A stretch of 64,000 bases of DNA, taken from Bryoerythrophyllum caledonicum (Eukaryota > Streptophyta > Bryopsida > Pottiales > Pottiaceae). The notes below the pieces were generated by a model that saw only the letters and a program-made list of their open reading frames with translations, ran no database searches and was not told the DNA's origin. The stretch spans positions 14,697,845-14,761,844 of the forward strand of contig OZ020524.1 of assembly GCA_963971425.1 (NCBI GenBank). The letters run 5' to 3'. Positions 1 to 64,000 of this stretch are shown one piece after another (positions within the stretch are counted from its first letter, which is position 1; every line of letters begins with the position of its first letter). The translations under genes and the position numbers were made by a program.

Positions 1-2264
1 CAGGACTTCGGAAAGTAACAAGCGTCATTTCCGTTGAAAACATGCCGCATTGGTTGGTCATCAACCATTAATACTCTGTCGGATAGACAGAGGTTCATAG
101 TCTTCGGATCCGTTGAGAGTCTCTGGAGAACCTTGTCGCATAGAGGATAATCTCCAGGCCCAGAGCACTTGTTCCACCCATAGACGAAAAGAAGCCGAGT
201 CCGTATCTCTTCGGGGAGAATGACTTCAAGAACCTTCTTTAGTTGCAATGGTACCATGCAAGACCAAATGCCGACATGGAAGGATCTTAGAAGGATTCTA
301 AATGACTCCAAGAGTCCAGGCCGAACTAAAATATTCTTCGGATTGAAGCGTCGAGGGGTGGAATGATTGTATTGCTCGAAGCAAAACAGTCCGTTTACAG
401 AGCAGAGGATAACTTTCTTTGGGACGTCAAGTCGTTGTAAACATAACAAATGAGAGAGGTTATGAAGACGACCGGAGGATCCTTCGGTCGTAAACAATCA
501 ATAGACAAGAATACAAAAGGACGAATGAAGGTAAAAATTTTGCAAAAAATTTAAAAGGAATGTACCATGCAACCTTCAAATTTACTATATGAAAACCAAA
601 GTACAAGATATGACACAAACTATCGCCGAGATACAATTAATCATTTGAATCGATTGTTTTTGAGATCCAGGTCCGAGAACACCCGGTAATGATATTTCTC
701 GCTTCTTCGGTAGACCTAAAGCGACTGCCACGCACACATTCAGGAGGAACATTTTTCTGAACAAACTTTGCTACAGAGAGGTTGGACGAAAACATCCTCA
801 TTAGCCAGGGCTTTAGGTGGTAATGAGAAACTTATCTGTCATTACACCAGCCCAAGGGAGAGGATGAATAGCATCATACTCGCCATTGAGGAGGTTTTTC
901 TCAGGACTGTCGTCAATTAGCAACATCAATTCACATGCCACGTGATCATGTAGTTTAACGAGTACCAAGAGATCCTTCAATATGTATGCTTTGTCTCTAT
1001 TCACGGCTCTGGGAAAAGATGACTTCGTAACATTTGATTGGGTAAGAACTATGAGCTCCGATTTGGCATCCACAGTAGAACCTCGCAAAGCATCCTGTAA
1101 CATGGTATCGACATTCTTCTTTGTGGCGCAACTCCATATCACAACATTAGCCTGTTGATGCAACCACGCCAGCAAGAGGGGACAGTCGGGTCTAACAAGA
1201 TTTTCCCTCATCGGGCCAGCGATCCTATGAATAAAAAATCCATTCAAGTCGAGACAACAGTGTATCTTGGCATCCTTACCTTCAACACAGTGGGCGCAAG
1301 TGGGACTGCGGCACCAAGTACATTTCCTGTACAAGAGCAAGGTATGAAGGATGAGTGCGGTGCCAGGTGACCGGAGGATCCCTCGATCAGATAACAAGGT
1401 GGACAACGAAGGCAAGAGTGGTGAAGTGGAAGAAAAAAGGATGTGTGAGGTGCAGGGTGACCGGAGGATCCTTCGGTCAGATAACAAAGTGGACAATGAA
1501 GGCAAAAGAGGTGAGGTGGAACTGACCCTGTGAAGAAGCTGCCGGACCATCACGAGGACGTGATGATTCACCCCTTTCACCAACATTAGCATCAGAAAAC
1601 CTGGGCACTTTCCTAGGAGGGCTGAATGGCACTAGATCGGCACTTGCGTCCTCGAAAATGCCTTGCAACATAGGCTCGTCGGTGCCCCCGACACCTGTAG
1701 AATCTGTAATCCGTACATGAAGTTTAGGAGGAACAATAGGATGCAAGATCTGCAGATTCGCTAGTGTGGCGGCTGCTGCCAATGTCGCCGTGCCATTAAG
1801 CTGTTGCGCAGCCTCCATTGGGAGGTTGGTGGAGGGTAGAGAAGAAGGATCAACCTGCAATGCTGTAGGTTGATCATCGGTTGGTGGTACAACCCTTGGT
1901 ACGACCCTACGGGATTTCATAGTTCTAGGACCAGTGGGTACACTAGGTACACCGATTGACGGCAGAGAATGGACATGATCTTCATTTTGTTGCATCTCGT
2001 CATCCTCGGCCAAAAGGCCTGCCTCCCTTGCAGAGTCGGCTCCACAGCATCGAGGACAGACACAACTACATTGCTCCCAGATACATTCAGGATTGCAGAG
2101 GCCTTTACAAAGAACAAATGATCTTCTTCCGCCGTAGAAGTCGAATGAGACTGCATCAAAGAAGGATCAAGGTAACCGGCGTCTGGAAGCTGCAACCAAG
2201 AATAATAGTTAGTGAGTTCGACGTCCCAGTCAAGATTTACAAACCCGAATCCGGCACTCCGCAT
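1..2264 (-). CDS. Tandem FCP1/NIF-like HAD-family protein, partial
   Basis: Minus-strand coding sequence with two segments resembling the FCP1 homology (HAD phosphatase) fold. The first (about 1330-813) has paired cysteines (KCTWCRSPTCAHC), then motif I as CLDLNGFFIHR, a VVIWSCATKKN stretch and the late motif LLIDDSPEKNLLN. The second (about 430 to the window edge) stays open for more than 140 codons, with motif I as ILCSVNGLF and the late motif VLMVDDQPMRHVF. FCP1-family phosphatases use DxDx(T/V); the first copy keeps one Asp and the second keeps none, so catalysis is doubtful. The exon at about 2165-1527 encodes a cysteine cluster (LCKGLCNPEC, then CSCVCPRCC) and a Pro/Ser/Ala-rich linker. 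Exon borders upstream of 2165, around 1.33-1.53 kb and between the two segments are not settled. The 3' end lies outside the window. It is co-directional with the ParB-like gene and shares its intron palindromes. Confidence 0.55.
470..489. repeat. Copy of 20-bp palindrome family A, between the two HAD segments
   Basis: Reads GACCGGAGGATCCTTCGGTC. It is one base away from a perfect 20-bp palindrome and lies in the non-coding stretch between the two HAD segments. Confidence 0.7.
1369..1478. repeat. Two copies of palindrome family A in an intron, within a direct duplication
   Basis: Copies at 1369-1388 and 1459-1478 lie 90 bp apart in the intron of the HAD-like gene. Each is followed by the same sequence (cag-ataacaa-gtggacaa-gaaggca), so the intron contains a direct duplication of about 85-90 bp that carries the palindrome. 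Confidence 0.7.
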
Positions 2265-2418
2265 TAAAGGGGGACGGAAGAGAGGATCAAGCTTGAACAG
2301 CTCCGGATCGGGATGAATATAGGAATTATTTACCTAGATCCGACAGAGAATATGGATTACTAAAGTGGTTGAAAAAGTGATGACTCTGTGGCAGACTTGA
2401 GAGAAACCAAGGGAAGGC

Positions 2419-2469
2419 GACCAGAGGATCCACCGGTCCATGCAAGGAGGACCGGCGGATCCCCCGATC
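2419..2469. repeat. Pair of palindrome family A copies between the HAD-like and ParB-like genes
   Basis: Diverged copies at 2419-2438 (GACCAGAGGATCCACCGGTC) and 2450-2469 (GACCGGCGGATCCCCCGATC), 11 bp apart, in the roughly 450-bp spacer between the two minus-strand genes. Some changes on one arm are not matched on the other arm. Confidence 0.65.
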
Positions 2470-3475
2470 CATGAAAGGGAAGAGAGAAATTTCAAGCAAA
2501 GATTTGAAGATTGTTACCGGGAAAGAAGATGTATATGCACTCATCCCACGACCATCCAGAGCATGAGATGCCTGCAGCAGGAGGGATATTGAGAATGAAA
2601 AAGAAATACCCGATCAAGAGAGACAAGAGCAATTTACTGTCCATTAAAAGCATAATTCTATTCAGAAAGTATTTAAGCTATCGATTACGTCTAATTCATG
2701 AGTTTGGAGTTAGTAATTGCATCATACATTGTCAGTGCTTTGATCGGCACCGCCAGATTCTCCGTGTTGATCAATCTCTAAAGCTTCATCTTGGGTTTTC
2801 CCAGGAATCTGGGTGAGCAGCAACACCTCCTGCTCTGTTGGGTCGTCGTTATCCAGCGCGTGTGACAATTCTCCGACCCCAAGTTCTGGGAGCTCGACTT
2901 CCACCTCCACCTCAGCGTGACGCTCATTCAAAAGGTCGATCTCTCGCACTTCAGTCTGACCCGCAACATTTCTCTGTGAAGGTGGAGAATCCGAATGTTC
3001 AGATCCCTTTGGCATTCCCCTATGATCCGAATCCGCACCCGATCTCGAATTCGAGTGATCAGAATCTGAGTCCAAGTCACGTCTTCCACCTAGTGGGCGG
3101 CCATCAAAATCCAAATTCCGCTTGGACCGCAAGTTCTCCCAACGCGTTATGGCGACTCCACCAGACTGATGATCGCCCGTTCGACGTGCTGCGGCTCGTT
3201 CCTTCTTTTGCGATGTCTTTCGCTTACTCTTTTGCGGAGTCTTCTGCTTCTTCGGTGTCAGCTGAGGAGGTGCCGTGAGGCTAAGCACAACTCGAGATTC
3301 CCAGATCGCAGAAGCTCTGGAATGAGCACCAGCCTCATCAAGCTTGTCGTAGACGATCTCGAGGACTTGTGCGTCCTTAGTCTGCAATCAAAGAAACAAC
3401 TTTGGTTGAGATTACGATTATAAAGGGAAGAAGGTTGTCAGACTTAAGAGAGACAGAACAAGTAGCCGGATGTGA

Positions 3476-3495
3476 GACCGGAGGATCCTCCGGTC
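3476..3495. repeat. Perfect copy of palindrome family A, next to a splice donor
   Basis: GACCGGAGGATCCTCCGGTC equals its own reverse complement over all 20 bp. It starts six bases inside the last intron of the ParB-like gene, right after the GTAAGT donor, so it would also form a hairpin at the 5' splice site. Confidence 0.8.
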
Positions 3496-4926
3496 ACTTA
3501 CCAAGCCAATCCATGATGTAGCAGAACCCCCGCCAACGTTCACAATGACATTGTTCTTCTCCCCGAGCGGGCCAATAAGTTGGTTAACCGCTTTGATGTT
3601 GTAATTGCCGCGGCCGTCCTCAACCCACTGAGTGCTTGCATCCTTGAAGTCCGCTACGTCAAGAACATGCTAGTAAACCAATTCATTACCAAAGAATCTA
3701 CGGAAGTTGTTTTCCGCATTGATATCAGGATCGTGACCGTAAAAGATGTTGAAGTATAAGGGTAGGGTAGGCTCAGGAGTTGAAGGTTTAGTGAAGCCAT
3801 CAATTCCAGACGTAATTTACAACGTCGAGGTACACTGCCACACTTGCTGCTGTTGGATAGCTTTAGCCCGCTCCGACACAACATTCTTTACTTCCACCAT
3901 CCCATCTCGATCGGTGATGAACACCCCAACGAGCAATGGCCTCCTGAATTTTTGTTTGTCCTTATACTTCATTGCACCCAAAGTACGGTTGACCTAATCC
4001 TTGATGTTCTAGCTAGTACCTCGCGACTCCCGATTGACGAAGCTGTAGACAACCACGGCCGTCGAACCTTTGATGTACCAGTTCAAGAGAGACTCGTGCT
4101 TGAGAGTCCTCTCTAGGTCTCCTAATTTCCGGTTCAGCACCCGAATACGATACTGGGTGGAAAACGAGGAAACCGAAGTCGACATGGTGGCCTCGTTCCC
4201 TGGTAGATGGGCGCTGATAGATCGGTGTTGCTCAAAGATTGCCTTCAGCAACGGTGCGATGTCGTTGGGGTCACTCGACAGGTTCAAGTTCTAGCCTCGC
4301 TTCCAGAAAAACGTCTTTCCGCCATCGTCCTTTAGAAGTCTGTCATACCACATCTGCATAACCGAGTCGCTTACCTTCAACTCCAAGGCAGCCTCTAGAT
4401 ACTCGTCCTCGCTATAATTCTCCTTGGCTTTCTTGGCAGGCAGCGGCTTACCCTTGAAGGAAAACATGAACTCGTTCTTGATGAGTCTAATCTTCTTTTC
4501 GGCGGCGCTAGTATCTTTGAGACCGGGAAGTACAACTGTTTTCTTCGTTGATTTCGTCGACTTGATCAAGATCTTGTGGTCAATCACAAGCTAGGCCATC
4601 TTCTCGATCTCAGAATCCTACATGGAATACAGTGGTTGAAGATCGTTCTGTTTGAGAACTCTGGAATGAAACCGCTTCGCCTGAATCCTCTTCTTCTTCG
4701 ACGTTAGCCCGCGATCCTCCTCTTCCTCCGTGTCATCATCATCAATGCCAGGGAAGTTGCATGTCTTCCCGAATGAGTTCGGAAGCAAGCTTTGAATCCA
4801 GGCATCTTGAATTCCTACCCATTTCCCGAACAGGTAGTCGGGAACGAATAGGAGCGGTAGTTTTGGCTGGCTCCATGCTTCCGTGTCTTTGACGAGCTTC
4901 CTTTTCTCAGTCACAATCGCCCCAAG

Positions 4927-4936
4927 CGTCTCAACC
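4927..4936. repeat. 10-bp target-site duplication, left copy
   Basis: CGTCTCAACC, identical to 21599-21608. A 10-bp duplication is within the 8-11 bp range of Mutator-like elements. Confidence 0.85.
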
Positions 4937-4995
4937 GGACGAAGCTATTTTGCGAGCATAGAGCGGTGAGCGGTGAGCGGTGAGCGGTAAGTTTT
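4937..4995 (+). repeat. MULE left terminal inverted repeat
   Basis: Begins GGACGAAGCTATTTTGCGAG and continues with tandem GAGCGGT heptamers (4961-4988). It pairs without gaps with the reverse complement of 21540-21598. Confidence 0.85.
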
Positions 4996-5289
4996 GAGAT
5001 ATTTTGATTAAAATGTAACTTTAAGCAGTAAGCTTGGGGTATTTTTGGTTTAATAGTATTTTTTGTAAATTTTTTGTTAAACTTCGTAAATATTGGGACC
5101 TATGACCGTGGACAATTAAGGGTTCTGATACAGGAAAAAATGTAAATATATCAGTGAAAAATCTGGTAAATGTGGTAAATTGAACATTAGAGGCTATGAT
5201 CGTGTACAATGAGGGCCTACGGCCGTGAAAAATTTGAATACTATCTAGGGTCTAGTGATTTAGAAACATTCTAGATTAGTAAATGGATT

Positions 5290-5530
5290 TTCACTGTATT
5301 AGAGTTGGGATAACATATAATTTTAGTCAAATGAGCATTGAGTATACTTAAAAATGAAATTTACTATATCACTAAGATGAGGCATACTGTACTAGTTATA
5401 TGATATCACTTACTGTTTCAGTGAATGGGTCTTATTGTTTTAGTAAATTGAGACTTACTGTATCAGTAATAAATAACTTACTGTCTCAAGTCAAAGACGA
5501 ACTGTTTCAGTATATTGAGAATTATACGTA
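5290..5530. repeat. Subterminal palindromic motif array in the MULE left end
   Basis: About eight degenerate copies of TTACTGNNNCAGTAA in 240 bp of AT-rich DNA. The clearest is 5455-5469 (TTACTG, TAT, CAGTAA, perfectly inverted). Others start near 5410, 5433, 5478 and 5510, with weaker ones near 5313, 5361 and 5391. Clustered short motifs just inside the terminal repeats often serve as transposase binding sites in cut-and-paste elements; that role is inference here. The rest of 4996-5669 is AT-rich with no gene. Confidence 0.5.
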
Positions 5531-5669
5531 CTCTTAAAGGGTCAAGCAATTTTGGAACAGTGAAATACATGTGGTGAGTCAAATATCTTGTAGTGGCCCT
5601 TTTAGTCTCACTACATCATGATTATAACAAATCCTCCATACATATGTTTCTCTGAAGAAACTCAAAACT

Positions 5670-8600
5670 CTAAGAGTCAAGGTACTTCAGTAAACCACCC
5701 TTCAAAACTCGCTTCACTTCGTTGAAGCTAAAACTAGCTGCATGAATGAACGTGTCTGATTCTGAGTCCAAACCAGACACTACAGTAAACAAATAGTACA
5801 AATGCTTACAGTTGGCCCATTGACCCCGTTTTCCAATTGCTTTAGTCGCCATCTCCTTGAAGTTAAGACAAGTGCATGCTGGCAGCTACGAAATTGTCAA
5901 GTAGTATTGTTGTACCTTTGGGGGCGTGCCGAAATCCAACGAGACAATGCATCCTAAGGCAGGTGCTGGAAGCATGCACAATTTGCGCACTCTACCTTTT
6001 AGTGATAAGGCTGAGGCACAATTATTGGCGTGCTTTGTTGACGGGGCCATCTTGTTGCGCCGAATCAACTTCCCTGAACGCCGGGTGGGAAACTCATCCG
6101 GATATGCAGGAGTCGTGTAGCTTGCTAAGTCCACAGGCAACGGGTGGTCCTGAAAAAGTCTTGTAGGTGTCATCTCCTTCCGCTGGGGCAGTCTAAAGCC
6201 TGCGTTTTCTAAAGAGAGGATCTCTTTGCAGGTTAAATTGGTCCCCAACTTAACCGGCCATACCTCTGGAACGCTCGGCACTGAGAGAACCCACTTCCTC
6301 TTTGTGCCCTTGACGCATCTCTCAATATCGTCGTTGCAAAAGAAAAAGTCCATGGTGTCTGTCCTATTCTTCCGATAGTTCTTCATGAGGCCCGAGTAGG
6401 TAGGTGCAGCGGTGCTCTTCTCGTCTTGTATAATCCGAGCAACGCACTTCTTCTTGGTGATTGCTTGTAGAGCAAAGCAAGCCTTCGCAGATGTCTTAGG
6501 TAGACGTCCGATGTGCCACTGGGCAGGGTTGCATATTGTTTCCTCAATTGCGGTGACGTGGTAACGGTCGAGCTGCTGAGGAGCGTCGTCTGATGGAAGT
6601 TGCGGCTACTCGTCATCTGTAGTTGTGGGAGAATTGGGAGTTATCACAGGAGGTGGAGAATCGTTCAGTCGGGCAGATCTGGTTTGGACGCGTGGTTGGG
6701 ATATACTGATCTTGTCTGGCCTGTGCGATTCACGTTCGTCACCAAAAGCAGTATCTGGTTTACGCTTCAGAGAAACGAACACCTCTTCCCCTTCGAGGTG
6801 GGGAGTCCTGGTGCACCACTCCTCACCGCCAGGCATCTTCAAGATGGCCTCATGAAGCGGTTTGGAGTTTCCTGTTTTTGCGGGTGACCTCTGAGCTCGC
6901 CTCAGCTTCAATTCCTCCCTCAACGGTCCGGTACCAGGGTTCTCTCCCTTCAGGAATTGATAATATGCTGAGCACTGCATGAAGGCACGCACGAAGTCAT
7001 CGACTGTTGCCACATATAGGTCGCTGCCTCTATCGCCTGATTGCTGCTTCCACTTGCTATGAATAGATTCCGCAAGGTTACAGGACGGCATTTCTGCTAG
7101 TTCGTCTTCATTGAGATCCTACAATATGAATACACTCCCATATTAGAATAATGGTCGAATTAGTGTAGTTGTACTATACAGAATGAACTATAGAGGACAT
7201 ATAGAGGGAAACCCAGACTTACCAATTCCATGAATCCACCCCACTGGCGGTAACGGAAATGCCAGAAGGCCAGCCAGAGCTCTAGTCGAGGAAGCGCTTG
7301 TTCAGTTGCTGCACCAGATGACATCCACCATGCCCGAATTGCCAGATACTTTGTCTCGGCTTCCGCCATCGATATTGCATTCTTGTATTGCTGGCATAGT
7401 CTTCGATGCTGAGATTGCAGGTCTTGACGGATATCAGCCTTGGTATGTTTCTCCAAAGACTGCGTCCAATGGAAAAGACAAGTCCTTTCTCTGTCCACCA
7501 TCTTCTCAGACGCATCTCCACTTCCGTATATGATTCGAACCGCATTCCAGTTGGCTTGGGCACTGTCGGCCATGAAACCTTTGAAATTGACATTGTCCAC
7601 TCCATGCGCAGCCATGAGGGCGTTGAGGTTCTTTCATACGACTGACTGGGCTGCAACATCTTCGGACTGCATGTCGCATACTGCAATTGTCATCACACGG
7701 CAATATGTGGAATCGTACACATGGCAAGCCATTGACGTCCACGACCTGACCCGTTTCACATGGTCAAACATTATCCAGGAGTTCTCAAGGTCACCACCAG
7801 TTTGCATTCGTTTCACCAGGTCGACTCCGCTGCCCGGTCCAACTTCAGACATCTTGAAGACAAAGACCTTGTCCATGTCCGCCCCTTGCCCTGGAAATTT
7901 ATTCTGCTGCACAAACTTCCAATTGCTAGCACCGCGTAACTTGATAATACTGTCCATGACTCCAAAGCGACGGATAGTCCTGAACGTGGTAACTGCGTTA
8001 CGAATGTTGGGCGAGGTGAGGTGCTTACAACGATTGAAAATACCTTGCAGCTCGTCCAGCTCCAAGATCTTCTGTGGTTCTCCTTCTTTAGCAAGAAGGA
8101 GTGGGCCCAGTACTTGCTTAGCAGTTTCAAGCACAATAGCCGAGCGAGTGGCTGATGGGGTGCGTTTGACTTGCTCCCCAATCAAGCTGTCTGTCAGTTC
8201 CATGAAGTCTCGATGATCACCTGACTTGACGGGATGGTCGTGAGATCCCAAGTGCACACAAGCCCTCGTAATGTGAGGTGAGGAAGTAACATAGTAGATC
8301 TTAGCAGGGCAGACAGCAACACAAGTGGGAGGGACGTTACAGGATTTGCAAACAACTGTCGAACCAGTGGGAGGCTTGGACCCCTCCTCAAACACCTTCT
8401 CAGACAATCCTTCCCACTCTGTCTCATTCACTATGGAAGTCCTTTGGTCTCGCTGAAGATACTCACAGTCACGGTTGTCGCAACGGAGGTGGCCTAAACA
8501 AGAGGATGTACGAAAAGAAAGATTCATATCATTCTGAATATTGGATGTAATGGTACGAGACCAAGCATGGCCATCGTACCGTCTATCCATTCCACGAAGC

Positions 8601-10286
8601 TGCTTGGCCTTTGTGTTCTGGCCATGGTCACCTAAAGGTAGAAATTTGAAGATAACGTCCCCATCGTAACAAGGGGGGAAGTAATCAACCTGCTGGAGTT
8701 TGATTGCATCAAAGTTAATTCGAGATAACACACTTTTGGAACGTTTACGAGCTTCGAGGCGCATCAATGAATGAATGATACTGACAACAGGACTTGCCAC
8801 AACCTTGGACTGACCAGGATGACGAGTCTAACTAGAGGAGTTGTTTCCTTCCGTACTACATGTGGAGACAGCCCGGCTTGGGCTTTACTCTCTGATCTTA
8901 GAATTTCAACCTCATTGTCGGAATCATCACTCAACTGATAAATTGTTTCTAGACCGGGCTCATTTTTGACCCAAGACAGCACTGGTCTCTCAATGCTAAC
9001 AGTGGACGACTCCCTAGGTGTTAGTAGTTCAGTCGAACCATCTAACACAGACTCTGAGACTCCATATACACGATATTTTCCGGGCTTGAGCAACCAGAAC
9101 GATCCGACTTCATTCTCTCCTCTAGTCTGAACAACTGCATGTGAAAGTAGACCGGTTTGATCGTCAAAAACTTCTTCTTCGACAAAGATAGTGTCCTCAC
9201 AAAACTGAAACCTCAGACTTAATGTTCTACAAGTGACTGTAGCCTGATCGTCTTCACCTAATGGAAAAAGGACCGGAACAGAATGATGATCAGCACGAAC
9301 AAGGGCCATAGTATTCCACACTGAAACTATGAACCACTGAATTCAATTTGCATCTAGTGAAGGACTTTAACAGCAGTTTGACACAACAAGTACACTGAAC
9401 ATTGAAATGGCAAGAATATATATCAGGAAAGGAATTACAAAGTAAACTGGTTATTCTATGTCACAATAAGAGGAATTTAAGAAGTTAAAAGAGAGTCCTG
9501 CAGATTAAGCTGAAAGACGGCTGCCAAAGTACAATTTTAGATGTGAGTCCGAGAGATGCAACAAATTGATAATGCCTTAAACATACTGTACCAATATAAA
9601 GATTGCTTTAGAAGTGGTTCTATCATACACACTCAAAAGCTGTTATGTTTAACTGTTTTCAAATAGTAGAATCCAAGTACAGGCATACAATCTAAACATT
9701 GATGGGTTATAATACAGATTAGCAAATCTGGTCATATGAATGACGGCTTCCACGAAGAATGTGGAGAGCATGATAATAGCTCTGAAATAATAAAATCCAT
9801 ACATCAGAAAGTACGAATGCTATATTCTCATTAACGACGAACACGCTTATAGGAAACTCTGGCATTATTGTCACAGTCATTGTTATGACAATGGTTAGTA
9901 TTAGAACTATGAACTGCAGTGCATACTGCTGAGCCAAGTCTCCGATCTTCGGGACGTGGGGTACTCCTTAATAGAGATCTTGAGTACATGACTGGTTTTA
10001 GAATCCCTACTTTAGAGGAGGCATGACTCTTGAGAGTAGACTTGACATCTGTCCGGGTTGTTCAATCCGCCTGCAACGATGAAGTCCGTTGCTCTGGACT
10101 GTGAATATCGTTTGCCGGTGTAACCACGCAGTCAGTTGGGTTGGAAATCTTCATGTTGTTGTTGTCTGAAACTCCGATACAAACAAATGGTCCATGAATA
10201 CCATCTATGGATAACGTGCAGTTAATTTGAGATGACCTAGGAGATCCTATACGAGCATGGCATGGAAGACTTGAGCGAGTTTCCAT
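5670..10286 (-). pseudogene. MULE transposase, broken
   Basis: Domains in order on the minus strand: an N-terminal exon (9321-about 8815), a Cys/His region (about 8560-8200, with CxxC pairs and a THACVHLGSHDHP-like ending typical of the zinc-finger part of MULE transposases; the sequence reads ACVHLGSHDHP), a DDE core (VYDSTYC near 7.7 kb, then GFMADSAQANW and the Cys-His motif RTCLFHW), and a C-terminal SWIM finger ACTCLNFKEM...NCKHLYYL (5870-5800). An intron at about 7118-7225 has GT/AG borders. One frame is otherwise open from about 8815 to 5670, except for in-frame TGA at 7634, TAG at 6606 and TAG at 5886. A frame change is needed near 8.82 kb. A first exon may start at ATG 10286 (MET...), below a TATA box; the link from 10062 to 9321 is unproven. 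The protein cannot be made full-length as written. Confidence 0.75.
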
Positions 10287-10334
10287 TGGAACAGGAGATG
10301 GAGAGGAGAGGAAGGTATGGGTAAAAGTACTCGA

Positions 10335-10344
10335 TATTTATATA
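10335..10344 (-). promoter_or_regulatory. TATA box for the transposase
   Basis: TATATAAATA on the minus strand, ending 49 bp above the ATG at 10286. That spacing suits a TATA box with a short leader, and it supports 10286 rather than 9321 as the start of the transposase transcription unit. Confidence 0.55.
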
Positions 10345-10711
10345 CACCTATGGTGGACCCTAATCTATGGCAACCTTGCTTATATCAATTAATAGTCAAT
10401 ACTGATTTATGTCATTTCTGGACAACCAGTTCAGCAAGGATTAGAATGTATTAAAATACTAGTTAAATAATTATCGCCAAAAATATCTGACATGGCAGGA
10501 TACGATTATCAAGATTAGATTTGAGCGCCGGCTTTGATAGTGAATTATTTGAGTGAGGATTAATTCTAACAACCTATATCAAATAATTTAAGAAACTGTA
10601 GATTAACTAAATATATCTACGAGAATGTGAACATAATGATTGAGCGTTGATGTTAATTATGATTGACGTAACAATGATAAATTGGATCTCTTTGCTTCAA
10701 TATTGTGAGAG
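10345..10711. promoter_or_regulatory. Divergent promoter region between the two MULE genes
   Basis: AT-rich spacer between head-to-head genes. An AAATATATC stretch near 10.61 kb could act as a TATA element for the plus-strand gene, but it is weak. Nothing else recognised. Confidence 0.35.
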
Positions 10712-13700
10712 ATGATCACTAGATCGAAAGCGAGAGCAGATAGAGAAGTCTGGAGGACTATAGAAAGACAAAGGCGTTTCGAGAGAAGGCAAAGGATAGA
10801 ATCAAGAGAGAGCTTAGAGACGCCGTACAATTTGCGGCCAATAATGGGTAGACGAGGGGGTAATTCTTCAAGGGGTACTGGTAGAGGTTCCAAAGGGAAT
10901 AAGACGTTTGATGTCTCAGCAGTAGCTCCCATCGTGTTATTTCCAGTATCAGAGGAAGACAACCCAGTTGACAATGGGGACAGTGAGGTGTTGTATATTT
11001 GTTTTCCTAAAGATGTTCTTTTTTGTGCAATCGTAATGTGAACTTCTATCTAGGATTTCTTAGGAAAGTATAGACCCATTTCTTTTTCCTTGACGTGTGG
11101 GTAGTATTATTGGCACCTTTATGAAAATTTCTTATCAATGGTGTTCGAAAGTGACTTGGATTTGGCTTCGGCATCTGGAACAGGAACTGAGGCAGGGACA
11201 GGCTAAACTTGGGGCAGCCTCGAGTGCCTCAACATCACATCATAGTGAGCAGCAAGTTTGCAATAAGTGCTTTCCATTGCTAACTGGTTTTAGGTCCTAT
11301 GTGATGATTGCTTTCCGGTTCTTACAGTTTCTTAGGTCAGCTTTATAGCGAATGAGCAAAGGACAGTCTTTTCCGCAGACTCAACAGAGCACAGGAGAAT
11401 TCGATCGCAACTCTGACGCTGTCGATATGGTCGAAGGCAGCATGGATAATCAGGAGCGGCACTTCGAGGAAGAGGTACGTTGTGAAACCCAGAAATCTCA
11501 TGTGAGTCTCTTGTATAAACCTGCGGCGTTCCTTGAATGTGTTTCTTGGTTTAGGGTTCGCAGATCCCCAAGGCTGTTGACTTGATTTGCGGTGGAGGTC
11601 CTACCTGAATCAGATTTGTGTTTAGATGTACGAGATAGTAGAAGGAACATCGTAGCCTTCACTGTGACATGGAATTGTCCAGATTGAGAGTCTCGGCCCC
11701 GAGAGAGACTTCAAAAGGCTCACGGGCTATAACTGATTGCATATGGTGTGTTCAAAATATGAATATCGGGATAAAATGTGAAGGTCTGTACCTTTTTTGC
11801 AGCTTGTGTGTCCAGATCGTTGCCGCGAGAGGCATTTGAGACATTTCATTCTATTAATTCGAGAAGCAGTCTTGGGGGTTCGGAATCTAAGTTCACAGAC
11901 ACCTTGAGTTAAGTGTGCTTACGCATTTCATGAATTCAGTTGAAGAACATTTCTGTATCGAGAATTATAGTGACAATTTGGGGTGAGAGATTGGAATGAT
12001 GTTGAGAGATGGAAGGGTCGCATCACACGATGATGCCACCGGCCCAGTTCAGCATCTTAGGTCGTTGTGCACGCGTGAATCGAACTATGTTCTAATAAGC
12101 GCCAACATTAGGTACAGATATTTCAGAACTAATACACTCCAGCTCCTCCTTGAAAATCGGAATAGACGCTTGGTGCCAGTGCAGCCACTCGAAGTAATGC
12201 GCGTCCAGCGTCTCGGCGTGGCAGAGGCCGTGGTCGATGGGATCGAGCTCCAGCGAGTCCTGGAACATGCTCCCGTCCACCTTCATCACGAGTATGTTGC
12301 CCGCGAGGTGATCCGTGTTGTACAACCGGATATCGTGGATGCCGATCCGGTGGACGGAGCCGGCGGTGAATCGCGACGTGCCGATTTCCTCCGCCACGGC
12401 GTCGTGGCGGACGACTTGCTGGAACGGAGCGATCTTCGCATTACCTAGCTGCGCGTGTCCGTTCACGTTGAACACAGAATGGGTGGCGTTCACCAGCGCG
12501 GTGACTGGCACCTTGGCGTCAAACAGGTGGTGATATGAAAGAGAATCTGTTAAGGCATCAATTTAAGTAGGAATGATAATGAGCATCTGCGCCGATATGA
12601 TGGATATGCTCTCCTTCTCTCCGAGTGACCGAGTGATCTCTAATCAAAAGGTAGTGCTTCTTGGAAGAACATGGCCAACAGCATGACTCATATTTTAATC
12701 ATACAGTGAAAGTGAATTTTCTAGATTGTCCCTATCGATGCCGAGAGAGACTTTTGAGAACTCAATGGATCGCGTTCTGTCAACTCTGCAGTGTGTAGCG
12801 GATGAGGGCGATGCAGTCGATCTTCTTGTCTCGGCACCGAGACATACTTTCTGGTAATCTTTGCTTAGAATCATCGACTTCATTTGTGAAGCCTAAGCAT
12901 AGTAATTGTCATTTAGTTCGCGGATATCAGTGTTGACCGAGCAGGGTGGCCATCAAAATCAATTTTCTTCAAAACCGAATATGAGTGTCTCGGCTCCGAA
13001 CATGAACTTCGAGATTAGTAAAGGTACTTAATTTGTTTCTTGCGAAAGTTCATGACGATATCAAGAATGCCTATTTCGGTTCGAAAATCATAAATGGATT
13101 TATCATAAATCCCTTCAGGATTAGTTGGTGAGAAGATTTACTTCATGCAATGTTCTGAAATAAGTATGAATTGGAATGCCGCATGCACTGAATTGGTCTT
13201 AGTTGATATAATTTGAGTAGGTCTAAACTAGTTTAAGGTTGAGCTTTGACTGTCTCGGGACCGAGACTGACATATAGATGAATTAGTGAACGAGGCAAAA
13301 TAATAATAGCTACATCTAGAGGTACGCTCTGAGTTTAGTTTAGATGTTCGGAAGTATGTGATTAGCGTCCAAAGGTTAATTTGAAATGATTTGACTTGAG
13401 TTAGTGTGAGCCTCGGTCTCGATTTTCATAAAGTGATGAATAAAAATAGCCTCCAGAAGTTGTTGATCATCTCGATATACTTGCATTGCACTGAAATGAG
13501 TATACATAGCATTGCCGCATGGACTCAAAAAACAGATTCAGTTCTAATCGATTTGGTCTGAACTTGTTTTTGAGTTCTTCATTTCAGAGTCTCGGGACCG
13601 AGACAAACATCTCGATGCATCAGAAAGGGAATGAATATTTAACTGGTTCACTTCGAGTTACGCTCTGAAATCAGCTACTGTATTTGGTTGAAAGTGATTA

Positions 13701-16700
13701 GCCTACAATTTTATTGATGGGAGGTTTTGTTGGTCTCGGGCCCGATATATGTATGACTTAGGATTTTGTTCAAGCATTTCAATTAGATGTCTATTTCACA
13801 TTCACTGTAAAGCTGATATGATAATAGAAATTGCAGGTGCCTGCTGTCTTCTTGACACACTTATATTTCTAATTTGCAGGTTGAGAATTCTGGTAAGGAG
13901 GATGCTCTTGTTGTTTCATCACCGGTGGCGACTCCGGTTTCACTGAACAATTCTGAAGAGGGTCCAAATGAGGATGAAGAGGGGCTTGGAGATCGAAATG
14001 CATATGAAGGGGATGAAGATGATATCAGGATTCGACAGAAAGTTAATTCTGTTGCCACGATTTCTCGACTGCGAGTCCAACCCCTGAGTTCCTCAAGGTT
14101 CAACATTCCCTTGTGCAGAATGCTGGCCATGCCTATGGTAAGACCAACTCTCTCAAGTGATCTTGCAAAATTGGAGCGGGAGTTCGTCCATGGGTATAGA
14201 GAGGGTGCCTCAGTATTCTATGTCACAATAACAGATGAAGATGGCAAAACACATGAGGTGACTGAAGCGGATAAGGCATCATGGGATCCCATTTGGAGTG
14301 CCAAGAATGAAGAATTCAACTCCTTTCTTCTGTCCGTTCCGGAGTTAGCCAGTTTAAAGAATTTGATGTTCTTCGTATGTGACGGGAACCATAGGCGGCA
14401 GGCTTGGTTGAATCATATTCAAAGACTTCACAAAACAGATGAGGCCTGGCATTGTCTGGTGGATAGCATCCTCCTTGACACTAAGGGAAAAATAGGTGTT
14501 GTTATGCAAGTTATGCATAACATCAACAAGTAAGTATTCTCTATTATGTAATGCTTATATCTATGCAAAGCACTTAAAATCTACATATTTTTTGATGTGC
14601 TAATCTTTACTCAATTCTTGACAATTGCAGACATACTGAAGACTCTCACTTCAAGACCAACACAGTTCACACTCTATTCAGGGTGCAGAAGTATGGACTT
14701 ATGCCGCTCGAACAGTACCAAGACATATTGACTCCAGCCGAAATTAAAAGGTGCAAGAAATCTCAAAATGCAAAGAAGACGTGGTATTCGTTAAATCTAC
14801 ATGTATTTACGAACTTCATCTTCCAGGTATGCCTCTAAAGTACTCACTCTGAATGACCTATTCATGCAATTTGTATCTTTAGTTTATTTTCACATATCGC
14901 AGTCTGCGGGTAAAGTCTTTGTCTATTAGTCTTGGTCAAAAACTATTATAGATCAGATTTGAGGATTTGGCTAATTTATTCGGGTTGCACGGGGCCTAGT
15001 CAGGTTGCGTGATCACAGCTTCTCATCTCGGAACTGTTATGTTTATTGTCGGGTTGTTTGACTGTAGAGGAACCTAATAAACGTTGTAGCTGTAGAATGG
15101 AAGAGGTCTGCTAGCAGGTTAAGGACAGGCTTAGTGTGAGGAAAGATGTTTGTTCATATCACTGTATAGGAGTTGCCGGTAATCGGTTCGAGTTCGATTC
15201 AGAATCTTACTGCTAATCCTTAGACCATCATCTTATAGAGCAAATCGGTAAGTCTCTCTAGGAAATTGCTAGGATACATTTGCAGGTCCCTTTTCTTCAC
15301 AGGTGCAGTTAAGTCTTGGTACTGAGACACACCCTTGTCAGTATTCTCGGATCTAAATGAAAAATATTGAACAAAAATCAGGCCTGGGCCAACGTGAATT
15401 GATATAGGAACACTTTTACGACGATCAGTTATTTGTCTAGTACCAAATCAGTTATAGGTCTCGTACGAAATCAGGCGCGGTATAGTATGTAGACTTGGTG
15501 ACCATAATTTGGACGTGCAACTTCAAGGCTGCATCAGCCATCAGTTCACCCAATCCATCGTGAGATTGTCCGAATTTGTTGCTAGGTTTCAAATCAGTTC
15601 CCGACTGTCTCTCAGTTTTCTGTTTCCAGTAGTTACAGTCTTCTTTTACCAATTGTTGTAGTCTTCTTGTCCCTCAACTGAATTCAACCGCACAATCTTA
15701 GAAGAATAGTCATAGATATCTACAAGACTGTGAGTCTAAGATAGCCACAGTGGCCGGAATTCAGTTCCTAAGATTGTGATCGAAATCATGATCATTATGT
15801 ACGCATCTTAGAGAGTTGAAAGTGACTCTCAATACCGAGACAAAGTTTGACGATATTCTTGTCATTCCAGTTCGACAACAGGAACTAGAATTTCAGCAGT
15901 ACCTAGAATCTAGAATCTGGTACTAGTGATTAATGTCCGTCTGGTGTTGTTCAGTTATGTACTTTGCATAAAAGTTTCGACTACTTCATATATATGCTGT
16001 TATTTTACGTTTTTTTGAATGTTCTCCGATGCATTGATCGTGTTCATTGTGAAAACAGGGAATGTGATTCGAATAGGCTTCTGATATTGGCTACAGAAAC
16101 TTGTAAAATTTCCATGTATACAATCGTGATCAGAATACCTTATTTGTCGCAGTTGTGTGATGACAAACTAACTAAGGTAATCCCTATGCAGCACGAACTT
16201 GGACTTGCTGCAGATGAGGGTGTTCGTCAACTTGTTGAGCAAACGGATGGAGAGGTGTGTGCTGCTGAAAGAGCAGCCGCTATGAAGGTCGCAGCTTCAA
16301 AGAGAGCAGAGGCACTTCATAAGAAAATGTCAAAACTAGTTTGTGTGGCAAACCCAAAGTTGACTGAGGGATGGCTTTGGGAGGTATGTCTACTACTGGA
16401 AGGCCCATATTTCATACTTCAAGTATTTATATATGTTTTACAATTCTAATATATTGCTCTATGGTTCACAGATTGAGCGTCACTATACCCTTAACTCAAT
16501 TACACCGGAGCTCAACTTAGAGAAATTGCAGTTGATCGCTACTGCAAAAGCATCACCCGCATTTAAAATCAAATGGTTGGAATATTTTAATTCCTCTACA
16601 TCTACACGTGAAGCCCGCAAGCTGCCAACCAAGCCTACCAACGAGGAGAAATTACATGCATTCCTTGCCAGGGCATGTTTTTGGGCCGGAGTGAGTACAT

Positions 16701-19700
16701 AACAGCCTATGTACCCTTTAGTTCTGTATGACTTGATTTGAGCAGTTACAGAAATTCAGTCTTGCTCTCGATTTTTCTCACGGTTTTGTTCTTGGTCATC
16801 CATTTGGTCTTGCTCACTATGATTTCATTCAATATGTCGGTTATGTTCTCAATCTCGTTCTCGGTCTTGCTCACTCTGATTTCAAAAATTATGTTCTCAG
16901 TCTTGTTCTTGTCCTAGCTCACTCTGTTTCGACAGATTTTCAATCAGGCATCCATTCTCTTTGATGACACTTTGCGCCAAGACAGACTAGCTATCAACTT
17001 TGAAATACCCAGCGAGCCCTTGACCTTGGCTGCATACATCGAGGACTGTAGAATGAAACTATGGGACAATGCGTTCCCCACCTTCTTCCGAGGGCAGGAG
17101 GCTTTTAACAAAACTCTCGAATTTGTTGGTTTTAATGGGACTGACTTGATTGTGCGAAGAGTACTCTTTCGGTGAGTTTTCTCCTTTAATTACTAGTATT
17201 CATATATTTGGCATAGTAATTTGGATTTTCACATGACAGGTTTTCCTATAGCACGGTATATAATGATGAGCTGTTTTTTACCTGCAGGTATTTCAAGTAC
17301 GATCTCCTTGCAAAAGGAGCAATATCAAAAGAAAATCTCCCCATATATCTCTCTGCATGGCTTGACAGGTCAAACTCAACTTGCATGTTCTCAGCAAATC
17401 AACAGCGGACTTGGTCAACCTCACATCTCACAAGAGGTGGATGGTACCTCGACTGTGCTCCTAGTTTCACTCCTTCCTTTGAAACTCAACTTAGAAAGTC
17501 AAGGGAGGCAGTTGGAGAATCTGGTGTTGAGATGGTTGATTTACAGGGCATAGAAGACGAGCACAAGAGGGCAAAGGCCCTCTCGCGACGTCTAGAGGAA
17601 GATAGGAAGAAAGCGCTAAGGGTGAAGGAAGCAGAGGAGAAAGCGGCCCAGAAAGAGATGGAGAAACTCCAGAAGTCTCTGGAGAAGACTAACAAGAGGG
17701 GGAAAAAGAAGATGAACCCCCCTCCAGAGCCAGAAGGTAAGAGCCCACCTGCGCCTAGTCCTACTTATGACTCTGGTTCTCATGCTCCAACTCAGTCTAG
17801 AGGAACCAAACGCGATTCCTCCTACGAGCAGTTAAGCCAAGGAATCCCTATTATCCTATCGACTGAGGAGCATGATGGCCAAGTTGGGGAGTGGATTAAA
17901 AACTTCTCACTAGAAGAAGTCCTTGGTGGCGACACGGGCAGCTTGAGTCCTTTATTTGACGAGTTAAAGAGCTTCATTTCCAAGGTACTACCCTGTTCAA
18001 ATGCTTTGCTTTGTTGAAGATTTCATTTAATTAAATTTTCGAAGATGCGTAGTCTGCACAGTTAGTTGTCAAGTCCAAGGTGCTTACTGAACCTCGCGAT
18101 GCTCGAATCAAGCTAACCAACTCTAAAATATACTCAGAATCTGCGTCATAATAGTCAGCAATTCGTGAGCAAGTCACATGTGATCAGTTCTGAACTACAT
18201 TCTAGATGTGCCAGATTCGAAGCTCGCAGTTTCAGTTTCGGTACAGAGACCTTGGATTTGAGGACTGTTTTTTTGTTTTTGGTTTTTTACGATCATTGAT
18301 TCTGAACCGGGTTAGTTGACTTGCTGCAGTATGGACCTGAGCCAGTTCTACCCTCACGGCTGTGTTCTGTTGTAATAAATCTAATCGAATTTCCTTTGTC
18401 AAGTCTTAGTCAAATTCAGTAGCCATTTTAGTTGGACAGTTTCCATTTTAGCTGATTATCTATCAGAACAATACCTGGTTCTATCTTTATATTTGAGAGA
18501 TTAGTTTTCATTGCTTGGTGTTTAAAAATGTTGTACATATGAGCCCCTGTTCGGTAGAATTTTTGACTACTTCCTTTAGTCATTAACCAGTTTCTTACTG
18601 CTGACATGTGGTTTATTTGATAACAATTGATGATTTTCATCTTTTAATATTTTATAGCTCCAAGTCATGTAATTTGTGCATGCTTTTAAAGATTTGTCTA
18701 AGTTTTTTCACGCTCTCAATATTGTTTATTCATTCGCAGTACTCAAGTGTCAAAGCCCGACGCTATAAGGGATCTGCTGCGGAAGTACCCTGTGTGGACT
18801 TGATTCTTGCAGATCTTCCAGAGGGCCTTCCTGTTCTCGGAATTTCGAATCCACCTTGGTTTGTTCCCGCCTGGAACATAGAATCTGAGGATTGGTTTCA
18901 AACAATCTTTGATTTCGCAGACCATCACCTCCAAGACGATGGGGCGATAATTTTGTTCCATCCTTTTCAAATGACTACAAAGTCAAGCATTCTTGGGTAT
19001 TGTTCCACGTATGGATTTGCTGTTTGCAAGGAGTGGTGGGGGATGAACAAGCTTCACCTGACGTCCCCAATTAATCATGCCTTGACTGTGAGTTCATTTT
19101 ATGATATGACTTATTGCTAATTTGATTGATTGATGTACCTTTTGTTATATCTCGTTAGCTATTCCACATATTCTATGACATGCAAACTATGTGCAAGCGG
19201 ATGTCCATTACTTGGTATATACTGCAGTAAAATAATTTGTAATAACATTTGCTTGTAGCCATGATTAGTTATAATGTGGATTAGTGATAATATGTGCTGC
19301 TGTGATAGTATGTGATGGAATATGAATGCCGTAGCTGATTTTCTATGTATGTGCACACCATTGTTGACAATCAGACAGCTTGTTTAAATTCGAGTCTGTG
19401 ATAGTATGTGCCACTGATGGCTGATGTGAATCTATGTACATGCAATGGCTGTATAGTGAGTATGTGCATGGTAGTCGTTGTACGTGTCGTTGAAATTTGA
19501 CTAGGCCCAGGCTGATGTTACATCGGGTTGTACCGAATTGGCTGAGACAGAATTCGAGATAGCCACGGCAGTTTTAGTGATCCAGTTTGTGAAACTAATC
19601 TTCCATTTCATTTGCTAGAATGTGCTTAATGAATTTTATCTTCTTTTGTAAGTAAACTAATTCACTGTTTATGTAATCTGCAGACCATGAGGTTTGGGAT

Positions 19701-20658
19701 AACCTTAGTTGTGAGGAGCATTCCGGGAGTGTCTGCTTCTAGATTTTGCTTTCACCACATCCCTGCACTAGACCGTCACGGGGTTGATGTGGCACGGGAT
19801 GACATCCTCCAGAACTTGGTGTCAAGGGAGGATCAGTTAATGGATGGATCCACCCCATGGCGTGGTCCTCGTGAAAAATCCGTCGTCCTTATGCAGATGC
19901 TCATTCAGGCATCTTCTTCGCCAGGGGATATTGTTCTAGACTGCTCTACAGCTACGGGTACGTTTAACATCTCTTCTCGTGTAAATAAGTAATTGTTGAC
20001 CATTTTATGTTAATTAATTTTTATGGTGATTGAAAATTGAACTTCATTGTTTTTTTATTTTGCAGGAGCTTCTATTCATGCCTGCCGCAATGTGAACCGT
20101 CACATTGCGGCATTAGAGGCTGATAAGGCAATTTTTGAAGCCTTGATCGCTCCTCTAATTCAATCTGCTCCTGCCATAGAAGTGAAATCAGGAGACGCTG
20201 TCATCTCTGAGGATCCAGATTGCGAAGTCATTGTTGTTCAGAAGATCGTGAAGAAGTCAAGGTTTAGTAAGTGAGTATAGCTACAATTTCTACTACTAGT
20301 GTTATCTTTTCTAATTTGCTTTTATATGTAGCGGTTTTATGAACATGTTGTCATTTGCATTTGCAGAAGCGGTAATCTCAGATACCCTATTCACCGCCCT
20401 TTTTTTTGTGACCCTAAGTTCTATCCAAGCCCTCCAAAGTCCTGGCAACTCCCTTCATACGCAAATGACGTTGCCAATGAATTAGCGGAAGGTTCATATC
20501 GAACATTTAGACCTAAGAAGTTGTTGCTAAGAGGTATAGAGTATGTTGATTTAGAAGCTATTGAGTCTGAGGATGAAGGCTCTTCAGATGCAGATAGTAC
20601 AGATTCTAAAGTCTCTGTAGAATTATATGATAATTGTGATTTCGATTATATGACTTAG
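10712..20658 (+). CDS. ParB/sulfiredoxin-like domain fused to a DNA methyltransferase-like domain
   Basis: Model: 10712-10987, 11349-11474, 13880-14529, 14631-14826, 16153-16383, 16472-16690, 16936-17171, 17288-17984, 18740-19087, 19684-19957, 20066-20270, 20367-20658. All junctions from 11474 on have GT/AG borders and keep frame, giving about 1,249 residues with a TAG stop. The N-terminus is basic (YNLRPIMGRRGG), followed by an acidic linker. A ParB/Srx-like domain spans about 210-370, with FFVCDGNHRRQAW near 302. A Lys/Glu coiled coil lies at about 735-785. The methyltransferase domain (about 878-1160) has class-beta order: VDLILADLPEG near 900 at the motif IV position, NPPW near 912, then PREKSVVLM and GDIVLDCSTATGAS, the AdoMet motif I, near 1080, with ALEAD at the ribose-binding position. 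Motifs IV and I are divergent, so activity and target base (N4-C or N6-A) are open. A possible extra exon near 11105-11199 is unresolved. Confidence 0.7.
12092..12511 (-). pseudogene. Captured fragment of a phosphatidylinositol 4-kinase gamma gene
   Basis: An open stretch of 139 codons, antisense to the host intron and richer in G+C than its surroundings. It matches the kinase core of plant PI4K gamma: THSVFNVNG, then IGIHDIRLYNTDHLAGNILV (catalytic loop), DPIDHGLC (metal-binding segment) and HYFEWLHWHQASIP. The family loop is normally D-R-H-A-G-N; here the Arg and His are replaced, so it is catalytically dead. No N-terminal ubiquitin-like domain and no remaining lobe are present. It looks like a host gene piece picked up by the MULE, as in Pack-MULEs. 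Antisense RNA against the parent gene is possible but unproven. Confidence 0.75.
12925..13748. repeat. Diverged tandem repeat of about 337 bp in the intron
   Basis: Landmarks recur about 336 bp apart: the perfect palindromes at 13252 and 13589, TACGCTCTGA at 13323 and 13659, GTGATTAGC at 13358 and 13694, and CTGAAATRAGTAT followed by TGCCGCATG near 13154 and 13492. This indicates two full units and a partial third, each with a palindrome at its junction and another mid-unit. Confidence 0.6.
14827..16152. other. Long intron of the methyltransferase gene
   Basis: A 1,326-nt intron, AT-rich and without a recognisable gene. Two weak family B palindrome relatives occur in it. Confidence 0.5.
16745..16935. 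repeat. Short intronic tandem repeat
   Basis: Two to three imperfect units of a GGTCTTGCTCACTCTGATTTC motif set with intervening GTTCTC(A/G)GTCTTG, about 60 bp apart, filling most of the intron 16691-16935. Confidence 0.4.
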
Positions 20659-21539
20659 CTAGAATTTTGTGCTTATTGCTTACATAATAATATATTTTTG
20701 CATTTGATTGTTCAGTGTTCTTTTAGTGCGGTAATCTTCATGATTTTCCTTAGACAGTGAATAATATTCTGTAATGCCTTCGTAAAAAGAGTCATCATTT
20801 TCAATTCCTTAGTAGTAGGCATCTATATTTTAAAATGTACACACAATGGTTACGTAACGTATATCTCTACATTTTGCAGTTATAGTTCCGTCATTGATAT
20901 ATAATATTTGATGTTATTTTTAAATTTATTTACCATGTTCCATTCAAGTGGCACATACAATATTCTTACACTCTATCATTCAATAAGACATAGAGGTAAA
21001 CTACCTCAGTATCCACCATAGCATCATCCATGTAACAAAATTTAAAACAAATCCCAAAAAAAAAAAAAAAAAAAGAAGTTGAAAATATAGATCAAAACAT
21101 GAAACAAAGACTAGGGAATCGGGAATAACGGGAAAACAAACCCAAAAAATTAAAGATGAAAAATATAAAATTCCAATACATTTTTAAGAATGAAAAAAAA
21201 TAAGAAGATAGAGTGGAAGAAGAATGGAAGAATAAACAATGAGAAGATAAAAGGAAGAAGAATGGAAGAATAAAAAATAAAAAATTAAATAATGGAAAAA
21301 GAATGGAAGAATAAAAAAATAAGAAGATAGAATGGAAGAAGAATGGAAGAATAAAAAAATTGCACTGTCTATTTTGTATTATAATAATTACACCCTCGCA
21401 TTCTAAAATTTCCCCCAAGTCCCTGAACCACGGATATAGGCAGGATTTTTTCCCTAAGATATTGAATTATATTCAAAATAACTACCAAAACCGCGGTCAT
21501 AGGGTATGCTTCACGAGACAGCAATTTCCAAAATTACAG
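20659..21539. other. MULE right-end non-coding region
   Basis: AT-rich, no gene seen. It includes an 18-bp A run near 21057 and purine-rich tandem units based on GAATGGAAGAATAAAAAA between about 21,190 and 21,360. Confidence 0.5.
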
Positions 21540-21598
21540 AAAAGTTACCGCTCACTGCTCACCGCTCACCGCTCACCGCTCACTAAATAGCTTTTCCC
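21540..21598 (-). repeat. MULE right terminal inverted repeat
   Basis: On the minus strand it begins GGGAAAAGCTATTTAGTGAG and runs into GAGCGGT heptamers. Confidence 0.85.
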
Positions 21599-21608
21599 CG
21601 TCTCAACC
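21599..21608. repeat. 10-bp target-site duplication, right copy
   Basis: CGTCTCAACC. On the minus strand it reads into GCATGGGTTGAGACG, the start of the interrupted exon, preceded by a TTACAG acceptor. Confidence 0.85.
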
Positions 21609-22150
21609 CATGCCTGTAATATAATGTTTCAACTAAGTCAGACCGGAGGAAAATGATTGTGATTTAAGCAGAGCGACCGGAGGATCCTCCGATTAGATCT
21701 AAGGGGAAGAAAGTTGGAAGAATATCAATCGAGACTAACCTTAAACTCGGGCGTGTTAGGATTACCCCGAACCGACAGCCTTGGGCAGCCAGCTTCTTTC
21801 CAGCTCTCCCACGCGGTTGTTAGCTGGGTAATGTAATTACCCTCGGTTCGACTGCTAATAAGATCTTGGTTGAGTATTCGGGAATAATATGCAAGGCTAC
21901 CAAAATCCGATGGTTTCACCCACACGATGGTGACCACAAAGTTCCGCACATCCTCGGCGTCTCTAGGTCTCAGACTTCCCTCGTTTATAAGAACCTTGTG
22001 CGCAGCAACACAGTGTTGGCCACCAATGATGTAAGAGTGGGTCCGTATGTTGATGTCGTTCTTCGTTAGTTTCTGCTCGAAGTGCACTGCGGGTCTATCT
22101 GTTGGATCATCCTCATCCACCTCATGAGGAGGTCTCCGAATCGGCATCAT
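21609..22150 (-). pseudogene. ParB-like gene, 5' exon
   Basis: First exon 22150-21740 (ATG, 137 codons), followed by a GT donor and an intron down to the acceptor at 21614; the last 5 nt belong to the split second exon. The exon encodes an acidic start (PHEVDEDDPTDRP) and a ParB/Srx-like core, THSYIIGGQHCVAAHKVLI, near residues 38-56. In the ParB family the motif is usually GxxR; here the Arg position is Cys, encoded by TGT, which is one C-to-T change from an Arg codon. With the exons at 2722-4936 it predicts about 836 codons if the internal stops are ignored. No methyltransferase motif was seen, so this is a different ParB-like family from the one inside the MULE. Confidence 0.55.
21641..21694. 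repeat. Palindrome family A, one near-full copy and one half copy in an intron
   Basis: GACCGGAGGATCCTCCGATT at 21675-21694 and a left half GACCGGAGGA at 21641-21650, in the first intron of the ParB-like gene. Confidence 0.65.
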
Positions 22151-22164
22151 GACCTGTAGTGGAG

Positions 22165-22335
22165 CTACTTTTGGAGGGTAGCTATTGACTTTAGTGCACC
22201 CCCTAGATGCCGTTTTGTCCTTTAGGGGTCTAGATTTGGAGGGTAGCTATTGACTTTAGTGCACTCTTTAGATGTTATTTCCACCTTTTGGGGATCTAGT
22301 TTTGGAGGGTAGCTAGTGGCCTTTGTGTACTTAAG
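22165..22335. repeat. Tandem repeat, about 65 bp, three units
   Basis: TTGGAGGGTAGCTATTGACT starts units at 22171 and 22236; a diverged third starts at 22302. It lies just upstream of the ParB-like start codon on the minus strand, so it could be part of that promoter or of the border of an older element. Confidence 0.6.
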
Positions 22336-23423
22336 GGCCTTGGGCTCTTCTGTTAAGTACTCTTCTTTTTGTTGATGTGCTCGTGTCTTGCTTTCATTGC
22401 TTGTGACTAGAGTCTTTGTTGAGCTTGTGTGAATAGTTCGGGAGAGGGTTGAGTCCTCCTAGTGTGTCTTTGCTAGGTGTGCAAGGTTGTGACTTGTTGT
22501 GGGTTAGGTGATTGAGTGTGAGTAGAGACATCCCGAGGGGCTAGGATATCCGGGTTAGATAGGTAGAGTGACGTCCGAGACTTATGCTCTAGACTTTTCA
22601 CTAGTGGGACCGGAAAGAGTTGTTTTACCGGATGGGATCCGGAAAGCCCACGGCTATTTATGATAGCCTCCTTTAAGTGGGAAGTGTTCGGATTGGTGGG
22701 AAGGAGGGGGTGACATCCTCCTTCTCTCGGTACACCGGGAGACATCCCGGCTAAGCCTGAGTCCGGAGAATACCGGGATTATTACTGTTGCAGTGGATGA
22801 GTTCCGACGATCCCCGTGGAAGGTTTCTTTGCTCATATGATTTATTTAGTACTAACTTGTTGTGAGTCTTCTATCTTCTTGCTTTGATTCATTGGGTGTG
22901 GTTGTAGTTGGAACCCGGGCTTGCGTGACTAGTTTACCGCGACAATTTTCCGGTAGATTGTGAAGACCGGTGAACCGGCTGCGACCGTTTTAACTCTTTC
23001 AAGGTGTAGGGTTAGATTGTGGATATTGTGGCCTCTGGACTGCGAGAACTGAGAGCAGTGACTTTCCGGGCACTGTAAAAACTTACCGGAAATCTACTCT
23101 GACGCTCAACAGAGTATAACTGAAACACATGTGGTTACTTGTTATCGGTGACTAAGGTACTGGGGAAGCCATCCTCCGGGATGTGCCGAGGTATTATGTG
23201 CGAATTGTTGTTAAGATTTAAAGAGTTTGATGCACGTTAAAAACCCCTGGAAACAATCTGGTAAGGTGGGCTTACTTAAGGTTAATTTCGGTTAATTTTG
23301 AGAATAACGAACCACTAGACTACGACACCCACACCCGGCCATGGTGGCCTTCTCACACTATTACATAATCCGACGCATTTCCCGGCAACATTGCCAAAAT
23401 CCCTACACCAATGCACATATCGA
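22336..23423. other. Unassigned non-coding stretch
   Basis: No gene recognised and no ORF above about 90 codons with a family signature. The sequence is mixed and may be remnant LTR material. Confidence 0.3.
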
Positions 23424-23967
23424 TGTTAAAGGGAGGTTGATCTACTAACCCACTTTCACATAAACCCTAAAAACCCTAATGAAACCCTGATTTGCTCAAA
23501 ACTCCCTATAAAACCTCAAATCACGTCAGATTTTATTGGCTAGCTCATAGTTTTTACAAGGCAAAGTCTCTCCGACTCAATGTGACCTCAATTCACACTA
23601 CAAAAACCTCAATCTCTAATGTGTCTAAGCTCTAACTCCAAGTTCCAAGTAAAAGAGAGAGAGAGAGAGCTTCCAAGCTCCCCCTCCATGTGCACCAAAC
23701 CCTAACGGAAGTCATCCGGCAAATGAGTAGTGGACTGGATGAAAGTCATCCAGATGCCTAAGTTCATCCAACTGACGGATGAAACTGGTCAGGACGGAAA
23801 TCATCCAGTTGGCCAGGTTTCATCCAGCCAATCCAGTGGATGAACAACTATCCAGGAAGGAAATCATCCGCTTCGTCAGGTTCATCCACTGGAGAGCCAA
23901 AAACTCAACTGAAGTAAAAAACGAAAATTACTACACGGGTCCGCTAATCCTGGTTATCCGCTTAACA
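23424..23967 (-). repeat. 3' LTR of the Gypsy element
   Basis: 544 bp, bounded by TGTTAA...TTAACA. The first 185 bp match 39748-39928 with scattered differences, which fixes the left border. The inner border follows from the adjacent purine tract and the TG/CA ends. Confidence 0.75.
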
Positions 23968-23982
23968 TTATCCCCCTTCTAA
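23968..23982 (-). promoter_or_regulatory. Polypurine tract
   Basis: On the minus strand AGAAGGGGGATAA directly precedes the LTR start TGTTAAGC, as expected of the plus-strand primer site. Confidence 0.6.
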
Positions 23983-26900
23983 ACTACATCGGTCCTCCGA
24001 TGTTTGAGGATCCTAGGGCCTAGTGAAAGTATTTGTAGCCGAAAAAATCTAGGTCTCAAAAAACAAAACTTGGGAGGAAGTGACTCCCGGCTAACACCCT
24101 TCAGATAAGGTGGCACTGATGTACTCCTAGCCACTGGGAACGAAAACATTGCTGGAGATGTCGCCGGGTGCTCCAATGCCTGGTGTCGCTACCGGACTCT
24201 AGGTACCTCTATCCGCTGCTCCGGGGGTGCCGCGGGGTGTCACTTCTCTGGGAGGAGGGCATACCTCAACAGAGACCTGTGCCAGGCCCTTAACCCGAGA
24301 AGATATACCGGTCTTGAGAGCCTGATTGCTAGTCACTGCCGTGCCCAGGGTGTTCCGGAGGCTATCTTCAAGGTTGTTTGGCGCTCCAACACCTAGAGTG
24401 TGCACGGTTAAACTTCCGGGGTCGGAAGCGGAAGGTGGTCGGAACGGCACAGTAGGCGTATAGTGGCTGCGGAATCCCTTCCAGCCCTATGGAGGATAGC
24501 CAAACACGCATCCGCCATCTGAAGACACCGTCGAAGGGGCTGCCTCAATACCACTGGTGGGCATCTGAGTCAAGATGAGGCCGGACTCCTACTGCGACTC
24601 CAAGTCTCCAGCCAGGGAATCAAAATCCGGGTAGGCCGCTGAGAACCGGTTCAGGTACCGGCGATACCGAGCAACACCATCTGTGTAATGCTTCCAGGAA
24701 TCCCACAACAACCAGTGAGACGGGCCTATATGGCTGATCTGAATACCTGGATGAGTCAATGGAGTGAGGCCTCGCCACCGGTAGTCCTCCACTAAGAAGT
24801 AGTGGTCTAACATCAACTGGTCATGAGCCTTCAGCCTGGCGTTCACGAGCATCTCAATCTCCAGGCGCCGTAGCCGGGAAGCAAAGTTGACTGCCTCCGC
24901 CTGTCAGAACGCCTCCAGCTCCTATTGTGTTTGGGTCAGCTCAGCCTCCAGGGTGCCCACCTGATTCCTGGAGCCGGATATACTCTGACCTGGGTACGGT
25001 CCGGATCCACTGCTCAACATAAAGACTACGAATCTGGGTCGCCGTCATCAAATTCTGCTCCAAGGCGGTCACCAGGGCCTGCATGCCAACCGTCACCATG
25101 TGTGCAGTTGGAGGTGAGGATCCGCCCGGGGGTTCCAAAGGCCGACGGCTGGTGATGTCCGGGGTGTGATCGCTAGGAGCTGTAGCTGCCATCTCTACTT
25201 GTGGTGAGAAGGCGTGTGGAGCCTCTCCCAGAAGCAACTCGGTGTTGGTTGTGGCATCGCTAACTGGCCGTTCATCCAAAGTCGCTGCTAGCAACTGATG
25301 AGTCTCCAGTATGGAGTCGGAGGATAAAGTAATCTACTGCGGGGCCTCATCACTAGGGATCGGGTGGTAGATGCGCCGTCTCTTCGGGGCTGGAAGCTGG
25401 TCGGGTGGTGACTCTTGGAGTTTTGTCGGGCTGGAGTCCACTACGCCCTGCTCCAAGGTATCCCGCTCATGAGAGTCCATCTCATCGGTCGAGTTTGGCC
25501 CTGGTGACTGGTCGAAATCTCGTGATGGTCCAGCCCAGACTTGTCGAGTGGCTGGGTGCTCCTGAATGACGTCCAGGTCCTGATTGGGTCTAGGACGCTC
25601 TCGGATAATTGAGGGGATCGGTGTGGAGCCTACAATCCCTAGTCTTGTCTCCACCTCGGTCGCACTCCAACCCTTGGAGTCGCCGTGGCTCCTAGAAGTG
25701 CCCGTGATCAGCCTTTCTGTGGGAGCTAGAGTTTCCATGTAAGTGTCTTGACTCCCATCCTCCGCTGCCTCCTGATCATCGCTAGACTCCAAGACTACCC
25801 GGGAAGGGTCAGCTTTAGTGAATGAAGGCTCTCCATCAGTGGAAAACCATCTCCGGAGAATGGTCTCAATTAGCTGCGCACCTCGGATCTCCTTCATACC
25901 CTTGCGTGCCTGGCCCAGAACCCGTCTGAGACTACTGAGCACCAAAGGTGACCAGTCTACCACCTGCTACTTGGCTCAGGCTGCTTCATATAGGTAATGA
26001 AGCAGGTTTAGACTGGCGTGTGTGGTCGTCTTCTTCATGCACAAAACTTCCAAAAGGGCCTTGATCCTGGGCTGGTAGTGCTCTCGGAATCCGGACACTC
26101 GAACTCCATTCATCTACAAATCTTCATCGATCAAGGAAAACCTCTAGGCAATGCTCCACTTGTGCTCCTCATCCTCTTTGTAGGCCTTGAGCCGCTGGGT
26201 TCCAGTCAACCCAGATACCTCATGAATCACCTGTGATGTCAGTACCACCTCCAATCCTCTGACTCTGGCCCGAATAGGAACCAGAGCCCCTCCGGCCTTG
26301 TTCTCTGGTGGGATTATGCCTTCAATGAACTCTTGCACCAAGTCTTGGCGTGGCTCTGGCCAAGCATACTCGTTGAAGACTCCCAGCTCAACGTCACCGG
26401 CCTACTTGTCATCCCCGGTCTGCCTCCAGGGTTCCCACTGAACTCAGGGTGTGAAAGTCCAGACATATGCCGGCTCCTCCACAGCCAGCCTCTATGGTCC
26501 CCGAGTATACTTCTTGGCGAACCGCAACCGGGTTGGAGTGGAATCCCCACCATGCCTGGAGTCGCCACACCATCCGGACGCCCTGGTGCTGCAGGTGTGG
26601 CTGTCTCCGGTGAAGACAACTGCATGGCTCGGACTGGAGTCTGCCTGGTTACCCTTTGATGGCGTATCACCTGGAATCCTCTGGCCTCGCTCTCCGGAGG
26701 GCTGCCATTAGTCGGAGAAAGGAGAATCTGGCCTCCGAGCTGAGAAACTGACAGTGCACTGGGTGGTGTGATAAGTTCCGGTGGTGCGCCTCGTCCTGAT
26801 TCAACAACCACCAGAGTCTCCGACCGGGGTGTGACTGGGCTCCCTTGGAGTGATTGAATCACTGGATCCTGGAGACACTTGTCCGGCAGCAAAGGTGTCT

Positions 26901-27006
26901 CCCCCGTAGCTTCCACCGTTGCCATCAATCCGTACTCGAGTCCGGTCACGTATCTCCTGGGTTTGGTCCTATCAGTTGCCGCATAATCAAGGTTAGACTC
27001 TTCCAT
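23983..27006 (-). pseudogene. Extra ORF downstream of integrase (plant transposon protein-like)
   Basis: Long minus-strand frames with stops: about 27006-26314, then 26341-24941 in one frame, then 24852-24000 in another. The stretch EFIEGIIPPENKAGGALVP, followed by VRGLEVVLTSQVIHEVSGL and later THASLNLLHYLYEAA, resembles the plant transposon-associated domain in extra ORFs of some large plant Gypsy elements; this is a weak similarity from memory. The middle is Pro/Ser/Glu-rich and ends with a basic APKRRRIYHP. I count 11 TAG and one TGA as in-frame stops between 26.15 and 24.0 kb. No known enzyme motif was seen. Confidence 0.4.
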
Positions 27007-29650
27007 CCAATCCTGGAGAGTTAGTTTCGTCTTACCTGGTCAGTGTTTGTCTATGTCCAATCCCGCCCGGTAATACAAATGATCCTCCTCCCCAAGATCA
27101 CTAACTGGTTCCCTCTTTATCCGGTCTCGAATACCTTGGTGGAAATGGCTGGTTTTCCTCAACTCAAGCAGTCCCAAATCTAGGAGTTCCTTAATCGTGG
27201 GTTTATCGAGCCTAACTTTAGAAACCCTAATTTGTTTTGGAATCGAAAATTCCTTCCCTTCATATGTTAAGCACGTGTATTCTCTAAAACCTCCTTTAAG
27301 GCTTAACCAAATTTGTGGAAAATCAAAGGGCTGACCTGTGGTTCCCGGATCTTCCTCCAAACGTTCTTGTTTGGTGCTGGTCGGGCTAGGACTCGGGCTT
27401 CTTCTCGTTTGTTGGTAGTGTTCTCCTTCACCCTGTCGGCAAATGTTCGCCGCTTGACTCTCATGCCGGTGTGGTTCTTTTCCGAAATGCTGCCGGACGC
27501 TCCCGGCCTTATTCATCCCCTAGGTCAACTCCTTCCGCATCCTGTCGCCTTCGAACTCCCCCTTCTCACTTCTGGCATCGCGGCGGTGTCTGCGCACCTT
27601 CACCTCTGGCGGCACGTGATGCTCTTCCGGCACTACCAACCTTGTCGCGTCGTTGCCGCTCTTCCAGGGTGTCGGTGCCGCAAACTCTGCTCGTGCGTGC
27701 CAACGCACTTCCTCACACCTCGTCGCCTTCAATCTAGTTGGTGCCGATGGTGCCTTCAACCGCGTCGGCTCTACCGCCTTGATTTTGAGCTCCCCTCGCT
27801 CCGGGGTCTAGCTCCTCGTCCCGCCCCAAATCGTCGTCCTTCGAGTAGCCACCAACTCTTGCTCTTCTGTAGTCAGGTCCGGCCGCTCCTCTGCGAACTC
27901 CTCGTCACAGCCAGCGTTCTCTCCGACGATTGTCTCCGACTCCCATTCTACCTTTGACGTCGTTGGTGTCGACTTCACCCCCTGGCCGGTCCGTGTCTTC
28001 GTGGTTGCTGTGGATACCTGCACCTTGTTGAAGTCGTGCCTCACCGACTCGGCCAACGTCTTACTCTCCTCCTCGTCGCAACTGTTGTCTCCCTGCTGCG
28101 CCCTCACGAGCACCTTCCTTGCGCCTCCTTCGTCACCCAAACACCTCCACTGCAACCCTTCATTGGTGTCGCCGCACCTCTTCCTCTGCTGCGCCTTCGG
28201 TGCCTCCCCCTTGTCGTCGTCTTTGTGATGTGACTCAGTTGGCTCCTCCGGTGCGGCGATCGGTGCCGCCCCCTTCTCTTCGTCTTCTTTCTACAGCTCC
28301 GTTGACTCCTCCTTGGTGCGCGCCTTCGATGTCGCCCCCTTGTCGTCGTCTTTCACCTGCTCCCGCTCTTTGTTTGTGTCCACCACGCCTCCGACTACAG
28401 TGCCTCCGGCGTGCCTTTCTCTCGCCGTGAGTTCCTCCTACGTGGCCCTCGTCCCTTGTTCCTGCAACTCCTGGGTCTCGCTCTCCTTCGCGGACGTAGG
28501 ACGGGTTGTCTTCCTCGCGGCAGACTGATGCCGTGAAACCGGTCTTGCTTTCACCACCGACATGGCTGGTGCCGGCGTCACCTCTGCCACAGTTTGTATT
28601 GTAGGTGCGCGGTGCTGCTTTTTGCCGACGCCGCTTGCTACCGATCCACGGGTCGCCTCGCCCTCCTACTGCAATTGGTGGCTCGGGCTGCAACTCCCGT
28701 CGTTCGACCGAGCTAGTTCCCAGCTTACCTCGTGACTTCCTTCACCCTGGCCATGGCCATGGTCATGCGTGAAACCTTGGCCATATCCATGGCTCTCCCT
28801 ACTCCCAACTTCTCCTACCTCCAACTCTCTCCTTACATCCTCTACTCCAAAAATCCTCTCCCTACTGTCCAACTCCCAAAACCTTGAAATCCTAAGACCT
28901 TCTAAATTTAGTCCATAGTCGCCATAGCCAGCATCTCCCTTGCAACTCCTCTCCTCTCCAAAAACACCGCACCAAGAGTGTGGACACACTCTGTGGGGAT
29001 GGACTTAGGGTTTCGTCCCAGCTGAATGACCCTCATCTAAGTTGGATGAAAAATCAAAATTTTCATCCCTCATTTTTCTTTCCTCCCAATTTTGCGGCTT
29101 CTCTTTTTCTTCGGCTTTTTCTTTAGCTTTTTTGGTATCTTTTCTTTTTTTTGCTGCTTCATCCTTATCTTTTTCTTTTCCTGCATCTTTTTCTATTTTG
29201 TAATCTTTTCTTTTTCTCTTTTGAGACTTTTCCCCATGCTTCTTCTTTTCGTTTTTTTTTCTCTTCTTCTACCATGTTCTCCTTTTCTTTTTCCTCTGGC
29301 TAGCTACCCTGCTGCTCCTTTCTGACCAGCCTCTTCGCTATTTTATTTTTCCTTTTTCCCACTAACTTATTTGTCTCTTTTTTTTCTTGCTCCCGGCCAT
29401 CTCGTGTCTCCGGGACTAACCTAGGCTCTTTGTGATCATGTTGGTTTGTACCCGAGTTACCATAGGGCTCATGTTCGGGTTTGGATTTGGATTTCAGGCT
29501 GGACCTCGGCCGCTGCATCTTTTACCAATCTTGGTCCGGCTCCCGGTCTTGACCCGGACTGGATTCTACTCCCTAATCCTGCTCCTCTCCGGGGTCTGTT
29601 TCCAGGACTAGGTTCTATCGAAGGTCTTTTCCCTGGACTTCCCACAAAAT
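27007..29650. other. Internal Gypsy sequence without a recognised domain
   Basis: GC-rich from 27.5 to 28.7 kb, with several overlapping open stretches on both strands, none with a family signature. A strong pyrimidine/purine strand bias occurs at 29.08-29.40 kb (T/C-rich on plus). It probably links integrase and the extra ORF. Confidence 0.4.
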
Positions 29651-30952
29651 CTAGCTCGTTCCCGATTCTGGCTCCCAAACCACTTCCACAACGCCGCAAC
29701 CCAAGGAAAAACTCCAACTTGACTCCTCGATCTCCCGTTCCTCTCCCAAGTTGTTACTTACCTCGCCGGCTGTCATGTGGTATTCGGGTTCCGAGGTGTG
29801 GCCATCCAAGAGGTCTTGCTCCCTGGCACTCCCGGTCTCCACTGCGTAGTCCGGGTTGTCCGCACCACCATCCCCCTTCTGTTGCTCAACCAGTCCCCGA
29901 GTAGACTCATCCGAAGTGACGGTGACCAACTGGTCCTTCTCATAGAACCGGTAGGGCTTCAACTTGTTGATGTTAACGAGGATGGGATTGGGCTCGAAGT
30001 TGTCCACAGTGACCATGAGGGCCGTATTGTTGGGTAACCGGTACTGTATCCGGTAAGGCCCAAATCACCGGCTCTTAAATTTCCCGGCATGATCCTTGTG
30101 GCCCTTAGGATACCAGAGCACGTGATCTCTCAGCTGGAAATCCTTGTGCTTGTAGTTTTGCTGACTCCATAACGTCCGGTCCCATTACTTCTATCCAACC
30201 CAGTCCTGGGCTGAAGATCGGTAACTATCCATCTACTCCAAGTCCGCTACTCGGGTTGTCAAGACCCTAGTCGGGTTGTAGTCCGGCTGGCCCGTCAGCA
30301 TCTTTGTTGGCAGGACGTACTCCATTGGCAAAAGGGGGTGCAACCCGTACACCAGTTGGAATGGAGTATGCCCAATAGAGACCTTATACGCCGTGCGGTA
30401 TGAAAACAATACCGTTGGGAGGTGCTCGTCCCAGTTAGCCCGCTGCTCATTCACAAGTTTGGTCAAAAGCCGATCAACCACCTTGTTTGTGCTCTCCGCC
30501 TGGCCATTACCCTGAGAAAAAATATGGTGGATGTTCGGTGTTGGAGCAAGAAATGATCCACGAGGTATTCGATTTGCCTCGCTGATAAAATGGGATCACT
30601 GGTCACTGACTAATGTCAACGGACACCCGTAGCGAGTCAAGATTTGCTCATAGAAAAATCGGGAAGTAACCGCTGCCGAGTTGGTCTTTAGTGCCTGGGC
30701 TTCCACCCACTTTGTGGCGTAGTCGGTGGCTACCAAGATATACCGGCAGCCTGACCGGGATGCCATCGGGCCTCGCCTTGATGGAGCCAATAAAATCCAG
30801 CCCCCACTTCGTGAATGGCTCCGCTGGCATACTCGTCACCAATTGATCCAGGCTCGTGTTCGCCATCCCTCCGACCCGCGGGCCGCTGGCACTTATCACA
30901 TGCCCGACAATATTCCGAAACATCTTTGTGGAGGTTCGGCCACCAATAGCCG
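29651..30952 (-). pseudogene. Integrase, core and C-terminal part
   Basis: The minus strand shows the end of the HHCC finger (YCRACDKCQ), [34 protein letters not shown] (core Asp), a LVSDQ segment followed by TGA, then GNGQAESTNKVVDRLL (catalytic Glu region) and RTAYKVSIGHTPFQLVYG. The C-terminal tail has KSR-stop-FGPYRIQYRLPNN and NINKLKPYRFYEKDQ. At least two TAG, one TAA and two TGA stops, plus frame changes, make it non-functional. Confidence 0.75.
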
Positions 30953-30956
30953 ACGT

Positions 30957-32663
30957 TGTCCTGATGGAAATTCTTCCATCATGTACATACAAGTATTAGT
31001 CTTTATATGTGTGGGTTTTAATTAGTAAGGAGTTGGGATAATAGGGATTGGTCGTGGTAAGAACCACGGTTTGAAGATTTGGGCAAGTGTTAGCATGTAG
31101 GTGCTGCACCGCTCTTGTCACTGCTCAGGAGGGTAGGTAGCGGGTTGACTGGTATTTTTCCTGCCTCACTAGCGAGTCAAGCCGTGGGCCGCCCAACCAC
31201 TCGACGGGCTCGATCGGGTTCGAACCCGGACCGGCGGCAGCCACTGACCACAACATTTCCAGCCAACCAAGTCCACGACTTGGCGATCAAGTTGTGCGAA
31301 TCAACACCTTTATACGTCCGTACCATCAACTATTTTACGATCAGTTTTTTTATTTAGTTATTTTTTTATTTTACTTATCTTGTTGGTTGGAAGGTCTAAG
31401 TTTTTAGTCTTTCAATAAATAAAAAACTAGGGGATTTTATGTGGTTGAAAGTGGAAAGGATAAGAAAGTAATGAAGTACCTTGTGGGGTACTTTGGGTAG
31501 GGTGACATGGGTTGGAGTGCCCACGTCCACTTGAGGTGGAAAAGTTGGAAAAGAGATTCCTTAGTGTGTGTGTGTGTGCGGGTGAAAGAACAAGGGTTTG
31601 GAGCAGAACTTTGACTGTATGTAGCTCAACAAATTTTGTTCGCATGAAATTGAAAATTTAAGGGTTTGTTCTTTGTCTTCAGAGATTTCTATACTCGTTT
31701 CAAAAATTGAATTCGAAATTATGTAGCAAAAGTTATGAAGGTTTGTTTTTCTGTGAAAACCCGAGGCCATCCATTGAGAGGCAGAGGTTTGACAAGCGAT
31801 AACTTTTGCTGTAGCTCTTAGTTTTCTTTGAGATTTAGAGGGTGTATGCGTCTCTATCTTAGCTTTCTAGAAAGATATCACAATTGAAATTCAGAGTTTT
31901 GGGCAAGAAGTTATGGAGATCTGAATGAATATGTAAGGCAGAACTTTGAACGTCCACAACTTTTGGACAGTAGTTTGGAATGTTTCGAGATTTTCAGGAG
32001 TGTTAGCATATTGTGTTAGCTTTTCAAAGAGCTATCACACGTAGCATTTGGAGCTTCCAGCCATCTGTGGCGTCTATCTGAAGCTCACAGCCTAGTTTGA
32101 AGCATATTGTTGGGAGTTTTTTTTTACATCTTGAAGACTTTGGAGTTGAAGGATGGAAGAATTGAAGACTTGAGGCTTGAAGAGAAGAGAAGATGGAGAC
32201 AAGTGTGTTGTGGCTTGTGGTCCGATTTCTTTTTTTGTGATTCCAAGCCAGCTTTGGAGGCTAGTTGTATTTCAACTTTGTTTTTGTAAACTCTGTTGCG
32301 GCGAAGTGGGGTTAGTTGCCCACACGGTCGTGTTTATGTCGTTCCCACCGGTGAGGCACGTTTGTTGGTCACCGTGGGTTTGAAATTTAGGAGCCAACCT
32401 CCGGACGGTTCAGCTCGTGGTCTGGCCGTCCCGTTTTACCCGTCCGAAGCTGTGGGTTCTTATTACCTTACCTTTACCCTTAAACCTGTTAGAGCGATCA
32501 CAGGATAGGCCAACGGGGAGCAGATTGAAGACTTGAAGATTTAGAAGATCAGAAGATTGAAGACCTGAAGATTTGAAGATACGATTGGATTCCCGAGCAA
32601 ACAATCTCAAGTCGCAGCCAGATTCCCTGCGAATTCTCAAGGCGCTCCCCTCTCTACACGACA
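30957..32663. mobile_element. Insertion with TG...CA ends inside the integrase (solo LTR or small non-autonomous element)
   Basis: 1,707 bp starting TGTCCTGATGG and ending CTACACGACA, flanked by ACGT on both sides (30953-30956, 32664-32667). Taking out the unit and one ACGT joins the integrase finger in frame (KILD to VGYWWP), the usual spacing there. No gag or pol motif occurs inside, which suits a solo LTR or TRIM-like element. A 32.52-32.58 kb stretch repeats GAAGA(C/T)TTGAAGATT units. Confidence 0.65.
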
Positions 32664-32667
32664 ACGT

Positions 32668-35254
32668 CTAGGATCTTCCGGGGAGTGATCTCCTAGGAAA
32701 AATGTCCACCGCGAATGCCGTTGTGCAACTCTTTCATGATCAGGTCCGATTGCACCGGGTCCAGCACTCGCCGAAGGACTAAATCTTGGCCACGTTTGTG
32801 AAGGATCCGCTTCCGTTGATGAGGGTAAATTGCAACGATTTGAGGATCAGCTTCCGTTGCTCGTCCCTTGTCAACTTTGGGCGTAAGATGCTAGTCCGAA
32901 GGTACGACACCACATCCGTCAGCCACTCGGCCTGAACATAGAACAACCCGGCGTCGCCAGTTTGGTCTTCAATGTAGGTTGCCGGCTCTTCATTAGGTAG
33001 TCAAAATAAGACATCTGCGACTCCGTGTGACTTTCCGAGCTTGTAGACCACTCTGAAGTTGTATTCCTGGAATAAAAGCAACCACCGGGCAATCCTTCCG
33101 AACACCTGGAGCTTGTTAACCAAATAAATCAAAGCCATGTGAATCGTGATCAACATAAAATACCACTTTATTACCCAATAAATAATGCCGGTACTTCTTT
33201 AAAGCATACACCATCGCTAGGGCTTCACACTCTATAGTCGTATAATTCTTCTCGGCTGAATTTAGCAGCCTGGACGTGTAAGAGATGGGCTGGTCGCCCT
33301 TGCCGATCGGGTTCTGGACTAGCATTGACCCTACCGCAAGGTTTGAGGCATCCATGTGGATGTAGAACTCCAAGTCCCTGTGTGGGACGATCAAGATCGA
33401 GGCGTCCTAGTAACGCCGTTTGATGTCCAGCCAGGCTGCCTCACATTGGTCCGTCCAAACAAACTCTTGAGTCTTGCGCATGAGTCTGGTGATTGGCTCC
33501 ATGATATGCGCGTAGAATTTAATGTAAATCCTATTGAATTGGGCAAACCCATTGAACACCTGAATGTCCGCCGGTTTGGTTGGCCTGGGCATTCGCTGGA
33601 CTACCTCCAACTTCTTTGCATCCGGAAACTTCCCGGCTTAAGACACAATGTGTCCGAGGATAATTCCAGAGAAGACCAGGAAGACACACTTCTCCGGGTT
33701 CAGGCTAATGCCGTACTCCCGGCACTTCTCAAAACACTTCTGAAGCTTCTCAAGATAAGTGACCATGTCATTGTACACGGTAAAGTCATCTAAAAACAAC
33801 TTCTTAAACACGTCAATGTAGTCCCGGAAGGCCTTATTCACCGCTCGCTGGTATGTCGGGGGTGCATTCTTCAACCCGAACGGCATAACGATGCGCACAA
33901 AAGCACCCCAGTCCGTCACGAAGGCAGTCTTATACTGGTCTTCCGGTGCTATCTTGATCTGATGGTACCCGTAATACCCGTCCAAGAATGAATACACGTC
34001 GTGCCTAGCCACTGTGTTCAAGACCTACTTTGTAAATGGCAGCGAGTACGGGTCTTTCTTTGTGGCACCATTGAAGTTCCTGAAGTCAATGCAAATCCAG
34101 AGTTTCCCGTTCTTCTTCGGGACCACAACGATGGGAGTTAACTAGGTTGCATCCTCCACAGGGCTAATAAACTCGGCTTGTAAAAGTTTGTCAAGGTCAT
34201 TCTTGATAATACTTGCGTAATTCGGATTCATTCGGTACCGGGCTTGATGAGCCGGTGGGATGTCCTTCTCCAATACAAACCGGTGTTCAGCCAGGGATGG
34301 CGGAATACCCTTTAGGTCTTTATATGTCCATGCAAACATGTCCTTGTATGCGTGGAATAAAGCTTCAGCTTGGGCCATCAATCCTGGGGTCAAGTCGGCA
34401 TTGACCTGGAGATACTTGGGCTCCTCCAGGGTTCCCACGTTGATTTTCCGGAGCTGTTCAGACTCCGGGAGACTCCATCCGGCGACCTTCATTGACTGCA
34501 CGTTAACCCGGGCAGGTATCTCGTCCACAAGGATGTCACCCTCCACATAAGTGTAAAAGTGGTCCGGATACTCTCTGGGTTGGGCTGCTGCTGGGATGTC
34601 TTGGTGGTCTTCGGAGTCACACCGACCTTGCAAAAATGGACCAGGCACCACCGGCTCGCCAGGTTGTCCCGGAGGTAGGCTTGTGTCCGGCGTCGGGCTG
34701 AAGTTTGGTAAAGTCACCGTCCCGACCGCCAGGACCTTGGGTTCAGTCTCCAACCACCGGGCTTCCTCTTCCTCCGTCAGCCCTTGTGCAAAATTGTAAC
34801 ATACTAAGACCGTCGGGAGCTTTGGCCGTGGTCCCGTTTTCGGGTTCACCCGGATGGTCTTGACCGTTCCGGCTCCCGGGATGGTCACTAGGTTGTTACC
34901 CCAGTCATGCATAGCCTTCGCATCAATCAACCAAGGTCGTCCGAGGAGCATGCTATATGCCTCGTTCACCTCTTTGTTGTTGATGACCGTCAAGGTGATT
35001 AGGTAGGGGATGTCATGAATGTAAATTTTTACATTCTTGATCACTTCCACCGGTTCCATCGTGGTCTGATCAGCCATCTTAAGTCGGTATGGTGCCGGCT
35101 GAGTTGCGCTGAGACCCAGCCTCTTCCGTTCCTCCTCAGTAAGCAGGTTGACTCCGGACCCATCGTTGATTAGAACACTGGCTAGCGTTCCATTTCCGAC
35201 CCTGACTGTCATTACCAGTAGGTTCCGATCAACATCCACGGAAGAAGTCAACAC
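32668..35254 (-). pseudogene. Protease, reverse transcriptase, RNase H and integrase N-terminus
   Basis: From 35254 on the minus strand: a protease-like segment LINDGSGVNLLTEEE (the usual D-G/T-G active-site Asp is Asn), a linker, RT with VVVPKKNGKLWICIDFRNFN, YGYHQIKIAPEDQYKTAFVT, PFGLKNAPPTYQRAVN and the FLDD box in KLFLDDFTVY, then RNase H with FYIHMDASNLAVGSMLVQ and YTTIECEALAMVYALKKYRH. Stops at 34142 (TAG), 34022 (TAG), 33638 (TAA) and 33407 (TAG) are in one otherwise open frame. A short insertion near 33.14 kb shifts the frame before HMALIYLVNKLQVFGRIARW. The first half of the integrase finger (GIRGGHFS) is at about 32.71 kb. Confidence 0.8.
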
Positions 35255-35329
35255 TGGGTTCGTCTCCGGGATTGGACTTGATAAGGTCGGGGTCAGTTCT
35301 GGTGTGACTGGTCTTGGAGCTGCCGGAGA

Positions 35330-38269
35330 CTACGTGGCCGGAAAAAGGTGGGCTCTCATATACTCAGTGAGGTTGGGTGCTATATGTAAGAGCTGCCCGA
35401 CCGTCATTGTGATTGGAACCTCCAGTATCGTCCGGCTTACGGTATGAAAAGCCTCCTCCGGGCTGATGTTTGGGACTGGTGGTGACGCCGGCTGAAGAGA
35501 CTGGAGTACATTCGTGTCCGGGACTTCTGCCCAGTTTGCCGCCATGTGTGCTTCGTGCCATCTTCATTCGGGCTGGCTGGGAGTTCTCCCGATGGTGCGG
35601 CCTGGTTAGTGGCGTCTTTCTGCTGGATGTCTTGTATGGTCTTGATCATGTCGTCTCAAAGGCGCTCTTCGGCCTACCACTGCTCCGGTGTCCGGGCTTC
35701 TGAGACTCTATCTTCCTGATCAGGAGGTGGTAAGCCGGCCTTCAACCGCTGCGCTCTTGTGAGGCTGGCTACCTCCACTTTCGCCTCTTCTTCTAGCAGC
35801 CGGATGGTGACGCTACTTACATGGTGTTCGGGTCTCCCTTGTGCCTTGGTGGAAGATGCTAGAAACGCCTCCCATTCATGCCTATGCGGGCAGTTGTAGT
35901 GCCAATAACCGGGTTGCTTGCATAGAAAACATACCTTCGGCTCGGTATTTCTCATGTTGCAATTCCTGCCGGGTTGTACATATTGAGGCCGGGAGTAACT
36001 TCCCTGACTTGGTTGGGGCTAGGGGTTTCCAGTAGCCGGCTTGATGACGACTTCATGCACCCCGACTGCGTTACTGTCACTGGTCCTATCAGCTGGACCT
36101 TGGAAATTTGTTGGGTTAAACCAGCATTCAGCCTCTGTATAGTGGCCCGACCGCTTGCATCCGTTGCAATACTTTAGGATGCCTCATGGGCGGGTGCCTT
36201 GTTGGTTGGACCGGACCCCTTGCTGCCGCTATCACTTCTCCGGACTTCAACCCGGGTTGCCTTCCCCATTGAGTCAGTAGAATTTTCTTCACATCGGAGG
36301 GCTGCATCGACCAGCTCAGTCAAATTCCTGACTGCTACCACACTGGTAGAGACTTTGATATAATCCAGTAGGCCAGCCCGAAATTTAGTAAGACGGAAGC
36401 CCTCGCCCAGGTCTGACTGCAAACATTTAATTAGAGTCATAAACCGGTCGTAGTAATCCTGGATCTTCTCCCAGTCTTGTTGCTTAAATGATTTCAGCTC
36501 CCGGTAGACCGCCTCATCTATGGTCTACTCTCGGTATCGGCTCCGGAATGTTGCTTTGGCCTCCTCCCAAGTACAGTCCAGGTGGTTCTCTTGAAATGTT
36601 TCATACCAGGCTCCCACCTTATCAATCAAGGTAGTGCCAAATAAATTAATAATGACTTGCTCTTGGCGTTCATCATTATGGCACAATGTGCACTCAAATT
36701 GCCGGATATGCGCATTCGGGTTATCTCCTTCCTTGTACTGGACATAAGGCAAGGGTTTTCGATGACCCAATGTCCTTGTGGTCGGTAAACTTCTGGCTGC
36801 CGGTTCCGTTAGCATCCCGGGGCCTGCTGCCAAGGCTGGTGGTCTTGGAGGGTCACCGGGCGGCCAGTAACTTCGAACACCTCGACCATCGCCACGGGTA
36901 ACCGGGTGTCCGGCTTCTGGCTTAGCAGCTCTCCAGGTGTCCACCGGTGGATAAACTCCACCCGTCAGGTGATCCATATAGTCCACCGGCATTGCTGGTC
37001 TCCGGCTTGCTCCATGTGGTGGGATATTACTCCCCCGGTTGATAGACGGACCTGGGTATGTACCCGGGTCTGGTGGCCCATGTATAAGGGCTGGACCCAG
37101 AACCGGTCGTCCACCCAGGCCTCTGGTTTGCCACTCACTAGGGTCGGGTATCCTTGGTGGAAGTCGGGGTGCTCCGTAAAACCCCTCTCCAAAGACATTC
37201 CGCCACCGCGCCAACGGGTCTGGTGGTGGTAGTTTGGTGTGAACGGGCTGCTTGGGTGGTTCCATCATCGTCTTTGATTCTTGCCAAAGTCGGTAAGACT
37301 CTTGCTGCATAGCCCGGGTTTGCTCCTTCTTCCTTTCTAGCTCTTGGTATGGGCATATCGACGTTGGTCCTCCAACTGTTGCCTCTCAGCTTCTTGCCAT
37401 CGAGTTACTTGCTCCTGATCCTTCAGGGAGCCCATAACATCGGCTAGGTTAGGGAGTGGCCTGAATGCCGGCGGCTCTCCACCGCCACGTTCGACAGGGT
37501 CTTGAAGCTCTTTCATTCGAGTACGGTATAGGTTCTCTCTGTCCCTCCGGTGTCGTGCATCATGTTCGTCTTCTGCTTAGGCTCTCCAGGCCTCATATCT
37601 CCAGTAGTCCTCCGGGGTGTCTTCGGCCGGTTCCGTAAAAAACTCTTTCTGAAATGGGGGTGCTGTCGGTGACAAGTGAATCGGGTCAGCATCCCGGTGT
37701 CCAGGGGTTGGGTACTCCATATGCGGTCCATACCTCCTCGGCTGGTCTAGTTCAAGCTTCCTTCTGATCCGCTCCAGGCTATCTGGCAGGTTAGCTGGTG
37801 TGCGATTCTCCTTCGGTGTTGGGGGTAGACTGGTCACTTCATCAAAATGCACCTTCATGGTCACCTCCCAAGGGTCCGGGTGCCAATGGTACACGACTGG
37901 GAGTTTCTCCATGTGAAAGTCCCTTCTTTGTATCTCTGGTTGTCTTCTGTCTTCACCAATTGGCTGCCAGTCCCCCATCCTTGGAATTGCTGACCGCCGG
38001 GTTAAGCTCTGGGTTGTCGGCCAGGTTGCCCTTCTGGATAGTCCGATCTCCAGGGTAGGTTCTGGGATAATTCCGGTCTCTCCAATTCCATCTCTCTCGT
38101 GTGGTGAATGTGAGGCTTGTTGTGCCCTGGCCTCCGAGCTCATATGTGGTCCGCCCATGACCGTATTAACCTCGAGTTTGTCCGGCCGCAGTACTAACCA
38201 GGTTGTACGCGGTTGCTGGAATTGACTCCCTACATCTCCTAGACCTCCTCCTCCCTCGTCACCATCCAT
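35330..38269 (-). pseudogene. gag region with zinc knuckles
   Basis: Fragmented gag on minus. The core at 37310-36180 includes NAHIRQFECTL, IINLFGTTLIDKVGAWYETF and, after one TAG (36525), TIDEAVYRELKSFKQQDW, typical of retrotransposon gag. After a frame change two Cys/His knuckle-like motifs follow: CNGCKRSGHYTEAEC near 36.15 kb and CFLCKQPGYWHYNC near 35.92 kb. The N-terminal part (38269-37577) is Pro/Arg-rich and acidic without a known domain. Several TAG and one TGA interrupt it. Confidence 0.7.
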
Positions 38270-39729
38270 GCTGAGTGAATTGTCTTCTGCTTCCGGTGAC
38301 TGACTTCCGTTGTTGGCCTAGCCGAGTTGTCTTGCCAGCTACTTCAGTATCCGGTCTTCCCTGGGTGCCCGGGTAGTGATCGAGGATCTCCTTTGTCCTC
38401 CATCCTTCCTGTGGTCCTCCCTTTCCGGGTGCCGATATATTGCCCTGGTCATGCAATCCCGCCAACCATCCACTATCTTTTCTCCTTTTCGGTTAGCAGT
38501 GCATTCCTCTAGTCTAGGTGCTGCTTAGTGAGTAGTGTTCGCATATCGTAGCTGGAATTTTCCTTTGCATTTTTAACCTACTAACATAACATCAAAATTT
38601 TCCCAATTTCCTTTTCTTTTTAATTTTTAGTTTTTTACTTAAAAGATGTGTTTCCGGAAACTTACCTGGTCGGGGTGTACCAATCTCCTTCTGTAGTGGA
38701 ACAATCCCCTGGTCCGGGTGGTGCACGGGTTAACCCGGGTAGTGGTGGAAGCTGACCGGGTGTCGTTCTTAAACCCTAAACCTCTAGTCACCGGAGTTGT
38801 CACTCTTCTGGTCTGGAATTGCTAGTGTTGGCTGGAGGTGGAAGGCCTCCGGGTCTCCGGGTATCACTGGAAATGAGCTGATGGCCGGGTTGGGACTCCA
38901 CGATGACTTCCGCTTGAAGGCCTCCGCGTCTCCGGATGTCACTTGGAAGTGATTGGATGTTCGGGTTGGGAATCTGGGTTGACTTCAGCTTAAAGGCCTT
39001 CGGGTCTCCGGGTGTCACTAGAGGTGGTCGGATGTCCGGGTTGGGACTCCGGGTTGACTTCAACTTAAAACTACCTCTATAACTGCCGCTAAACATTTAG
39101 AAAAGCTCGCTAAACGTCAAGAAAGTTCCGCTAAACATCCACACAAATTACAAAGGTGTGATCAGGAGCAAAAAAATCAAAAATCAAAAATTCGAGATGG
39201 GAAGGAGGAAAACTTTCCTTGAGATTTGTTGTTGGCTGCCGACTGTTCTCGGCTCGCGATGAACTGTTGCCCGGCCTACTCTAGCTCCTGGTTACCTCCA
39301 CCTCCTGCTCTTGGACACGGGGGTGGGCTGGACTGCTGCCTGGACTGGGCCTGGGCTGCTGCCTGGTTGGGTCGGGACTGCTGCCGAGACTGCTGCCTGG
39401 ACTTGGTCTGGACTACGGCTGGGATTAGGCCTAAACTGCTGCTAGGACTGGGTCTGAACTGCTGCCTAGTCTAGGCCTGAACTACTGACTGCCGGCTCTA
39501 AGACGTCTGGAAACCCTAATTTTGCATTTTCTCAAAAAATACAATTATTAGGGTTTTTTCAAAATCCCACAAAATCCTAGTAGTGCAATGTGCATGGAAG
39601 GACTCTAAACCTGAGATGCAACTCAAAAAACATCCAAAATTTTTAAAAACAAGTTCTAAAACCCTTGATCTAGATCTCCAAGCTTCAAACCCTAGTTGCC
39701 TTCTTGTAGCAAGATCCACATGATTCGAA
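38270..39729. other. Gypsy leader region
   Basis: Between the right LTR and gag. It contains a 75-bp tandem repeat (38844-39068) and, at 39.29-39.48 kb, short repeats of GGACTGCTGCCTGG type. No gene recognised. Confidence 0.45.
38844..39068. repeat. Tandem repeat, about 75 bp, three units
   Basis: Units start with GGCCTYCGSGTCTCCGG at 38844, 38919 and 38995. The period is a multiple of three, and the minus strand reads 25-residue repeats (FKLKSTRSPNP type), so it may once have been coding. Confidence 0.65.
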
Positions 39730-39747
39730 CTTGTGCATGGTCGCCAA
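39730..39747 (-). promoter_or_regulatory. Primer-binding-like site
   Basis: On the minus strand TTGGCGACCATGCACAAG follows the LTR end directly. It could pair with the 3' end of a tRNA ending GGTCGCCA; the tRNA is not identified. Confidence 0.5.
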
Positions 39748-39928
39748 TGTTAAAGGAAGGTTGATCTACTAACTCACTTTCACATAAACCCTAGACACCC
39801 TAATGAAACCCTGATTTGCTCAAAACTCCCCATAAAACCTCAAATCATGTCGGATTTTATTGGCTAGCTGATAGTTTTTACATGGCAAAGTCTCTCCAAG
39901 TCAATGTGACTTCAAAACACACTACAAA
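39748..39928 (-). repeat. 5' LTR fragment of the Gypsy element
   Basis: Matches the first 185 bp of the left LTR, then stops at CACACTACAAAA. Beyond it, from CTGTCGTACC, the sequence is unrelated. Confidence 0.75.
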
Positions 39929-40650
39929 ACTGTCGTACCACGGATTTTCAAAAAAATTAGTTAGGTAGATAAGGCGGTTAAAGTTAAACAACATAGTTAA
40001 GTTTTTGAATTATTCTAAACAAGTATTAGCCATTAGGTAGAATTAAGGTAGGAAGAATAAAAGGTTATTTCAAAACCTTAATAGAGCTAAGGGGAACAGG
40101 GTTGTTCGGTTGTCCGTCCGTCCGGCAGTGTCCGTCCGTCCGGCTGTCCGTCCGGTAGAGGCTGTTGTCCGTCCGATAAGGGTCAACCCTGGTTTGACCA
40201 TGACTCGAGGTAAATCAACTTACCCACTGCCACGAAGGCGACTACGTGGCTGACACGTCGTCAACAGGGTCGCGCGCGTGCAGACAGGGGGGCGGGCGTG
40301 TGAATGGGGCGAACGCGTACGGAGATGGGTCGGGCACGTACAGAAGGGTCCGAGCGCATACGAGGGAGGACCAGGCGCGTACCGTGTTGGGCCGGGCGCG
40401 TACAGGGGAGGACCAGGCACGTACCGTGAGGGGCCGGGCGCATGCAGAGAGGACCGCGAGCGTACCGCAAGGGGCCGGGCTCGCGCGGTGAAGGGCCAGG
40501 CGCATACTTGGAAGGGTTGGCGCGTCCGACCAAGGCGGCGCGTGTTCATGGAGGGGTTGCGCGCGTTCGTGGAGGGGGCTGGGCCGGGCGCGTGGCCTTT
40601 GGGGTTGCGCGCAAACGGGTATTGAATTCAGGGGTCACGCGCGCTCTCTC
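39929..40650. repeat. GC-rich tandem repeat block and flank
   Basis: After 340 bp with GTCCGTCCG repeats (40.11-40.18 kb), a block at about 40,270-40,620 is built from 40-41 bp units, each two half-units: GGGCCGGGCGCGTAC and GGACCAGGCGCGTACCGTG. Very CpG-rich. Open in most frames, but this follows from composition and is not evidence of a gene. Confidence 0.6.
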
Positions 40651-40999
40651 ACTTCTTAACATGCATGAGCTTCATGTTGCAATGTGTATGAAAAATGTTA
40701 ATCTTTTATTTATCACGAGATGGGCAAAAAACACCGTTACATCACAATGCTAGTACATATTGCAAAATGATCAACAATTAAAACCTTCACTATCAGAGAA
40801 TGGGCGTCTGGAGCAAGTAGTACAACCAATTGGCGATATTGTGATTTGTATGCAGCGCCCTATGGGTACATCTCCTGGCGCAAACTATATTTTTGGAGAC
40901 CTTCCACATCCACTTATATTCTTGGATCATTGAAATGAAGCACGTCAACGTTCTGAAGTTGATTCACTTGAGAGATCTCCACCAAAGCCGGCAAGACTA

Positions 41000-41977
41000 G
41001 TGAAATCAATATTTGCCACGTGGTTGGGTTTAGTGGCGTGTAACATATCTACGGCCATTCCCACGATCCTTCAAGGAGATTTCCAGGGATCTAAGATTTT
41101 TATCATTGACGATTGTATAGACAGAGTTTCATTCTTATACAATGAGTTGTCCGACAATTTCCAAAGACAATTGTTGGTGAGGACTCGTGGAACAAGTATT
41201 AGTTGTAATATCGTACATGAGACCGAAGAGGCATTTGGTGGAGTGAGGAATGAAGACGACAATGAGGATGGAGGTGGTTTACATGAGAGATTGTCACATT
41301 CAGGTACCACTGAAGATTCCTCATCTTATAGTAGCCCGAGCTATAGGACTTCAGACACTGATGAAGATGAAGTAAACCAGTCTCCTCCAACAAAGAAGAT
41401 TCCATCAACGCAGCGGGCGGTGGAAGATACTTCAAGGGAGACGTCTGCGATACCTATAGAGAGGATGCAATCTACCGGTGTAGTGGATGTTAGTTTGGCG
41501 GGTGTGGCGAGAGGGGGCGTACATTTGATGTTTCTAGGCTGGAGATTGGGAAAGAAGAATTAGACTCATTGGAATTTTTTCTGATGCAGAGGAGGATTTC
41601 ACAGTTTTCGATGCCTTCTCAATTTAGAGCCAATATTGGAGACACATGAGACGTTTGGAGGTACTCAGAGTGACACCACACCAAGTTTGCCTTCCATTCC
41701 AAGATCTAGCATATCCGAGGACATCATTGCATTTCAGGGGGCCTTCTCCTCAGAACGAGATATGTCCTTCAATACAGAGGATGGATTTTTCTACAATGAT
41801 GATAGCGTAAGGCATATGTGGGAGGGTGTTCCTGGCAATTACCGATATGTTGAGTGTGCGTCAATTACTATCGAAGGTGTGGAATATCGTCCAGAGCAGG
41901 ATCATGAACTGTCCGCTATGGTAGGTAGCGCCATTGGACACGTAGAGGGAGTCGTTGTGCTAGAAGATGAGCTCTAA
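41000..41977 (+). pseudogene. Unrecognised broken gene, acidic Ser-rich
   Basis: Two open stretches in the same frame (41000-41563 and 41636-41977) separated by stops; the +1 frame stays open between them, so at least one indel is likely. The first encodes a short hydrophobic start, then a Ser/Asp/Glu-rich segment (SSYSSPSYRTSDTDEDE). The second encodes SISEDIIAFQGAFSS and a WEGVPGNYRYVECASITIEG stretch. No family recognised. It may be a transposon accessory gene or a host gene remnant. Confidence 0.35.
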
Positions 41978-42599
41978 GCCCTAGAGCTACATATTATAGT
42001 AGAGCATGCACGCAGTTTAGGTGGCAAGTACGTTAGTATAATGCAATTTTAGATGTGTCTATCGTTCGGTGGGTGGTATATATTTATATATTGGGTGGTC
42101 CATATGATATGTTTGATTTTAGAATCTCTCAGCAATAGTGTGGAATTGCTTGATTATGTATGTTTTTGCATTATAAAACATAGTGAGGTACTATACACTG
42201 ACTTAGGAAATTGCATATATATTTTTGTATGTCTTACACATTGTATTTGTAGTGCAGTACTGTAAAATCCTATAATAACTAAAAACACATTTATAATCTC
42301 TTTGGGCACATGATTATAATTTTGTAGCACGATTTGCAAACTAGATTAGAAATCATATATTTTCTAAAAAAAGATAGCAAATGTAAAAAATATATTACTT
42401 ATATGAACATGAAGATGCCAATGTTTGACACGACAAACACCAAAATTTTGTGACAAAAAACATACTAAACTCTAGCCAAATTTTGATTTTTTTTTAATTT
42501 ATGAGCAAATAACTTGCGGCTTTCTACCAGCAACCAGTGCACTTGGCTAAGTGCATAATTGCTTAATTGCGTGTTTAGAGTGTCCTAGCAAAAGTTGTT

Positions 42600-42817
42600 G
42601 GAGTTGCTTGACGTGCCCGCTCTCCCCATTTGAACTTCAAAACCCTATAACTTTTTCATTAAATGTTGGATTGAGGAAAAAAATGAACTCACAATAATAT
42701 TTTGGTAATGTCCATATTCAGTAAGTATTTCAAAGAAAAATGTTTTAAATTGACACCACATGAACCTGCCCGAACCTTTTAGAGTCCCCCGAGGGAACTC
42801 TTGGAAATTTAGGGGTT
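42600..42817. repeat. Dispersed repeat, copy 1 (piggyBac-like right end)
   Basis: CCCGCTCTCC...AAAACCCTATA...TTTTTCATTAA and later segments match 52685-52893 with divergence. It ends TTTAGGGG followed by TTAA (42818-42821), the mirror of the TTAACCCCTAAA start of the element at 53638. The left end was not found. Confidence 0.45.
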
Positions 42818-42821
42818 AAAT

Positions 42822-43717
42822 GGATACTACAATAGTATTACATGGATATTGCGTATGTAATATAGGGATATCTAATTGGCATCATTTAGGTTTCACCTAG
42901 ACAAATTTCTTGAAATTTCTCAAAGAAAAAAGACAGCCTCTCTATTTTGAATTAATCATGTACAAAATTGACCACTCAAAAGGATAGTGTATGTGGAGTA
43001 TGAGCAATTTAGAAACGTAGATTTTTTTGAGAACTATGACTTCATTGCCTTTGTCACGGTTGTTTAGGGGTGTTAGCAAATTCTAGAATGTGCATGACTT
43101 TGTTGAAGCTTTGGCTTAAGCATGCATGAATAAGTCCTTATAGTCAAGCACCACGGCCTTGGTGTAGTGGTTTGTGTCATGGCATTGTGGTGAGGTGGTT
43201 GTGAGTTCAAGTCCCTATGCCGGCGTGGTGCTTACCACCATAGTCCACTCAATTGTGGTGGAGGGTCTTTGTAAGACATCGTTGCAGTGCTCAATCAAAG
43301 AGCATCCTCCAACGTTAGTAGCTCCAAGTCTCATAAATGAATGCCAAGCTTCACAGGATATCACAGGATGTACGTTGTTACACTCATTGGAGACTCGTAC
43401 TAGTTTTCTAACATCTGAAGTTTGTAAATATTCTAAAATTTAGCTTCAAGACGCTTCAGGCAGATCCTGCTTTTCAGGGTACAACATGACATGTAACTTT
43501 GAATTGGTACAGAGTAAGACTTTGTTGCAATTTCTGAGCGACCCTAGTGCTACTGCATCAGTGATCATCTCGAATCACAAATGAAATGAGTTGCAGGTCG
43601 TTGTCGGTGTCTACGAATAATACTTGTAAAGATCACTCAAGTGTGTTAGAATTTCAGAGTTCACAAAGTTGCTCTCATCACATCACAAGAACAAAAATCG
43701 CCCATATTTGTCAACTA
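42822..43717. other. Non-coding spacer with a tRNA-like SINE head
   Basis: AT-rich, no gene. At 43149-43232 a Pol III-type A-box-like TTGGTGTAGTGG (43159-43170) and a B-box-like GAGTTCAAGTCCC (43203-43215) are spaced as in tRNA-derived SINEs, and GCACCACG/CGTGGTGC forms an 8-bp end stem. A cloverleaf with a good T stem does not form, so it is not a functional tRNA. Confidence 0.35.
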
Positions 43718-46459
43718 CACTAAACATCACATTTAGTGTCGTCTACACTAAATACGAACTCTTACACTAAAAGGAAGAATTACAATTAGTGTACCGACAC
43801 AACATTACACTATATGTGAATTGCAGTAAAAATGGGTGGTTTTTTTTTTTACTTGTGCACAATTAGTGTATGAAAAATCTTGCCGCAGTGAATAAAATCA
43901 GCACTATTCAAAGGAGCATAAATCACTCAAAAAGGATCGGAATTACAGTCATGAGATGTTTTTTGACATCTACATTTTCTGTAGATTTCAAAAAACATAT
44001 CATATGTTTAATTTGAAGAAAATATGAGTAAGTTATGGGCATTTCCAGAGTTTGGTGATGTAAATTCAACAAAGTGGCAAAAATGAAGGAACATTTGTAT
44101 AAAAAAGACTAAAATCATAAGACATGCAATATATTGAATAAAATAGGGGTATAAAAATATGTAAGGAAAATGGAAGTAGAATAGTGGAATCATATAAAAA
44201 TGGACTCATACATTAATTTGCCATAGGCAAATTTGGGACTTGTTGTCCTTCAAAATAAGGACGATATTTTGCAATAATTTCCCGAAGGTGGAGAAATAGT
44301 TGCTCAATAGTCCAAGTGCCATCTAAACCTAATGATAAACTGCACCTAATCATGGCCTTTCGGGCATATGAAATATGTTGAGAATCAACCATGCGGTTTA
44401 CATCATCCACGGCATTTGCTGCTAATTGAAGAAAAAATTGCTTACTAGGATTTTGAAGCTTCCGGGACCATTGACCGTCACCACGTGGAGTATTTTGCCA
44501 TGCACTTGCTTGAATAAGCTCGGTTTTTTTTGCCTCCCAACGCTTCGTCCATGCGTCTTTAATTTTTGAAATAATAAACGTGTCGGCGGGTTGGCAAAGG
44601 TGAGTCGCACAAGGAGGTAAGTATCTTAAAATGGTTCTCTTGACCGCTAAAACGGCCACCAACCGAGGGGTTACATTGTGGGCCGTACAATTGTCCACCC
44701 ACACGTATTTTATACGGTTGTGGATGTCCGGTTGGTAAGCCCTAGCTTCCTCAAAATATTGTGGAAACAAATGTTGGTCCATCCACCCTTTGGACCATGT
44801 ACGGTAATTAACACCCGGAATAGAGTCGTCCAAACCTCTAATTGGGTAATTACTGTTTGGATTAGAGAATATCAACATTGGTGCCTCTATGATTGCTCTA
44901 CGGCCTCCGGAAATCCTAACCACCATGGTCATTGCCTCTCCGTCGGCAACAACATCCGCATACTTCACGGAAGTATCTCCACGAAAGCCAAGGGTTTTAC
45001 CATTGTCAACATTAATGGAAAAGTGAGTTTCATCCAAATTTTCCATCAAATTTTCATCAAATTCGCCCGAAAGAAACCCACGGTGTAAAATGCTTAAATG
45101 GAAAGTTGTGTTCATTTCAATGTGTGCCTTTTTTTCCGGACTACAAGTTAGACGACCTCTTTGTGACAATAATACTATACTATAGGCATCCATAAAATGG
45201 GAAATCCATACATTTGTTATTTTCTTTGTTAATAGAACATTGTCCTTAGGGTCGGTTGATTGGGAGTTGTAAGGTGAATCTATCGATAAAAGAATAGAAA
45301 GGGCCAGTTCTATAAGGATGGCGGGAGAGAATTTTACCCCGGAGGTGCGGTACACTTCAAAAGATTGCAGCAGCTTTGGGTATAGCCATTGCACCCAAAG
45401 CGAACGACGGGGCCCTCGTCCTCCGGCAGTTTTGGTGAGAGTCCGCTTTCGGATGCCCATGGTGCTACGCGTGATCTGGGCGGCTTGGAGGTGCGAGCTG
45501 TTTTCTGCTGGGAGGATGCTGTCGCGTAGGTTCCACCAACGGCTAGCGCGGATGAGGTTGGTTCGATGTTGGCCGCGGAAATGCTCTGGAAATGCGGTGA
45601 TGGCACGGGTGGTGAGTCCATGAGTGCCATGGAGCGCGTGGTCCTCCACCATCCACGCCACGACGATCCGTCGTGTTTGGATGGTGGCAACCTGCTGAAC
45701 TGCTCGACGATGTGGGATGGGAGTTACATCTGTGATTTCATACCTAGGGGCGGTTGTGCGGTGGCGTCGTCACTTTGGTCCATGGTGAGCGCGGGCCGAG
45801 GTCAAGCGTCGGTCGCTGGTGTTGTAGGTAGGGCCGTGGTCACGCGTGGTGTCATGGCGGTCTTGAAACCCGTAAGGTTTGGGCTGACCCCCCACAAAGC
45901 CTGTCCAGATTAGTCCGGAAATAATCGCAGGCAGCCCGTCGAAATAGACTCAACACAGGACTGCAAGACTTCGCACGGAATCGGCCACCGGGGAATTATC
46001 CCATATGGTTTGCCACAGCTACAGCCAGCTCCCGCGCAGGTCGGGGTATAAGCCCCCCCCTCCCACACGTAGGAAGTCGAAAATAGAGTTTTTCTTGAAC
46101 CCTGGACTAGGAGCCCTCGTCACCTCAAACCCGAGAATTCTAGTAACCAGCAACTCCTATACCGAATTCCAGTGAACAAACAAGGTGAGAGCTCGAGCTC
46201 AAGAAAGAGATGGAATTATAGGTAGGGTTTCAATGAAGAGAATTAAAGCATGACGGCCGGTAGGCGAATGATTGGGGGTAGGGAGAGGTGGAAAACAAGA
46301 AAAGTCAACATAGAGATTAAATACTTGACTGCTAGTAGGCGGTTGGTGGAGGCATCATCAATGATGTTGGCCGCTAACACTAGTTGTGAACAAGTTCGCA
46401 AATAGTGTAGTTGGGTAATTACACTATTTGTGTGACTACACTAAATGCAATGTTTAGTG
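43718..46459 (-). mobile_element. pogo-like DNA transposon
   Basis: 2,742 bp flanked by TA. The left end CACTAAACATCACATTTAGT is mirrored by the right end (reverse complement CACTAAACATTGCATTTAGT). Both ends carry several further TTAGTGT/ACACTAA motifs. One long minus-strand DDE ORF lies inside. Confidence 0.75.
44213..45661 (-). CDS. pogo-like DDE transposase (DDE_1 family)
   Basis: An intronless ORF of about 482 codons. Acidic motifs in order: NLDETHFSINVDNGKTLGFRG (first Asp; written here as its parts NLDETHF and DNGKTLGFRG), YVWVDNCTAHN (second Asp) and LCQPADTFIISKIKDAW (third Asp), with YLPPCATHLCQP before the last. The middle GVNYRTWSKGWMDQHLFPQY is typical of the larger pogo/Jerky-like group. 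A second frame (45783-45334) starts at ATG 45783 and could be the true N-terminus joined by a one-base shift near 45.45 kb; it has one TAA. There is no obvious CENP-B type helix-turn-helix. The catalytic part looks intact. Confidence 0.75.
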   Translation of the reverse strand: MAWMVEDHALHGTHGLTTRAITAFPEHFRGQHRTNLIRASRWWNLRDSILPAENSSHLQAAQITRSTMGIRKRTLTKTAGGRGPRRSLWVQWLYPKLLQSFEVYRTSGVKFSPAILIELALSILLSIDSPYNSQSTDPKDNVLLTKKITNVWISHFMDAYSIVLLSQRGRLTCSPEKKAHIEMNTTFHLSILHRGFLSGEFDENLMENLDETHFSINVDNGKTLGFRGDTSVKYADVVADGEAMTMVVRISGGRRAIIEAPMLIFSNPNSNYPIRGLDDSIPGVNYRTWSKGWMDQHLFPQYFEEARAYQPDIHNRIKYVWVDNCTAHNVTPRLVAVLAVKRTILRYLPPCATHLCQPADTFIISKIKDAWTKRWEAKKTELIQASAWQNTPRGDGQWSRKLQNPSKQFFLQLAANAVDDVNRMVDSQHISYARKAMIRCSLSLGLDGTWTIEQLFLHLREIIAKYRPYFEGQQVPNLPMAN

Positions 46460-47260
46460 TAGCAAGCTGCACTTGTAATTCACATGCTTCTAGTCCAACA
46501 CATAGCATCAAACGAGGGTGAGAGTAGCGCACTAAGGTGTTGAATTCAGGTGATGGTTCTCGGATTTCAAAATGTGATGTGATGGTCAGGGATTCAAATA
46601 TTTGCAATTACTTAACCCTTAGCGCCCAGGAAGCCCGAAGTGGGACTCCGGAGGTTCTTAAACTCAAGTTGCATGAAATCCATCAGGAATTGGGCTTCGA
46701 GACACAATTAGGCTTCACATGATCGCACTAATCACCGTTCCGAAAAATTAATACTTCAACTACACCTATTAAATAGCACAACTACTGCCGATCGATGTCT
46801 AGCCACGCCATTGATGACCATGTCGGGCTCTTCAACAACCTGAAGGCGGCTCTTACATATTCCTTTAATTTCTAAAAAACTACGGTTAAAACATCATAGT
46901 CTTTGGTTCAAGCAATCTTCTTGGGTCGCTTACCTCGATCTGCAAACTGACGAACTCACAACAAGCTTCTAAGTTCAAGCAGCCGTAGCTTTGTTATGCA
47001 ACATTTCTGTGATGCAATATCCATGATGGCAAGGAATGGGAAGATCCCGCCGTTCAATGATAAGCTCGCATTGCTGTGCAAGCTGAGAGGGAGCATCTAT
47101 CTCGAGAAGATTCTCACAGCGTCAAGTGCATACTTGGATAACCTCCACGGACCATCTTCTCTGGTAGATTAGTTTAGGAGATCACCGAATACTTGTCCAT
47201 GTTGGCCGTGTTTCTGTAAAAGCATGAGGAAAGTTTTATGACTTGTCCTCGCCTTTATTT
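46460..47260. other. Spacer with a possible first exon of the B3 gene
   Basis: Mostly unassigned. An open stretch at about 47030-47170 (plus; ARNGKIPPFNDKLALL) lies just upstream of the B3 exon and could belong to it; no family signature. Confidence 0.3.
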
Positions 47261-47264
47261 TGCA

Positions 47265-48600
47265 GGCGCTGCCGGCTTGGTTCGTGCAAGAGCTCGGAGA
47301 CAAGTTTCAGAAAAACGTTTTTCTCCAAACTGAACTCTCCACGAAACCGTGGAATGTGACTAAAACCGTCTTCCACAAATCTCCATCGGTACGGCAAGTG
47401 AAATTCGCCGGCGGTTGGAAAACTTTCGCTACTTTCCATAGCCTCGTAGTCGGTGACACGGCGATTTTTTGCGCTGACGGCGATATGCGAGTTTGAAGTT
47501 TACATGTTTCCTGGGAATAAAAATCCTAGGAAACTTCCCTACCAGATTACGCTAAAGAAGCGGTCTGATGATTCCGGACTTTCACTGAACAAACCAAAGC
47601 CGTACACCAAGATCGAGCCAGTGTCTGCTGAGGACACAGTGAAGTTGAACAAGACGACAATTGGAGATCAACAACGCGCACATGTCTCTCCTACTTCTAT
47701 ACGAAGCACGTTTTACAGCGACGACATCAAATCGGTAAGCAAGCTCTGATCCTCGAAGACTTAGTCCATGGACGATGTACTTCTTAGCAGACGAAATTAC
47801 AAAACCGAGAGTCTTTAATTAAGAACATTCATGTTTATGCGTTAGCAAACCATGACAGATCCAAATCCTCATGATGAAGAGCTTATCAAGGCGCCAGGCG
47901 CGAGCAATGGAAGACAGCATCCTGGTGGCGAGCCCTACATTTCTAAGGTCCAACAATCCGAAATAAGCTGAATGAATTATTGGCACAGAAGAAGGCAAAA
48001 TTCGAGTCTGCTTATGGCAACAATCCTAAACCTCTACAAAACGAAGACGTGCATCTCCCTGATCCGGTAAACAAGCCGAACGCGTTGGACTTCTCCTCCA
48101 GAGACCACAACAACTCAAACAACGGCCACGACGAGCTAATGGTGCAGTCAGACATCAGTGAAGATGTCCCTCCTTTCGTGGGAAATAATGCAACCCTAAG
48201 CCTTACACTTCCAAAAATGACTGTGAACTTCCCTCTCTCAACCGGATTCCTCAAGCAACACACAGCAAGCAACTTCTATTGACGTGAAGCGCAAGAACAG
48301 CGTGCATGGTAAGACGACTTCAGAAACTCATCTCGTTTGAAAACTAGCAACAAGAAAACCCTAGAAACTCATTTGTGTGCAAATCAGCAAAGTTTCTTCC
48401 TGTTACGCAAGAGATTCCTGTTGTGTTCTGGACGACCTATGGCAGATGCCTCCGCTCTGTCGTCAAGCTCCAAGGAATCCGTGAGGAGTCGCCGGTGCAG
48501 ACCGCTGCATGCTTGCCGCTCATGCTTACATCACACATGAATGCACGTGAAGTGAAATTAGAAGGCAGGGACATTCCTCAGTTTCAAAAAATTCCGTGAG
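47265..48600 (+). pseudogene. REM-type B3-domain gene, decayed
   Basis: After a TTTTGCAG acceptor the frame encodes LPAWFVQELGDKFQKNVFL, then KPWNVTKTVFHKS, VKFAGGWKTFATFHSLVVGD and, after a one-base frame change near 47.48 kb, EFEVYMFPGNKNP. This is the order of a plant B3 DNA-binding domain (REM type): the conserved Trp, GW..F and L..GD positions are all present. A linker follows (47980-48200), then TVNFPLSTGFLKQHTASNFY, which looks like the start of a second B3 domain, cut by a stop at 48282. The rest to 48600 is unclear. A pseudogene is likely. Confidence 0.6.
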
Positions 48601-48867
48601 CGCTGTGGACCACCTTCGGTATTTCAGAAGGGTTTTTCTAAACTATAATGGCGCCATTACAGGTGAGGGCAAGGGTGCTGTGGGTGGGCTGGAGTGGAGC
48701 ATGGGTGGGAAGCGTGACATTATGGGTCTGGGAGATCGCATTGTGGGCGAGGGATGGGCTGGGATGGCGTGGTTTGCCGGGCGATGGGGAATGGATTCCG
48801 AAGGTGGTCCAGACAGGTCTCACTGATTTTTTCATAAATCCAATAATCTGCTCCAATCGAGATCGCA

Positions 48868-49768
48868 TCCCCTAAAAGCCCGTGACGATTCCACACCAAA
48901 ATACTTCAAAATTGTTGATTCTAGTGCAATGAGTATGGAAGGAAACAAAACCTTATATTTATCCTTCTGACCGTAGGATCTTCATAAAGACTTACTGAGT
49001 TACATGTTCACAAAATTTTACTGCACGGATAGAAAGATTATAGTGTTTGAAGTCAAGAAAATGGTTCATTTTCTACCCTGCGTTGAATGGATCAGCAGAC
49101 TTTGACTTCACTTGGTATTAAATTTTTGCACCATACAAGGTCTAAATCTCTCACCATTGTGTTGAGCATGATGTTAGTTCCGTAGACTTCAATTTTTAGA
49201 GGTGCAGAAGGAGTGTAGCATATTCAAAACAAGTGTGCAAGGAATGGAGGGTCAAAAATTGTCAATTCACGATTTATTGTTTTGAGAATTTAATATGTTT
49301 TAGAATGATAATCTAAACGGTCATTAAGAAGGTTTACACCACACATTGTTGTAGAACAAATAAAAAGTGAAAAATATTAAGATCTCTAGGTTTTATGTAA
49401 AAAAGATGAAGTTTTTTCCCCCGCTTGCCTGAAACGTGTAAAAATGTGTTAAAATGTTTTTTTACACTAAAGACAAGAAAAAAAAATTGGCTTTTCTTAA
49501 GAACGTAATATTCTCTACATGTATGGAAAATCTCATTGTCAATAGAGACTTCTAGAAAAATATTGGAGCTGCCTAGAGTCCCCATTTCTAACTTTGAGTG
49601 GTACCAACTTTCAAACCATGAATCCAAAAATAGTAATAAAATATCTCCATGGAGCTCTTATGAGGGAAAATCTAGTATTAGAGTTTCCAAAAAAAAGTTT
49701 TTTTTGAATTTTAGGAACTTGCCCAAAATCCAAAACATACGCCCAACGTACACTTGGGCTCTTAAGGG
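48868..49768. mobile_element. Non-autonomous piggyBac-like repeat, copy 1
   Basis: Starts CCCCTAAAAGCCC and ends GGGCTCTTAAGGG. It matches the copy at 53638-56273 along most of its length (for example GTTTGAAGTCAA, ATCAGCAGACTTTGACTTCA, GTGTAGCATATT, AACTTGCCCAAAATCCAAAA). No transposase inside. Flanking TTAA is degraded (GCAT, TTAT). Confidence 0.6.
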
Positions 49769-49814
49769 TTATGCCATGATTGTTGGTCATTCCTCTGGGA
49801 AGAGTGCATGGTGA

Positions 49815-52684
49815 GCAGGGTTTTTTTTTGGTTTTGGCTGCTTGTGTTGGGCAGCTTCAGCAATTTTGGCTTTGATAGGTTTAGGGAGTAGGAAAACATG
49901 TGGCCATGAATTTACATGAGAGGAAGCAAATTGGCACCTTCGAGCAAAATAAAATTGAATAGACTGGTGATTTTTTTTTTCTCAGATAATGTTTTGGCTA
50001 TTGAGGGTTGTAAACAAAGTGCAATTAAGCACTGACAAAATTTCTCATATCTATGAGAAAGCAATAACATAGAAAATATGGCCTCCACTTGGCGATACAT
50101 GCAATAATCGCCGATTTGGCAACAAAACGAAATACAAGTTAGCGCCACCAATATGGCATAAAACAAAGCTAGGAAAACAACCAAGAAGCGGGGTTGAAGA
50201 CCCCTTGAGGTGGAGTTGCCACATCCAAACCTAAACCTACAGCAGTATCAATAAATCACTAAACTCAACTACGAAATCCAATGACATAAGAAAGATTGCA
50301 ATGCCCACAAGTCCAACATGATGGAGCCTAGACAATGAGGGGTGTTTGCTAGGTGGGAGAGAGAATTTCTATGTCCATATTAACTACAGCCGTCTCCGTA
50401 GTAGGATGTAGGGTTTCTAGTGGCGGTTCAGTCATGGTGCAAGAGAAATCTGAGGAGGAGGCTATTGGGTTTTTGTGTGGAGAGGGAGGGGCGGGACTTG
50501 GTGCACTTCTCTTTGTTTCTGCATAAGATTGGCGGTTGTTGGTTCTGTGGAACCTGGAGAGTTCTTCGGCCCAATCGTCTGAAATTGAGGTGTGTCCCTC
50601 ATAAATATCCTTGGACTGCAATAGATTAATGGCGGGCTGTGAGTACTTCCAAGGCGGGGCGGAGGTCTGTGCTTGCAAGAATTAACAGAGTGTAGTGTTG
50701 CTTCGAAGTTGTTGTTCAGGAGTGCACTCAGGTGCGTTGTTGCGATTCTTACTTTTGAGCTTGGCATGAAGGGCGTCGCTTGTTCCCGGCAAGTACTATC
50801 ATGAGTCTTCTTAAGCCGTTGTGGGGTGACTTGTGGGGTCTCGGAGATCTTCTCGTTTGAGGCTCTTCTCTGTTCTGATTGTCTTCTTTCTTTGTGCATG
50901 AGTGTTGGAGTGAGTGCAGTGCGAGGGGCTGACTTTGCTACTCTCTAGAGTCTTTTTGTTAGTAGGTGCTTGGTCTCTGGTTGTCGGCGTATAAAAGTAG
51001 GGGGGGTTGTATTAGTCATGCAATAGGATTTGGGTTTATGTTGTCTTTGTCTTGGGTTATTGTAGTGTGTGGATAGATTTATTGAGGTTGCCTTGTGGGA
51101 AGAGCATTCAACTGTTGTATTTAGGGCTCGGGGTAGGAGGGCGTTGGGAGGTGAGAGAGAAAGACAGAGGAAGAGGGGGTGTACCTTGTTGATAGGGCTC
51201 ACCTGGCTGGGGGGGTCTTTTGGGTCCTCTGCTGCTGTAGAGGTTGACCCTAGGCTTAGGCCAGATGGTTTGCTCCAGCAAAGGTTTGTATGATGTTGAT
51301 GTAGTATGTATATGTTGACAATGTTGTTGTAGGTTGGTGGAGCTTGTGTGTCTCCTATAAGAAAATTTCCAGCGCTTCCGCGTGGTATGTGTGCACCTGA
51401 GATTCCTGTGACAAACTCTGGATGTATGGCTGTTGGCATTGATAAAGGTGATAGTAGCACTAGGTCTTGGTGAGATGTCTAAATGAGTGAATGCTTGTGT
51501 TGCAGTAATGTTGATAAAAAAAGTGGGGAAGAATAAGAGATAAGAAGAGTAGTGTGCGTTTGCTATGAAGAAAAGAGTAGGGTGAGGTATGGATCACAAT
51601 TATGGTCGATGCTAATGATGATTGATCGGCGGCGTGTTGTAGTGTGCATGGCAACTGCACGCTCTCGAAGTCCTTCTCCAGATTGGTGAGGTAGTAGTTT
51701 TTGGGTCAAGGCTGCCGTTGGAGTAGTGCGTGGACTTGCTGCCTCTATTTTTTAATTCTTGGTTTGTCTAGATCTGAGTTCTGACGGTACATTGTGGGGG
51801 CGTGAGGCCAAGGGCGATGCTCAACACATAAGTTCCCAGCTCTACATACACATTTACGTCGTATCTTGTTTCAGGATCTCATCCTCAATGACGAGGGGTT
51901 GTATGGTCCACTTTGGGAGTGCAAGGCTCACATCTCATATCAACTCACAGGCATCCAACACCTCAATGTGGTTCTCACGTATCCAGCCTCAAAATTGGAA
52001 CCAAACACATCTGAGATCTAGATCTGATAACCTCCGACCTCTTTAAACACTTCGGGTTGTTCCACAAGCATGCATTGATCGCAAATCTAAAGGTTGAGTG
52101 GAGTTGCACAAAGGCGAGCACTTCTTCCTACCCTAAGCTCACAGAAATGCGACTAACTCCCAATGCAGCCTCTATCCAAAAAAAATTGGAGCAGTTGAGC
52201 AAGTCATTTCCCTCCTCCTTGAGCGGTAATGAATTACTACCCGTTGCATAGAATTTATGGATCCGTGTTCTACCTTGTGTTAGGTCATTGCATGCCAAAT
52301 ATTACAAGTAATGGAGGTGTTTAGGATAAGAGAAATGGACTTTAAATGACTAGAATATGAAAAGTAGTTAGTCACTGAGGAAATCAATTCTAATTTTTGA
52401 ATGATAATTTCCTTTTTAGATCTAAAATTTGAACGTCATTTAGGAAGATTATGTCTTCTTCTATTAGAAAGAATTTATTTACAAAAAGAAGTAACATCCT
52501 TAATTTCTTTGCATTTTTAAATAAAAATAATGAAGGTTGCCAAGAATTTACTTTCAATGCTACTCGCCAGAGAAAAGAGCACTATTCAGTTCTACAATGT
52601 ACCATTCAAGTTCTACATAAGTCTATTCAACTCTATAGTACTTTACCCACCATGTTCTACATAAGTCTATTCAACTCTGTAGTA
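49815..52684. other. Unassigned stretch with open frames on both strands
   Basis: Overlapping open frames at 50349-51660 (minus) and 51759-52250 (plus) encode low-complexity or unfamiliar peptides (Ser/Pro/Thr/His-rich). No conserved motif, no splice pattern I trust. I do not call a gene here. Confidence 0.3.
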
Positions 52685-52893
52685 CTTTGCCCACCATGCC
52701 CGCTCTCCCTCTGTGAAATTCAAAACCCTATACTATATAGATTTTTCATTAATTGTGGGATTTTTTAAAAAATGTACTCCTATAAAAGTTTTAGTAATGC
52801 CCACCTACAGTAAAAAATTTAGAGAGGAATGTTATAATTGACACAAGAAGAATCTCAAAAATCCCATGTTTGAAACATTTTGTCCTTTAGGGA
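52685..52893. repeat. Dispersed repeat, copy 2 (piggyBac-like right end)
   Basis: Partner of 42600-42817; ends CCTTTAGGGAG, a diverged form of the same terminus. Confidence 0.4.
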
Positions 52894-53439
52894 GTAAAGG
52901 TAGGGCAGTCTAGCCCTATATTTGTAATCTTTGGCAGCATTTCACAAGATTTGGCAAACTTTACTATTCCATATCAATTGATTTTACAAATTTCCTAGAT
53001 GCAAAAGTTGCCAAATTACCAATATGAATACGTAAATTCTAAACTTATAATAGGAAAACCACATCAAGGATTTGGTATTCTTATTTGTACCCTTATAGAT
53101 AGTAGAGTTCTCCTGAAAGTGAAAAGAGTTACTCTGTATGTCTCCTATTGTATGATCTTGTATATTAGTCATTGGAACCACATGGACAACGTGACTTACC
53201 TTGGGAAAGGTGTGGAGGAACTATTGGTCAACTTTTTGACAAACTTGAGCTTCTTTGCAAAGCCTCGAAGTAAGTAGACGCACATGACGACCATATAGGG
53301 CTTCATCTCCCAAATATGCTCCTTAAAAGTCTGGGTTGGGCTTCTCATGCCCACACCAATTTCACGGTAAAATCTGATGTGGTTCCTAACCAAACCACTT
53401 AGTTACCCTCTTTTGATTTACCTTTTTAACCATGTTGTT

Positions 53440-53610
53440 ACCACAATGTTCCCAATGAGTTCCCAATGAGTTCCCATGTTGTTCCCAATGAGTTCCCAAT
53501 GAGTTCCCATGTTGTTCCCTAGAGTTCCCATCGTGTTCCCAAATGTGCTCCCCAGCGTTTCCCGTTTGCAACGCATTCCCCATGTTCCCAAAGAGTTCCC
53601 AATACATCTA
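53440..53610. repeat. GTTCCCAATGA minisatellite
   Basis: About a dozen units of GTTCCCAATGA / GTTCCCATGTT type, 10-12 bp each, more diverged to the right. Reads as Gly/Asn/Thr/His repeats on minus, but no gene is implied. Confidence 0.7.
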
Positions 53611-54130
53611 CACCTCGGAACCAATTTACATATTTAACCCCTAAAGGACCACGACCACTTTCGCTCTAAAACCAGTCCAAAACTGTCACTGCCAAAAAGA
53701 GACATGAAAATCACATTTTAAAGTGAATTTCGGATTTTCAACCGTAAGATCTTAAAAAAGACTTCATTATGAAGAGGCCGTTAAATTTTGGTTGCAATCC
53801 ACCGCACGGATTGATAGATTTTAGTGTTTGAAGTCAAAACAATGGTTCATTTTCTTCCCTGTGTTGAGTAGATCAGCAGACTTTGACTTCACTTTGTATC
53901 AAATTTTTGCATTGTACAGTGGGGTACAGTTTGCTTACGAATTCTGGCCGCAGTGCAGGACAGTGAAAAAACTGGGAAACTTTGGAATGCAATAACTTGC
54001 TCAAAAATTGACGGATTTTGGAATTTCAAATTGCGTTGGAATGCTAGTGAAGTCTACTTCAATATTACAAAAAGTATATACATAAAAACTTGAAAAATGA
54101 ATAAGCATTTGTATTTTCCTTATACACTAT

Positions 54131-54809
54131 CTACCACCTAGTGCTTCCACCTCTAGCTGAGATCACTGCTTTAATACGATTGGGCATAGTTGAAATGAGG
54201 CATTTCAATTGCTCTAAAGGAACCTCATCCCATACTTTCTGAATGCATTCTATCAATTCTTGCTTATTTTGTGGCATGCTATGGTAACGAAGCCAATCTT
54301 TGAGTATCTTCCAAATGTTCTCAATTGGATTTAAATTAGGTGAGTTTGAAGGCCACTTCAACTTCTTCATGCCATAAGCTAGTCTCCAATTCTCTGCCAA
54401 CTTACTTCGATGAACAGGAGCTCCATCTTCCATGAGAGTGAGGTCATGAGGATTATTGTGCATGAAATAAAACCCGCTCAAAGTGCTTTCATACACATTT
54501 TTCACAAAATGTGCAGTAGTTCTTTCTCCTTGAGGCATAATGACTAATGGGCATTTGTCAAAACTAGTAAATGCACCCCAGGTCATCACAAATGTCCTTC
54601 CAGATTTGAAGGTAGGCGCCAAACATTCTGTCATATACTTTTCGTGAGGTTTGCGCCATACTCGAATTTGACGAGAATTCTTTCCAAGTTCAAATGACGA
54701 TTCATCTGTCCAAATGACCTTGTACCAATCTTGTTCTGTCCAATGCTTATATTTGTGAGCAAATGCTAACCTAGTTGCTTTCTGCACTAGATTGAGGTAT
54801 GGCTTCTTT
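54131..54809 (-). pseudogene. Tc1 (DD34E) transposase, C-terminal part up to the gap
   Basis: Shows VIWTDESSFELG (first Asp), LTLMEDGAPVHRS (second Asp) and SPNLNPIENIWKILK (Glu), with 34 residues between the second Asp and the Glu, the DD34E spacing of Tc1. The N-terminal DNA-binding part lies in or beyond the gap. The visible frame is intact to its stop (GGSTRW), and there is no decay, so the copy is young. Confidence 0.8.
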
Positions 54810-55009
54810 NNNNNNNNNNNNNNNNNNNNNNNNNNNNNNNNNNNNNNNNNNNNNNNNNNNNNNNNNNNNNNNNNNNNNNNNNNNNNNNNNNNNNNNNNNN
54901 NNNNNNNNNNNNNNNNNNNNNNNNNNNNNNNNNNNNNNNNNNNNNNNNNNNNNNNNNNNNNNNNNNNNNNNNNNNNNNNNNNNNNNNNNNNNNNNNNNNN
55001 NNNNNNNNN
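54810..55009. other. Assembly gap
   Basis: Exactly 200 N, a usual placeholder for unknown size. Confidence 0.95.
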
Positions 55010-55415
55010 GCCTCAAGGAGAAAGAACTACTGCACATTTTGTGAAAAATGTGTATGAAAGCACTTTGAGCGGGTTTTATTTCATGCACAATAATCCTCAT
55101 GACCTCACTCTCATGGAAGATGGAGCTCCTGTTCATCGAAGTAAGTTGGCAGAGAATTGGAGACTAGCTTATGGCATGAAGAAGTTGAAGTGGCCTTCAA
55201 ACTCACCTAATTTAAATCCAATTGAGAACATTTGGAAGATACTCAAAGATTGGCTTCGTTACCATAGCATGCCACAAAATAAGCAAGAATTGATAGAATG
55301 CATTCAGAAAGTATGGGATGAGGTTCCTTTAGAGCAATTGAAATGCCTCATTTCAACTATGCCCAATCGTATTAAAGCAGTGATCTCAGCTAGAGGTGGA
55401 AGCACTAGGTGGTAG
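55010..55415 (+). pseudogene. Tc1 transposase, inverted second copy of the C-terminal part
   Basis: Encodes the same residues as 54131-54536 on the opposite strand, from PQGERTTAHF to GGSTRW, with no difference seen. Confidence 0.75.
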
Positions 55416-56277
55416 ATAGTGTATAAGGAAAATACAAATGCTTATTCATTTTTCAAGTTTTTATGTATATACTTTTTGTAATATTGAAGTAGACTTCACT
55501 AGCATTCCAACGCAATTTGAAATTCCAAAATCCGTCAATTTTTGAGCAAGTTATTGCATTCCAAAGTTTCCCAGTTTTTTCACTGTCCTGCACTGCGGCC
55601 AGAATTCGTAAGCAAACTGTACCCCACTGTACAAGGTCTAAATATTTTACCATTGTCTTAAGCATGATGTTATTTTCCAACACACCAATTTTTAGAGGTA
55701 AAAAAGGGGTGTAGCATATTAAAAACAAGTGTGCAAGGAGTTGAGGTTCAAAAATTGCCATTTCACGTTTTATTTTTTTGTGAACTACGTATGTATTCGA
55801 ATGATAATCCAAACGGTCAATAAGAAGGTTTTCACCACATATTGTTGTTGAAAAAATAAAAAGTGAAAAATATAAAGATCTCTAGGTTTTATGTAGAAAA
55901 GATGAATTTTTTTTCCCCTATTGCCCGAAAATGTGTGAAAATGTTTGACTTGGAGCAAAATGCCTTTTTACACTAAAGACAATAATTTTTTTTTGAAAAT
56001 TTCCGGAAAAGGAAATATTCTTTATATGTGTGAAAAATCTCAATGTCAATAGAAACTTTTGTCAAAAAATTTGGAGGTGCCCGGAGTCCCCACTTTTGGC
56101 TTTAAGTGGTACTAACTTTCAAACCACAAATCCAAAAAAAAAAAAATCTCCACAAAGCTCTTATCAGATCCTACCTTGAAAAAAAAATTCAATTGAAAAG
56201 GATTTTTTTTCGAATTGTAGGTACATGCCCAAAATCCAAAATGACCCCAGGGGGACGTTTGGTTCCTTAAGGGTTAA

Positions 56278-57251
56278 AATCTTATCCAAATTTACCTTTT
56301 GTTTAGTGGGGCCATCACCAATCGTTGGGAACGCGTGTGTGGCTCATTCGCACACATGTGCGTGAGCTTAGTGATTCCTTAAGGGGATTATGACGGCTTC
56401 TCCGACCCTTCCTCCTGCACCTCCAACTCCCCTTCCTCCAGCACCTCCAACGCCCCTTCCTCGGCATCATGGCCGAAATCAAAAGTAAGCACACCCCACA
56501 TTCAGTGCGTCACACAGTCCGTCACACAGTGCGTCACACCACATTCTGTTGCTGATGACAACGACGTAACCGTCACTGACGAGTGACGAAACTTCGTCCG
56601 GTTCACACCAATGCAGACTGAAAGCATATGAGTGCTCCGAATGTATCATGATGCATGGCATTTCAAAGCATGTGCCCTTGAATTTAATACCACTTTTGAG
56701 TATGTGGGTGGTGTACGTTGACAAGTCATGCATGAGAAGATGGACCTACATTATCTCAGGCACGGACTCAAGCCGCACGTTGATTGTGGTAGCACCCGAA
56801 GCCGCTAGCTGTGAGTACAAAGCTGCGCCTGTGATCGAAATCTGGCAGAGCCGGGAATTTTAATCCTTCGCCATCTGACCTTGTTTGCCGACTGCAGCGC
56901 CTTGGGAGCTACGCCCAAACTGGCTGGCATGCCTAGAGTATAAGTCGAGATCGACGTCGATCAGATACTCAGTTGCAGTCCCTAGTAGAGACGTCGAGAT
57001 CGCCGAAATTTGAAGGTGAAGTTGGTCAAGGGAAGTTATAAGATCAGTTCGTTAGTGATCACGTCGAGATCAGTTGCTGTCTGGATGTGAAGGTGAGTTT
57101 ATACAGCGAGGAATTCGACAGATCATCCGTCAGCTCGGTTGAAGTGACTAGTGATCACGTCTTGAGTGATTGCTGGTGAACTAGAAGTTGGTCTTCGTTT
57201 ACGACACGTACGTCTTGCATCCGGGCTGCGTGTTCTTTGAGGTGAGTTGCG
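56278..57251. promoter_or_regulatory. Lipoxygenase upstream region
   Basis: No gene seen. At 56.95-57.17 kb short segments recur (GTCGAGATC four times; AGTGATCACGTC twice) just above the start codon. They could be promoter or leader elements. No clear TATA box. Confidence 0.35.
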
Positions 57252-60200
57252 ATGGCAGCTCCATTGCCAGGGCCGGCGATGCCGCCGACGACGACGTCTG
57301 AGGGATTATCGGTGAACGGGACGCCCACAGTGCAGGTGCCGACGACGATGTTGTCCCGACACGATATGGTGAATCTGTTCGCGCGCGAGGTGCCGCTGGC
57401 GACGGCGAAGCCCGTGGCGGAGGGCGCAGCGCCGCAGTGGGCGCTCAAGTCCAACGCGGTCGTGAAGACGGCCGCGGCGAACGTGCGCGAGGGCACCACC
57501 AAGTTGGAGACTCTCTTCCACAAGATCGTCCCGTTCGGCGGCGGAGAGGACGAGGATTACGTCACGCTACAGGCGTCCATCACCATCCAGAAGAAGCTCC
57601 TCGTGCTCGACCTCACGGACCTCGTCGCCGACAGCGGCGACGACCTCGCGGAGCTTCTCGGCCAGCACGTATCCGTCCAGCTCGTCAGCGACAAAATCGA
57701 CCCAAGTGCGTGAATTGATTTCCCCTGATTAAGTTGTAGGAACGTAATTTTCCACCTGAGACGGTTTCTGAGCGTGATCCAATTGTCTTTTAGAATCGAA
57801 GAAGGCGGTGGTGAGCGAGGACGTGCCGATTCTGAACTGGGTCACGACGAGGGACATAGTCGTGCCCGTCAACTTCAGATTCAACCTCGACTTCAACGTG
57901 CCCAGGGACTTCGGCACGCCGGGCGCCATCATTGTGAAGAACCGCCACGTCCACGAGTTTCTGCTCGTCTCGTTCTCCGTCGACACATCCACCAAAGGCC
58001 GCGTCGTAAACTTCCCGGTCAACTCGTGGGTATACAGCACCAACTTCAAAGACGGCCGCATTTTCTTCAAAAACGAGGTACCAAGCGTCGCCCTCTCGCA
58101 TACCCTACTCTCAGCACCTGCGATGCAGCGTTGCTCATACTCTACTTCCCTGCAGGTTTATTTGCCCGAGGAGACGCCGGAGGGTTTGGTGGCGTTGCGG
58201 CAGCAGGAGCTTGATAATCTTCGCGGCAACGGCAGCGGCGAGCGCAAGTACCAGGATCGGATCTACGACTACGCGACTTACAACGATTTGGGCGATCCAG
58301 ATACGAGCGAGGCGCTCAAGCGGCCGGTATTGGGTGGGTCGCAGGAGCTGCCGTACCCGCGTCGCTGCCGCACAGGCCGCCCTCCCACGAAGAAAGGTAA
58401 GCAAGTTACCGCTCCTCCCGGTGTTTCTCACGCCTCTGTCTCTTCAATTGGTGATGGTTTCTCGCGTCTTGATAGACCCGAAGTCGGAGAGTCGCGGCCA
58501 GTTGCTGGCGTTTTTCTATATTCCACGCGACGAGAAGTTCGACCAGGTGAAATTCTCGGACTTCGCCGCGGACACGGTGCGGAGCGGGCAGCATGCGATC
58601 CTCCCGGCGCTGCAAAGCGCTGTGCGCGACCCCGACCAGGAGTTCAATGGATTCTCTGATATCAAGGCGCTGTACGCGGCGAAGGGCACCCCGATGGTCA
58701 CCCCGTCCAACCTCACGCCTCAGGGCGCGCAGACCGACCCCGCGACTCGGAACCCCCTCACGTTCATTCACGAGTACGCGTTTCCCTCCGGCCCCGACAC
58801 CAGCCTGATCAAGTTCCCGCTGCCCAACGTCATCGCAGGTGCGTGCGTGCATCCTCTCTCCAACCATCGCTGTTAGCACGGAACGAATCTCTGACACTTT
58901 GTTGCTCGCAGTTGATGACCAGGCTTGGTCCACAGATGATGAGTTCGCGCGGCAGATGCTCTCTGGGATTAACCCCCTCGTCATCAAGCTCCTTGAGGTA
59001 TATGGTGATATGGTGAAATTCTGGCGTATCTGTGAGGTTTAGGTTTCTGTAGCTTGAAGAATGAGGCGATAAGCTGAAGAATCTGGGTTATGTGCAAGGT
59101 TTAGGTTTCTGCACTTTGACTAACTTGCGATGAATGGAATTCGCAGGAGTTTCCGATCAAGAGCAATCTGGATCCTGTCCAGTTTGGAGAGCCTCTTTCT
59201 GCGATAACGGCCAAGCATCTGGAGAAGGGGCTGGAGGGTCTGACAGTCGAGCAGGTAGGATTATACTTCTCGTGCAGCACATTAGAGTTTACTCAGATTG
59301 TCAGTTGGTGTTGACATCATAGCGATGGATTTTCTCGATGCAGGCGCTGGGGCAGAAGAGGTTGTTTGTCCAGGACTACCATGACATTTTCCTGCCCTAC
59401 ATCAACCGGATCAACGCCCTGAAGAAGGGATCTATGTACGCGTCGCGCACAGTGTTGTTTCTCAGGAGCGACAACACCTTGACGCCGCTCGCAATCGAGC
59501 TCACGCTGCCGCCAGCCAGCGCCGGCAAGAGCAAGAGGAGCCGCGTTTTCACTCCCCCGGCAGGCTCCGATTCCACGGAGAAGTGGGTGTGGAAGCTGGC
59601 CAAGGCGCACGTCGCCTCGGTGGACATGTCGTACCATGAGGTCATCAGCCACTTGTAAGCAACGTACCATCTTTCAATCCGGCTCCTTCTCTTCGAGCTA
59701 GGCATGTTCTGATTGCTGCATGCGTTGGTTGTGGGCAGTTTGCGGACGCATGCCTGCATAGAGCCCTTCATCATCGCCACGAACCGGCAGCTGAGCGTGC
59801 TGCACCCGGTGAACCAGGTGCTGGTGCCGCATTACAAGAATACCATGGACATCAACGCTGCGGCGAGGAAGGCGCTTACCAACGCGGCCGGGATCATCGA
59901 GAATAACTTCACCCCAGGGAAGTACGTGATGGAGATGAGCGCCGTGGTGTACAAGCTGGACTGGCGGTTTGACGAGCAGTCCTTGCCAGAAGATCTCATC
60001 AAAAGGTGAAGGAAACTGTCCCTCACTCCTTGAATCGAAGGCCAATAGATAAACCTGAAGTCTAACATAATTTTGATGTTCAGTGCTATTCTCATGTTGT
60101 TATCAAGTGGTGAAAAGGATAACATACGAGTCGAATCAAAGTTATCAATATGCTATAATCTATCTGGTACATAAAAGTGCAGGTCACTTCGTAAGAATCA

Positions 60201-61018
60201 AGGATTTTCTCGATAAGTTTTCTCGAGGCACGATCATCCTGACTGGTTTGAGCTGCAGGGGAATGGCGGTGCGAGATCCGAGCGCCAGACACGGGGTGAA
60301 GCTGGTGATCGAGGATTACCCCTACGCGGCCGACGGGCTGGAGCTTTGGGCGGCCATGAAGGAGTACATGGCGGATCACGTGAAGATATTCTACAAGAGC
60401 GACACGGCGGTCCAGGGCGACACGGAGCTCCAGAGCTGGTGGACGGAGGTTCGCACCGTGGGCCATGGCGACAAGAAAGACTCTCCCGGATGGCCAACTA
60501 TGGACTCCGTCGAGAATCTGGTGTATGTTCTGACGACGATCGCCTGGGTTGCGTCGTGCCATCACGCGGCGGTGAACTTCGGGCAGTACGAGTACGCAGG
60601 CTACATGCCCAACCACCCGAGCATGACGCGCAGATTCATCCCGGAGCCCGGGGAGAGCCAGGAGTGGAAGCAGCTGAAACAGGATCCCGAGAGGTTTTTC
60701 CTGGACTCGATCTCCAACATGACGCAGGCCACTTCGGTGATGTCCACCATCGAGATCCTGTCCACACACGCGGTGGATGAGGAGTACCTCGGGCAGAAGG
60801 TCACGGAAAACTGGAGCAACGACAAGCGGGTTCTGGCGGCGTTTGCCAAGTTCGCGGAGAAGATGACGGACGTCACGCAGGTCATCAATGCTCGGAATGC
60901 GGACGAGTCCTTGAAGAACAGGATTGGCTCTGTGCAGCTGCCGTATGAGCTCCTGCTCCCGCAATCGAAGACTGCCGGACTCACCGGTAAGGGCGTGCCC
61001 TACAGTGTCTCCATCTAG
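57252..61018 (+). CDS. LOX: Lipoxygenase (linoleate/linolenate dioxygenase)
   Basis: Nine exons: 57252-57705, 57794-58077, 58156-58396, 58476-58838, 58912-58997, 59147-59254, 59344-59654, 59739-60005, 60259-61018. All introns have GT/AG borders (73-253 nt), and the sum is 2,874 nt, or 957 residues. A PLAT/LH2 beta-barrel spans about 95-215, then the lipoxygenase domain with [14 protein letters not shown]. Iron ligands by alignment of motifs: His615 and His620 in SHFLRTHAC, His807 and Asn811 in [11 protein letters not shown], and the C-terminal Ile957 (SVSI), so it should be active. It adds O2 to polyunsaturated fatty acids, feeding oxylipin synthesis. The N-terminal 95 residues are Ala/Pro/Thr-rich and might be a plastid transit peptide, which would suit a 13-lipoxygenase; regiospecificity is not settled. 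Confidence 0.93.
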
Positions 61019-62510
61019 AAGGACCATCAATACTGACAGGCTTCATGAGTTACAGTATTTTGTATGTGTTATAACTTTCTTAAGGGATCGGATGCTTCAA
61101 AGCTCCTACCTCTGTCAAAGAAATTCATGAAAGATTGTAAGCTTTTTCACCTAGTAACTAGGTCACCGTGTTTCGATCTTCTTCTCGTATTTGTTGCGAG
61201 CAAGTGGGTGAACGCTTGGGAAGTTTGAAATCTCAAGGAACCTGGCTTTTATGATCCTGTACAGTCCCCTTCAATAAAGTTACCTACTTTTTTTGGATCC
61301 TCACTCCCACAGATGAGCAACGTTGAGAGAATCTTTCACATTGAACCCACTATGCATTACACTCAAAATTGGCACTGTGCCATGCAACTTGTTGTCTAGT
61401 CACCTTCTGAACCCTCATTTGACAATAAACATGCAAATAGTCTAGATTTTTTGAAGATTTTTCACATCACTACTGAAAAGCTATCAAGAGCTTAGTACTT
61501 GCATCTTGACACTAGTGTCTACTCTGCCACCACATCCTCTTTCTTTTGGAATTGGGCATTGGTATAAGAGTTGTTGGCGCCTTGTTTTTCAACTACATAC
61601 ATGGGTTGTTAATTCTACCATCTTTTTGGTAAATTGAAGTGATTATTTTGAAGAGATATTGTGCTCATTGACGTAGTGGAGGTGTGAGGTGATTTTGGTG
61701 AGAAGATTGCAGATTTTTTAGGGTGGATTATAGATTGGGATGTAACATTCTTTTATATCCTTGAAAGAAGTTGCAAAATTGGAAGAAGGTATAAGGTATG
61801 TGGTTTTTTCAACTTGAGTATCAGAGTGTTGTGAAGTGAAGGTTTGGCATCAATCTTATAAACACTTATATTATATTGGCAATATGTTTTGGCATGGGAA
61901 GGTGTGAGTCAAGAGATTATAAACACTTTCATTTTTAGCATGCATTTCCGTATGCTGGTTGTTATGAATGCTTGAGGCCGGCATACTAGATGGTAGCTAG
62001 TTTGTTGAGAAAATATTTGTTGTTGTGTGATCTAACAATATTGTCAGGAAATATTTTGTCGACATAAAAGTAGACTCTATTACCTTCCCAACACACATTA
62101 TGGTTTTTTTGAGATTGTAGTAGCATTTCAAATCTGTAGTTCCCTCATAATTCTGGCATTTTTTTATCTCTGTGCGTATATACCGTATATTGAAGGGGAC
62201 TCTACAGTACAACACAAGTTTTCAAGTAAAGGTTGCCAGACGAAACTCACCGGACCATATGCAATCCCTGCGAGATGAAAACATGCTCTAAACACCAAGA
62301 TGATGATGAGTGACAAGAGAGCCAACATTAGGGACTACATTACAACGGTGCGAACAACATCAATCTCGAAGGAGGAATCTAACCATAGGAGCCTGAGGTG
62401 CAATGTGATCTCGTTACAAGAGTAAGAAACTCGGCATTGGAGAAAAGATGAGCATATTCACGTTTGAGAAAAAACCAACGCTATCATCATCTTAATAATA
62501 AATAAATTAC
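61019..62510. other. Intergenic region between two convergent genes
   Basis: Lipoxygenase 3' UTR and AT-rich spacer. An AATAAA at about 61273 could be its polyadenylation signal. Nothing else recognised. Confidence 0.5.
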
Positions 62511-63552
62511 CTAGGCTAAGAAGTCGAGTGCAATGCGACTCTGTTGAGTGATCTTATTTACAAGGTTCGAATCCTGCAACTCCAGAGAAATCTCATTTTC
62601 TTGTATCCTTACTTGAGCTACTAGGTCATTGATACCCTCAAGGTGCAGACTACAATCATATGACCCTGCTGCTGGAGGTTGGTTTAGCACGTTGGCGATA
62701 GGGAAGGTGATAACATTCTCATTTGGTGCGGAGTTTTTGACCTCAATATATAGACGATGACTTCTACCAAGCAGCTCCGCCACGCGCTTCAGATCGCCCT
62801 CTGCCAAAGATTTCCGAATACGAGTCGTTGAAACCTGGCCTTTGTCCTTGCTGCACCCATCCACTGCAGGCGCGTCCTCTGAATCCATGACTGGCTCCAC
62901 TATCGCTGTTTGCAATCCATACTTTTCACACAATTCCACCAGGTCTGATGCTTTACCAGCAGCTCTAAATCCAAACCGGTAATCAGCTCCTGCATCCACA
63001 TCACGCCAACTAATCAATCTCACCATCCTGAATGCAAAAAATCAAGCTGTTTTCCCACTCTTACCTGCCACTGCACCTTTCACCTTCAGCTCGTTGGCAA
63101 GTTTCTCAACGAACTCCTCTGGGCTCAGTTTGCGAATCTTGGCAAACTCAAGCACATGCTCCTTCGGAACCATATCATGACAGTGCTTTCCCCACGACTC
63201 TAGGACACGAGCACGGTCATCTGCAGCGACCACTGGTAGCCTGCAGCAACACATAATCCAATGAGCTCAGCCAGTCAAGGACCAATACAGACTCTGTTTA
63301 TGAAGCATGATGTGTCCACAATAATACCATACAGAAAATGAGGTAAAGCATGGAAGTAAAGTACATACTTGGGTTCCCAACCAAGCACCTCCGCCATCCC
63401 TGACAATGACAACATGATGGGCGTTCCAAGCTCCGATGCGCGCTCCGCTAATGCGCGGTGCCCCAGATGCAAACCCTCAAACTTGCCCAGTGCTACCACG
63501 CCACCCTCCACTGCACCAACCCCCACAACCACGTCAAACCTCTCTCCCAAGC
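62511..63552 (-). CDS. FAD synthetase (FMN adenylyltransferase), plastid RibF type, 5' end incomplete
   Basis: Three exons on minus: 63552-63369, 63240-63065, 62989-62511, GT/AG borders, TAG stop, at least 278 codons. FMN + ATP to FAD + PPi. Motifs: [17 protein letters not shown] (nucleotidyltransferase GxFDG.H.GH, with Glu for Asp), [36 protein letters not shown] and [16 protein letters not shown]. There is no C-terminal riboflavin kinase domain, as in the plant plastid enzymes and unlike bacterial RibF. The frame runs past 63552 into an AG acceptor without an ATG, so an upstream exon with the start codon and transit peptide is missing from the model; it may lie in 63560-64000 or outside. 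Confidence 0.85.
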
Positions 63553-64000
63553 TCTAGCAGAGATCTAAAATAACTTACCATGATCTCTGTAACCCTTGAC
63601 AATTTACAGAAATAAATGGAAGCCGACATGTTAAAAAATCAGACGTATTTCATATTATAACCCCTCAACGTCAGAACATGCGAATGTGGTACGTCTCTAT
63701 TGCATTTGGAACTGCTTCACATCTCTAATTGGTTTGAGATCAAAACAGAAGATGAAGTATTGATAAATGTGATCCTATCGAAAAAACCCACACCACTAAA
63801 ACAGAAAAATCCCTCAATTTCCAATTTAAAAGTCCTAGAACTCCGACAAACCCTTTTTCTTCTTCTTCTTCTTAAAATGCAAAAGCTAATGTTGCCTAGA
63901 GAGTGCGCAACCCAAATTCCACCCAGGGAGAAGCTGTTGGCAGTCCAGAACCCTAAGGCACAACCACAACCAACCAACAAAAGTGGAGAACGCATGTATA
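63553..64000. other. Region upstream of the FAD synthetase exons
   Basis: A minus-strand ATG near 63995 opens a 92-codon frame with a hydrophobic, Ser/Arg-containing start that could encode a transit peptide, but no splice path to 63552 is clear. It may also be leader or intron. Confidence 0.3.

Follow-up and report, generated by a model that had tools for sequence, protein, structure and literature searches.

The window, a stretch of 64,000 nucleotides of Bryoerythrophyllum caledonicum, contains a 16.66-kb DNA transposon (positions 4937-21598) with two divergent genes: on the minus strand a transposase-like gene whose frame is interrupted in this copy, and a second gene of 13 exons. We are practically certain that this is a mobile two-gene element with a conserved second gene. 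From the N to the C terminus, the second protein appears to consist of a domain with a ParB/Srx-like motif, a middle region, a stretch that is charged and coiled-coil-like, and a methylase fold. Overall, it may well be a self-targeting DNA-binding accessory protein, comparable to VANC of the VANDAL elements or to ParB of ParB-parS, by a mechanism that we infer. The bounds of the element, the linked transposase gene, and the palindromes in the introns are additions to the account of an earlier note on this DNA.

Ends, transposase, and copies of the element

The bounds are set by matching inverted ends and a target-site duplication. The left terminal inverted repeat (4937-5000, plus strand), which contains tandem GAGCGGT units, matches the right one (21540-21598, minus strand; also supported by copy comparison) at 87% over 54 nt, and purine-rich tandem repeats that vary in copy number among copies precede the right end (21186-21360). 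The flanking duplications CGTCTCAACC (4927-4936 and 21599-21608) are identical. Perfect 10-bp duplications occur in four of the five copies with both ends readable, three copies other than the one in the window having 10-bp pairs of their own; all were read by eye from the flanking sequence. Of 20 fetched copies, 9 share the left start, 5 begin close to it, and 6 are unreadable there. In the copy on contig C3, a 98.6% alignment covers 4936-21599 and stops there on both sides, indicating that the second gene travels with the element and sits, as the earlier note had it, inside a bounded one.

The transposase-like gene occupies approximately 5673-9310 on the minus strand, as judged from copies L020 and L027 and from open reading frames. 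At least three stops break its frame in the window (7634-7636, 6606-6608, and 5886-5888), and the first of these is missing from all 15 other aligned copies. Each of L020 and L027 has open frames for it, one of 750 or 718 aa and another of 490 aa. By eye only, the protein has DDE-like and CxC...CxH (SWIM-like) stretches; it matches none of the Pfam transposase models and nothing among the PDB sequences. Target duplications of Mutator-like elements (MULEs) are entered as 8 to 11 bp in a table of PMC6446971, and the 10-bp duplication fits that approximate range. The MULE label of the earlier note is supported by the inverted ends and the duplication length, but not by a match to a Pfam transposase model. 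In our best explanation, the element is a Mutator-like DNA transposon with two genes, the transposase being one of them, and belongs to a very abundant family. A first look finds 1,600-1,776 exon candidates, not all confirmed, in one 437-Mb genome.

The two genes are linked across the family. Within 30 kb of a ParB-like exon match lie 38 of the 40 top transposase DNA matches (42 rows minus two fragment rows; two of 42 were likewise dropped in another count), 37 of them divergent and upstream. Reciprocally, 38 of 40 ParB-like rows have a transposase match nearby, rows C1:4591968 and C1:4587946 being pieces of one locus. Protein queries give a divergent ParB-like or methylase hit within 25 kb for 62 of 105 transposases, among the matches listed (the best 150 of 1,776 and the best 150 of 1,600 candidates), and five further pairs were found by eye. 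The divergent pair is retained in two distant subfamilies. A group of related transposases (71-79% identity) seemed at first to be without the second gene, with a ParB-like hit near 4 of 29 among the matches listed. That idea is contradicted for one member, first scored as unmatched, because reading of the neighboring L036 revealed the second gene, and for others by divergent methylase hits (8 of 29, among the matches listed).

Exon model and conservation of the second gene

The second gene (10844-20658, plus strand) has 12 introns, all GT-AG, and encodes 1,216 codons plus a stop, with no internal stop. The earlier note's intact gene thus stands, with the start moved from 10712 to 10844 and the length from about 1,249 to 1,216 codons. 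The start is taken as the ATG at 10844, and exons 1-3 (10844-10987, 11184-11255, and 11388-11474) are the least certain. Exon 4 (13880-14529) carries the ParB-like part with the motif DGNHRRQAW, placed by motif alignment. It is followed by exon 5 (14631-14826), exon 6 (16153-16383), exon 7 (16472-16690), exon 8 (16936-17171), and exon 9 (17288-17984), which encodes the charged coiled-coil-like stretch recognized by eye. Exon 10 (18740-19087) contains the methylase motif IV region (DLILADLPEG), placed by phage alignment, and exon 11 (19684-19957) the start of the motif I region (VLDCSTAT), placed by Pfam and phage alignment. Exon 12 (20066-20270) and exon 13 (20367-20658), with an acidic tail and the stop, complete the model.

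Lengths and splice edges of all 13 exons are preserved in C3 and C7; exons 11 and 13 are changed in length in C9, and the distant copies C1 and C11 have standard edges for 9 and 7 of the 13 exons, respectively. The dN/dS of the second gene in the window is 0.22 (0.18-0.26) versus C1 and 0.36 (0.29-0.51) versus C7. Versus C1, the ratio is 0.09 for the ParB-like part and 0.12 for the methylase, the latter at a synonymous distance of 1.65, near saturation; versus C7, constraint on the methylase part is weak (0.37, 0.15-0.74). In the closest pair, window and C3, constraint is undetected, with 8 synonymous and 34 nonsynonymous changes and a dN/dS of 1.2 (0.7-3.2). Under the lifted exon model, a stop or frameshift occurs in all five other copies with the gene read, some of them perhaps from mis-set exon edges. 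The second gene is under purifying selection between subfamilies, and splice-site and frame conservation together with dN/dS rule out a chance or artefact gene.

The motif characteristic of the ParB/Srx superfamily is of the DGxHRxxA type. In the ParB-like part, D-x-N-H-R-x-x-A-W is invariant across nine rows, the glycine of DGNHRxxAW being changed in one. Searches of Pfam, PHROGs, PDB sequences, phages, plasmids, and IMG/VR gave no ParB match to this part, and the structure model of its exon is poor (mean pLDDT 48). The ParB label thus comes from the motif only: the domain proposed in the earlier note keeps its motif but finds no sequence match in the databases searched, and a ParB/Srx relationship is fairly likely.

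Palindromes in the introns

Palindromes of the form GTCTCGGNNCCGAGAC, with up to two mismatches, occur seven times in the element and nowhere in the window's other 47 kb, versus 0.01 expected per element, so this repeated motif of the non-coding parts is element-specific within the window. Five lie in intron 3 (11475-13879, plus strand; at 11690, 12828, 13252, 13589, and 13733), which also contains all six TCGGNNCCGA cores; the palindrome scan places one more in intron 5 (15313-15328) and one in intron 9 (18235-18250), each with two mismatches. An antisense fragment of a PI3/PI4-kinase gene (12092-12562, minus strand; Pfam PF00454, E 2.2e-10) also lies inside intron 3; it is present in the C3 copy too, and the remaining copies, as aligned, lack its part 12136-12517.

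Eight element sequences contain 6, 9, 9, 9, 6, 3, 5, and 1 TCGGNNCCGA cores, versus 0.02-0.13 expected each; C11 and L028 are one subfamily and not independent in these counts, and the single site of the eighth, L036, comes from only 4 kb read. The null is a first-order Markov model, not a phylogenetic test (100 runs for the 16-bp scan, 60 for the core scan, and 10 for a further scan). Palindromes are located in or near the introns of the second gene in seven of the eight sequences scanned, and recur although the long introns of different copies no longer align. Their flanks differ by subfamily around a constant dyad core, with ATCGGGTCCGA, TCGGTGCCGAA, and AGTCGGAGCCGACT as core forms in other subfamilies. 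The exact 16-bp form is missing from C11, L027, L028, L034, L035, and L036, and four left halves (L012, L013, L015, and L026) have the palindrome with one mismatch and no exact form. Genome-wide, there are 239 exact sites, versus 1 for the reversed control. Of the first 50, all on contig C1, 22 sites (9 of 22 clusters) have a ParB-like or methylase hit among those listed no more than 10 kb away.

The dyad form of the 16-bp site points to a dimer, and the second protein, as a dimer, might bind the palindromes of its own element; judged from the sequences, we consider such binding about as probable as its absence. In bacterial ParB-parS systems, too, dyad sites of 16 bp form clusters close to the gene. 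They differ from the present family, in which no ParA and no canonical CTPase motif are seen and the sites are putative.

The palindromes could instead be used by the transposase or by transcription factors of the host, as an enhancer or promoter module, with the second protein acting otherwise, for example in integration, as mudrB of maize helps integration. They lie in the interval that separates the divergent genes or within introns of the second one, a natural place for cis-elements, and the other 28 of the 50 sites (13 of 22 clusters) are without a listed second-gene hit nearby, a further look having added none. Subfamily-varying flanks around a constant dyad core are, on the other hand, what one would expect if a protein encoded by the element co-evolved with the sites, though they do not indicate which protein. 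We regard this alternative as possible but on the unlikely side.

The methylase fold and the proposed function

The C-terminal domain scores 29.0 and 33.4 bits for N6_N4_Mtase (PF01555), above the Pfam cut-off of 26.7, in a match that covers the motif I third only. The motif IV half is supported by alignment and by full-length tblastn matches to phage methylases, in which 95-99% of the methylase length is aligned at 22-26% identity, among the matches listed. Motif IV precedes motif I, the permuted order described in the earlier note. A fold of the beta-class N6/N4 methylases, of the phage type, is very probable for this domain. Of the prokaryotic or viral source that was also proposed earlier, a relation of the methylase half to phage methylases is supported; a prokaryotic origin of the whole fusion is not, as sequence searches gave nothing for it.

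The catalytic motif of beta-class N6/N4 methylases is (D/N/S)PP(Y/F/W). All four aligned phage relatives have Y at the catalytic position, in the form D[LP]PYG, whereas none of 15 copies of the element has an aromatic residue there and all 15 have E, D, or N. Eight short methylase stretches were picked by hand from the best 150 of a longer hit list. With the aromatic residue of the catalytic motif missing from all copies read, active DNA marking is doubtful, and the DNA-marking function put forward in the earlier note is not supported in that form. In such self-marking, the methylase half would methylate amino groups of the element's adenines or cytosines, keeping it active or distinguished. 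The sequence matches to N6/N4 methylases, the purifying selection on the methylase part versus C1, and the retention in 15 of 15 copies of an acidic residue at the first position of motif IV are in line with it; the glycine-rich loop, altered versus the phage relatives like the catalytic position, argues against it. We consider self-marking unlikely, and DNA methylation activity has probably been altered or lost.

Two further readings fare worse. The palindromes are improbable as RNA hairpins, that is, splicing or small-RNA signals in long introns rather than DNA sites for a protein: dyad symmetry kept while subfamily flanks differ is compatible with a stem too, but the two-base spacer is tight for one. 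That the second gene is a functionless passenger, host or foreign, picked up by the MULE is rejected on the transposase linkage and has hardly any probability left, for distant subfamilies have the pair in the same divergent arrangement and show purifying selection between them, even if MULEs have a tendency to take up fragments of host genes (PMC6446971) and the window copy itself carries the kinase fragment.

In the reading that we favor, with about balanced confidence, the second protein, bound to the palindromes, would load onto its own element. The loaded protein might keep the element transcribable or shielded from silencing, as VANC does on VANDAL elements, or alternatively help transposition complexes assemble; the methylase fold would probably serve DNA or AdoMet binding rather than DNA marking. 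An accessory role in silencing evasion, as in the earlier note, is in keeping with the findings, and anti-silencing itself is a tentative proposal.

To our knowledge, few proteins by which transposons beat plant silencing are known in detail, VANC among the best. In Arabidopsis, VANDAL MULEs encode VANC anti-silencing proteins, and VANC21 binds the 9-base motif YAGTATTAY (PMC5735166). In both families, a Mutator-like element has an accessory gene and short motifs that recur in its introns and other non-coding parts, varying between related elements, in VANDAL together with the protein. They differ in the site (9 bases versus a 16-bp dyad whose core is common to the subfamilies sampled), and the sections of that paper available to us mention no ParB-like or methylase domain.

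Transposons with an epigenetic-type enzyme of their own include fungal DNA transposons encoding TET/JBP dioxygenases and, in oomycetes, MuDR and Harbinger elements that carry SET domains (PMC12730594); the enzyme here is another, combining an altered N6/N4 methylase fold with a ParB-like part. Mariner elements with methylases reported from viral sources (PMC3627910) are also eukaryotic-type transposons encoding a methylase. They belong to another superfamily and have separate endonuclease and methylase proteins, with no ParB-like part mentioned in the sections available. In phages and plasmids, ParB-methylase proteins and polyvalent proteins combine a ParB-like domain and an adenine methylase in one protein (PMC5512222), much as the altered fusion here does. 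The phage relatives that we retrieved consist of a methylase alone, whereas the present gene is intron-rich and eukaryotic, with a ParB-like part without sequence match. Our literature search, with most subscription papers and all preprints outside it, found no description of a ParB-methylase gene in a MULE.

The family is a putative independent case of silencing evasion with an identifiable domain origin, in which a phage-type methylase fold has stayed under selection following a change in its catalytic motif. It offers a candidate DNA site with subfamily-varying flanks, along with natural protein/site pairs. We suggest, speculatively, that a plant transposon took a prokaryotic-type ParB-methylase, disarmed the methylase, and rebuilt a ParB-parS-like self-recognition of intronic palindromes, and that protein and sites co-evolve, mark the copies of a subfamily as self, and shield them from silencing. 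If true, such self-recognition could explain the abundance of the family.

Element ends and transposition as one unit

The Mutator-like element (window positions 4937-21598, 16.66 kb) has inverted ends at 4937 and 21598 that are 87% identical over 54 nt in a self-comparison of the window. The left end opens with GGACGAAGCTATTT and the right end, as reverse complement, with GGGAAAAGCTATTT; the inverted ends contain tandem GAGCGGT units. By eye, a perfect 10-bp repeat, CGTCTCAACC, lies directly outside both ends. The same genome (437 Mb, 894 contigs) holds further copies, here named C1, C3, C7, C9, and C11 after their contigs, or L012-L047. Among 20 left halves of copies fetched, the match to the window starts at 4935-4939 in nine and at 4932-4975 in five more; the other six are cut or too distant for the start to be placed. 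Among five right halves fetched, C3 matches the window at 98.6% over 4936-21599 and at nothing beyond, and the C7 match stops at 21598. Perfect 10-bp duplications are seen by eye in the window copy, C3 (CTCCGCGCAC), C7 (ATGGCATTTC), and C9 (TTTTACAGTG); in C1, the fifth copy for which both ends are available, the right end is altered (by eye). The element thus transposes as one unit carrying both genes.

The transposase gene is on the minus strand and matches nothing in Pfam or the PDB. Long open frames occur in L020 and L027 (750 and 718 aa, then 490 aa), and the 490-aa second frame terminates in CxC...CxH, SWIM-like by eye. The window frame has an in-frame stop at 7634-7636, absent from all 15 other aligned copies, and further stops at 6606-6608 and 5886-5888, where L020 and L027 are open. 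The gene is broken in the window copy, which would depend on other copies for transposase.

Several other features lie in the window. Near the right end is a purine-rich tandem repeat (21186-21360), for which C7 and C11 show a larger number of matching units. The flanks at 21725-22246 and about 4200-4926 (both minus strand) are possibly one interrupted gene, by eye; the right piece contains a GGQHCVAAH stretch, faintly ParB-like by eye, and has no match in Pfam. A 518-aa DDE_1 superfamily endonuclease ORF is at 44213-45769 (minus strand; Pfam E 4e-10), and two inverted 625-bp arms, 100% identical, are at 53912-55634, each with an ORF labelled transposase-like by eye. A lipoxygenase gene is at 57246-61018 (plus strand; PF00305, E 1.8e-107, with two of its ORFs matching this model), and a FAD synthetase match is sub-threshold (22.7 bits against a Pfam cut-off of 27). 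Spliced genes, together with the lipoxygenase and FAD synthetase matches, identify the window as eukaryotic DNA; by eye, its translations suggest a land plant, perhaps a bryophyte.

Linkage and constraint of the second gene

The two genes travel together across the family. In DNA searches of the genome, the ParB-like exon gives 40 scored matches and the 3' part of the second gene gives 42; 38 of the 40 ParB-like matches are followed, within 26 kb and on their own strand, by a 3' match, with 40 of the 42 3' matches used. The transposase query gives 42 rows; of the 40 used, 38 have a ParB-like match no more than 30 kb away, and 37 of these are divergent and upstream. The family is much larger by protein search: first-look candidates number 1,776 for the ParB-like exon (150 of them scored, 44-100%), 1,600 for the methylase exon (150 of them scored), and 2,612, with 105 matches, for the transposase. 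At least 62 of the 105 transposases have a divergent ParB-like or methylase match within 25 kb: at least 33/36 at 85-100% transposase identity, at least 8/29 at 71-79%, and at least 21/40 at 61-68%, all lower bounds drawn from the 150 scored ParB-like and 150 scored methylase matches. By eye, a second ParB-like query pairs five more (C15:13465178, C4:570926, C2:36372396, C2:30078247, and C15:10182453), and the second gene is found in 4 kb read beside the transposase at C2:21777162. The pair is also kept in L034 and L035, two distant loci read directly.

The second gene (10844-20658, plus strand) has 13 exons encoding 1,216 aa, and its frame is open in the window copy. Exon length and splice edges are kept at all 13 exons in C3 and C7; C9 has exons 11 and 13 changed in length, and standard splice edges are kept at 9/13 exons in C1 and 7/13 in C11. 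Under the lifted exon model, there is one stop in C3, two in C7, one in C11, several in C1, and five in C9 before a frameshift; the stops at residue 390 of C1 and residue 288 of C11 possibly reflect mis-set exon edges. A PI3/PI4-kinase gene fragment (12092-12562, minus strand) inside intron 3 is present in the window and C3 copies, and none of the remaining copies that align in this region shows it; it is read as a recent gene-fragment capture.

By Nei-Gojobori estimates with codon bootstrap, dN/dS against the window is 0.22 (0.18-0.26) for C1, 0.36 (0.29-0.51) for C7, and 0.44 (0.33-0.65; exons 1-10) for C9; synonymous sites are saturated for C11. The closest copy, C3, gives 1.2 (0.7-3.2), with no visible constraint. 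Against C1, the ParB-like part (0.09) and methylase part (0.12, at a near-saturated synonymous distance of 1.65) are lowest, followed by the coiled-coil stretch (0.22), middle (0.25), C-terminus (0.33), and N-terminus (0.39); against C7, the ParB-like part gives 0.19 and the methylase part 0.37 (0.15-0.74). Therefore, constraint acted between subfamilies, as for a protein needed for spread, and is invisible between the two closest copies.

The ParB-like and methylase halves

The earlier note read the gene as a ParB-DNA methyltransferase fusion. Nine aligned rows of the N-terminal half share D-x-N-H-R-x-x-A-W, with the motif glycine differing in one. Searches of Pfam, PHROGs, PDB sequences, phages, plasmids, and IMG/VR patterns give this half no match to ParB, and an AlphaFold model from the nine rows is unusable (pLDDT 48). 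We keep the label ParB-like as a lead.

The methylase half matches Pfam N6_N4_Mtase above cut-off, beta-class adenine methylases in the PDB by sequence (DpnA, E 6e-8), and PHROGs DNA methyltransferases, in each case mainly over the motif I part. Tblastn against phages returns 479 records at E<=1, of which 53 span 80% or more of the query; identity is 22-26% among the 20 matches listed. Motif IV is D[LP]PYG in four aligned phage proteins versus DLPEG in the window. Across 15 sequences from this genome (window, C3, C7, C9, C1, C11, L035, and L040-L047), the first residue is always D, 13 sequences have P and two have Q as the third residue, and the aromatic position is E in 12, D in two, and N in one. 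At the glycine loop, the phage proteins read GSGT or GSGS, and the four aligned copies read ATGA, AIGA, ATGS, or STGS. Selection has kept the fold although its catalytic motif is changed, which points to a role in binding or sensing and away from standard DNA amino-methylation; the chemistry may instead be altered.

Intronic palindromes and a proposed role

The palindrome GTCTCGGNNCCGAGAC occurs in the window three times exactly and seven times at up to two mismatches. All seven sites are in second-gene introns (intron 3 has five, and introns 5 and 9 have one apiece), with none in the remaining 47 kb and 0.01 per element expected under a Markov model. C1 has eight such sites, five exact, and its introns 3 and 5 are no longer alignable to the window by blastn. 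The exact form is absent from C11, L027, L028, L034, L035, and L036, and from L012, L013, L015, and L026, which have three or four one-mismatch sites each. The core TCGGNNCCGA is found six times in the window element, nine times each in C1, C11, and L028 (of the same subfamily as C11), six times in L026, three in L034, five in L035, and once in the 4 kb read of L036, versus 0.02-0.13 expected per element sequence; outside the element the window has none, versus 0.57 expected. Recurring core forms vary by subfamily (AGTCGGAGCCGACT in L034, TCGGTGCCGAA in L035, and ATCGGGTCCGA in C11). Judged by coordinate, core sites are upstream of the ParB-like exon, on its transposase side wherever a transposase was found, except for three of the nine in C1, which are in intron 5.

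Genome-wide, the exact 16-bp palindrome has 239 sites versus one for the reversed pattern. The first 50, all on contig C1, form 22 clusters. Nine clusters (22 sites) have a listed match to the ParB-like part or the methylase no more than 10 kb away, as would 1.05% of the contig. The other 13 (28 sites; e.g. 3605387-3607962 and 48421448-48424109) have no listed match at that distance, matches of the second ParB-like query included, and could represent another element or family members outside the listed matches.

Accessory epigenetic genes are already known in transposons, namely VANC, as well as TET/JBP and SET (both PMC12730594), and methylases are described in mariners of viral sources (PMC3627910). 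Neither "methyltransferase" nor "ParB" appears in the body of PMC6446971, a survey of MULEs, and we found no description of a ParB-methylase in a MULE in the literature searched. The nearest working model for the palindromes and second protein is VANC, described as inducing loss of DNA methylation and as binding motifs that VANDAL elements repeat in their introns and non-coding parts (PMC5735166). By analogy, an anti-silencing role for the second protein is a tentative, somewhat doubtful suggestion.

Dyad sites, a conserved protein whose ParB-like part is a putative DNA binder, sites outlasting intron change, and subfamily-specific forms are the pattern expected of a protein recognising its own element. 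The palindromes could instead be read by the transposase or a host factor. We put at about even the chance that the second protein binds them. If real, such a palindrome system would be, to our knowledge, the first in a eukaryotic transposon.
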